IMG/VR virus record: IMGVR_UViG_3300030380_004523
Coordinates: 1 to 36,530 of that record
Reading direction: 5' to 3' (one strand)
Length of the DNA stretch: 36,530 bases
Source: a virus
The translations under genes were made by a program, and so were the position numbers. This document shows positions 1-36,530 of the stretch, piece after piece (within the stretch, counting starts at the first letter, position 1; every line of letters starts with the position of its first letter). The notes under the pieces are model-generated. The model worked only from the letters and a program-made list of their open reading frames with translations. It was not told where the DNA came from and ran no database searches.

Positions 1-531
1 ATCGAGGTTTAGAGAGAATCTATAAATGTCCTCACCAAATAGCTTAAAGTCGAGAGGTAGCTTGTCACAGTAATCTTTGACCCTTTGGACATATCGAACC
101 TGGCGCTTATTAAAACCAAAGTCTTGATTGATATCAAAGTCACCTAAAGAGAGTTCATCTCGAGCACCACCAAGAGCATAACTAGCCCAACACTGATCAG
201 GGAACAATGCTGTGAGGCAGACGATGAAAGGCAGTGATTCATCAATAGCAGCGATAACACCAAGAGACTCAGAGACATCTTGTAGAGCATCGTGGAGCTC
301 TCTAAGCTTTAGCTTAAAAGTGAGATTCGCTCGAGCACGTATCAGAGACTTTCTGACCTTCTCAACATGATAACCTTGAACAACGCCCTGCGCTTCGTAA
401 CGGTCTCGACGTGTTAGCTGTGAGAGAGCATAGATGCCTTTAGGAGTAAGTACCTGCTGACACTCAGCGAGATATTGAAACTCAAAAGACCAGTCTTGAA
501 GATTTGAATGTAGCTTTGTTGATGTGTTCAT
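1..531 (-). CDS. Hypothetical protein, 5' part of a 199-residue gene that crosses the window junction
   Basis: The ATG at 531-529 opens a frame that stays open to base 1. Joined through the 77-base terminal overlap it continues at 36452 and stops with TAA at 36386-36384, giving 199 residues. The start overlaps the stop of the GHKL ATPase gene as ATGA, so translation is probably coupled. The protein begins MNTSTKLHSNLQDW and has a helical, charged middle with several Arg/Lys-rich stretches. No signal peptide, membrane segment or catalytic motif is visible and I do not recognise the family. It links the SSB/ATPase genes to the terminase side of the map, which is the main evidence that the genome is circular or circularly permuted. 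Confidence 0.75.
   Translation of the reverse strand, partial: MNTSTKLHSNLQDWSFEFQYLAECQQVLTPKGIYALSQLTRRDRYEAQGVVQGYHVEKVRKSLIRARANLTFKLKLRELHDALQDVSESLGVIAAIDESLPFIVCLTALFPDQCWASYALGGARDELSLGDFDINQDFGFNKRQVRYVQRVKDYCDKLPLDFKLFGEDIYRFSLNLD
2..78. repeat. Left copy of 77-bp terminal direct repeat (assembly overlap)
   Basis: Bases 2-78 are identical to 36454-36530. Both copies lie inside the coding frame of one gene and the frame is continuous across the join. This is what an assembler leaves at the ends of a circular or circularly permuted contig. Base 1 (A) differs from its partner 36453 (G), a synonymous Asp codon change (GAT versus GAC). Confidence 0.95.
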
Positions 532-2492
532 GATGCCTCATTAGTTTCTTTTGTTGTCTTTAAGCTCTTTAACCATTGAAAATAAAAATCATGATTATCC
601 ACTGCATAAGATCCCCAGATACCACCACCAAGGATCTGCTGTATTTGGTCTGGGTTTCTCGGAGACTGATTGTTTTTAATCATATCTTGATCAGTTGCTA
701 AGTCTCGAATCTGAACCGGCAAAACCTGTTTTAAATAAGGCTTGATGATATGAGTCAGCACCTCTTGATAATTTACACGTCTTGACCATTTTGTTTTCCT
801 TTTATCATTGACACGCTCATTGATAATGTCACAAGCAACGTGAGCACCTTTTCTAATTGTTGAGCATCCTTCATCGATATAAATGCAACCATGACCCATA
901 GGGTAAACAATCCAATATTTATGATCAGTGTCTGGCCTAAAGTATGATTCGATATTTTCTATTTGATCTTCAGACAACTCATCAATAAAGACCACTTGGT
1001 CAAAGTCGGTTTGAGTTTTACGCTTAGCCTTGATTTTGCCATTACCATCAAGAATCGTCTTTGGTTTATCCGCGCTTCCCCTTGAAGTTTTCTTGCTCTT
1101 AGGTTTTGAAGTGGGCTTATTTTGTTTGGGCTTTGAGTCTTTCTTTGGAGGCTCAAACAATGGTCCTAATACGCCAGGCACTTCATTGCCATTGCTTGAA
1201 CTTCTGTAAGATTCTAAAGCGCCAGGCCTTAATGCGTCCCTGCTTACACCTTGATACTTTACCCAGCTTTGCATCCACTCTTGATTCCTATCACTTTTGG
1301 CTGGTGCTTGAGCTTCAGCTGCAGCCTCAAGGAGCTCCTCAAGTTTAGTAGGCATATTCTCAATGTAATACTTTCTGATCTCGCCTAGTGATATTGGTGT
1401 TGGATCCGATTCAGCTGTGCCAGTGCCCCAAAATAAAGTAGTCCTTTCACTGTTTGGGTAAACACCTTTAGAGCCGAGACCATCAGCCATTGGTGGTCTG
1501 ATGCAGATCCTTACTCTATCAGCGACACTTGAGTAATAAATGCCCCATTTTTCAGCGCGTTTACGACTTTCCGCAGATCCTTTGCTTAAGCGATATCCAT
1601 ACATCTCGTTCTGGTAGAGAATGAAATCAATAAAAGTCTTACACTTACATAGGTTGTTTCTCTCTGAGTATGGTTTGATATACTTCTTATCATAAAAGTC
1701 AGACTCTAAAATTATAGAAGTAGTTATTTCAAAGCCTTGATAAGACATTGTATCTATAATTCTTGCATTAAATATGCTCGAGAAGTCTGATAAGTTATCT
1801 GTCTTCTGTACTTTGCCAGTTGGCCTATTCATGCTGATGGGTATTGGAAGACTAAAAAGCCGACTTGATAAAAACTGCACAAGTTTAGCGCTTGATAGTT
1901 TTGAGAATGTATCTTCTGTTTTGCTATTACCCATCAAGATTATTGCAGTACCCGACTTCTTAATTCGTCTCTTTTTGTTAAAGAGCTTAGTGAAGTCAAT
2001 GCCATCAATCGTAAATGATGAGTGGTGTTTAAAATCAATAACTGGTTCACCTGGACCACTGTAGCCAGATTTAATCATTTCATCAGAAATTAAATGCTTA
2101 GCTCCTGCTTTGCCTGAGCACCAATCTATAGAAAGCCATATCATACCACCATGTGGGCATTCTTCTGTTTTGCTGACAATAACCACCCCATATTGATTGT
2201 ACCATAGAGCAGTGTCTTTAAGACCAATACCGTAGTTTTGATGAAGTCCACCGGTCTGCTTAGATGAGGAGTTTCTTGCATTAATGTATTGGTCTAAATC
2301 GCTTGGAGCTATTCCACAACCATTATCAAAAAATGCGAATTTATCATTAACTCTTGAAGTCTCTGAAAATGTAGCGTCAGCCTCAACCGAGTTGATATAT
2401 AGTTCTCTGGCGAACTGCCAGGACCCTGCAAGCTGAGCAGCCCTTCTTAAACTATTAATGATATTGCTATCAGTCATCTCTTTGATTTCCAT
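528..2492 (-). CDS. GHKL-type ATPase (MORC/rIIA-like N-terminal ATPase), 654 aa
   Basis: The N-terminal third carries the Bergerat-fold motifs of GHKL ATPases: an N-box in ARELYINSVEA (E30, N34), the G1 motif DNGCGI (from D56) and the G2 motif NYGIGLK (87-91). Residues about 450-490 form a Lys/Pro/Ser-rich linker, and a C-terminal globular part follows that I do not recognise. The layout (one ATPase domain with a long C-terminal arm) resembles MORC-like proteins and, more loosely, the phage T4 rIIA protein; that comparison is inference. The ATG at 2492 follows a purine-rich RBS. The stop overlaps the next start as ATGA. It sits directly after SSB, which suggests a role in replication, takeover or protection rather than structure. 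It is unlikely to be a sensor kinase because no phospho-acceptor domain is visible. Confidence 0.75.
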   Translation of the reverse strand: MEIKEMTDSNIINSLRRAAQLAGSWQFARELYINSVEADATFSETSRVNDKFAFFDNGCGIAPSDLDQYINARNSSSKQTGGLHQNYGIGLKDTALWYNQYGVVIVSKTEECPHGGMIWLSIDWCSGKAGAKHLISDEMIKSGYSGPGEPVIDFKHHSSFTIDGIDFTKLFNKKRRIKKSGTAIILMGNSKTEDTFSKLSSAKLVQFLSSRLFSLPIPISMNRPTGKVQKTDNLSDFSSIFNARIIDTMSYQGFEITTSIILESDFYDKKYIKPYSERNNLCKCKTFIDFILYQNEMYGYRLSKGSAESRKRAEKWGIYYSSVADRVRICIRPPMADGLGSKGVYPNSERTTLFWGTGTAESDPTPISLGEIRKYYIENMPTKLEELLEAAAEAQAPAKSDRNQEWMQSWVKYQGVSRDALRPGALESYRSSSNGNEVPGVLGPLFEPPKKDSKPKQNKPTSKPKSKKTSRGSADKPKTILDGNGKIKAKRKTQTDFDQVVFIDELSEDQIENIESYFRPDTDHKYWIVYPMGHGCIYIDEGCSTIRKGAHVACDIINERVNDKRKTKWSRRVNYQEVLTHIIKPYLKQVLPVQIRDLATDQDMIKNNQSPRNPDQIQQILGGGIWGSYAVDNHDFYFQWLKSLKTTKETNEAS

Positions 2493-2506
2493 AATCTCTC
2501 TCTCTT
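2493..2506 (-). promoter_or_regulatory. GA-repeat ribosome binding site
   Basis: The minus strand reads AAGAGAGAGAGATTATG into the ATPase start. The same 14-base string AGAGAGAGATTATG precedes the plus-strand genes at 5892 and 6256, so this is a recurrent early-gene RBS in this phage. Confidence 0.7.
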
Positions 2507-2529
2507 ATCCTCTTTCGAGGTTTACATTA

Positions 2530-2949
2530 TTATTTAATAGGAGCTCCCCAACTTGGAGCCGGTTGATTAACGCCAAAGGCGCTAGGTGTTTGAAATTGAC
2601 TCTGAGGCTTATGATGCACTTGCACCTCTTCACGGTCGTCTTTGTCTAAGATCCTGAATGTGTAGCAGCGGACCTCCCAGAACTTGACATCATTCTGACC
2701 TTTGAAGCTCTTAAGCTTTCCGTCGACATAGACCTTCTTTCCACGCTTGCAACGTTGTAGAGCGTTCTGCGCTTGAGCTCCCCACACTTTGACAGTGTGC
2801 CACTCTGTTGAGGTCTGCCACTGCCCTTGAGGGTCAGTATAGCGCTCATTAGTCGCGACAGTAAACTTGGTGTATTTGGAGCCGGCTTGAGTAATGACCT
2901 CTTCAGCATCAGCGCCAATGTTACCAATAAGTGTAATCTTATTGATCAT
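2530..2949 (-). CDS. ssb: Single-stranded DNA-binding protein (OB fold), 139 aa
   Basis: The protein starts MINKITLIGNIGADAE and contains TKFTVATNERYTD, STEWHTVKVWG, KKVYVDGKLKSF and a final strand with YTFRILD. These are the successive OB-fold strands of bacterial SSB proteins. Residues about 110-139 are a Gln/Pro-rich tail (SQFQTPSAFGVNQPAPSW) that ends GAPIK and lacks the acidic DDDIPF-like tip of cellular SSBs, so host clamp-loader or PriA contacts through that tip are not expected. It should coat single strands during phage replication and recombination, together with the annealing protein at 6256-7425. The ATG overlaps the preceding RHH gene by 11 bases and follows an AAGGGAGAT RBS. Confidence 0.95.
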   Translation of the reverse strand: MINKITLIGNIGADAEEVITQAGSKYTKFTVATNERYTDPQGQWQTSTEWHTVKVWGAQAQNALQRCKRGKKVYVDGKLKSFKGQNDVKFWEVRCYTFRILDKDDREEVQVHHKPQSQFQTPSAFGVNQPAPSWGAPIK

Positions 2950-3160
2950 GCATATCTCCCTTCATAATTCTCTCTAGTTCCTGTTGAGCTTTGATGTTTG
3001 AGATCGAGCCAAGTATCCCACTATTAATCTTAGTGAAGAAGTCGCCAAATATGATCTCATGACAAAGCTTTGAGACAGTCCACCCAAGCTCATCAGCAGT
3101 ACGCTGCAGTCTTGCATACTCCTCATAAGTTAGTCTCAGTGATGCTGTCCTAGTTTTCAT
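2939..3160 (-). CDS. Small ribbon-helix-helix-like DNA-binding protein, 73 aa
   Basis: From the ATG at 3160 the protein reads MKTRTASLRLTYEEYARLQR, then helices TADELGWTVSKLCHEII. A short N-terminal strand of alternating residues followed by two helices is the pattern of Arc/CopG/MetJ-type ribbon-helix-helix repressors, though the match is by eye only. A TTG at 3184 could extend it by eight residues. I prefer the ATG because AAGG lies at a suitable distance upstream. The gene sits just downstream of a 10-bp-arm inverted repeat (3187-3222) and a promoter-like sequence, so autoregulation of the SSB/ATPase operon is plausible. The end overlaps the ssb start. Confidence 0.65.
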   Translation of the reverse strand: MKTRTASLRLTYEEYARLQRTADELGWTVSKLCHEIIFGDFFTKINSGILGSISNIKAQQELERIMKGDMHDQ

Positions 3161-3186
3161 GATCTCGACCTTAAAAGATGACAATA

Positions 3187-3222
3187 CCCCACCTAGAAAA
3201 AAGACCCTTAAACTAGGTGGGG
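3187..3222. promoter_or_regulatory. Perfect inverted repeat CCCCACCTAG / CTAGGTGGGG, candidate operator
   Basis: The arms 3187-3196 and 3213-3222 are perfect 10-base complements around a 16-base A-rich centre. It lies immediately upstream of the RHH gene. No T-run follows the stem on either strand, so an intrinsic terminator is unlikely. An operator for the RHH protein or another regulator fits better. Confidence 0.6.
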
Positions 3223-3295
3223 CATATCACGAATCTCATTTGTTAAGCTTTAAAGCTCAGTCTATTAAGTTTTAAAAGAATGCTTAACGTCTACT

Positions 3296-3324
3296 ATCTA
3301 ATCTAGTGTTTAGAATCTTGTCAA
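3296..3324 (-). promoter_or_regulatory. Candidate sigma-70-like promoter for the RHH-ssb-ATPase operon
   Basis: The minus strand has TTGACA (3324-3319), a 17-base spacer and TTAGAT (3301-3296). The -35 box is perfect and the -10 box is weak (3 of 6). It points toward the RHH gene and lies in the only gap between 2493 and 5055. Confidence 0.4.
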
Positions 3325-3330
3325 GACTAA

Positions 3331-3349
3331 TGTTTACATTGTTTACAAT
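3331..3349. promoter_or_regulatory. TGTTTACA direct repeat overlapping an ATTGTTTACAAT palindrome
   Basis: TGTTTACA occurs at 3331-3338 and 3340-3347, nine bases apart, and 3338-3349 is a 12-base dyad. It is just upstream of the candidate minus-strand promoter and just past the stop of the helicase loader, where a regulator site would be expected. The binding protein is unknown. Confidence 0.35.
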
Positions 3350-3352
3350 GAA

Positions 3353-4312
3353 TCATAGACCCCAATGGGTGAGGTCTAAATTATCTTTACGTCTATCTCT
3401 GCCTTTCATCTCACAAGGATGAAACATGCCGAGAAAGCGAGACTTAAATGCATCGTTATTAAAGATGTTAAACATCTGTTTAGGATAGACATTCGTGGTC
3501 ATGATGACAGCCAGAGTCCCTGCTTTCCATCGTCGATGAATCTGCTCAATAAGCTCTATTGACTGCTTAATCCACCAACCTTGCTTCATAGCTGATCCAC
3601 CGATACCACACCACTCGTCAAGCAACAGGATCTCGACTCCATCTAACCAACGCTCAACAGGGTTGCTCTTATTCCTATCATTCCATGAGCCTTGAATGTC
3701 ATTGATTATCTGATTGTGAGATGTATATCTCACTTTCCAATGCAGGTTACATGCCTCTCTAGCCACAGCGTAAAGTATAGAGGTCTTACCATTGCCAGGA
3801 GGACCATAGCAGAGCACCGCCGGTGGAGCTCCATCACCACGATTCAGATAGTCAAGCATATTAGAGATGACCTCAACCTGACGCGGGGAGTCTGGCTCAT
3901 AAACATCGAGGTGCATACCAACAGCATCAAGAGGTAGCTCGAGCTTGTTAAGTCTGTTCATCCATCTTCGAGGAACTTCACAGCGTCTACATATCTTTGA
4001 GGTAGGTGCTTTGCTGTAATCACCGCGCGTGATGATCCACCCATCCTGACACTCTCCACAGTGTGGAACTTTACGACATACGAGAGAATAAGACTCATCA
4101 TCAATCCAAGATGACTTTCCATCAATCCACATCTCAGTCTCTAAGTTACGAGCTGTGAGGTGTGAGAAGTCCTTATAGTCATATTCATCTTTTGGCTTAT
4201 AAGCTTCATCACCTCTCTTCTTAGCTATGGCCTTCTTAAGTAGTTGAGCCTGAGCTGCTAGCGCTTGAGTGTCTAGCTTTTGAAATCCATTATCCATCAC
4301 TTTAATCATCAT
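3353..4312 (-). CDS. DnaC/IstB-like AAA+ helicase loader with N-terminal zinc-finger motif, 319 aa
   Basis: The C-terminal half is an AAA+ ATPase. It has Walker A GPPGNGKTS at about residues 170-178, Walker B EILLLDEW and sensor-I-like VIMTTN. The N-terminal half holds two Cys pairs, CGEC (85-88) and CRRC (108-111), that can form one zinc site. This is the layout of DnaC/DnaI-type loaders that deliver the host replicative helicase to an origin; the assignment is family knowledge. The gene follows the initiator gene with a TAATG stop-start overlap, as lambda P follows O. An ATG directly after the first (4309) is better spaced from GGAG. An upstream GTG at 4321 also exists. The start 4312 is a compromise. 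Confidence 0.85.
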   Translation of the reverse strand: MMIKVMDNGFQKLDTQALAAQAQLLKKAIAKKRGDEAYKPKDEYDYKDFSHLTARNLETEMWIDGKSSWIDDESYSLVCRKVPHCGECQDGWIITRGDYSKAPTSKICRRCEVPRRWMNRLNKLELPLDAVGMHLDVYEPDSPRQVEVISNMLDYLNRGDGAPPAVLCYGPPGNGKTSILYAVAREACNLHWKVRYTSHNQIINDIQGSWNDRNKSNPVERWLDGVEILLLDEWCGIGGSAMKQGWWIKQSIELIEQIHRRWKAGTLAVIMTTNVYPKQMFNIFNNDAFKSRFLGMFHPCEMKGRDRRKDNLDLTHWGL

Positions 4313-5052
4313 TATCTCCACTGTCGTTTTCTTCGTCGCTTCGTTGGATTCGCTTTATATTCTTGAGCTTGCCAGATCCTCTCTTGTCTAGCTTGGTTGT
4401 AAGCTCTGATCTCATCATTGTTCATCAAGGGCTTTGGAGGTTCAACCTCTTCAGCTTTTGAAGTTTTAAAATATAACCTTATAGACTCATTAGTCTTCTC
4501 ATCCTCAGCGCTCTGCTCAAGCTCAGGCTCAATCTTACTTTCTTCATTACTTCTTAATTTACTATAACCTACTTTATTGTCCCTCAAGTTGAGGGAGTCA
4601 CCACCTCTATCTGAGGGACCCATCACATCAACCTGAGGGTACGTCACCTCAACCTGAGGGACTACCTCAACCTGAGGGACTACCTCAACCTGAGGGACTA
4701 CCTCAACCTGAGGGACTACCTCAACCTGAGGGACTACCTCACAAAGCTCAGCAAGCTTAGATGTGTTTAAGAGAATTGTTCTCACTCTGTCAGCTCTACC
4801 TGTGTCTAGTCTCTCGATGAGCTCCATCTTAACAAGATGAGATATGCTTCTCTCTATAGTAGCTCTGCTTAAAGATAGGTCATGTCCCTCGTTAAACATC
4901 TTATATAGATAAGAGACAGACATGGGCTTAGACCATGAATCCCAGTTTAGGCCGGTCCCACTGTTACCAACTAGCGCCATCAATAGCATCTTAGCAGGGT
5001 TGTATTTTATCGGTGCCCTTAGAGCTATCTTAAAAGCTTCATGCTGTTTCAT
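4312..5052 (-). CDS. Lambda O-like replication initiator with winged-helix N-terminus, about 246 aa
   Basis: Residues about 20-97 form a helix-turn-helix/winged-helix region (SLSRATIERSISHLVKMELI, then a GRADRVRTILL wing). Residues about 106-143 are a tandem VVPQVE hexapeptide repeat, encoded by 18-bp palindromic DNA units (4580-4735). The C-terminus is acidic and then very basic (KRRRKRQWR). An initiator whose gene contains its own iterons and is followed by a helicase loader is the lambda O-P arrangement. The function is inferred from this context and not from close sequence likeness. ATG codons lie at 5055 and 5052; the second is better spaced from AAGGGG. The plain alternative is a phage helix-turn-helix protein of other function. 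Confidence 0.75.
   Translation of the reverse strand: MKQHEAFKIALRAPIKYNPAKMLLMALVGNSGTGLNWDSWSKPMSVSYLYKMFNEGHDLSLSRATIERSISHLVKMELIERLDTGRADRVRTILLNTSKLAELCEVVPQVEVVPQVEVVPQVEVVPQVEVVPQVEVTYPQVDVMGPSDRGGDSLNLRDNKVGYSKLRSNEESKIEPELEQSAEDEKTNESIRLYFKTSKAEEVEPPKPLMNNDEIRAYNQARQERIWQAQEYKANPTKRRRKRQWR
4531..4579. other. AT-rich stretch beside the iterons, candidate origin unwinding region
   Basis: About 22% G+C over 49 bases by hand count, clearly lower than the flanks. In the reading direction of the initiator gene it lies just after the iterons, as the AT-rich element does in lambda ori. The assignment is inference. Confidence 0.5.
4580..4735. repeat. Iteron array, about 8 palindromic units (putative replication origin)
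   Basis: Five exact tandem copies of the 18-mer ACCTCAACCTGAGGGACT start at 4646, 4664, 4682, 4700 and 4718. Each contains the dyad CCTCA-ACC-TGAGG. Three more divergent units lie at 4625-4640, 4603-4619 and 4580-4596. The last is a perfect 17-base palindrome, TCCCTCAAGTTGAGGGA. The spacing of the outer units widens to 21-23 bp. Lambda O binding sites are also about 18-19 bp, palindromic with CCCTC/GAGGG arms, and lie inside the O gene. This array is therefore the best candidate for the phage origin. Confidence 0.75.
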
Positions 5053-5096
5053 CATTACCCCTTGATAATAAGTTTGTCATTTATTCAACAAACTAG

Positions 5097-5126
5097 TTGA
5101 CTAGACATTTATCATCATGATAAGAC
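5097..5126 (+). promoter_or_regulatory. Candidate rightward early promoter
   Basis: TTGACT (5097-5102) is followed after 18 bases by TAAGAC (5121-5126), which has an extended -10 TGA in front. It would start transcription near 5133, upstream of the gene at 5183. It overlaps the opposing promoter candidate and two dyads. Confidence 0.35.
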
Positions 5127-5135
5127 TGTTGTCAA
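5108..5135 (-). promoter_or_regulatory. Candidate leftward promoter for the initiator operon
   Basis: The minus strand has a perfect TTGACA (5135-5130), a 16-base spacer and GATAAA (5113-5108). The -10 lies within the TTATCATCATGATAA dyad, so a protein bound there should block it. Transcription would begin near 5101 and read into the initiator gene. Confidence 0.45.
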
Positions 5136-5182
5136 GCATAGCGCTTGATCTTTTAAACATGTCTAAGAAGACTGGAGAGACA

Positions 5183-5422
5183 ATGAGTCACCGAATTGAG
5201 ACTTTTTTATATCAGGGAGAAGAGCAAAGACAGCTTGTCATTAACCCTGAAGATTATATTGACCTAAGCTTTGAGGACAAAAAAGCGCTCATGATGGATC
5301 TTATTGAAGAGCATCAGCTGTATTGGGATGAGGAGGAAGGGGGAGACGCTACTTTAGAAGACCTGCTCAGTGACTGGGGCTGGCTTGAGGCTAACTTTGT
5401 AGTTAAAAGTTCAAAGATTTAA
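5183..5422 (+). CDS. Small acidic hypothetical protein, 79 aa
   Basis: The ATG at 5183 is preceded by GGAG at good spacing. Upstream in-frame starts at 5117 and 5159 lack an RBS, and 5117 lies inside the operator region. The protein is rich in Asp, Glu and Trp (YWDEEEGGDATLEDLL, SDWGWLEANF) with no membrane segment or known motif. Its position as the first gene of the early operon and its strong acidity fit a small protein that binds a host protein or mimics DNA. That idea is inference only. Confidence 0.6.
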   Translation: MSHRIETFLYQGEEQRQLVINPEDYIDLSFEDKKALMMDLIEEHQLYWDEEEGGDATLEDLLSDWGWLEANFVVKSSKI

Positions 5423-5430
5423 GAGTAATG

Positions 5431-5853
5431 ATGAATCAAAATAAACGTAACTTACTAAGAGGCATCACACTAACTAAGCTGGCTGATGAGTCTGGAACTA
5501 GCTTGGCTTACCTATCTAAAATAGTGAGTGGAAAGCTCAAAGCCAGCAAAGACAAAGCGCTAAACCTTTCACGCTGCGCTAATAAGCTTAGTCCCTATAA
5601 GATCTTTGATCCTAACGACTTCAATAACACTCTAAGCCTAGCGCTCAAAAACGTATGTGATGATGTCATGTTTAGAGTTCATTGTGTTGTCACTAAGAAG
5701 ACTGTCTATCAATCAGCTAAGGAGCTCCAAGAGACCTGCAATGATGACCTTGACCTTTTGGTCTGCCTTAACAACCTAGTGAGCGGTGAACATTCACAAA
5801 CATGGGGATCACTGCTCATCGAACTAAAGCCAGATGATGAACCAGGCTGGTAA
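5431..5853 (+). CDS. XRE-like helix-turn-helix regulator, 140 aa
   Basis: The N-terminal region LTKLADESGTSLAYLSKIVS followed by GKLKASKDKALNLS matches the Cro/CI-type helix-turn-helix, with the recognition helix around AYLSKIVSG. The rest (about residues 50-140) is not recognised and lacks the Ser-Lys autoprotease signature of LexA/CI-type repressors. Two ATGs (5428 and 5431) follow AAGAG; the second is better spaced. The gene lies in the early operon close to the divergent operators at 5071-5148, so it probably regulates one or both early promoters. With no integrase in the genome, a lysogeny role is not supported. Confidence 0.7.
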   Translation: MNQNKRNLLRGITLTKLADESGTSLAYLSKIVSGKLKASKDKALNLSRCANKLSPYKIFDPNDFNNTLSLALKNVCDDVMFRVHCVVTKKTVYQSAKELQETCNDDLDLLVCLNNLVSGEHSQTWGSLLIELKPDDEPGW

Positions 5854-5877
5854 CAACTAAACTAATGGATCCATTAG

Positions 5878-5891
5878 AAGAGAGAGAGATT
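5878..5891 (+). promoter_or_regulatory. GA-repeat ribosome binding site
   Basis: AAGAGAGAGAGATT leads directly into the ATG at 5892. The same leader occurs before the genes starting at 2492 and 6256, and it decides the start here over the upstream in-frame ATG at 5865. Confidence 0.7.
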
Positions 5892-6227
5892 ATGAACACT
5901 ACAACAGAACTATTTATCAGACCTGTAAAGATTGAACACAACATGCACCCAGACAAACAACTCAAGTCAGACATGACAATGATAGGCCTCTTAATCTTGT
6001 CCATCTTCATCATGGGTCTTATCTGCTCAGTGGGTAACACTCATGACTCTAATAGAGACTGCGCTTTAAGAGTGACTAAAGGTTTATCACCCTTCCAAGG
6101 TCGTCTGCTGATTCGTAAAGAGGCGACCTATGCCACAGCTTCAAAGTGGTGCGCTCGACACACAGACAACAGCTATGAGCAGATCAATCAGGCTAAACAG
6201 TGGCCTATGTTCCCATCACATCACTAA
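5892..6227 (+). CDS. Small membrane protein with one TM segment, 111 aa
   Basis: Residues about 30-46 (MIGLLILSIFIMGLICS) form one strongly hydrophobic helix after a polar N-terminus of about 28 residues. The C-terminal part contains three Cys residues and basic patches (RLLIRKEATYATASKWCARH). With no cleavable signal visible, a bitopic inner-membrane protein is the likely form. The function is unknown. Its place in the early operon between a regulator and a recombination gene could fit a superinfection-exclusion or host-takeover protein, but nothing in the sequence proves this. Confidence 0.6.
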   Translation: MNTTTELFIRPVKIEHNMHPDKQLKSDMTMIGLLILSIFIMGLICSVGNTHDSNRDCALRVTKGLSPFQGRLLIRKEATYATASKWCARHTDNSYEQINQAKQWPMFPSHH

Positions 6228-6242
6228 GAGATAATGTAAAAG

Positions 6243-6255
6243 AAAGAGAGAGATT
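6243..6255 (+). promoter_or_regulatory. GA-repeat ribosome binding site
   Basis: AAAGAGAGAGATT precedes the ATG at 6256. It is the third copy of the leader also found at 2493-2506 and 5878-5891. Confidence 0.65.
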
Positions 6256-7425
6256 ATGAGTATGTATGTACCTAAAAGCGAAGAGCACAAGCACCACCTA
6301 ATCATGGAGGTTGCTCGAGCACACAACGAAGATCCTAACGCTATAAACCTCAAGTATATAATGTTTGGTCAGCTTTTTAATGGAGATGTCGCCCGCACAG
6401 CAGCAATGTCTTATGTTAGAAAGAAAAGTAATAAAGCCTGTTTATCTGCAGAAGGCCTTAAGAGCTTAATCTTTATGTCGGGCAAGTTGGCTTATGTTCG
6501 CTATATTGAGCAAAGCGCAGAACGCTGTATCATGGAAGTCAAGCGCACTGACTTTCCTGATGACATCCCACCACAGCGATTTGAGTATACTTGGGAGGAT
6601 GCTGAAAGAGCTGGTAACACTCATCAACTTAACTATAAGAAGATGCCAGCTGCTATGCTCACCGCTCGATGCTGGAGCAAGATTGCCAGAGACTATTTCC
6701 CAGACGTTGTTGGAGGATTCTACTCTGTTGAAGAGATGATGGACAGTGAGAACATGAACGACCATGAGCGCGCTATGATCTCAGCTCAGTCAATGGGTGA
6801 AGAGATCAATCTCTCTACTCGACCACAGCCACAGCGCATCACTTCAAAACCTCCACAAGCTCAACCGGCTCCACAGCCTCAACCGGCTCCACAGCAGACA
6901 GCAGTTGAAATCACGAATGATAACAGCATACCTGCAAAGCCAAAGAGCAAGCCTATTGAACAGATCCATACCCATCGAGCTACACCAAGTTCACTTGACT
7001 CATTCAAGAGTGTGCCTCAGCTGATGGAGTGGTGTGAGTGGAACTTCATACCACTTGATGAAGCTAACCAGGTAGCTCTGGCTCACAATGCACATTTTGA
7101 CAAGATGACAGAGTTTCAGCGCTCAGAGTTTTTCTACTCTTGGATTCTTCAAGGGACACTGAGAAAAGCTAACTTAAAAGCTGACTGGTGGCGTAACACA
7201 TCAGAAGCAAAGCCGGTCTTCAATGCTTTACGTCAAGAGTTCCCTGCTATCAGTGATCTATCAGATAGACTTATCGGTAAAAGCCTAGGACGCGCTGACT
7301 TTTGGGAGGCTGCAAAGGTCTCTGCTCACTTTACAGACGGGAAACTTCAGGAGGCAAAGAGGGTATTGAGCAAAGTCCTTAATGAGCCTGATATGAATGC
7401 AGCGTCTTATCTCTGCTCGATGTGA
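6256..7425 (+). CDS. RecT/Bet-like single-strand annealing protein, 389 aa
   Basis: Residues about 10-180 have the pattern of RecT/Redbeta-clan recombinases: a hydrophobic core with LSAEGLKSLIFMSGKLAYVR, a beta region, and a closing helix MLTARCWSKIARDYFPDVVGGFY followed by SVEEM. The closing helix with an FPDVxxGxYxxEE end is common in phage annealing proteins. A Pro/Gln-rich linker (about 193-217) leads to a separate C-terminal domain (about 245-389) that I do not recognise and that may bind partners such as SSB. No partner exonuclease gene was found, so it may use host nucleases or act alone at replication forks. The 3' end overlaps the convergent late gene at 7407 by 19 bases. Confidence 0.7.
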   Translation: MSMYVPKSEEHKHHLIMEVARAHNEDPNAINLKYIMFGQLFNGDVARTAAMSYVRKKSNKACLSAEGLKSLIFMSGKLAYVRYIEQSAERCIMEVKRTDFPDDIPPQRFEYTWEDAERAGNTHQLNYKKMPAAMLTARCWSKIARDYFPDVVGGFYSVEEMMDSENMNDHERAMISAQSMGEEINLSTRPQPQRITSKPPQAQPAPQPQPAPQQTAVEITNDNSIPAKPKSKPIEQIHTHRATPSSLDSFKSVPQLMEWCEWNFIPLDEANQVALAHNAHFDKMTEFQRSEFFYSWILQGTLRKANLKADWWRNTSEAKPVFNALRQEFPAISDLSDRLIGKSLGRADFWEAAKVSAHFTDGKLQEAKRVLSKVLNEPDMNAASYLCSM

Positions 7426-7649
7426 GTAAGCACAGCTTCCACTCTAGCTAAGCTCGCTTTGATGTCACTTAGATCACGCTCAATATCATTGAAGCGCTCA
7501 TCCCATCGACCGCCCCTAGCTTCAAGTGAATGAACCTGCTGTTTTAGACGCCCCATCTCCTCTGCCTGTCTAGCTGAGTCCTGAGCCCCTTTAATCACTA
7601 GGCCTACTATAGCGACAATAACGCCAATGTCTACACTTGAAAAGTCCAT
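7407..7649 (-). CDS. Small TM plus coiled-coil protein of the lysis region, 80 aa
   Basis: From the ATG at 7649 (MDFSSVDIGVIVAIVGLVIK) the protein has one N-terminal membrane helix. A heptad-like helix rich in Arg/Glu follows (GRLKQQVHSLEARGGRWDERFNDIERDLSDIKASLARVEAVL). This resembles holin-accessory or XhlA-type small proteins, although XhlA carries its TM at the C-terminus. AGGA lies upstream. It is the last gene of the late minus-strand cluster and overlaps the end of the annealing protein gene on the other strand. The longer reading from 7730 has a His-rich, unlikely N-terminus. Confidence 0.65.
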   Translation of the reverse strand: MDFSSVDIGVIVAIVGLVIKGAQDSARQAEEMGRLKQQVHSLEARGGRWDERFNDIERDLSDIKASLARVEAVLTHIEQR

Positions 7650-7654
7650 GATAG

Positions 7655-8107
7655 TCACTTCCTGATGATGATGATGGTAGTAGTGAGAATAGCGCTGAGG
7701 CCTACAAGAGACGCGCTCACCCACTTCCATTTAAAGCGCTTCTCCTCAGTCTCTGCAAGTGTGAGCTCTAAAGCATTCAGCTTGACTTTATATGAGTCAA
7801 TGATCTGCTGATCTTCTAACGTCCTCTGACTAACGATATCAGCTAAAGACTTAGCTTGATCTTTGCACGCGCTAGCAGTGGAAGTCACAGCCAGATGACA
7901 AAGACCTGGTTGATTCTGTACAGCATCTTTGACTTTTAGAAAGTCTCTAAGAGTCAGCGTCATGCAGAATCCTGTGATACTTTTACATCTCGAGCGCTCC
8001 CCTACAACAGGCTTAACATGCTCACCCATGTAAATCGTGTTAGCAGGGATCTGCTCAGGTAGCATAGGCGACAGCCAGATGATTAGGCTCAATAAACTAA
8101 TCTGCAC
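7655..8107 (-). CDS. Spanin-like envelope protein with signal sequence and C-terminal TM, 150 aa
   Basis: The GTG start at 8107 follows AAGAGGTGAT and overlaps the preceding gene. The N-terminus is a signal-like helix (ISLLSLIIWLSPML). The middle has four Cys residues and a coiled-coil helix at about 85-122 (LADIVSQRTLEDQQIIDSYK and beyond). The C-terminus is a TM helix (WVSASLVGLSAILTTTIIII) ending RK. A periplasmic coiled coil anchored at its end, next to another TM/coiled-coil gene, suggests a spanin-type role in disrupting the outer membrane. No lipobox Cys is clear, so a classic u-spanin is not proven. Confidence 0.55.
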   Translation of the reverse strand: MQISLLSLIIWLSPMLPEQIPANTIYMGEHVKPVVGERSRCKSITGFCMTLTLRDFLKVKDAVQNQPGLCHLAVTSTASACKDQAKSLADIVSQRTLEDQQIIDSYKVKLNALELTLAETEEKRFKWKWVSASLVGLSAILTTTIIIIRK

Positions 8108-8414
8108 ACATCACCTCTTGTAGATCTTGTAGTACAGCATCAACACGCTCCTGAGCTATGGCCTCACAGTTTAGAGCGCATTTACCCGCCTTAATAGATT
8201 CACACTCTACGAGCTTGAGCTGAGCGTCAATCATTTGAGTATGCACCTGATCTACCTTGACCACACATTCAGCGAGTTCCTCCTTGTGGCTCTGCTCAGA
8301 CTGTGCAGCTCCTAGGTGAATACCCCATACATAAGCACCTAGCCACGCGCCGAATATGACAGAGACAGCGCCCACATATTTAAGTGTGTCTTTTGGTATG
8401 TTGACATTGATCAT
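8097..8414 (-). CDS. Rz-like inner-membrane spanin candidate, 105 aa
   Basis: From the ATG at 8414 (GGAGG RBS, ATGA overlap with the upstream gene) the protein has a TM helix at about residues 11-32 (YVGAVSVIFGAWLGAYVWGI). A helical region with periodic Gln/Glu and five Cys residues follows (SHKEELAECVVKVDQVHTQM). An N-terminal membrane anchor with a periplasmic coiled coil is the topology of Rz-type i-spanins. Size and position next to other envelope genes agree. The high Cys content is unusual and could allow disulphide-linked dimers. Identity rests on topology only. Confidence 0.55.
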   Translation of the reverse strand: MINVNIPKDTLKYVGAVSVIFGAWLGAYVWGIHLGAAQSEQSHKEELAECVVKVDQVHTQMIDAQLKLVECESIKAGKCALNCEAIAQERVDAVLQDLQEVMCAD

Positions 8415-8911
8415 GCAAACCTCCAAATCATCAATCGTGACTGTCCACAATAATCATCATATTGAGTATCACTGACTTCAATAAGTACACCATTAATTGT
8501 CTTATACTGTAGGCCTATAATAGCCGATCCGTCACTCTCAATATAAGCTTTAGCGTGCTCACTTTTGTGTGGGTCGCCAATGGCTACGGCGCCTACTTCA
8601 CGACCTACATAGCCTAGATCAGTTCTTGAGCTACCATCCCAACTATACCAAATATACTCAGCGCCCCAAGTACCAGCTGCACCACGTTTTATCATGAGGC
8701 GAGCATCTAAATAATATTTGCCGGCTGGCAATGTCACTCTATTGTTAGTTGCATCAATCGTTAGTGTATTTGAGAATTGATCAACGACAGAGTCGTAACC
8801 TGTTGTGATTTGATAATCAATATATGTAGTCGTTGTCGTAGATTGATCATGAGTATTATTCAGTATTGCAACGCTTAATTTACCAGTCCGGATTGTAGGT
8901 CTATATGTCAC
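8411..8911 (-). CDS. Small C1q-like or jelly-roll virion protein, 166 aa (third of a tandem set)
   Basis: The GTG start at 8911 overlaps the preceding stop as GTGA and follows GGAGG. The sequence is beta-rich with NNRVTLPAGKYYLDARLMI, IWYSWDGSSR and a closing strand LMIWRFA. The TLPAGxYxLxA motif, about 100 residues of beta structure and the IWR end are shared with the gene at 9309-9746. C1q/TNF-like trimers of this kind are often found at phage tail fibre tips or on heads. A role in host binding is inferred from the position directly after the tail fibre. Confidence 0.6.
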   Translation of the reverse strand: MTYRPTIRTGKLSVAILNNTHDQSTTTTTYIDYQITTGYDSVVDQFSNTLTIDATNNRVTLPAGKYYLDARLMIKRGAAGTWGAEYIWYSWDGSSRTDLGYVGREVGAVAIGDPHKSEHAKAYIESDGSAIIGLQYKTINGVLIEVSDTQYDDYCGQSRLMIWRFA

Positions 8912-9312
8912 ACTAACCTCCAGATTCTACAGTGTGAATAATTTGTAAAATCAATATTGCCTGAGCCAATGGTGTTTACCTGATACGGTTTAATATTATC
9001 TGTAAAATCAAAAGCATACTCAGAGCTTTGAAAATAATTAGCAATCTCACCAGGTATTCTACCTCTATATCTTAGATCTGTCTCAGTAGACACGACATGA
9101 TATGCTGACGACCTACTAGTTGACCCATCGTTAGACCTTGAGTAAGTCATGAGCACAATGGACCCTGCAAAGAGCTCAGTTTTCTCACCACTCTCAGTTG
9201 TTTCCATGTCGTTAGGTACATCAAAAGGCACAGTGTTAACTGTCGCTGATGAAACAGCTGTAGCTTGAATAAAACCAAGTGCTTTTTTGGGGGATGCAGG
9301 ATTATAGCTCAT
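8908..9312 (-). CDS. Small virion-associated protein, 134 aa (second of a tandem set)
   Basis: The ATG at 9312 overlaps the preceding stop as ATGA, with GGAGAG upstream; the reading from 9336 has no RBS. The protein starts MSYNPASPKKALGFIQA and ends NYSHCRIWRLV. It is beta-rich and lacks the clear TLPAG motif of its two neighbours but shares length, position and the C-terminal IWR signature. It is probably a diverged member of the same receptor-binding or decoration set. No catalytic motif is seen. Confidence 0.55.
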   Translation of the reverse strand: MSYNPASPKKALGFIQATAVSSATVNTVPFDVPNDMETTESGEKTELFAGSIVLMTYSRSNDGSTSRSSAYHVVSTETDLRYRGRIPGEIANYFQSSEYAFDFTDNIKPYQVNTIGSGNIDFTNYSHCRIWRLV

Positions 9313-9746
9313 GATTCTCTCCAGATTACAACACATCCACCGTCATCGGTCGGTGTGCCTGATGAGGTCATTGCGGTGACAATTAGACGCACGTCAACAG
9401 CAGAGTCCGAATCAACAACAGCAAGCGCCAGATCTTTCTCTCCGATCGTGTCACCGATAACTTGAAGCTGTCCCTCTAGTCCGATAGTTTCAAAGGTTCC
9501 ACTGTTGTCTTGTTGCCAGCTCCACTTAACAACGTCAGATGTAGATGCAGCATCAATGTGGGGGGATGCTTCAAGCATATATCGACCAGCAGGCAACGTT
9601 ATGACACCAGATGACTCAGACAGAGTGATTGAACCCTCTGCATTAGACAATTGATAGACAGCATCAACGGCATACGTTGAAAGACTGAGGCCAGCGAGGT
9701 ATAAATCAAAGCTGACTTTTTCTACTAATTTATGATTAAAAGTCAT
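9309..9746 (-). CDS. Small C1q-like or jelly-roll virion protein, 145 aa (first of a tandem set)
   Basis: It begins in a TAATG overlap with the tail fibre gene stop. It contains ESSGVITLPAGRYMLEASP, a Trp-rich strand VVKWSWQQ and ends GGCVVIWRES. The SGVITLPAGRYxLxA strand pair is a frequent beginning of C1q/TNF-like domains in phage proteins. It shares this and the IWR end with the gene at 8411-8911. A fibre-tip receptor-binding or fibre-chaperoning role is likely from context. Confidence 0.6.
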   Translation of the reverse strand: MTFNHKLVEKVSFDLYLAGLSLSTYAVDAVYQLSNAEGSITLSESSGVITLPAGRYMLEASPHIDAASTSDVVKWSWQQDNSGTFETIGLEGQLQVIGDTIGEKDLALAVVDSDSAVDVRLIVTAMTSSGTPTDDGGCVVIWRES

Positions 9747-12379
9747 TAGATAATAAACCAGTTTGAGCCATCAGTGATCACTGTTACAGCCTCAAATTGG
9801 GCGTCAATACTGATGCCGGTCGCGGGCAGTACGCCATCAATCGTCTCACTACTAGGCCCTTTGAGCGTGAGGCTATATGATGAAGCAAGATTCTTAATCT
9901 GATATTTGTACCCCGCTCCACATGTAGCAGCAGCTTCGAGCACAATATCAATATTAGATGTAGGTGTGATCAAAAAGACTTCTTCAATACCAGATGATGT
10001 CGTGATCGTGTAATTTGCTCCTTGACTGCCCAACGTTGTGATCGTGGGCTTACTTCCACCACCGCCGGCCACAGCTGTATCAACATAAGCAGTAGTAGCG
10101 AGTTTAGTTGAGTTATCAGACTGACTTTGAGTTACAGCAGTAGCATTGCCTGTGAATGCAGGTGCTGCAATAGGGGCCACGTCTGTCCCAATGACTAGCC
10201 CTAACGTTGTTCGTTGAGCTGAAGCATCTGCATCATCGAGTAAAGCTCGACCGGCTGATGTTAAGCCCGTCACAGCATAGCTGTCTGATCCATCTGTATA
10301 CAGCATCTTATCTGCTGCCGTCGTTAGACTTGCGATAGATGTAAGACCTAGATCATAAGCTTGAACATTAGTACCAATGACTAACCCTAAATTAGTTCGA
10401 GCTGTGCCGGCGTTGTCTAGGTCGCTGAGGTTATTGAGTATAGCTAGCTTTGTTGTATCTGTTGTGCTTACAGTCTCCCATGTCAGTGTTCCTATAGTTG
10501 AGCCACCACCACCACCACCATTCGTAGTGAGTACTTTACCTGATGTGCCAAGATCATCAGGGAATACAAGAGTATAGTCAGCATTAGCGCTGTGTGGTGG
10601 ACTTTTGAGTTTAATCCCATGAGAGTTCTGCTCACAGTTTAGCTTTATTTGCCCTGATCCACTCGTAGCATTTCCTGAGATCGTAACTAGACCTGATCCA
10701 TCTGGAGTGAGCGTGATAGCTCTATTTGAGCTAGAGACAATCGAGCGCGATAATACATCCAGATTGCCCCCCAGCTCAGGTGATGTGTCTTGCACTACTG
10801 AAGACAGACCACCACCGGCGACCACTGCAGCCTCTACATAAGCAGTAGTTGCAATTTTGGTTGAGTCATCACCGGCGCTCTGAGTAGGGGCAGTGGGTGA
10901 GCCAGTGAATGCAGGTGATGCAATAGCAGATACATCAGTGCCAATGACTAGACCTAATGTTGCTCTCTGAGCTGTCGCATTAGCATCATCGAGTAGAGCT
11001 CGACCGGCTGACGTTAAGTCTGTTACAGCGTAAGTGTCTGAACCTGATGTATAGATCATCTTATCAGCTGCTGTAGTTAACCCGCTGATTGACGTGAGAC
11101 CTGCATCAATAGGCTGAAAATCTGTGCTCTCTGAGAGAGCTGCAGAGCCTAGGCCTAGTGTAGATCTCTGAGCTGTTGCATTAGCGTCATCGAGTAGAGC
11201 TCGACCGGCTGATGTCAAGTCAGTCACTGCATACGTATCTGATCCTGATGTATAGATCATCTTATCAGCTGCTGTTGTAAGACCTGCTATAGATGTAAGA
11301 CCTGCATCTTTAGGCTGATACGTATTGTCATCGTTAAACGTGCCTACACTAATTGTGCTCTTAGCTACATTAATAAACTGACCTGAGCCATTATGCTGAA
11401 GCAGGTTGCCAGACGCTGCACTAGTGATCGTTACATCACTAAGACCATTAAGATCAGTAGCACCGCCACTAGCTGTTACTGCAGCATCTACATATGCAGT
11501 CGTTGCGATCTTGGTTGAGTCATCACCGGCGCTCTGCGTTGGTGCAGTGGGTGAGCCAGTAAATGCAGGTGATGCAATGGCTGAGACATCAGTGCCAATG
11601 ACTAGGCCTAGCGTTGTTCTCTGAGCTGAAGCATTAGCATCATCGAGTAGAGCTCGACCGGCTGACGTCAAGTCAGTCACAGCATACGTGTCTGAACCTG
11701 ATGTATAAATCATCTTATCAGCTGCTGTCGTTAACCCACTAATTGACGTTAAGCCTGCATCAATAGGCTGAAAGTCTGTGCTTGCTGAGGTCGACGCTGT
11801 GCCGAGAGTACCAAATTTATTATCAATACCTTCAAGATGCTTCTCTATTTTGTCACTACCGGCGTTAGTGCTGTAGTTGCTCGGAGTATAATCGCCGTCA
11901 ACGTTAGTACCGTTTAGGACTACAGGACCAGTTAATGCATTAACGCTGGTGACTAGGTCAGTATTGTCGATCTTATCAATCTTACCGTTAGATACTGATC
12001 CACCCATATCATCATTAACTACAAGGTGGTCACCGGTAATCCATGCTTTACCATAAAGCGTTCCGTCCCCTTGAATGATATAGAAGTCACCTTGAACCGC
12101 GTTGCTTAGGTCAGCAGGTGAGCTTAAATAGTATTTGCCTTTGTACGTTAAACCACCAGTGACGCTTATATTAGTAAATGAGAGTGAACCACTACCATCT
12201 GTCTGCAATACTTGATTCACTGAACCATCAGCTGATGGCATGGCATAGTTACCTGCGATATTTAAACCACCAACTTGAATACTATTACCCGTCGTCGCTC
12301 CTCTACCTGTGACATCATTAAGTGTGTCTGAGCTAGCACCACCGCCGGCACTGTCCCAAGGTTTAGCTGAAATACTCAT
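9746..12379 (-). CDS. Tail fibre with internal repeats, 877 aa
   Basis: The N-terminus (about 1-200) contains VTSVNALTGPVVLNG, typical of phage fibres. The middle carries four copies of a unit of about 53 residues (DAGLTSISGLTTAADKMIY ... AQRTTLGLV) and three copies of a second unit (SPAFTGSPTAPTQSAGDDST ... ATTAYVDAAV). The C-terminus (about 790-877) is a separate beta domain ending SNWFII. Triple-stranded fibre shafts have this kind of Thr/Ala/Gly-rich repeat. It should bind the host surface. The ATG follows AGGAG. The stop overlaps the next gene as TAATG. Near-identical DNA repeats would allow copy-number change by recombination. Confidence 0.85.
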   Translation of the reverse strand: MSISAKPWDSAGGGASSDTLNDVTGRGATTGNSIQVGGLNIAGNYAMPSADGSVNQVLQTDGSGSLSFTNISVTGGLTYKGKYYLSSPADLSNAVQGDFYIIQGDGTLYGKAWITGDHLVVNDDMGGSVSNGKIDKIDNTDLVTSVNALTGPVVLNGTNVDGDYTPSNYSTNAGSDKIEKHLEGIDNKFGTLGTASTSASTDFQPIDAGLTSISGLTTAADKMIYTSGSDTYAVTDLTSAGRALLDDANASAQRTTLGLVIGTDVSAIASPAFTGSPTAPTQSAGDDSTKIATTAYVDAAVTASGGATDLNGLSDVTITSAASGNLLQHNGSGQFINVAKSTISVGTFNDDNTYQPKDAGLTSIAGLTTAADKMIYTSGSDTYAVTDLTSAGRALLDDANATAQRSTLGLGSAALSESTDFQPIDAGLTSISGLTTAADKMIYTSGSDTYAVTDLTSAGRALLDDANATAQRATLGLVIGTDVSAIASPAFTGSPTAPTQSAGDDSTKIATTAYVEAAVVAGGGLSSVVQDTSPELGGNLDVLSRSIVSSSNRAITLTPDGSGLVTISGNATSGSGQIKLNCEQNSHGIKLKSPPHSANADYTLVFPDDLGTSGKVLTTNGGGGGGSTIGTLTWETVSTTDTTKLAILNNLSDLDNAGTARTNLGLVIGTNVQAYDLGLTSIASLTTAADKMLYTDGSDSYAVTGLTSAGRALLDDADASAQRTTLGLVIGTDVAPIAAPAFTGNATAVTQSQSDNSTKLATTAYVDTAVAGGGGSKPTITTLGSQGANYTITTSSGIEEVFLITPTSNIDIVLEAAATCGAGYKYQIKNLASSYSLTLKGPSSETIDGVLPATGISIDAQFEAVTVITDGSNWFII
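10190..11773 (-). repeat. Intragenic direct repeats in the tail fibre gene
   Basis: Four units of roughly 160 bp lie at about 11608-11773, 11155-11310, 10965-11110 and 10190-10350. A longer segment of about 300 bp around 10805-11115 matches 11464-11775 at an estimated 90%. The units keep CTCGACCGGCTGA almost unchanged, and differences are mainly at third codon positions. Confidence 0.8.
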
Positions 12380-12389
12380 GATTTACTCC

Positions 12390-12776
12390 TCAAGGATTGT
12401 TGAAGCCTGCATAGATGACAAAGCTGTCAGATCCTGCTGCCTTCTTGTAAGCAATAGACGTTACATTTACGCCACCGATGAGCGCTTGAACGTCGACAGA
12501 GTATGAGCCAAGCACAGGTATGACTCCATCAGTATTGGCCACACCATCACCAGCGCCGGCAGCTGCTCGAGCTTTGAAGAACGAGACAGTCGTAGTAGAG
12601 CCTGAGACAATCTCGACGAAAGCGAACTTAAGGCCAGCGCTGAGCTGTGTACCAGTCTGAGCATCATAGAAATCAGTAGATGAAAGTGAGTGCCAATCTG
12701 TGTCATTTACAGCTGAGGCATTGTAGGCAGAGGCGTATCCACCGGCGTGGATGGGATATTGGACACCGAGTCTCAT
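12390..12776 (-). CDS. Small structural protein, 128 aa
   Basis: The ATG at 12776 overlaps the holin stop as ATGA. The protein is rich in Ala, Gly, Ser and Thr with alternating hydrophobic residues (AFVEIVSGSTTTVSFFKARA, then VIPVLGSYSVDVQALIGGVN) and ends FVIYAGFNNP. It is beta-rich and small and lies between lysis genes and the tail fibre, so a virion decoration or fibre-attachment protein is likely. I do not recognise a family. No signal peptide or membrane helix is present. Confidence 0.55.
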   Translation of the reverse strand: MRLGVQYPIHAGGYASAYNASAVNDTDWHSLSSTDFYDAQTGTQLSAGLKFAFVEIVSGSTTTVSFFKARAAAGAGDGVANTDGVIPVLGSYSVDVQALIGGVNVTSIAYKKAAGSDSFVIYAGFNNP

Positions 12777-13069
12777 GGCTTCTCCAGTGAGTCTATTGGT
12801 TGAGGTTGAGGTTGAGGTTGAGGTTGAGGTTGAGGTTGAGGTTGAGGTTGAGGTTGAGGTTGAGGTTGATCCTCTTTGCCCTTACGCTTTGATAGTACAT
12901 TACTACCAGCGTAAACGAGAAACAGAGTATCAATAAGGCCTAGGACCTCTGTGTGAGCTTTATCGAGTAGCGCGAGCAATAGACAGCATGAAAGCGTAGC
13001 GTAGAACGCCATAGCTTTACGCCCACCGGCTTTCTCTGTGGCAGTCTTTTCTGCTGACTTATCACTCAT
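12773..13069 (-). CDS. Holin-like protein with two TM helices and a (Gln-Pro)12 tail, 98 aa
   Basis: From the ATG at 13069 the protein has a charged N-terminus, TM1 at about 18-36 (KAMAFYATLSCCLLLALLD), a short turn and TM2 at about 41-59 (EVLGLIDTLFLVYAGSNVL). A basic KRKGK patch is followed by twelve Gln-Pro dipeptides (68-91). Two TM helices with a basic cytoplasmic tail immediately after an endolysin gene is the class II holin layout. The start overlaps the endolysin stop by eight bases. The Gln-Pro run comes from a pure hexanucleotide repeat, prone to length change, and is not needed for membrane insertion. Identity is by topology and context. Confidence 0.65.
   Translation of the reverse strand: MSDKSAEKTATEKAGGRKAMAFYATLSCCLLLALLDKAHTEVLGLIDTLFLVYAGSNVLSKRKGKEDQPQPQPQPQPQPQPQPQPQPQPQPIDSLEKP
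12798..12869. repeat. Hexanucleotide microsatellite (GGTTGA)12
   Basis: Twelve perfect tandem copies of GGTTGA cover 72 bp and encode (Gln-Pro)12 on the minus strand. The final Pro codon is completed as CCA outside the pure repeat. Slipped-strand mispairing would add or remove two residues without breaking the frame. Confidence 0.95.
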
Positions 13070-13718
13070 CGAAATCACCGCCGAGGAGTCTATAGACATG
13101 GGCTACTTCATCGATGTTACGCTCTCTCCTGATGACACCCTCACCATAAGAGCCATCACCTAACGTCCCATGTGCGTTACCCTCGACCGTCTTAAATGTG
13201 CCATCACAATCAGGAGCGTCAACACAGATGGTGATGTGGTCACCCTGCTTACTGCGCTTTGATGTATACACTACTACAATATCACCAGGAGCCATCCTGT
13301 CAGATTCAATGCGTCGGCTCGTATTATACCAAGTCGTGTATAATCGATAACATGAGGGAAAGATCTTCTTTCTGATGTTGATCTTCACAGCAGTCCAACA
13401 GAAGGCAGCGAAAGCGCCACACCATGCAAACTGCCCATTGGTCGTGTACTGTTTCTCCCATCCCCAACCTATACCCTGAGAAGTTCGAATGTATGTGTTG
13501 ATTCTCACATCAGGGTCAACGACATTACGCTCCCACTCGGATAGACCTCTGGCTATAGCTTCAGCGCTTCGAGGGTCGATATGTGGTGTAGGGTGATGGA
13601 GCATCCTTGGTGGCAGTGCCTCAAGATCAATAGAAGCCTGATTAAGCGCTCGATCCATACGCCTGACATCATGCTTAAGGCCTTCAATCTGTTCTTCTAG
13701 TTCTGCTTTGGTAGGCAT
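13062..13718 (-). CDS. Endolysin, CHAP-like amidase/peptidase, 218 aa
   Basis: From the ATG at 13718 the protein has an N-terminal helical part (about 1-65) and a C-terminal catalytic domain. The domain has WCGAFAAFCW (Cys100 as nucleophile), GDHITICV (His161) and a TVEGNAHG strand (Glu179/Asn181), the Cys-His-Glu/Asn order of CHAP hydrolases that cut peptidoglycan amide bonds. MAPGDIVVVY is the usual strand before the His. No signal peptide is seen, so export needs the holin encoded next. A start at 13739 is possible but its RBS is poorly placed; AGGAG serves 13718. It follows the tail hub gene and overlaps the holin gene. Confidence 0.8.
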   Translation of the reverse strand: MPTKAELEEQIEGLKHDVRRMDRALNQASIDLEALPPRMLHHPTPHIDPRSAEAIARGLSEWERNVVDPDVRINTYIRTSQGIGWGWEKQYTTNGQFAWCGAFAAFCWTAVKINIRKKIFPSCYRLYTTWYNTSRRIESDRMAPGDIVVVYTSKRSKQGDHITICVDAPDCDGTFKTVEGNAHGTLGDGSYGEGVIRRERNIDEVAHVYRLLGGDFDE

Positions 13719-13719
13719 A

Positions 13720-16700
13720 TCAGCTATACTCCTGAGCATCCACCGTTGTATTTATGACATCTGATGAGCTTGCTAAATATGCGTCAGCCTGGTGGGTGGC
13801 TGATGCATTGGCATAAGTGGTGCTCTCTAGTGTCCCATTGGCGCTAGCAATAGAGTGAGCGCCGGTGAATGTTATCACGTTACCCGCTATTGACTGAATA
13901 GTGAGATTCGTGATGGCGCTGTCATGGTCGCCTCTTGGCAGATAATCAACCACATCACCAGCCTTGAAGAAGCTCACGTCATCCACAGCTAATGAGCTGA
14001 AGTCATCCTCTGCTACTGTGACAGTGTCTGCTGTAAATGCAGTGACTCTGGCTGTTACATTCCAAGCCACAGGACTTAGACCTGTTACTAAGATCTCGAG
14101 TTCACACCCTTCACTCATCAACTCTTGACGTATTGACCTGACCATCCCGACGCCATCAGTCACGCCATAGGCGTCACCATACCCTTTTAGATGTGGTGAG
14201 CTTACGCTGACATAAGATCCAACATCGAGATAAATGCTCTGACCTGTGGCTATAGATCCACGCCATACCCTAAGAGGGTTGCTGAGCAAGTTGAAGATCC
14301 TCGATGATATAGGCAAAAACTCAGCGTAACGGTCACCAGCTCCACGTCCAAACTCATCAGAGGATAAGCCGGGGAGTGTTAGTGTGATCTTTGAACGCTC
14401 ACCACCATAGCGAGTGATGGCCTCCTGATTGCTGAAAAGTACGTTGCTCATGTACTTCTCTTCAATAGCGTCATAGTCATACTGATACTCAATCTGAGTG
14501 ACTATGTCCTCATACACTCCCCAATATGGGGGTTCATCTGCTAACCAGTCGCCGGCTGATATAGACAGATCAGTGTTAGCACTTCGATCATTACCGATAG
14601 ATACGAGAGTAATCTTACTTACACCGGTGCTAGGATCTCGCCTCATAACTATAGCAGCGCTGAGTAATTTGAGTATGGACTCGACAAGCTCTCTAAGGTC
14701 ACCCTCATCACCAGATATAAATGAGTCAACAGTGATGAGGCTAGTGCTATCAACAGCTAAGAAGCTTTGCTCATCGATGTGGCTATCATCAATGTTTAAG
14801 CCTAGGGTGAACACGTCATAAGTACCATTGAGCCCTTCACCGCCTCCACTCTCGAGCAGCTTAAGCAGTGCTACACCAGGTCTATCTGAGTTTATCCTTG
14901 ACGCTCTAAATATAATAACGCGCTCATGATTAGGCCAGTTTCCAAAAGAGACATTTTCAGCAAGGCTTTGAGATGGGTCTAGGTGAATGAAGACACCAAC
15001 ATCTACACCGCTAAATGTAGCCGTAGTCTCATGAGTAGCTACAAAGACTTGATCTCTTTGCTCATTAGACTTTCGATCTGTGAATCTCACCACGATGTCA
15101 AATGAGCTTGAGCCTGCTGTGCTCGGTAGACCTATAGAGTTCTCAACTAGGAATCGATCTTCATAGAGCTGATAATAAGCAGAGGCTACACCCTGCAAAG
15201 GAAACTGAGCTGAGAAGGTTGGAGGCTGTACTTGTAGCCTTCTGAAGACTCCGTCAAAAGTGTTCCTTATATCTTGTACAAAGTCTTCATCTCTTGACGA
15301 TAGATCAATTGGATACCAACACCTAGACCTATCATCGAGCGCCATGAGAGCACTATTAGCAGTTCGCCAATATCGAGCGTTCTGCCAATTTCCTAAACCA
15401 CGCCTCTGCATATCTAAGATAAATTTTAGTTTACTCGACCATAGAAAAATCTCTGTCTCGACATTGGATCTAGTGGTCTTTCTTACTATTGCTTGAGCTT
15501 GTCCATTTAATGCCCAACTAGCTAGACCACCAGAGAGGCCAGCAGATGAGCTAGGGCCATCACTGTTTAAAGTGTCATTGATTACATCAGGCCACTTCTT
15601 TAACTCATCAGACCCTAGTTGATGCTGTTTTAACTCTGCTAATCTCTCAACAGTCAAATTAGTAATATCTTCAAGCTCTGCCTGTGTAAAGCTCTCAGAG
15701 AGTGATGCTAGTGTACAAGTATAAATGGTCTGACCATCCCCATTAACACCTGCTGCTATTGCAGTGGGGAAAGCATACTTATCTTCAATTGACATTCTAG
15801 GCTTGAGGCGTGGATAACGTGGATGAGGCTGTCCATTGAAGTCAGTGTCTGCTGAGCCTTTTGGTAGACTGAGATCAAAGTCAGCCTCAAGCGCAATATT
15901 TGAATTTTTGATCAGGCTGATTGTACCTGCTGTTATTGTGCTTGTAGAGTCGACTTCATATCCCCATAGGGAGCTTTGTCTGATCCCATACTCGAGCATG
16001 TTGGAATCAGTACCATAATAATGATAGCCATCTAATAGTGAGCTTTGCCCAACGCCCTTATCACCTAGCTGAGAATCAACCAACGCCGTTAGAGGTATGA
16101 GGCTGATAGAGATTGCGTCTTGCCTCTCGATCACAGGTGAGCTCTCGATGAATCCATTCACCACTTCTACCCATGAGGATAGTGATCCACTTGGATGCTG
16201 ATGAGCTGCATAGAGCTTAGCGCGTCTGCCTCTGAATGTAGTGATCTCAGTGGTGATCTCAGGGACGCTTGAACCTTCTAACGTTATGCTGTGAGTCTGC
16301 CTGGGTGTGTTGCCTACTGCGCGACCTGCTAAGACATTGAGCTGTGTTGTGGTCGCGCTTATCGCTCTAACAGTCTCTGATCCAACATGTAACAGTCGAG
16401 GATAAGAGAGTGAGGTGAGATCTCTATCAACTTGGATCACTGAGGCTGATCTAGTTAGTGATGCAGTGAGTTGAGCTTTAGTAGAGGCTGACCTCTGACC
16501 ACAACGACCAAAGACTATACCTGCATCACCTAGACCACCTCTCTGTCTATCTACTGATAGAGTGACAGTAGTGCTCGAGTATTGACCTACACCACCAGCG
16601 ACATCAAGAGATGAACTATAGCCACCTACCTCTATGATGCTCTCAACATCTGTATAATTTATACCACTGATGATCTGAGTATTTAAGCCGGCTGTACCAC

Positions 16701-16779
16701 CTCCAGAGTGATAGCGATACTGAAGACCACCCACCTCTAAAGCAAAGACGCGACGCCCATGATCACTATTAACACTCAT
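13720..16779 (-). CDS. Large tail tip / central tail hub protein, 1019 aa
   Basis: It is the longest gene of the tail-tip block. The sequence is beta-rich throughout. The C-terminal part (about 905-1019) contains the pattern of short strands DTVTVAEDDFSSLAVDDVSF, FKAGDVVDYLPRGD and GNVITFTGAHSIA that is common at the ends of phage tail hub proteins. The position after the tape measure and three intermediate tail genes, and before the endolysin, fits a hub that closes the tail tube and carries the fibres. No peptidase motif is seen. The start overlaps the preceding stop as ATGA. The exact homology class is uncertain. Confidence 0.65.
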   Translation of the reverse strand: MSVNSDHGRRVFALEVGGLQYRYHSGGGTAGLNTQIISGINYTDVESIIEVGGYSSSLDVAGGVGQYSSTTVTLSVDRQRGGLGDAGIVFGRCGQRSASTKAQLTASLTRSASVIQVDRDLTSLSYPRLLHVGSETVRAISATTTQLNVLAGRAVGNTPRQTHSITLEGSSVPEITTEITTFRGRRAKLYAAHQHPSGSLSSWVEVVNGFIESSPVIERQDAISISLIPLTALVDSQLGDKGVGQSSLLDGYHYYGTDSNMLEYGIRQSSLWGYEVDSTSTITAGTISLIKNSNIALEADFDLSLPKGSADTDFNGQPHPRYPRLKPRMSIEDKYAFPTAIAAGVNGDGQTIYTCTLASLSESFTQAELEDITNLTVERLAELKQHQLGSDELKKWPDVINDTLNSDGPSSSAGLSGGLASWALNGQAQAIVRKTTRSNVETEIFLWSSKLKFILDMQRRGLGNWQNARYWRTANSALMALDDRSRCWYPIDLSSRDEDFVQDIRNTFDGVFRRLQVQPPTFSAQFPLQGVASAYYQLYEDRFLVENSIGLPSTAGSSSFDIVVRFTDRKSNEQRDQVFVATHETTATFSGVDVGVFIHLDPSQSLAENVSFGNWPNHERVIIFRASRINSDRPGVALLKLLESGGGEGLNGTYDVFTLGLNIDDSHIDEQSFLAVDSTSLITVDSFISGDEGDLRELVESILKLLSAAIVMRRDPSTGVSKITLVSIGNDRSANTDLSISAGDWLADEPPYWGVYEDIVTQIEYQYDYDAIEEKYMSNVLFSNQEAITRYGGERSKITLTLPGLSSDEFGRGAGDRYAEFLPISSRIFNLLSNPLRVWRGSIATGQSIYLDVGSYVSVSSPHLKGYGDAYGVTDGVGMVRSIRQELMSEGCELEILVTGLSPVAWNVTARVTAFTADTVTVAEDDFSSLAVDDVSFFKAGDVVDYLPRGDHDSAITNLTIQSIAGNVITFTGAHSIASANGTLESTTYANASATHQADAYLASSSDVINTTVDAQEYS

Positions 16780-17411
16780 GGTGTCACCTCAACCTCAAAT
16801 ACGTCATAGATGTGAAATCCAGATATGGCCACATCATTAACGGTCACACTTATATTCAGTAGCTGACCTCTATTAGCAGATGGTACATATAGAGGCCTAA
16901 TCAATACGGTGGGTGATACGTTAGTGGGTGCATCAATAAGCTGAGTACCACTAAAGATGAACTCATCAGGAGCGTAGCTGTAACCTTGGGTTGATAGATC
17001 TGTAAACTTAATCCCTTGATCAATGATACTGCCTGTAAATGAGTTGCCTGCTGTGCTTCTTAATTGACACTGTATATCAGGATTCGATGACCCTGTTTTA
17101 CCTGCATAGCTAATTAAGATGGCTAGTCTCTCTGAGAGAGCTGTGCTCTGATATAAGAAGTTATAGTCATATCCCTTATAGGCGCTACGTATGACCCCAT
17201 AATTATGAAGTCTTGACCCTGTACCAAAGACACCAGACCACCCACCATAAGTGCTATGACTGACTTGGTAGTGAGCTTCACCGAGAAACTTACAATGGCT
17301 AAGTTGAGCTAGACCATTAGCTAACTGTGTAGCAGTCCCACCCATGACCACTTCACCATTATAGCAACCATCAACACTAGGTAGCTTAATAAAACCGGTG
17401 GGTATTAGCAT
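16776..17411 (-). CDS. Tail tip-associated protein, 211 aa
   Basis: Beta-rich protein starting MLIPTGFIKLPSVDGCYNGE, with many Gly, Tyr and Ser residues and a C-terminal strand IYDVFEVEVTP. It lies between two other tail-tip genes with overlaps or one-base gaps, so it is almost certainly part of the same assembly. No enzyme motif, signal or membrane helix is present. It could be a small distal tail or baseplate component. I do not recognise a specific family. Confidence 0.55.
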   Translation of the reverse strand: MLIPTGFIKLPSVDGCYNGEVVMGGTATQLANGLAQLSHCKFLGEAHYQVSHSTYGGWSGVFGTGSRLHNYGVIRSAYKGYDYNFLYQSTALSERLAILISYAGKTGSSNPDIQCQLRSTAGNSFTGSIIDQGIKFTDLSTQGYSYAPDEFIFSGTQLIDAPTNVSPTVLIRPLYVPSANRGQLLNISVTVNDVAISGFHIYDVFEVEVTP

Positions 17412-17412
17412 G

Positions 17413-18507
17413 TCACACTCCTATGATTGTTAAACCGGCGACGTATGGCAGATAGGTTCCACTCCCACCATCCATGTCTACACCAAAGATAAACAGCTGA
17501 GTTAGATTGTGAGCGCTCTCATCAGGTCCTACTCTGTATACACTAAGACCAAAGTCATCAGACCTTGGCAGTTCATCAAGTCTAAAGTTGAGTGTGTGAG
17601 TTGTCCATCCTGTGGAGTTCATCGTGATGCGCTCTCCTAACAGGTCAATAGAGATGGGTGTGTAACTACCTCCATTTTGAATGACGTGAACATAGGCTGT
17701 GAGGTCTAAAGTTGAATCATCTCTCATACCGGGGAAGATGGCAGACTCACTAAACATCGAGTTAAGATCACCTGTGGCAATAGCTCGAGGAGCTGCACCG
17801 GCTGAGCTTATACCTGATCCTGAGCTAACACCCTCTACACCTGACCAGTTAAACAAAACTCTAGGCCTTCTCCTCAGAGTATTGATGTTATTGATGAGCT
17901 CTACGCCGGTCCTCGATGATAGAGGCAGATCAGCGCCTAATCTAGTTTGACCCTGTGGGATATACTCACTCAGCTGATGGAAGTGTTGACCCGTTGCAAG
18001 TGGTGATGTAAGCGGTGACCAGTTAGCCATCACTCCAAGCACCTCAACCTCACCACCGGTGGGCGCTTTGACTTCCATCTTAAGAAGACCTGCAAATTCA
18101 TTCTGAAAGGCTGTGATATTGATAGCGCCAGAGACAAAAGCGCTCGAGTATCGAGATGTGTCTGTGATGGTTAATGTGGTGGTGTATGTGTTTGATCCCA
18201 GAGTCAGACTAAACTTAGCCTGAGCACCGGCTGTGGCACAGAAGGCGCTGAGGATAATATTAAGAGTCTGATGAGATGAACTTATCTGTGGGATGTACCA
18301 TTGACACATCTCTACAAAACTAGTGCCATCTTGTCTGAAGGTCGAGTCATCCCATGTCTGACTTAATACGTTACTAGTCCCACCGGTGGCGAAGGCGTAG
18401 TTTGATGAGTCTGCTAGTCTAGCTATCTCAGTGGTCCTGATGGTCTGACCTGCGACTACTCGAGATGCATCAGTCAGCAACGGTGGTGATGTAAATGAGT
18501 TGCTCAT
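17413..18507 (-). CDS. Tail tip-associated protein, 364 aa
   Basis: Begins MSNSFTSPPLLTDASRVVAG. Its beta-sandwich-like first half includes SLTLGSNTYTTTLTITDTSR. A central segment has QHFHQLSEYIPQGQTRLGAD, and a second beta-rich half ends LPYVAGLTIIGV. The segment around residues 85-170 looks like a carbohydrate-binding-type sandwich, which is an impression only. The gene overlaps the preceding one as ATGA and is one base from the next, consistent with a single tail-tip operon. Its role is probably structural. Confidence 0.55.
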   Translation of the reverse strand: MSNSFTSPPLLTDASRVVAGQTIRTTEIARLADSSNYAFATGGTSNVLSQTWDDSTFRQDGTSFVEMCQWYIPQISSSHQTLNIILSAFCATAGAQAKFSLTLGSNTYTTTLTITDTSRYSSAFVSGAINITAFQNEFAGLLKMEVKAPTGGEVEVLGVMANWSPLTSPLATGQHFHQLSEYIPQGQTRLGADLPLSSRTGVELINNINTLRRRPRVLFNWSGVEGVSSGSGISSAGAAPRAIATGDLNSMFSESAIFPGMRDDSTLDLTAYVHVIQNGGSYTPISIDLLGERITMNSTGWTTHTLNFRLDELPRSDDFGLSVYRVGPDESAHNLTQLFIFGVDMDGGSGTYLPYVAGLTIIGV

Positions 18508-19712
18508 AGGTGTTCAATCTCCATCGATACTGGTACACGTCTTTTGAGTCTGCCAGGGTATGCAAGATTAAAGTCTGCTGTTACTAGTGAACCTCTTATT
18601 CTTCCATACTCTCCATTATCCTCAGAGGTGTAGAGGCTGTCATAAGCAGACTGAGTACCAACTATTTGATCAGTCCTGAGAGATCTCCTCGAGTCACCCC
18701 ATCCTTGATAGAAGTTGACGCGCTCACCAGATGAGCAGTGTGTAAGCCATCGATGGATGAAGTGTTGATAGTCGTCTACTAGGTCTAGCAAAGCATCAAG
18801 ATCAAAGCTCAGCACACTAGTCACGTATGTACCAATATAGTTACTCGAGTAACCTCCGCTGATCTTACGCCTACTTTCACTTAGATTCTGAACTCGTAGA
18901 TGATGACCTTGGTATGGTCGAGATGGGATAAGCACACCTGAGGCTTTATGAGTCGAGGTCAAGAGACTGAAGGTTGTGTCATAAGTGGTGGGTGTCTCAT
19001 TACCTGTGAACCCTAGCATGTCTCTTATAGTTGTGTTTGACCACGTGATGTGACCTAGCGCTGTGAGATATGCACACTCGACATAGCCACTATCATTCAC
19101 ATACCAATTGATCAGGTCACTAGTCTGAGCATCTTGGTCTAATTTATCTAATGAGTCTAAACCAAAGACATCAGCATCATTGATGGTGGCTCGGTCTCGA
19201 GTATAAACTGAGAGGTCTTGAATCTTAATGCTCTGCTGAGGGAACACAAAAGAGCCAGCGCCACCCACTTGATCAAGTCGATATGATACACCTGATAGGC
19301 TAGTTGCTCCCCTTGTCCAATCATTCTGACAAGTGACTGAGTATGTAGAGCCGTTAAGAGTCGCTGATACTGTGCCACTGCCTAGGCCCAAAGGATCTGA
19401 TGACCCGGTTGAGGTCACTGTAAAATTAGTGTTTGAACTAAACACAAACTTATCAGAGCTATTGAGCGATAAAGCCCATGATGCTCCAAAGAGTTTAACA
19501 GTGGTGAGTCTGCCTGTGCCGGTCATGTCAGCGTCTAATGATCGACCATTTAAGAAGAAGACAATATCCTCATAGACACCTTGACCAGTGGTGAACGTAG
19601 GCAGTGATACAGCTGAGCCACCACCTCTGGTAAATAGCTGAGTCGCGCTCAAGTCACGTAGGTCATACGCTGTGAGGAGCCCAAACTGTGGAGCAGGGTT
19701 ATTTAGTGGCAT
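18504..19712 (-). CDS. Distal tail / minor tail protein, 402 aa
   Basis: This is the first gene after the tape measure, with a TAATG overlap and GGGAG in front. In siphoviruses this place is usually held by the distal tail protein that forms the ring between tube and tip. The sequence is beta-rich with many Asp, Ser and Thr residues and a late region HRWLTHCSSGERVNFYQGWG. The family cannot be fixed by eye, so the name comes from synteny. Confidence 0.55.
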   Translation of the reverse strand: MPLNNPAPQFGLLTAYDLRDLSATQLFTRGGGSAVSLPTFTTGQGVYEDIVFFLNGRSLDADMTGTGRLTTVKLFGASWALSLNSSDKFVFSSNTNFTVTSTGSSDPLGLGSGTVSATLNGSTYSVTCQNDWTRGATSLSGVSYRLDQVGGAGSFVFPQQSIKIQDLSVYTRDRATINDADVFGLDSLDKLDQDAQTSDLINWYVNDSGYVECAYLTALGHITWSNTTIRDMLGFTGNETPTTYDTTFSLLTSTHKASGVLIPSRPYQGHHLRVQNLSESRRKISGGYSSNYIGTYVTSVLSFDLDALLDLVDDYQHFIHRWLTHCSSGERVNFYQGWGDSRRSLRTDQIVGTQSAYDSLYTSEDNGEYGRIRGSLVTADFNLAYPGRLKRRVPVSMEIEHL

Positions 19713-21688
19713 TATGATCTCCCTAGGTTAAGGCGTCTAGCGCCTCTGTTACGCTGATTCATTACACCTACGAGTCTATCAACCATAGCTCTCTCTGCAG
19801 CCTGTTTAGTGTCATAGATCACAGCGCCACCAAAGTTAATATTGAAGACGGTGCTTGTCTCCTGAGCGCTCTCTCTCTCTGGCGTTGGTGCTATCTGTGG
19901 AGCTCCACTTGGTGATGCGCTACCTCCACCACCACCGCCTCCACCGGCTAGCGCACTACCTGCCACACCAGCTGCGACCGCTCCAGCTGCAAAGCCAGTA
20001 GCTGCCTTTAAGTTATTTGCTGCACCTACGAGGTCACCCATAGCCAAAGCTGAAAACATCTTGGCAGTAGAGATCAAAGACTCAACAGCAGCTTGCTTGC
20101 CTAGGCCAAAGATGATCTGAGCTATTGACTCTTTGAATGATTCACCCATAGCTAAAGCACCAAAACTAGCTTCAGCGAAAGCACCACCAAAAGCATCAGC
20201 GATCTCACCAGCTTGATCAATGTAGGCTTGTTCTCTCTGTGTCCTCTCATCGATCTGCTTTAAGATCTCAGCTTGTCGCTTGTCTCTCTCTGCTTGTCGC
20301 TTTGCCTCTTCAGATTTTAAGAGTTCAGTCTTTGCCATCTCAAAGCGCATCTCAGCCATCAAGAGCTGATTCTGATTTTCTCTAGCTCGATCACGCTCAA
20401 GCTCATATTGTGCATCTAATACTTGAAGCTTTGTAAATCCTAGTTGCTTCATTTTTTGAATCTCTAGCGCTCGAATAGCAAAGAGCTCATTTTGAGTCTG
20501 ACGCTCGAGCATTAAGCGCTGAGCCTCTGCTGCTTTCTCAGCTGCCAGTCTTGCACTTCTTATGGATTTAGCTCTATCAGACCTAGCCTTCTCAGCCTTT
20601 TCTCTCTCTGCTTTAGCTTTGGCCTCTAAGTCAGAGAATCTTTTATCAATGACATCAGCATTTAAAGTATCAGCGTCAATAGCCTTAATAGATTGCTGTA
20701 CCTCATCATGCAACTCTATGAGTAGCGTCTTATCTCGTTTGTTGAGCTCGGCTAACTTTTGCGACTCTTTAAGCCTGCTTTGAAGTCTAAGATGCTGGCC
20801 TTCAAGTTCTAACTTGTATTTCTCGCGCTCAAGATCAGAGACTGCAGCCACCTCAGCCTCTCTAAGCTCCAAACTTTTGAGTAAGACTAGATTCTCTGTA
20901 ACACGTCTAGCTATCTCAACCGGTGCTTGTGACTCTAAATCAAGAAACTTTGATTCGGTTCTAAATAACCTTTCTTGAGTCTCAGCTTGAGCGATGTTTT
21001 GCTCTCTTATAAGCTGCTTAGTTATTAGTCGTTGTCTATCTAAGTCATCAAGTAGCTCTGTTTGTGTCTTATAATACTGTAGCCCAGTAAGAAGGTTATC
21101 GAAAGACTTCTTCCATCCCTCCTCTCTTCGCCTTTCGTATTTTTCTGCTCGCTCTGCTTGAATCTGCTGTTCTTTAGCTATTGATCTACCTACGGCTTTA
21201 GTCCGTTTTTCAAGATTTTCCTTAGATAGCTGTGCCTCCAAATTGAGCCTAGTAAAATCTCTAAGTTCTCTATTCGTAGGCTTAACACCCTTTTCAGCTA
21301 ACATCTCAAGCTTAGATTGCAAGTCTGCTGAACTTGTGGCCAGTGCATCTTCAGCTTCACCCGCTGCATGTGCAGCTCCTGAGATGTTTAAAAAAGTCTC
21401 ATATAAAGCAAAGCCCACAGCGACAAGACCACCAATTGCAGGTATCAAAGACACTATAGATGCTTTGCCTCCTTTGCTCATTGAATCAAGGGTATGAGTG
21501 AGATCTTTAAAAGCTCCTCCAGCTTCCTCTATATTTCCAACTAAAGAGCCAAGGCCTTCACCCATGTGTGTGTTTGATTTATCAAATCTATCAGCCATTG
21601 ATGCTGCAGTCTCACCAATGCCCTTAAGCCCTTTCTTAGCCTCCTCAGCTCCATCAAGTCTAACCTCGATTGCAACGGTTCTACCCAT
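19712..21688 (-). CDS. Tail tape measure protein, 658 aa
   Basis: The N-terminus (VAIEVRLDGAEEAKKGLKGI) matches the start of many tape measure proteins. A hydrophobic stretch at about 78-105 (SIVSLIPAIGGLVAVGFALY) is followed by a very long coiled coil (about 120-490) rich in Glu, Lys, Arg, Ala and Leu. A Gly/Ala-rich hydrophobic region comes next (about 520-590) with a GGGGGGG run. A rule of about 1.5 angstrom per residue predicts a tail near 100 nm, a siphovirus value. The gene follows the frameshifted chaperone pair, as in lambda. Confidence 0.9.
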   Translation of the reverse strand: MGRTVAIEVRLDGAEEAKKGLKGIGETAASMADRFDKSNTHMGEGLGSLVGNIEEAGGAFKDLTHTLDSMSKGGKASIVSLIPAIGGLVAVGFALYETFLNISGAAHAAGEAEDALATSSADLQSKLEMLAEKGVKPTNRELRDFTRLNLEAQLSKENLEKRTKAVGRSIAKEQQIQAERAEKYERRREEGWKKSFDNLLTGLQYYKTQTELLDDLDRQRLITKQLIREQNIAQAETQERLFRTESKFLDLESQAPVEIARRVTENLVLLKSLELREAEVAAVSDLEREKYKLELEGQHLRLQSRLKESQKLAELNKRDKTLLIELHDEVQQSIKAIDADTLNADVIDKRFSDLEAKAKAEREKAEKARSDRAKSIRSARLAAEKAAEAQRLMLERQTQNELFAIRALEIQKMKQLGFTKLQVLDAQYELERDRARENQNQLLMAEMRFEMAKTELLKSEEAKRQAERDKRQAEILKQIDERTQREQAYIDQAGEIADAFGGAFAEASFGALAMGESFKESIAQIIFGLGKQAAVESLISTAKMFSALAMGDLVGAANNLKAATGFAAGAVAAGVAGSALAGGGGGGGGSASPSGAPQIAPTPERESAQETSTVFNINFGGAVIYDTKQAAERAMVDRLVGVMNQRNRGARRLNLGRS

Positions 21689-22103
21689 GTTTACTCTCCT
21701 CTATTGCTCTCTGCTGTGCTCGGCTCTGAGCTGACTCAGTATGATAGTGTAAAGTGTCCACAGCCTCAACTAGAGCACATGATGGCGTTGGGTGTGATAC
21801 TGAGATGGGGTATAGACCCGACCTGTGACGATGATAAGCAGAGATGATGCTTGCTAGTCTATTAGCGCCGGCCACAGGACAAGATCTGATTTTAAGATCA
21901 CTGTACTCAGCGCCACTATCTGGTGCTACTCGATAACCAGGGACATAGAGCCCATGCTCATCACGTTGCACCATAGGCAGATTCTCTTTAAATGCACCAC
22001 CACAGCTACCACGTTTCTCACGTAGTCCCTTGCTTGACCTGCATTGATCACATGACCATGAGCGTCCTCTGTTATAGCTTAGCCACACAGAAGACGCGCT
22101 CAT
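21681..22103 (-). CDS. Tail assembly chaperone second frame (lambda T-like), made mainly by -1 frameshift, 140 codons
   Basis: This frame starts in a TAATG overlap with the first chaperone gene and is in the -1 frame at the slippery GGGAAAA. A shift would fuse the 169-residue protein to Ile and then this segment, giving about 310 residues. It contains a Cys cluster (CDQCRSSKGLREKRGSCGG) and another Cys further on (IRSCPVAG) that may bind zinc. The end overlaps the tape measure start by eight bases. In lambda the gpG-gpGT pair chaperones the tape measure; position and signal agree with that role. Separate initiation at its ATG cannot be excluded. Confidence 0.7.
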   Translation of the reverse strand: MSASSVWLSYNRGRSWSCDQCRSSKGLREKRGSCGGAFKENLPMVQRDEHGLYVPGYRVAPDSGAEYSDLKIRSCPVAGANRLASIISAYHRHRSGLYPISVSHPTPSCALVEAVDTLHYHTESAQSRAQQRAIEESKHG

Positions 22104-22112
22104 TATTTTCCC
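22060..22112 (-). promoter_or_regulatory. Programmed -1 frameshift signal: slippery GGGAAAA plus hairpin
   Basis: On the minus strand the heptamer G GGA AAA (22112-22106) is in the required phase, immediately before the TAA stop. After a four-base spacer GAGCG (22101-22097) pairs with CGCTC (22064-22060). After a two-base bulge TCTTCTGT (22094-22087) pairs with ACAGAGGA (22072-22065) with one U-G pair, leaving a 14-base loop. Lambda uses GGGAAAG at the same place in gene G. Confidence 0.85.
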
Positions 22113-22612
22113 TGTTCACCTAACAGACTGATCCTCTGTATGTGGAGGACAAGTTCACTTATGGTCTGTACTCGATGACTCTCTGGTCTAATCATCTGGA
22201 GCTGTTCAAGCGTTGCATCTACATCATCAATACTAACGAGTGAAGCTCTGATCATCTCATTATAGACATTGTTCAAATACTGTTGATATTGGCTCATAGC
22301 TTCACGCTCATCATCACTTAGCTTGTGATGCCACTGAGCTTTCTCACGTAGATCATCAGGAGCCTCAGACCAGAGCAGACGGCCTAACTCAGATCGAGTC
22401 ATAGCACCGGCTCTAATCTCAGCCTGTTCACGCTCAGCAGGTGAGAGCGCTTTGAGTGTAAACGTTGTAGCACCATCACCTAATTTTAAATGAAGCATGT
22501 CACCAGTGTCTAAATACTTAGAGCGCTCTTCATCAGTACACTCGACCGATGGATCACAAGTGACAACGACTTCAAGAGTCTGCTCTGATGACGTGAGAAA
22601 AGATAAGCCCAT
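22103..22612 (-). CDS. Tail assembly chaperone first frame (lambda G-like), 169 aa
   Basis: A small helical protein directly after the tail tube gene and before the tape measure. It contains FTLKALSPAEREQAEIRAGA, a phrase typical of tail chaperones and related phage proteins that contact the tail, then a helical C-terminal part ending SLLGEQGK. Its last codons form the slippery sequence of the frameshift site, so both a short and an extended product are expected. Role: keeps the tape measure soluble and recruits tail tube subunits during assembly. Confidence 0.75.
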   Translation of the reverse strand: MGLSFLTSSEQTLEVVVTCDPSVECTDEERSKYLDTGDMLHLKLGDGATTFTLKALSPAEREQAEIRAGAMTRSELGRLLWSEAPDDLREKAQWHHKLSDDEREAMSQYQQYLNNVYNEMIRASLVSIDDVDATLEQLQMIRPESHRVQTISELVLHIQRISLLGEQGK

Positions 22613-22613
22613 C

Positions 22614-23900
22614 TTAGATGCCTAGTCCTAGTCTGAATGGTGAGTTAGTGGCGTTACTTCCACTCACATCACCGCTGAATCGAGATTGATTATAGGTGAG
22701 CTGTTGTCTGACAATGTCATTACCAGAGACATCATAAGCGCTAGGATCAACAGCAAGCTGAGCAGCTGGCAACATGATTGCACAGCCAAGGCCATCACCT
22801 ATCGGACCAGTACCAATGACGACCTGTCTCAAAGTACGATTGAAGAAGTCGTCATTGATCAAAGTTAGTGGGGTAGAGAGAGTCATGGTGAGCTCCACAA
22901 CTACATCACTGATCTCCATGTCACTCATTGCTAGAATGCTGTTACTATGTCCCATAGGTGTGAGCGTGTTGGTGACTGTTAAACTGAAGTCTTCACAATC
23001 AGCAGTCGTCCGAGCAAGCATATCACCAGTGGTCACAGCAGTGAGTGAGGTTGGTGCTGTGCTCGATAATACCGCGTATGCACCTCTAAAGAATGGAGGT
23101 GAGCCACTGTTATATGTGGGCTCAATAGGTCCACTAGCGTTGCCATGATCATCCTCGATGTGAGCTGATTGATAAGTGAACTCACCCATTAATCGACCAT
23201 TGTCTAAGGTGATGCTTAGAGACTCGAGCACACAACCAAAACAGAAAGTTCTAAAGCCAACGCCATCAACACGAAAGCTCAAGCTGTTCTCTCTAGTGCC
23301 TGTGGCGTTTTGTCCTGGTACATACCAAGTTTGAAGATGACGAATCACCTTTGAACCGGTGAACCCTGCACTAAATGCAGGTGAGAAGTTAACATCACCG
23401 CTATTAGTATCATCAGTGATTGCTGAGTATTCAGCTCTACCACTCAACTCAGCGCCAATGATTGTCCCTACATCATCGTTGTTAGGTCCTGATGATGGAG
23501 TGTATGAGTTAACATTAACTGCTGTAACATTATCAGTTGATACGCTTGGAATACGTGTTTTAAAACCAGCGCCTAAAAGTAAGCCTAGGTAGTTAGCTGA
23601 GTAATCTGCTGAAGCTGTCCCAATGGTCGTGAGGTCTACGCGACACACGACTTGGCCTGTCCTATGACGAACTCTTGAGCCTCCGCTGAAGACTGTGTCT
23701 GGCTCAGGAGGGATTAAGAAGTTACCATCACGCGCATCATTGCGCTCACTGAAGACCGGCTCACCAAAGATGATAATAGGGTCACGCTCACAAGGGATAG
23801 ACGTATAAGATCCACTCTTATCAGGTAAGCCTGTTGATGGTGTTAGAGAACCAAAAGAGCCCTCTGATAATACGCCTAATGTTCTGTGTGTTACTGTCAT
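22614..23900 (-). CDS. Major tail (tube) protein, 428 aa
   Basis: Begins MTVTHRTLGVLSEGSFGSLT and is rich in beta strands, Gly, Ser and Thr. It contains the segment SLSFRVDGVGFRTFCFGCVL then ESLSITLDNGRLMGEFTYQS, a strand pattern typical of tail tube proteins that have an outward insertion. At 428 residues it is longer than the common 150-350. The position between tail terminator and chaperones, and the TAATG overlap with the gene before it, support the role of the tube subunit. No sheath gene exists nearby, in agreement with a non-contractile tail. Confidence 0.75.
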   Translation of the reverse strand: MTVTHRTLGVLSEGSFGSLTPSTGLPDKSGSYTSIPCERDPIIIFGEPVFSERNDARDGNFLIPPEPDTVFSGGSRVRHRTGQVVCRVDLTTIGTASADYSANYLGLLLGAGFKTRIPSVSTDNVTAVNVNSYTPSSGPNNDDVGTIIGAELSGRAEYSAITDDTNSGDVNFSPAFSAGFTGSKVIRHLQTWYVPGQNATGTRENSLSFRVDGVGFRTFCFGCVLESLSITLDNGRLMGEFTYQSAHIEDDHGNASGPIEPTYNSGSPPFFRGAYAVLSSTAPTSLTAVTTGDMLARTTADCEDFSLTVTNTLTPMGHSNSILAMSDMEISDVVVELTMTLSTPLTLINDDFFNRTLRQVVIGTGPIGDGLGCAIMLPAAQLAVDPSAYDVSGNDIVRQQLTYNQSRFSGDVSGSNATNSPFRLGLGI

Positions 23901-24358
23901 TATGCCTCCAAGTAGAGAAGAGTAAATGGTACTGACAACATAAAACTCTGCTCATCAGTATCGATGGGACCATAGATGGGTGGATCCGGTATCACTGATA
24001 ATATACCAGTCGTAGCCAGAGAATAGTTGGGTCCTTTTAGTTTTAGCAGGATATACTCGGCATCCTCAGCAGCTAGGCGCTGAAGGTAGAGAGTATCAGA
24101 CTGAGGCACATCATAGCGCACGTCACATGATACCTGTACACGTCTACGACCTGACAAACCTGCAGCGCCATCATCCTCTGGAAAGGCCTCAAGAGATAGT
24201 TGGAAGTATCTGGTACTATTAAAGCGCTGATCAAGTGGGCTGACAGCGCCGTTGGCTCTATTGTGACACACAAAACCATGATGAATGTCTGACTTTGGTG
24301 TGATGCTCATGATCTGATCTTCGAGAAAAGTCAGCGCTGAGTAGATACCTTGACTCAT
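23900..24358 (-). CDS. Tail terminator-like protein, 152 aa
   Basis: Short alpha/beta protein with an N-terminal helix (IYSALTFLEDQIMSI), a strand region YFQLSLEAFPEDDG and RRRVQVSCDVRYDV, and a final strand SFMLSVPFTLLYLEA. Tail terminators and connector stoppers have this size and fold and sit just before the tail tube gene. The start overlaps the preceding stop as ATGA and the end overlaps the tube gene start as TAATG. The name is by synteny and strand pattern. Confidence 0.6.
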   Translation of the reverse strand: MSQGIYSALTFLEDQIMSITPKSDIHHGFVCHNRANGAVSPLDQRFNSTRYFQLSLEAFPEDDGAAGLSGRRRVQVSCDVRYDVPQSDTLYLQRLAAEDAEYILLKLKGPNYSLATTGILSVIPDPPIYGPIDTDEQSFMLSVPFTLLYLEA

Positions 24359-24855
24359 GGCATTAACTTTTTTCTTATCTCAATATCTATTGATCTAACC
24401 AACACATCAACATCAGACAGAGATAATCCTAAAAATTCCCGTTTTTCATTAACAGCATATCCATACATACCATGAGGATTTAAGCCTATCAAAAAGTAAG
24501 CATGTGTTGCCTCTTGAACTTCAAGACTATTCATCATGTTGCCACTGAGCACCAGGTCAACTTCAGCGCTATCTGATGAACTACCACGTTTTCTAGATTC
24601 ATGTTTATATTGTTTATATCCACCGCTATAAAAAACACCGCCTTTTGTCTTCACTCCACCTTTTGGCTTAAGCCTAGCTCCTTTATTAGCAACATAGAGA
24701 GGCTTTGTAGAGTAAGGCTTAAATGGCATATTGTGAGCATCAAGACCCTTGGCTGTTCTCATTTTAATAGCTGCCAGTGTATTCATAGCTAAGCGCATTG
24801 TGTCGCGCCTAGTCCATAAAGATCTAGGAAGATTTAAATTTAATAATGTAGCCAT
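24355..24855 (-). CDS. Neck / tail completion protein (gpG or HK97 gp10-like), 166 aa
   Basis: Contains the stretch GLDAHNMPFKPYSTKPLYVA, a Lys/Gly-rich loop and VDLVLSGNMMNSLEVQEA, followed by a small beta-helix end. The order TakGlDa-x-PF-x-PYS ... LSGxMxxSL is characteristic of the virion morphogenesis/tail completion family that lies between head connector and tail terminator. It joins the tail to the filled head. The ATG is preceded by a short gap after the neck gene. Confidence 0.65.
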   Translation of the reverse strand: MATLLNLNLPRSLWTRRDTMRLAMNTLAAIKMRTAKGLDAHNMPFKPYSTKPLYVANKGARLKPKGGVKTKGGVFYSGGYKQYKHESRKRGSSSDSAEVDLVLSGNMMNSLEVQEATHAYFLIGLNPHGMYGYAVNEKREFLGLSLSDVDVLVRSIDIEIRKKLMP

Positions 24856-24857
24856 GA

Positions 24858-25805
24858 TTAGTGCCTCATCCCTCTAGCAATTTTAAAGAATGAATCATTC
24901 TCACTTTTGGTGTAGTTCTTATATGACGCCCTAAAGTCTGTGGAGCTCCCTCCCTCTCTTCTTAGATTCTCCTCACCTGCATCTACAACGCCATCGCCAT
25001 CTAGGTCGAGAGTGACAGACCTTAAAGCTAGGTCTAGCATCTCATGATATCGAGCTCTCATCTTCTCAGCGCCGTCAAACTGCATGTTCATCTCATAGAT
25101 GTGAGCAGCTGCACAGTAGACATGGGCTCGCTTAAATGACTGCTGATTGAAGACCTCATCTTCTGTTATGCCATCAGGAACTACATGATCTCTGATTGCT
25201 AGTATCATCTCATCTAGTGAAGCTCTGATCTGAGGGGCAAAGTCACTCTGACGACGTGGAACCATATCAGCTAGATTAGCCATCGAGCCCACTAGCTCAT
25301 CATGATCTAAACCAGTGTCAAAGGGTCGAGGGGTGACTTTAAGCAGTCCTGTCTCAACTCTTTTAGCGCCTACGATATCATCATAAGCTATAGTGTATGG
25401 ATAGACTCCTGATGTACCTGTGTTAGCAGATCCTATATCAACATAGCTCATAGCAAAGTTTAGAGTTGCTGATGTGCTGAGATCAATCTCTCTTGGTAGA
25501 GGCTCGGCTAATATAGCAGTCCCTGTTACGAGTCTAACTACTTTCACAGCATAGTATGTATCAGCTGAGGTCTTAAGATATGCTCTGACTTCATCACGCT
25601 CGAGCGCTGATCCTATCGCTCCACTAGTTGTGAGTGTCCTTCGATCATTGGCTACTGCTGTGATAGTTACATCAGCTCTGCTCTGTGCAAAGATGCCATT
25701 GAAGTCACCACCGGTAAACTTGACTGTAAGCGTTGGATTGTTTGTATATGGTCTTGGTGGGTCCCAGACAAAATGACAATTCTGATTAGTTATTGTCTTC
25801 TTCAT
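24858..25805 (-). CDS. Head-tail adaptor protein with a canonical EF-hand loop, 315 aa
   Basis: The N-terminal half (1-160) is beta-rich. The C-terminal half is helical (DEMILAIRDHVVP, RAHVYCAAAHIYEMNMQFDG, AEKMRARYHEMLDLALRS), the usual makeup of head-tail adaptors. Residues 267-278 (DLDGDGVVDAGE) form a perfect 12-position calcium-binding loop, with Asp at 1, 3, 5 and 9 and Glu at 12. The ATG overlaps the preceding stop (ATGA). Calcium could stabilise the neck. The adaptor role is from position between the minor head and completion genes. Confidence 0.6.
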   Translation of the reverse strand: MKKTITNQNCHFVWDPPRPYTNNPTLTVKFTGGDFNGIFAQSRADVTITAVANDRRTLTTSGAIGSALERDEVRAYLKTSADTYYAVKVVRLVTGTAILAEPLPREIDLSTSATLNFAMSYVDIGSANTGTSGVYPYTIAYDDIVGAKRVETGLLKVTPRPFDTGLDHDELVGSMANLADMVPRRQSDFAPQIRASLDEMILAIRDHVVPDGITEDEVFNQQSFKRAHVYCAAAHIYEMNMQFDGAEKMRARYHEMLDLALRSVTLDLDGDGVVDAGEENLRREGGSSTDFRASYKNYTKSENDSFFKIARGMRH

Positions 25806-26701
25806 TTCTTACCACCTTTATTCGCGTTGCTGATGTCTTTACTAGTTGCTAGATCGAGATCAGCAGCTTGCACAAATGACTCTGTGACCGGTGACCATGA
25901 GTGTCTGCAATTATAGCCTCCACAGCTAGTCTTCACAGCTAGGCCTTGACCGTTGCGTAGCTTGCTCATCTGCTTGTCATCGACCACTTTATTTATCAGC
26001 GCCTTGCAAAATGGTCTGGTGAGACCATCACGCGGGCCGGTGTAGAGATAGTTAGTAAGCCCAACCTCATCAGCGATTCTAGCTGTGACTGTTCGCCCAT
26101 ACTGACTTATACGTGTCTTAACCTCAGTGAGCTGTCTACCCTCTGAGCTTTCTAGTCTCTGATTAAGATCACTCTTAACGATAGAGAGAGGGACTTCAGT
26201 TGATAGAGCTAACAGTGCATCACGTGTAGCTCGCTTGAAGTCTGGGATGATCACGTCCTCAAATACTGCGCTAGCGCTTTGAGCTTGGATCAGGTCAAGT
26301 TGAGGAAGCATCTGAGGATTGTATTCTAGTCCTAGAACCTCAAATGATTTCTCAACACTTGCTCTGATTTTATCAGACGATTCAATAAAGTCATCGATGG
26401 CTAGACCTAAGCCACCTCTTAGAATCAAGTCTAAGAGTTGTTCATCATCGAAGCTTAATAAAAGCTCAGGCTCAGTCGATACTGACGCCATCTCGATAAT
26501 GCTAACTAGGTCTTTTCGAGCTTTCGCGAGAGATGTTTTAAATGCTCGCTCAGCTTGAACCTCTGCCTTTAATTGATCTCGTCTTGATCGGACTAGTTGA
26601 GCCACAGGACCACGCTGACCCTTAACCTGACGGGTAAGATCTGCAATAGCCTCTTCATCTGCATCAATCTCAGAGAGTTGATGGTGGCTCAACATATCCA
26701 T
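25802..26701 (-). CDS. Minor head protein, Mu gpF-like head morphogenesis domain, 299 aa
   Basis: Residues about 1-190 are helical and charged. The C-terminus has the family signature: NYLYTGPRDGLTRPFCKAL, then KLRNGQGL, then CGGYNCRHSWSPV. The Y-x-GP-D-x-TRPFC ... GGYNCRHxW pattern is seen in Mu gpF/SPP1 gp7-type proteins, minor head proteins present in a few copies near the portal. Cys and His residues there may bind metal. It lies directly after the capsid gene, unlike SPP1, where it precedes it. Confidence 0.8.
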   Translation of the reverse strand: MDMLSHHQLSEIDADEEAIADLTRQVKGQRGPVAQLVRSRRDQLKAEVQAERAFKTSLAKARKDLVSIIEMASVSTEPELLLSFDDEQLLDLILRGGLGLAIDDFIESSDKIRASVEKSFEVLGLEYNPQMLPQLDLIQAQSASAVFEDVIIPDFKRATRDALLALSTEVPLSIVKSDLNQRLESSEGRQLTEVKTRISQYGRTVTARIADEVGLTNYLYTGPRDGLTRPFCKALINKVVDDKQMSKLRNGQGLAVKTSCGGYNCRHSWSPVTESFVQAADLDLATSKDISNANKGGKK

Positions 26702-26703
26702 TC

Positions 26704-27714
26704 TTAGATACAGCCTGTTAGGACATAACCAAGAGTAGCATCAATGAGCTTCATCTGATGAACCTCCTCTGCATAGACATAACGGCGTGTTGAGTCGAGA
26801 CTGTCATACTGACCAGCCTGCATGCCACCAAACTCTAAGTTAACTGCAGCCGTAGGCATACCCTTGACGTTGCCAGACTTTTGCACGATGGCGTCTGATC
26901 CTCGGAGGATACCCATGAAGATCTTGGCATCATCCCAGATTGCAGACTCAACAGCAGCTGCACCAGGTACAGCTGTGTCACGTAGTGCTTGACCTACATA
27001 GACGTTAGGAATACCGAGAATGTCACGAAGTACAGACTTGACAGCTTCATCAGAGAGGATCTGATTAGCACCACCAGCTACACCAACAGTAGCTCCACCA
27101 CCTACTTGAACATATCCACGCACTTCAGGATTACGAGCTAAAGCGCGGAAAGTCTTACGACCTAGGATGATGCTGTCTGGGTTAATGCCATGAGCATTAG
27201 CAAAGACTTTATCCTTGATGGTATCGAGGAACGTTAGAGGCTCAGCGCCTACGGCGTCAAACTTAGTGCCTACAATTTCAGTCTGTGCAGCGAAATTGCC
27301 AGCACTATCAAAGAGTACATCAGCAGCACGAACCTCTTTAGCGAGCTTCATCACTCGGCTTACTTTACGAGCAAGACGCGCCTCTTCACTGCCGGGATAC
27401 TGACTATCGAAGATATCTTCCATAGCGATACTATCAGACGCTGCATAGATCTTAGCTTTGAACGTCTGTGAGGTACGATCGAAACCGCCGATGGTTGCAC
27501 GTGATGCACCTGGTGCACGCTCGAGATCAAGACCTGCGCCGGCTCCCATGAAGTTGCGTGACTCTTCGAGAAGAATAGTCCCTGATCGCTCAGGCACTTT
27601 GATTGTCTCAAAGATGTCATTGGCAATAAGCTGACTGTCACTAGGTACTGCCTCTACTACGAGGCTAGTTAGGATCTGATCTACTGGGTGTAGATTACTA
27701 TATGAACTCGCCAT
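26704..27714 (-). CDS. Major capsid protein, 336 aa
   Basis: Starts MASSYSNLHPVDQILTSLVV and has the typical course of HK97-fold capsids: an N-terminal arm, an E-loop region with AGAGLDLERAPGASRATI, a spine helix (ARLARKVSRVMKLAKEVRAA), an A-domain with NPDSIILGRKTFRALARNPE, and a late loop SAIWDDAKIFMGILRGSD. Location after protease/scaffold and decoration genes and the length agree. The upstream ATG has a GGAGTAAATC RBS. It builds the icosahedral shell. Confidence 0.85.
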   Translation of the reverse strand: MASSYSNLHPVDQILTSLVVEAVPSDSQLIANDIFETIKVPERSGTILLEESRNFMGAGAGLDLERAPGASRATIGGFDRTSQTFKAKIYAASDSIAMEDIFDSQYPGSEEARLARKVSRVMKLAKEVRAADVLFDSAGNFAAQTEIVGTKFDAVGAEPLTFLDTIKDKVFANAHGINPDSIILGRKTFRALARNPEVRGYVQVGGGATVGVAGGANQILSDEAVKSVLRDILGIPNVYVGQALRDTAVPGAAAVESAIWDDAKIFMGILRGSDAIVQKSGNVKGMPTAAVNLEFGGMQAGQYDSLDSTRRYVYAEEVHQMKLIDATLGYVLTGCI

Positions 27715-27724
27715 GATTTACTCC

Positions 27725-28117
27725 TTAGGGCTCTACGATGACCGGACCAAGGAACATGACTTGAATCTGATCACCTGCTACGGCTGACTTTTGATTGATA
27801 TTTGGGATCATGCGACACACTGCGAAGTCACCAGATGCTACAGGCTCAACACGACCAGTGGCCGCCGTTACGCACTTAAGACGGGGTTCAGTGTTGGCAG
27901 TGATAGCACCGCCAGCAATGGCGCGACTAAGACCAAAAGTGACAACGTCAACAGGTTCACCTGCTGATGCTCCACGCTGTGCGATGCCTACGCAAGTCTT
28001 GTCTGTTCCTATGGCTGTCACTTGGACTTTGCCATTGGCGTCAAGAGACACAAGCGCAAATTCAGTGATAGCAGCGCCGGCAATGAATGATTGAATAATC
28101 TGATTTGAATCAGCCAT
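27725..28117 (-). CDS. Capsid decoration / cement protein (DUF2190-like), 130 aa
   Basis: Small beta protein starting SNQIIQSFIAGAAITEFALV, then GKVQVTAIGTDKTCVGIAQR, GEPVDVVTFGLSRAIAGGAI and a closing GDQIQVMFLGPVIVEP. The phrases G-A-x-I-x-x-x-L-V and VGIAxxxAxAGExVxV are the hallmark of the small decoration proteins found between protease and capsid genes. It should bind the outside of the mature capsid and stabilise it. Gene spacing to both neighbours is below ten bases. Confidence 0.8.
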   Translation of the reverse strand: MADSNQIIQSFIAGAAITEFALVSLDANGKVQVTAIGTDKTCVGIAQRGASAGEPVDVVTFGLSRAIAGGAITANTEPRLKCVTAATGRVEPVASGDFAVCRMIPNINQKSAVAGDQIQVMFLGPVIVEP

Positions 28118-28119
28118 GA

Positions 28120-29571
28120 TCAGCCTCCAAAAGCTTTCATATAATAGTCAGGATTGTCAGCGCGGAACTCAGCCAACGCCTCAGAATAAGTGATGCTCTT
28201 CTCTGTTGAGAGCTTGCGTACTGCCAAGTCAAGCGACTGCTTAGTGACCTCAGCGCCACTAGCACCATGGCCGATTTCAGCCAACGGTACTGATGAGCCA
28301 GACTCACGAGAGCTAAACATCTGCCAGAACTCAGGCTGAATCTCTCGGAGCTCCCAAGCCTTCTCAGCAGTAGCTTTCTCACTTGGTGAGACCTTGCCCT
28401 CACTAAGAAGCATGTCGACTGCTCGACCACACTCTACAGCATCACGCTCTGAGCGTAATTTCTTGATCTCTGCATCCTGAGCGCTGACCTTTTCATTCAG
28501 CGCTTGGATCTCAGAGAGCATCATGGGTGATAGATCTTCGCTCATCTTGTAGTCCTTCTTTTCTGCCTTCTCTTCATGATCAGGAGTGTGAGCCAACTTC
28601 TCAGCCTTCTCATCATCCTTCTCTTCTTTTAGAGATTCATCTTTGTCGTCTTTTGACTCTGTTTTGAGTGAAGCTTCAGCGTCTTGCTTCATCGCTTTAA
28701 TTTGGTCTTCGAGCTCTTTGACCATCTCATCCTTAGCGATGAGCATCTGCTTGAGCTCTTCAGGTGACATGCTATCAATGCTGTCCATCTGAATCTCCTC
28801 TGTTAGTGTTACTCGATCTATCTGGTCATGTGACTGTGCAGGTCGAGGGGTAAGAGTAATAGCTAGGAGCTGAGCGTCTCCGACTTTGGAGCCTCCTAGT
28901 CTATCGAATACTTCACCGGCTAAGAACTCAGGTGATGACCAGAGCACACCGCCGGCTTTAGTAACTACATCAAGACCACGCTCATTATATGCAGGTGTTG
29001 CATAGAGCCCATCGTCTCTAAGGTCGAGATCAATGATGAGGCCTAGCGCGTTGCCTGATTCGGGTGGCGCTGGTGATCCTGATTGGAAAGGTGAGGTTGC
29101 ATGTTGCCAGTCTATAATGACAGGGTCATTCTCTTTACGAGCATTGAACACTCTGACCATCTCAGTAAGCATCTCATGATCGATCTCTTTACCGATGGCG
29201 TCACCGCTCATACGAGAAGACACTTGACCTAAGCCCAAAGTCTTAAACGGCTTACCAATGGTGAGCCCTTCAGGTATGTCATAGCGTGGGGCCTCGGAGA
29301 GTTGCAAAGCCTCACCATAGGCTCTAAGAGATTGAGTCTTCTTATCTGCTGCATCCATCTGTTTTACGATCTTTCTAGCCCATGAGAATCCGGCATCACC
29401 ACCCCATCCATGCCAAGCTTGCCAGCCTTTACCCTGATCACTCCAGGTTGATCCCTGCTTGTCAACTTCATGGCGTGTGAAGTAAGCTAACATACGCTTG
29501 ACGGTATCGGGTGAGAGCGTCTTGTGACTCTGGCTTACTTGCTCTGACTTCAAGCGCTCGAGCAGCTGCAT
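28120..29571 (-). CDS. Prohead protease/scaffold fusion (Mu gpI-like), 483 aa
   Basis: Residues about 20-65 (LSPDTVKRMLAYFTRHEVDK, then WQAWHGWGGDAGFSWARK) are the second half of a conserved phage domain whose first half is in the overlapping upstream gene. Residues about 85-260 match the Mu I-type protease (VIIDWQHA, NALGLIIDLDLRDDGLYATP, VLWSSPEFL). The rest is a charged coiled-coil scaffold (about 270-385) and a helical end. His in DWQHA and Ser in SSPEF are likely catalytic. ATG 29571 follows AGGGAG; a GTG is directly before it. The protein shapes the prohead and is then cleaved. Confidence 0.8.
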   Translation of the reverse strand: MQLLERLKSEQVSQSHKTLSPDTVKRMLAYFTRHEVDKQGSTWSDQGKGWQAWHGWGGDAGFSWARKIVKQMDAADKKTQSLRAYGEALQLSEAPRYDIPEGLTIGKPFKTLGLGQVSSRMSGDAIGKEIDHEMLTEMVRVFNARKENDPVIIDWQHATSPFQSGSPAPPESGNALGLIIDLDLRDDGLYATPAYNERGLDVVTKAGGVLWSSPEFLAGEVFDRLGGSKVGDAQLLAITLTPRPAQSHDQIDRVTLTEEIQMDSIDSMSPEELKQMLIAKDEMVKELEDQIKAMKQDAEASLKTESKDDKDESLKEEKDDEKAEKLAHTPDHEEKAEKKDYKMSEDLSPMMLSEIQALNEKVSAQDAEIKKLRSERDAVECGRAVDMLLSEGKVSPSEKATAEKAWELREIQPEFWQMFSSRESGSSVPLAEIGHGASGAEVTKQSLDLAVRKLSTEKSITYSEALAEFRADNPDYYMKAFGG

Positions 29572-30049
29572 CACTTGCTCCCTTGGATGGCGTGAAGTCT
29601 ATGTGGTCATACTTCTTAGGACTGAGCTGTTCTGACTTCTTCTCTGACTTCTCTCTCTTCTGAGGGTGACCTGTGGGTAGTAAGTCGAGGTCACCTGTAT
29701 AGGCCTTCTTACGTTGACCTGTGGCGACAAGCTTTAAGAATGTTCTCACACGTGCAAGCGCCCATTGTGTCCTAGTCATACCCGGTCGATGACTTACACT
29801 GAATGCACCTGCACCACGTCTAAAGACAGCCTTAAGACTGCCAAGGTCAACACGTCTACTCTTCTTAGTGAATCGAGCATTATGTTTATCTCTCATACCC
29901 TCGAGAGCTTTCACTGCCTTCTCTGAGATCTCGATGCCACCACGTGAGCCACTAGCTGAGCCTTTTGGATTGCTCTTGCTACCCTTGACTCGATCTGATT
30001 TAGGCGCTGGTGTCTGAGCTTTGGTGCGTTTCTTAATGCTCTTAACCAT
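29468..30049 (-). CDS. Phage morphogenesis-associated basic protein with half of a split domain, 193 aa
   Basis: A Lys/Ser-rich N-terminus (1-40) is followed by GSLKAVFRRGAGAFSVSHRP and GMTRTQWALARVRTFLKLVA, then DLDLLPTGHP. I associate this motif set with phage family DUF5824 from memory. The end reads GASDAAARALEVRASKPESQ, which in related proteins leads on to the PDTVKRM...RHEVDK segment. Here that segment is in the +1 frame of the protease gene, and this frame runs on only 16 residues to a stop at 29468. The overlap is 104 bases. The start overlaps the portal stop by eight bases. Function: probably virion morphogenesis near the portal. Confidence 0.65.
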   Translation of the reverse strand: MVKSIKKRTKAQTPAPKSDRVKGSKSNPKGSASGSRGGIEISEKAVKALEGMRDKHNARFTKKSRRVDLGSLKAVFRRGAGAFSVSHRPGMTRTQWALARVRTFLKLVATGQRKKAYTGDLDLLPTGHPQKREKSEKKSEQLSPKKYDHIDFTPSKGASDAAARALEVRASKPESQDALTRYRQAYVSLLHTP

Positions 30050-31445
30050 TCTCGCGTCTCCTTCTGATCAGTTGCTCAGTGAGTGCTGACACAGCACCAC
30101 CACCACCGATACTAGACACTCGAGAGATAGCTGAGCGCTGTGCATCCTCAGGTAGGTCACCAGCTCCTAACCTTTCTCTGATTGCTCTCTCGAGATCATC
30201 ATCAGGAGTAAGCAGACCAGATTGAACAAGACCAGGTAACATCCCTAGTGAGTCAGCCAAGTCATCAGTGTCTAGTCCTGTGTGGGTGAGCTTTGGCAGT
30301 TTGCTAGGATAGCCATAATTCCAACGTATCAGCCGGCCTATGGTCCCACCTCCCCGCCTATCAACACCACTAGCCTGAGATGCTACGAGATCACAAAGAT
30401 TAATAGCAGCACGTCTAAAGATTGATAGGTGGATCTCACCAACACTACGAGCGCCGGTCTCAGTGTTTCCAAGGTCAGCAAACTGAGCGAGGAAAGCACT
30501 AGCAATCTGTGAATCACATTTAGTGATAATGTTGATAGGTCCATCAGCGTATAGGTTAGGTGTAGCTGCATAGGTGTCAAACTTGACTGCAGCGTTCTCA
30601 ACTAGATAGCTTTGCTCAGCGCTGATAAATGCCTGTGCTTGTGCTTCAGCGTCATTGATCATCGAGTCAATGTCACCATCACTGAGGCCTAAAGACTCAG
30701 CTTGTGAACGGTCGACTACCACCTTAGGTGATGGCACTGCCCAACGGTCTAGCCCTACACACATAAGGTTAGCGACACGTTGCTTAGTACGCCACCACCA
30801 CCACACAGGCCTCAGCATACCGACGCCCTCAAAGTTTGAACCTGTTTTATTGAGGGTGAGTAAGAGGAGCTTATTAGCTGGTATAGGGCTAGGCTGTTTA
30901 CCTATGCCCACTGTGTTTTGAAGTACACCATCTAGTCTTTGATTATCACGTGACAACCATTGTGAATGAGCTGATGGTTCACGATCTGCATAGTGTGACA
31001 GCCACACTCTGATTCTACCATCTGAGTCAGGCCCGACCTTGTAGATCTCCTCGGCGTAACGATATCCCAAGGGTATAAACTCTAGGAGGTAAGCAAGTTG
31101 CTCTTCCCATGAGATAGACATCTGGCCTGAGAATCCATCTAGGCCCCAACACTCATTGGCATATCTAGCGAGCTCATCAGCTACCTCATCATTCTCAACG
31201 CCAGGCTCCCAACGCCAGGAGGCAGAGAGGAGAGTCTGTCTTAGCATGTGCCAAGATCGTCTGACTATGGGATCAGTCCTCATCATCTCTTCAGCTTCAG
31301 TGACCCAATTGAGGCCAGTGAGCTGAGGGTTGTTCTCTTTACCAGTGATGTTACCACCGGAGAGTTCAGTACCTGAAATCCCTTTCACCCCTAAACGTGG
31401 GTGCAGTGCTTTAAGGTGTTTGGGTGGCCTCTGTTCGTCTATCAT
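30042..31445 (-). CDS. Portal protein (DUF935/Mu gp29-like), 467 aa
   Basis: Contains TDPIVRRSWHMLRQTLLSAS followed by WRWEPG, a typical portal opening (D-P-x-V-R-x-x-x-x-x-R). It then has FIPLGYRYAEEIYKV, a region with NKLLLLTLNKTGSNFEGVGM, then LRPVWWWW, and a C-terminal clip/crown part with GLDTDDLADSLGMLPGLVQS. The GxGMLRPxxWW phrase is shared by many Mu-type portals. It forms the dodecameric ring at the packaging vertex. Its Shine-Dalgarno lies partly in a hairpin at 31453-31484. It is separated from the terminase genes by a four-gene accessory block. Confidence 0.85.
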   Translation of the reverse strand: MIDEQRPPKHLKALHPRLGVKGISGTELSGGNITGKENNPQLTGLNWVTEAEEMMRTDPIVRRSWHMLRQTLLSASWRWEPGVENDEVADELARYANECWGLDGFSGQMSISWEEQLAYLLEFIPLGYRYAEEIYKVGPDSDGRIRVWLSHYADREPSAHSQWLSRDNQRLDGVLQNTVGIGKQPSPIPANKLLLLTLNKTGSNFEGVGMLRPVWWWWRTKQRVANLMCVGLDRWAVPSPKVVVDRSQAESLGLSDGDIDSMINDAEAQAQAFISAEQSYLVENAAVKFDTYAATPNLYADGPINIITKCDSQIASAFLAQFADLGNTETGARSVGEIHLSIFRRAAINLCDLVASQASGVDRRGGGTIGRLIRWNYGYPSKLPKLTHTGLDTDDLADSLGMLPGLVQSGLLTPDDDLERAIRERLGAGDLPEDAQRSAISRVSSIGGGGAVSALTEQLIRRRRENG

Positions 31446-31452
31446 ATGGACC

Positions 31453-31484
31453 CCTATGACGTGAGTGTGTCACGCTTGCATAGG
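31453..31484 (-). promoter_or_regulatory. Hairpin overlapping the portal gene RBS
   Basis: On the minus strand CCTATG (31484-31479) pairs with CATAGG (31458-31453), and CGTGA (31474-31470) pairs with TCACG (31464-31460), giving a two-part stem. The Shine-Dalgarno AGGGG (31455-31451) lies partly in the outer 3' arm, seven bases before the portal ATG. It may slow portal translation or act as a processing site. No T-run is present for a terminator. Confidence 0.45.
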
Positions 31485-31498
31485 CGAGAATACAGATT

Positions 31499-31990
31499 TT
31501 AGTCACCTCTGTCCACAGAATCAATTTCAGGCAACCACTCCTCAACCGTAGGGGGTAGTATTACCTTGTCAGGATCTTTTGTCTTAATCGGTCTTTCACC
31601 TGAAAAGATGGACAGCTTCTCTATGACTGCGGTCTGTAGTTCTGATATCTGCTCTCTGCTAAGTTGCATCTGAATCTGTGCATCTCTCAACCGGCCTATC
31701 AATGCTTCTCTGTCAGCGTTGGCTGATGCGAGCTTGTCCTTGAGGTCTTCAACTTCAGACGGATCTCGACCTGAGGCTATAGCCATCATCGATGAGATCG
31801 AGCCAGTGATCATCCCGAGTATACCCACTAAGACATCTCTGTTCTTTTCGACTATCTCTACATAAGTTAAGAATAGGATGAGCCCAACGACCAAGAGCAT
31901 AAAAAATACACTAAACCACCAACCACGTTTAGTTTTCTCTTGGGCGCTAAGCTCTTTCTCAGTCTTACGCTGTTTAATATCCTGGGCCAT
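31499..31990 (-). CDS. Two-TM membrane protein with cytoplasmic coiled coil, 163 aa
   Basis: A charged N-terminus (1-23) is followed by TM1 at about 24-47 (WWFSVFFMLLVVGLILFLTY) and TM2 at about 52-72 (DVLVGILGMITGSISSMMAI). A coiled coil runs over about 75-128 (VEDLKDKLASANADREALIG onward) and an acidic Pro-rich end follows. No cyclic-nucleotide-binding domain is visible. The start overlaps the cyclase gene by 17 bases, with GAGGAT in front, so the two are probably made together. It could be a second holin-like protein, an exclusion protein or an output partner of the cyclase. The last is speculation. Confidence 0.6.
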   Translation of the reverse strand: MAQDIKQRKTEKELSAQEKTKRGWWFSVFFMLLVVGLILFLTYVEIVEKNRDVLVGILGMITGSISSMMAIASGRDPSEVEDLKDKLASANADREALIGRLRDAQIQMQLSREQISELQTAVIEKLSIFSGERPIKTKDPDKVILPPTVEEWLPEIDSVDRGD

Positions 31991-32777
31991 AGAACATCCT
32001 CACTATAAAGTTGCCGGTGACCTGTAACCACTTCACATATCCCTGAGCGCTGAGCCAAGGCCACAACTCACAGATGATGTAGATGAGATTGATTAGAGCC
32101 CATCGAGGTAATACCCACATGATCCACTCTAAGACTTTACGGTCACGCGCTCTACTCTTGACCTTCTTAGGACCACCTAGACGTTTTGCTTTATCAGTAC
32201 CCTTAGGAGGTTGAAGCGCTCTAATATCACTGCCTACTGCATAGAGAGTCTGTGCAGCTCCTACACCTTTGAACTTATAAAGGCCTATCATCACATATCG
32301 AGTACCCTTTGGTGTGAATGCATTGGTAGCGCCCTTGACAGACTCTAGCGCTTCAGATGTCAGGAGCACTTGACCAGCCCCACATAAACTCATCGTCCTA
32401 GCTGCTATGTTCTTACTGATACCTTCAAGCTCAACTCGCTTAGCTCCCACTGCTGTCCACGTATCATCTTGGATAACCTCGATGACTGTACCCCAATGAA
32501 TCCCTATTCGTGTATTGAGGTGAGTCTTAGCAGGGATAGTCTGTTGATAGATCAGTGCAAAGTTAACGGCGTCGATGGGTTTATCAAAGCTGAGCATGAA
32601 GCCATCAGATCTATCTATCTCTCTACCGTCGAACTTATACAGCAAAGACCTTGCAAGCCGGTCATGATACTGAAGCCAGATGGCTGCATCTTTAGCGCCT
32701 ACTCTCTCGACAAAAGCAGTAGAGCCGATGAGGTCAAGTAGTACAATTGCTAGTTGTCTCTCTTTGAGGTCGACCAT
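31974..32777 (-). CDS. Class III adenylate/guanylate cyclase-like protein with hydrophobic C-terminus, 267 aa
   Basis: Residues 9-185 form a class III cyclase domain: metal Asp15 in IVLLDLIGST, second metal Asp58 in GREIDRSDGFMLSF, RIGIHWGTVI at 90-99, and the transition-state pair Asn123 and Arg127 in ISKNIAARTMSLCGAGQVLL. The usual purine-selecting Lys and Asp positions appear as Ile54 and Glu116, so the substrate cannot be predicted. The GREID(K/R)(T/S)DGF and VE(V/L)EG phrases occur in a known bacterial subfamily (from memory). Residues 188-213 are basic and about 216-240 are hydrophobic and Trp-rich, suggesting membrane attachment. GGAGG precedes the ATG. It would make a cyclic nucleotide signal in the infected cell. 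Confidence 0.8.
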   Translation of the reverse strand: MVDLKERQLAIVLLDLIGSTAFVERVGAKDAAIWLQYHDRLARSLLYKFDGREIDRSDGFMLSFDKPIDAVNFALIYQQTIPAKTHLNTRIGIHWGTVIEVIQDDTWTAVGAKRVELEGISKNIAARTMSLCGAGQVLLTSEALESVKGATNAFTPKGTRYVMIGLYKFKGVGAAQTLYAVGSDIRALQPPKGTDKAKRLGGPKKVKSRARDRKVLEWIMWVLPRWALINLIYIICELWPWLSAQGYVKWLQVTGNFIVRMFYGPGY

Positions 32778-33211
32778 CTCACCACCTCCACATTATGCTT
32801 AATAAGATAATCGATGCCAGGCTGATCACCATCGTCTGGTGAGTATACTGCTTTTATACCTGCATGGTGTATTAACTTAGCACAGTTAAGACAAGGTGAA
32901 CGTGTGACAGCTAGATGAGCATTTAGGGTAGATGCTCCAAGTCTTGAAGCGTTGACTATGGCATTAGCTTCAGCATGATGACAGCCAACCTCGACACGCT
33001 GACCACTGATGATGTTGAGGTCAATACGTGAGCAAGCATGATCTGAGTGACATAACTTAGACCCTCCTCGAGGAGGTCCATTATAACCATCTGAGATCAC
33101 AGCCCATGACTCAGGATCATATATGACTGCACCGACTTGACCACGTGGACAAGGTGAGCATGAGGCTAAGAGCTTAGCTTGATCAATTCTCAGCTTGATG
33201 TGTTTTAACAT
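32750..33211 (-). CDS. Deoxycytidylate (dCMP) deaminase family protein, 153 aa
   Basis: Contains the zinc-binding motifs of the cytidine/dCMP deaminase fold: CHHAEANAI (His79, catalytic Glu81) and PCLNCAK (Cys107 and Cys110). The N-terminal ASCSPCPRGQVGAVI and GYNGPPRG match dCMP deaminases of the ComEB type. It converts dCMP to dUMP, the substrate of the thymidylate synthase encoded just upstream. The ATG at 33211 follows AGGTG; a GTG at 33217 is an alternative. It overlaps the thyX end by 29 bases and the cyclase start by 28 bases. Confidence 0.9.
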   Translation of the reverse strand: MLKHIKLRIDQAKLLASCSPCPRGQVGAVIYDPESWAVISDGYNGPPRGGSKLCHSDHACSRIDLNIISGQRVEVGCHHAEANAIVNASRLGASTLNAHLAVTRSPCLNCAKLIHHAGIKAVYSPDDGDQPGIDYLIKHNVEVVRWSTSKRDN

Positions 33212-33863
33212 GATCACCTAGCAGAGCTGAGAGACTAATAGGCCACAGCTTACCCAGCTGAATCATGATGGCCTCTGCTACTTCTCTAGTCTCTGGCTGT
33301 GAGTGTGAGTCTAGTCTGAGCTTCAGGAACCTTGACCAGTTCAAGAGATTACCTGTCATCCAAAAGGTAGTATTCAAGGACTGAGGTAGAACGGCGCGTG
33401 CTTGCTCTCTAGCAACTCCTGACTCGATAAGCTCATTATACATCTCTAAGCTCAACTCCTGATGACGCTCGATGAGCTCTACAAACTCATCAGACCGGTT
33501 GACGATTTCAGAGGTCGAGCATTGTAGATTACTTTTAGCCTGTGCTCTCAACTCATCAGGTAGATGAAAGTCAAGCGCCTCTGATGTATAGCGCCGGCTT
33601 ACCTCATTATATGAGAATGTCCTATGTCTCATGATCTGCCTAGCTACATAGATGGGACAGTCAATGACAAAGGTGGCTGTGTTGTGCTCAAAGGGTGATG
33701 TGTGCTGATGCTTAGCTAGATACTTAATCAACCTGAGATTACGATCATTCATCAATCCATTCTCGTAGTCAGCAAAACTAACACGCGCTGCTAAAGCTGG
33801 TGTGTGATCCTCTCCCATCGATGAGAGCATGTAGGCATAACCTTGACCGCCATAGATATTCAA
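33183..33863 (-). CDS. thyX: Flavin-dependent thymidylate synthase ThyX, 226 aa
   Basis: Carries the ThyX signature RHRx7S as RHRTFSYNEVSRRYT (Arg79, His80, Arg81, Ser89). The preceding SPFEHNTATFVIDCPIYVAR is also conserved. The enzyme makes dTMP from dUMP using methylene-tetrahydrofolate, NADPH and FAD, normally as a tetramer. The length of 226 fits the family. The start is TTG at 33863, which overlaps the terL stop as TTGA and has a strong GGGGGAAGG in front. With dCMP deaminase it forms a phage route to dTMP that raises the dTTP supply during infection. Confidence 0.95.
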   Translation of the reverse strand: MNIYGGQGYAYMLSSMGEDHTPALAARVSFADYENGLMNDRNLRLIKYLAKHQHTSPFEHNTATFVIDCPIYVARQIMRHRTFSYNEVSRRYTSEALDFHLPDELRAQAKSNLQCSTSEIVNRSDEFVELIERHQELSLEMYNELIESGVAREQARAVLPQSLNTTFWMTGNLLNWSRFLKLRLDSHSQPETREVAEAIMIQLGKLWPISLSALLGDHVKTHQAEN

Positions 33864-35221
33864 AACCTTCCCCCTTTACCGCCTACTTTCACCTTTCGGC
33901 TTATTGGCGTCCTAGCTGTATATGACCTCTGATCAACCAACGTATCAGACCAATTCCATGTTATGGCGTCATAGCGCAGTGCGTCAAGTGGGTCCTCACG
34001 CCCATCCTTCTTAGGTTGCTCTTTATTGTCCCACCCATAAGAGTAGATAGCTTTACGCAGACTGTTACCTGTGGCGCGCTCACCCTGATCCCATACCTCA
34101 CGTGTCACTAGATACTGACCTCTAGCAAAGCACCTCTTAAGACGCTGAATACCATTAAGCACATCAGTCCTGATGGGGTCTGTGTTTGATCTCAGAGGCA
34201 TACCTATCCCCAAAGGTGGTGATGCTCTCATAGCCTTAAACGCTGACCTACCCGTCTGATCATTCCTAGCTCTACCTGCTTTGTCAGCCACTCCATAGTC
34301 TAGCCAGATTCGCTCCCCTGGTGCTTCACTCTTCAGTGACCTAGGCCATGCTGTCATGAGTATAAGTCTGGCTAACTCATCGACAGTGACCTCAGCAGGG
34401 TTAAGCTCACCACATACCACATCAGCGCCTAGCTCATCATCATGGGCAATAATCAGCACTGATGGCTTCCTGAATCCCCAGTCGATGGCGATACGTCCTG
34501 ACATGGTGGGCTTGTACTCCCACCCATCGATCACATGAACCTCCTCATTAAACTCTGAGTAGATTAGACCTGTTGGTGGTCGAGGCTTATTGAGGACCAT
34601 AGCGTCACGCTCAGCTTTGGGTAAAAGTTTAGTTGCCTCAAACCACTCAGCGCTAAGATTGTCTTCGTTGACATAAGACGTGTACAGCATAGGCTGACAC
34701 CCTGCTGTCTCTGCCATCTCTACCCACCATGCACCGCTAACAGGTAGACCCACTAAGATCATGATGGGTGATGGGCCTGCTCTTAATCGACCTAAAGCTT
34801 TGTGCGCCACCTCTGATGATAGCGTCTGGCACTCATCGATAAGACAGACACCACTAGTCACATTTAGACCCTCAAGGGGATTATGGGTGGCGTCACGTGT
34901 CCCTGGTCTATAGTAAGACCTACACCACACCGTTGAGCCCGTCTGCGGATCTGCCCATTGACGCAAGGTATGGTTGTAAGTCCAACCAAGTGGTGAAAGC
35001 CACTTCTCCATCTCAGGAAGGAGGACACTGTTGTAACGTGGATTAGTATCTGTGACAAGCAAGGAGCTGCGACCTGCTCTCCACTTGCTGATGAAGAGCA
35101 GGCTAAACACCAGCGCTGATGTCTTGCCAGATCCCCAACCACATCGAGCCGAGATAATGCGCTCCTCTCCTCTTATCGCTCCAATGATATCCTGTTGGAG
35201 GGGGTTGAGGCTAAGAGACAA
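33860..35221 (-). CDS. terL: Terminase large subunit, 453 aa
   Basis: The N-terminal ATPase has Walker A CGWGSGKTSA at about 27-36 and Walker B GVCLIDECQT with the catalytic Glu after Asp. The C-terminal nuclease has GRIAIDWGFRKPSVLIIAHD (first acidic residue of an RNase H-like fold), a middle Asp in IWLDYGVADKAG and a late Asp in GREDPLDALRYDAITW. It packages and cuts phage DNA at the portal. The start is TTG at 35221, preceded by AGAGGG and overlapping the previous gene by 11 bases. Its stop overlaps thyX as TTGA. Confidence 0.93.
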   Translation of the reverse strand: MSLSLNPLQQDIIGAIRGEERIISARCGWGSGKTSALVFSLLFISKWRAGRSSLLVTDTNPRYNSVLLPEMEKWLSPLGWTYNHTLRQWADPQTGSTVWCRSYYRPGTRDATHNPLEGLNVTSGVCLIDECQTLSSEVAHKALGRLRAGPSPIMILVGLPVSGAWWVEMAETAGCQPMLYTSYVNEDNLSAEWFEATKLLPKAERDAMVLNKPRPPTGLIYSEFNEEVHVIDGWEYKPTMSGRIAIDWGFRKPSVLIIAHDDELGADVVCGELNPAEVTVDELARLILMTAWPRSLKSEAPGERIWLDYGVADKAGRARNDQTGRSAFKAMRASPPLGIGMPLRSNTDPIRTDVLNGIQRLKRCFARGQYLVTREVWDQGERATGNSLRKAIYSYGWDNKEQPKKDGREDPLDALRYDAITWNWSDTLVDQRSYTARTPISRKVKVGGKGGRF

Positions 35222-35465
35222 AAGCTAGGCCCTCTGATGTGGCCTCATAATCTAGCGTTCTCTGTAGTCCATTCACATCAACCTGAGTTACGCTTATGGT
35301 TGTGCCTAGATTCACATCGAGAGAGTCATAGTAGATGATGAGCCAATCTGTCGACCGGTCCTCCTCACACACTTTATGATAGGTCCCTTCAACTCTGTAA
35401 TAGGTGCGCTCTCTACTTGGCTCAACTGTCCACTGTCTCTTCAGCTTCACTCGTACTTTCATCAT
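35211..35465 (-). CDS. Hypothetical small beta-rich protein between terS and terL, 84 aa
   Basis: The ATG at 35465 follows GAGGAAATAA and overlaps the terS end by 44 bases. The protein reads KVRVKLKRQWTVEPSRERTY, then WLIIYYDSLDVNLGTTISVT, and ends EGLAFVS. Alternating charged and hydrophobic residues suggest a small beta barrel. No known motif was found. Its fixed place between the terminase subunits and tight overlaps suggest a function in packaging or simply coupled expression. Confidence 0.55.
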   Translation of the reverse strand: MMKVRVKLKRQWTVEPSRERTYYRVEGTYHKVCEEDRSTDWLIIYYDSLDVNLGTTISVTQVDVNGLQRTLDYEATSEGLAFVS

Positions 35466-35877
35466 TTATTTCCTCGTCTGTTATACGTCTTGAATAAGCC
35501 TGATTACTCTGCTCTACCATCAGAGCAAACATCTCATCAGACTGTTTATGTGGATTATTTACATTGACCTCTAGCTCTCTCTTGGCTCCCCACCTCTGAG
35601 GGAAACGCCTTTCCAAGATCCAAGCCCATCCTCTCCAGTCTTCTTTTAACTCTGTGGTCTTCTTGATCTTATCGAGAATCACAGCCTCTGAGAATGTGAT
35701 AGCTGCATCAATCTCTTTGGTCCACTCTCCATCCTCACCACTAGCCTTGATCCATCCATAGTAAGTGGTCTTACCTATTCCAGCCTGAGCACATGAGGCC
35801 TCAACAGTTAGCCCATCTCTGAGATTAGCTAAGAGTTGATCCTTCTGGCGCTTTGTCTTTTTTCGACCCTTACCCAT
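35422..35877 (-). CDS. terS: Terminase small subunit-like protein, 151 aa
   Basis: From the ATG at 35877 (MGKGRKKTKRQKDQLLANLR) the protein has an N-terminal helix-turn-helix (DGLTVEASCAQAGIGKTTYYGWIKA), then a helical region with FSEAVILDKIKKTTELKEDW and RGWAWILERRFPQRWGAK, and an acidic tail. This is the layout of small terminases of the helix-turn-helix type, which recognise the packaging site and load the large subunit. The start overlaps the repeat-protein stop by eight bases. A longer reading from 35970 lacks an RBS. A general helix-turn-helix protein is the alternative, but the place before terL favours terS. Confidence 0.75.
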   Translation of the reverse strand: MGKGRKKTKRQKDQLLANLRDGLTVEASCAQAGIGKTTYYGWIKASGEDGEWTKEIDAAITFSEAVILDKIKKTTELKEDWRGWAWILERRFPQRWGAKRELEVNVNNPHKQSDEMFALMVEQSNQAYSRRITDEEINDESTSEAEETVDS

Positions 35878-36199
35878 GTCTATACTTTCGATTAGCAGAG
35901 CGCTGATATTCAAGACGTGCCTGTCTTTTCTCAGGTGTCTCATTGTCTCTAGCTTTTTGATTATAGACACGCTGTTTAGCTAGTCGAGCCTCTCTCTGCT
36001 CTGGCGTCTGGCTGTGCCTATGCTTTCTATTAGAAGCACGTTGCTTCTCTAGTCGAGACTCTCTCTGCTCTGAAGTCTCAGTCTCTCTCCGAGCTCGAGC
36101 ATACTCCCTCTGTTTAGACAGTCGTGTCTCTCTCTGCTCAGGAGTCTCTTGGCTCCTGGCTATCCTCATTCTGATTGCGTCGTAACTTGTCACTTGCAT
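35870..36199 (-). CDS. Arg/Glu-rich protein of four 23-residue repeats, 109 aa
   Basis: Residues 18-109 consist of exactly four 23-residue units with the consensus ETPEQRxxRLxKQRxxxRK, the last ending at the stop codon. The units are highly charged and predicted helical, so a long basic helix or a nucleic-acid-binding rod is likely. Similar TPEQRxxRL repeats occur, from memory, in proteins of some eukaryotic mobile elements. The ATG at 36199 overlaps the preceding gene by 62 bases; an ATG at 36169 is an alternative and neither has a good RBS. The stop overlaps the terS start by eight bases. Function unknown. Confidence 0.6.
   Translation of the reverse strand: MQVTSYDAIRMRIARSQETPEQRETRLSKQREYARARRETETSEQRESRLEKQRASNRKHRHSQTPEQREARLAKQRVYNQKARDNETPEKRQARLEYQRSANRKYRHG
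35873..36148 (-). repeat. Four tandem 69-bp coding repeats
   Basis: The four 23-residue units are encoded by 69-bp segments that share phrases such as AGACTCCTGAGCAGAGAG with many third-position changes. The repeat is therefore conserved at protein level and old, not a recent DNA duplication. Confidence 0.75.
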
Positions 36200-36380
36200 C
36201 CTCTAACTCTTGATATGCTGACTGAAGTGTACGCTCTACATTATCATATAGCGCTGAGGCTTGTCTGCATAGAGGATCTGACTCACCAAGGGTAAGCATA
36301 GCTTTGAGCTGAGTTAGCACTTTAATGACATAGGCTGCGCTATCTTCTCGCGCGTGTATGGGTGTGTTCGTTTCGTCCAT
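36138..36380 (-). CDS. Hypothetical helical protein, 80 aa
   Basis: The ATG at 36380 starts three bases after the stop of the junction-spanning gene. The protein reads MDETNTPIHAREDSAAYVIK, then VLTQLKAMLTLGE, and a long charged helix LYDNVERTLQSAYQELEDAS with an acidic end. It looks wholly alpha-helical. No signal, membrane segment or known motif is seen. It lies first in the block leading to terS. Confidence 0.55.
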   Translation of the reverse strand: MDETNTPIHAREDSAAYVIKVLTQLKAMLTLGESDPLCRQASALYDNVERTLQSAYQELEDASDKLRRNQNEDSQEPRDS

Positions 36381-36383
36381 AAT

Positions 36384-36530
36384 TTAACCTTCATCCTCAA
36401 AGTCATGCTTAAGGTCTTCAATATTAAAAGAGTAAGAGATACCTTTGATGAGGTCGAGGTTTAGAGAGAATCTATAAATGTCCTCACCAAATAGCTTAAA
36501 GTCGAGAGGTAGCTTGTCACAGTAATCTTT
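36384..36530 (-). CDS. 3' part of the junction-spanning hypothetical gene
   Basis: This frame enters from 36530 (KDYCDKLPLDFKLFGEDIYR, identical to the end of the left-edge part). It then adds 22 residues not present at the left edge (LIKGISYSFNIEDLKHDFED then EG) before TAA at 36386-36384. It completes the 199-residue protein that starts at 531. Confidence 0.75.
   Translation of the reverse strand, partial: KDYCDKLPLDFKLFGEDIYRFSLNLDLIKGISYSFNIEDLKHDFEDEG
36454..36530. repeat. Right copy of 77-bp terminal direct repeat (assembly overlap)
   Basis: Identical to bases 2-78. Removing one copy gives a circular map of about 36,453 bp. Confidence 0.95.

Follow-up and report, generated by a model that had tools for sequence, protein, structure and literature searches.

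A class III nucleotidyl cyclase gene paired with a two-transmembrane protein gene across uncultured phages: a candidate signal-effector module

Introduction

Bacteria fight phages with cyclic-nucleotide signals that act through membrane-breaking effectors, and the phage parts known in this conflict, to our knowledge, bind or destroy the signal. A locus in the IMG/VR virus record IMGVR_UViG_3300030380_004523 raises the question of whether some phages might make such a signal themselves and carry a membrane partner for it. The window, meaning the whole 36,530-base stretch analysed herein, holds a gene for a class III-type nucleotidyl cyclase that overlaps a downstream gene for a small protein with two predicted transmembrane (TM) segments, hereafter the 2TM protein. 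A sequence-only reading of this DNA had proposed that the two genes are coupled and that such a cyclase is unusual in phages. No report of the pair was found in the openly licensed literature searched. The available portions of two papers on jumbo phages mention no nucleotide cyclase (PMC7824862, PMC13282480), and the part available of a third describes pelagiphages carrying an adenylate cyclase inside a curli gene cluster (PMC9599517).

Genomic setting of the pair

The right part of the window, read on the minus strand, carries in order a small terminase, an 84-aa frame, the large terminase, ThyX, dCMP deaminase, the cyclase, the 2TM gene and a Mu-type portal, followed by further genes. All coordinates given below for the two genes and their features refer to this strand. 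From the position of the pair among head genes, late expression together with these genes may be expected. ThyX and/or dCMP deaminase lie within a few kilobases of the pair repeatedly (window 32750-33863; L133, L189, L191, L196, L208, L252, L279, L359, L389 and L397), in neighbourhoods that differ from one another. This recurrence makes a link to pyrimidine metabolism possible; no mechanism for it was found.

The window's terminase has no close cultured kin, its capsid and portal have weak cultured matches, and a search for its host returned none. Frames of 1019, 211, 364, 402, 658, 140, 169, 428, 152, 166, 315 and 299 aa in the structural region (13720-26701) lack a PHROG match at E 0.01, and the lineage is poorly known. 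In addition, a 109-aa protein at 35870-36199 matches the Pfam STPRs repeats (E 2.7e-13), with several such frames in a row in the relatives L040 and L010, and a 654-aa frame at 528-2492, unusual for a small phage, weakly resembles HATPase_c_3, at 23.4 bits where the cut-off is 25.

The cyclase: fold, active site and membrane helix

The cyclase is encoded by a 267-aa frame with an ATG start (31974..32777). By sequence it passes the Pfam Guanylate_cyc model barely, at 22.4 bits against a cut-off of 21.9. An AlphaFold model built from 20 sequences (pLDDT 85.7, pTM 0.74) has as its nearest solved fold, among the best 50 PDB matches, the cyclase domain of Rv1900c (1ybt_B; Z 24.3, rmsd 1.9, 171 aligned residues, 27% identity), and the active site is intact in this comparison. 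Ma1120 is the second leading match, and these two mycobacterial class III cyclases, the former also named LipJ, lead by structure and by sequence alike. Judged by its modelled fold, the frame is a class III nucleotidyl cyclase, with a catalytic domain of approximately residues 5-185 (32223..32765, by arithmetic) delimited by the range aligned to solved cyclases and by conservation. It differs from Rv1900c and Ma1120 in the loop of the second metal Asp, about one residue shorter in HMMER alignments, in the lack of a hydrolase domain, and in having a C-terminal membrane helix and a 2TM partner.

The two metal-binding aspartates and the transition-state Asn/Arg pair lie where the sequence-only reading had placed them: D15 in LLDLIGST (32733-32735), D58 in RSDGF (32604-32606), and N123 and R127 in SKNIAAR (32409-32411 and 32397-32399), all coordinates being obtained by arithmetic. 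Conservation was counted over 192 of 200 distinct cyclases (frames longer than 200 aa), leaving gaps out. Asp15 is kept in 190/190, Asp58 in 191/191, Arg127 in 192/192 and Asn123 in 189/192, and the catalytic set expected of a class III cyclase accordingly reads as intact at the level of the alignment.

The residues that would select the base tell a different story, as had been noticed from the sequence. The canonical purine-selecting Lys and Asp are absent, and an EIDRSD loop and E116 stand in their place. The loop ahead of the second metal aspartate reads GREIDRSDGF; its Asp55 is kept in 191/191, and the Arg56 position holds R in 176, A in 9, S in 3, N in 2 and K in 1. Position 116, which we take, from an alignment by eye, to be the site where purine cyclases have Asp, holds E in 178, N in 12 and S in 2. 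Since some true class III cyclases also depart at the purine-selecting residues, the departure concerns what the enzyme makes rather than the family to which it belongs. The protein falls in an unusual subgroup of the class III cyclases, and its product cannot be read off the sequence.

The hydrophobic C-terminus that had been described is also borne out. Hydropathy peaks at residues 218-236 within an AlphaFold helix of residues 210-244, which is preceded by a conserved basic linker beginning at residue 196 (linker and helix, 32046..32192). This helix is likely a membrane anchor. By a simple scan, a hydrophobic segment is present in the cyclases of 34 of the 36 loci whose head and packaging genes are not those of the window, the exceptions being L092 and L210.

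The 2TM protein: topology and family

The partner gene (31499..31990) encodes 163 aa from an ATG start, overlaps the cyclase gene, as had been noted before, with 17 nt shared (31974..31990), and has a Shine-Dalgarno-like GTGAGGA ahead of its start (31997..32003, by eye). Hydropathy gives hydrophobic segments at residues 26-44 and 53-71, placing TM1 at approximately residues 26-46 (31853..31915) and TM2 at approximately residues 53-72 (31775..31834). Conserved Gly, Ser and Thr are abundant in TM2, and some are invariant; these small residues may be read as those of a packing or pore-lining helix. A low-confidence AlphaFold model (pLDDT 70.4, pTM 0.29) has helices at residues 3-47, 51-72 and 77-129, and the last of these (31604..31762), a long cytoplasmic helix by this model and by conservation, is likely a coiled coil. 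The protein is probably a hairpin with both ends inside the cell and a cytoplasmic coiled coil.

No family model accepts the window protein. The best are SLATT_fungal, which it matches at 18.7 bits where the cut-off stands at 26.5, and a PHROG of unknown function, number 9990, at E 0.00079. A known ligand-binding domain, raised as something to look for in the earlier reading, did not appear in Pfam or PHROGs, and no nucleotide-binding domain was recognised there, in the weak AlphaFold model or by Foldseek with that model, which returned two matches (E 2.9 and 6.0). The model, of low confidence as stated, contains no strand or beta-barrel. Among relatives of the protein, SLATT_fungal tops the list in 13/13 and then in 23/25 at E up to 1 (best E 5.5e-5), with other weak models matching too. 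The SLATT domain, described in the available part of its source as a predicted nucleotide-responsive pore former with two TM segments (PMC7159879), shares with the phage protein a pair of TM helices and a helical part after them. The phage proteins differ in staying below the Pfam cut-off in both members scored (18.7 and 17.0 against 26.5 bits). SLATT_5 scored above its cut-off in 1/299 genomes.

Identity with PycTM was considered and set aside. PF18967, part of the Pfam set searched, is not among the 9 families matched at E up to 1, a comparison with 12 PycTM proteins by hhalign gave a probability of 2.9%, and a profile of the 2TM family (A3) matched no frame around 20 PF18967 hits. PycTM proteins furthermore have an additional C-terminal TM segment in most loci examined, a difference from the phage protein. 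TIR likewise gave no match in Pfam.

Linkage of the two genes

Scans with either protein and with the portal fetched 383 virus loci, many of which overlap or share a contig; each scan supplied its best 80 loci, so that more distant single genes may have been missed. Both genes are present in 352 of the 383, on the same strand in 352/352, representing 203 distinct protein pairs. The remainder comprise 9 loci with the cyclase alone, 5 with the 2TM gene alone and 17 with neither, all 17 from the portal scan. For 13 of the 14 single-gene loci, the contig ends on the side where the missing gene would lie, and in the fourteenth (L345) only 409 bases separate the contig start from the portal, too few for the cyclase. 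No uncut locus with one gene only was found among the virus loci fetched. The proposed coupling of the two genes is in this respect well founded. The cyclase comes first in 202 of the 203 distinct pairs, and in 9/203 the genes are more than about 100 nt apart.

The portal scan gave 68 loci among its best 80 with at least 700 bases upstream of the portal. Both genes are present in 61, neither in 6 (L292, L295, L296, L297, L337 and L352), and in one (L306) the contig end truncates the 2TM gene. Presence in 61 and joint absence in 6 of these relatives mark the pair as accessory, although retained by most of the clade. The terminase is in view in four of the six. Of these, L337 has no listed frame in the slot ahead of the portal, and L295 has a 67-aa frame there; ThyX lies upstream in L292 and L297. 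In L296 (2545-3690) and L352 (1758-3056), frames that by eye resemble DNA methylases occupy the slot between terminase and portal, which has the look of a cargo hotspot.

Both genes are under purifying selection, and their pairing is not a matter of chance. Over 113 members of the window clade, correlations of distances are 0.81 for cyclase and 2TM protein, 0.69 for cyclase and portal, and 0.55 for 2TM protein and portal. Between the window and L004, dN/dS is 0.106 for the cyclase and 0.012 for the 2TM protein. Among 66 pairs drawn from 12 members, dS was usable in 4 for the cyclase and 9 for the 2TM protein, with medians of 0.106 and 0.054 and maxima of 0.138 and 0.135, respectively. In L012 and L068 the cyclase frame is broken beside an intact 2TM frame, where sequencing error is possible.

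The late position of the pair in the window clade, the conserved small-residue-rich TM2 and the strong purifying selection would all suit a lysis timer, in which late accumulation of the cyclic nucleotide sets off the 2TM protein, acting in the manner of a holin or antiholin. Such a role is very unlikely in our judgement. The window has an endolysin (13062-13739) with a two-TM neighbour of its own (12773-13099), six close relatives do without the pair, and the match to a holin/anti-holin PHROG reaches only E 0.14. A phage holin gene would be expected beside the endolysin, and the 2TM gene lies about 18 kb from it. A lysis cassette as the main reading was set back for the presence of the endolysin elsewhere with its own two-TM gene and for the six relatives lacking the pair. 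The protein at 12773-13099 is holin-like, with two TM segments and a long PQ-repeat tail.

Distribution across phages and absence elsewhere

Of the 203 loci compared by neighbourhood, 167 have head or packaging genes in common with the window and form its clade, and 36 do not. These 36 fall into 9 neighbourhood groups when three or four shared neighbours are required, and into 6 when two are required. The pair ranges from phages of about 35 kb up to contigs of 376 kb, the large ones including L172 (239,550 bases), L186 (296,642), L247 (312,136) and L245 (375,691). A phrog_2 terminase is present in 8 of 20 large pair-bearing records, and the window terminase has no match in the same 20 by a search run without a positive control. 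The pair recurs in unrelated phages, and it is not rare among uncultured ones. The rarity supposed at the outset holds for cultured-phage records, where a single 26% match to the cyclase was found in 50,697, and fails for uncultured phages. That match lies at 5962-8637 of L110 (MT838110.1), at the head of an 892-aa frame; the record is an unverified, unannotated fecal contig and may be bacterial DNA.

The order and spacing of the two genes are not fixed. Other genes are inserted between them in L126, L156, L157, L158, L172, L174 and L182, and their order is reversed in L208. In L198, the 2TM protein is 62-77% identical to the other 24, and its cyclase is 23-35% identical to theirs. An exchange of partners was considered for L198, whose cyclase falls beside bacterial ones (84/99), and was not retained: the tree is drawn from its midpoint and carries a long-branch warning, and a single branch separates phage from bacterial rows. 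The L198 cyclase may simply be the deepest phage cyclase.

These observations bear on a further alternative, namely that the genes are functionally unconnected neighbours, unrelated to each other and adjacent through a gene order that the phages conserve. The 167 of 203 loci that belong to one clade with conserved order would agree with it. It is contradicted by the other neighbourhoods, the insertions, the one reversal and the lack of any uncut single-gene locus among those fetched, and we find it scarcely credible.

The 2TM family was sought well beyond the pair. Each of 26 phage records searched whole holds one 2TM match. A pattern scan of 84,980 bacterial and archaeal genomes gave 154 pattern matches and 0 confirmed relatives, and none was found in 72,556 plasmids. 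The window protein has no match in 50,697 phage records, against which the L126 protein gave one match, in a Vibrio phage (29%, E 0.03). In 398 genomes of one phylum, the profile gave one partial match (E 3.9e-5, positions 54-124 of 158) within a 535-aa frame.

Relatives of the cyclase in bacterial and archaeal genome contigs were found at 8 loci (L147-L154), in Rubrivivax and Rhizobacter MAGs. They share the GREIDR[S/T]DGF loop and the PP..DKA.RV motif that follows it. At 34-41% identity they differ in heading large multidomain proteins, fused to a large soluble part (an ATPase and repeats, by eye) and not to a membrane helix, and no 2TM partner was seen in the parts of these loci that were examined. 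Multidomain cyclase proteins with the same loop gave 10 and 4 matches in two MAG genomes searched whole.

To characterise what else accompanies the pair outside the window clade, 74 neighbouring proteins chosen from 135 were compared with Pfam and PHROGs; among the best 25 of 29 and the best 25 of 43 families, none occurs in more than 2 of the 74. In 29 loci (L126:7663-7941 and 28 others, overlapping loci counted), all outside that clade, the pair has nearby a conserved small protein (KSKKF...GWK...GYILGQ) in which two segments are hydrophobic. It stands on either side and strand of the pair and is missing from the window. As a candidate third gene of the module it was rejected, being unrelated to the 2TM protein (hhalign 1.5%), and it is taken as a neighbour.

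Comparison with known cyclase-effector systems

Pycsar, a bacterial anti-phage system of PycC with PycTM or PycTIR, is alike in that a class III-type cyclase gene adjoins one whose product, a small membrane protein, could respond to the nucleotide. It is unlike in that the present pair is phage-borne and its effector is the 2TM protein, not PycTM; by its effector, the pair is not Pycsar. The cyclase is nearest to Rv1900c and Ma1120. It has no PADLOC match at E up to 1, a result compatible with PycC, and PycC is absent from the best 50 structure matches and from the PDB sequence matches, which leaves room for a family unlisted there.

Panoptes (mCpol/OptS with 2TM-beta/OptE) and CBASS Cap15 offer a second likeness, since they too join in two genes a nucleotide synthase and a two-TM protein; in the available parts of the two sources, the two-TM partners of nucleotide synthases in Panoptes and CBASS are membrane-breaking effectors (PMC12657218, PMC12657230). 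The present synthase is, by its fold, a class III cyclase and not mCpol, and the 2TM model, a weak one, has no beta-barrel. A reverse logic of the Panoptes kind can nevertheless be set out: the cyclic nucleotide would hold the 2TM protein inactive, and loss of the signal, through a sponge or nuclease of a rival or the host or through halted synthesis, would let it collapse the membrane. The shared two-gene layout agrees with this, as does the way in which the genes are retained or lost jointly, like a toxin with its antitoxin. Against it stand the lack of a beta-barrel nucleotide-binding domain in the weak 2TM model, the class of the synthase, and the broken cyclases beside intact 2TM frames in L012 and L068, which would be hard to tolerate unless they are sequencing errors. 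We hold this scheme to be distinctly unlikely.

Proposed role of the pair

A signal-effector pair is suggested by several features taken together: the genes are inherited jointly, the enzyme has an intact active site and a membrane helix, and its partner is a two-TM protein. The receptor was approached through the cNMP_binding domain, which is found in 0/26 phage records, the controls matching in 10/14; the receptor would then be the 2TM protein itself, some phage protein that escaped recognition, or a protein of the host. We favour, at about even odds, the reading that the pair is a phage-borne signal-effector module working like Pycsar. For its product, the relation of signal to receptor, the pore, the trigger and the benefit, we infer the following scheme. 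The membrane-anchored class III cyclase would make a 3',5'-cyclic mononucleotide, and the 2TM protein would oligomerise in the inner membrane. Once activated by this nucleotide, or through direct action of the cyclase, the 2TM protein would perturb the membrane. The module would probably serve against rival phages, serve against a step of host defence, or time cell death late in infection.

Several findings weigh against the module reading. The 2TM protein has no recognised nucleotide-binding domain, and its dN/dS of 0.012 between the window and L004 reflects a conservation unusual for a defence effector. The place of the pair among late head genes in the window clade fits a role in the life cycle too, and the broken cyclase frames of L012 and L068 and the six relatives lacking the pair also count against it.

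The lack of a receptor domain in all 26 phage records speaks as well for another arrangement, in which the 2TM protein is both sensor and regulator of the membrane-bound cyclase, whose cyclic nucleotide would change host physiology through a protein of the host. With a membrane helix and basic linker of its own, the cyclase would share the membrane with the 2TM protein, and the long coiled coil of the 2TM protein (from the weak model) is compatible with a regulator. Phages without kinship would, however, all need hosts having a suitable receptor, and at the L198 locus the same type of 2TM protein accompanies a cyclase so divergent that close contact between the two proteins would be more difficult to maintain. 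The varying gene order and spacing argue little either way. On balance, we consider a regulator of this kind unlikely.

Implications

Returning to the signal-effector module, a broader proposal can be made, which we advance tentatively and at somewhat less than even confidence. Phages of several unrelated lineages may own a complete cyclic-mononucleotide pathway, composed of a cyclase and a new family of nucleotide-gated two-TM effectors that was not found in the bacterial genomes searched. Such a pathway could act as a membrane-death switch that shuts out rivals, punishes removal of the signal, or times the end of infection. If this is true, phages make a cyclic-nucleotide signal of this kind themselves. 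The pair would then provide a candidate new effector family, and it raises the question of whether such pathways have been traded between phages and bacteria.
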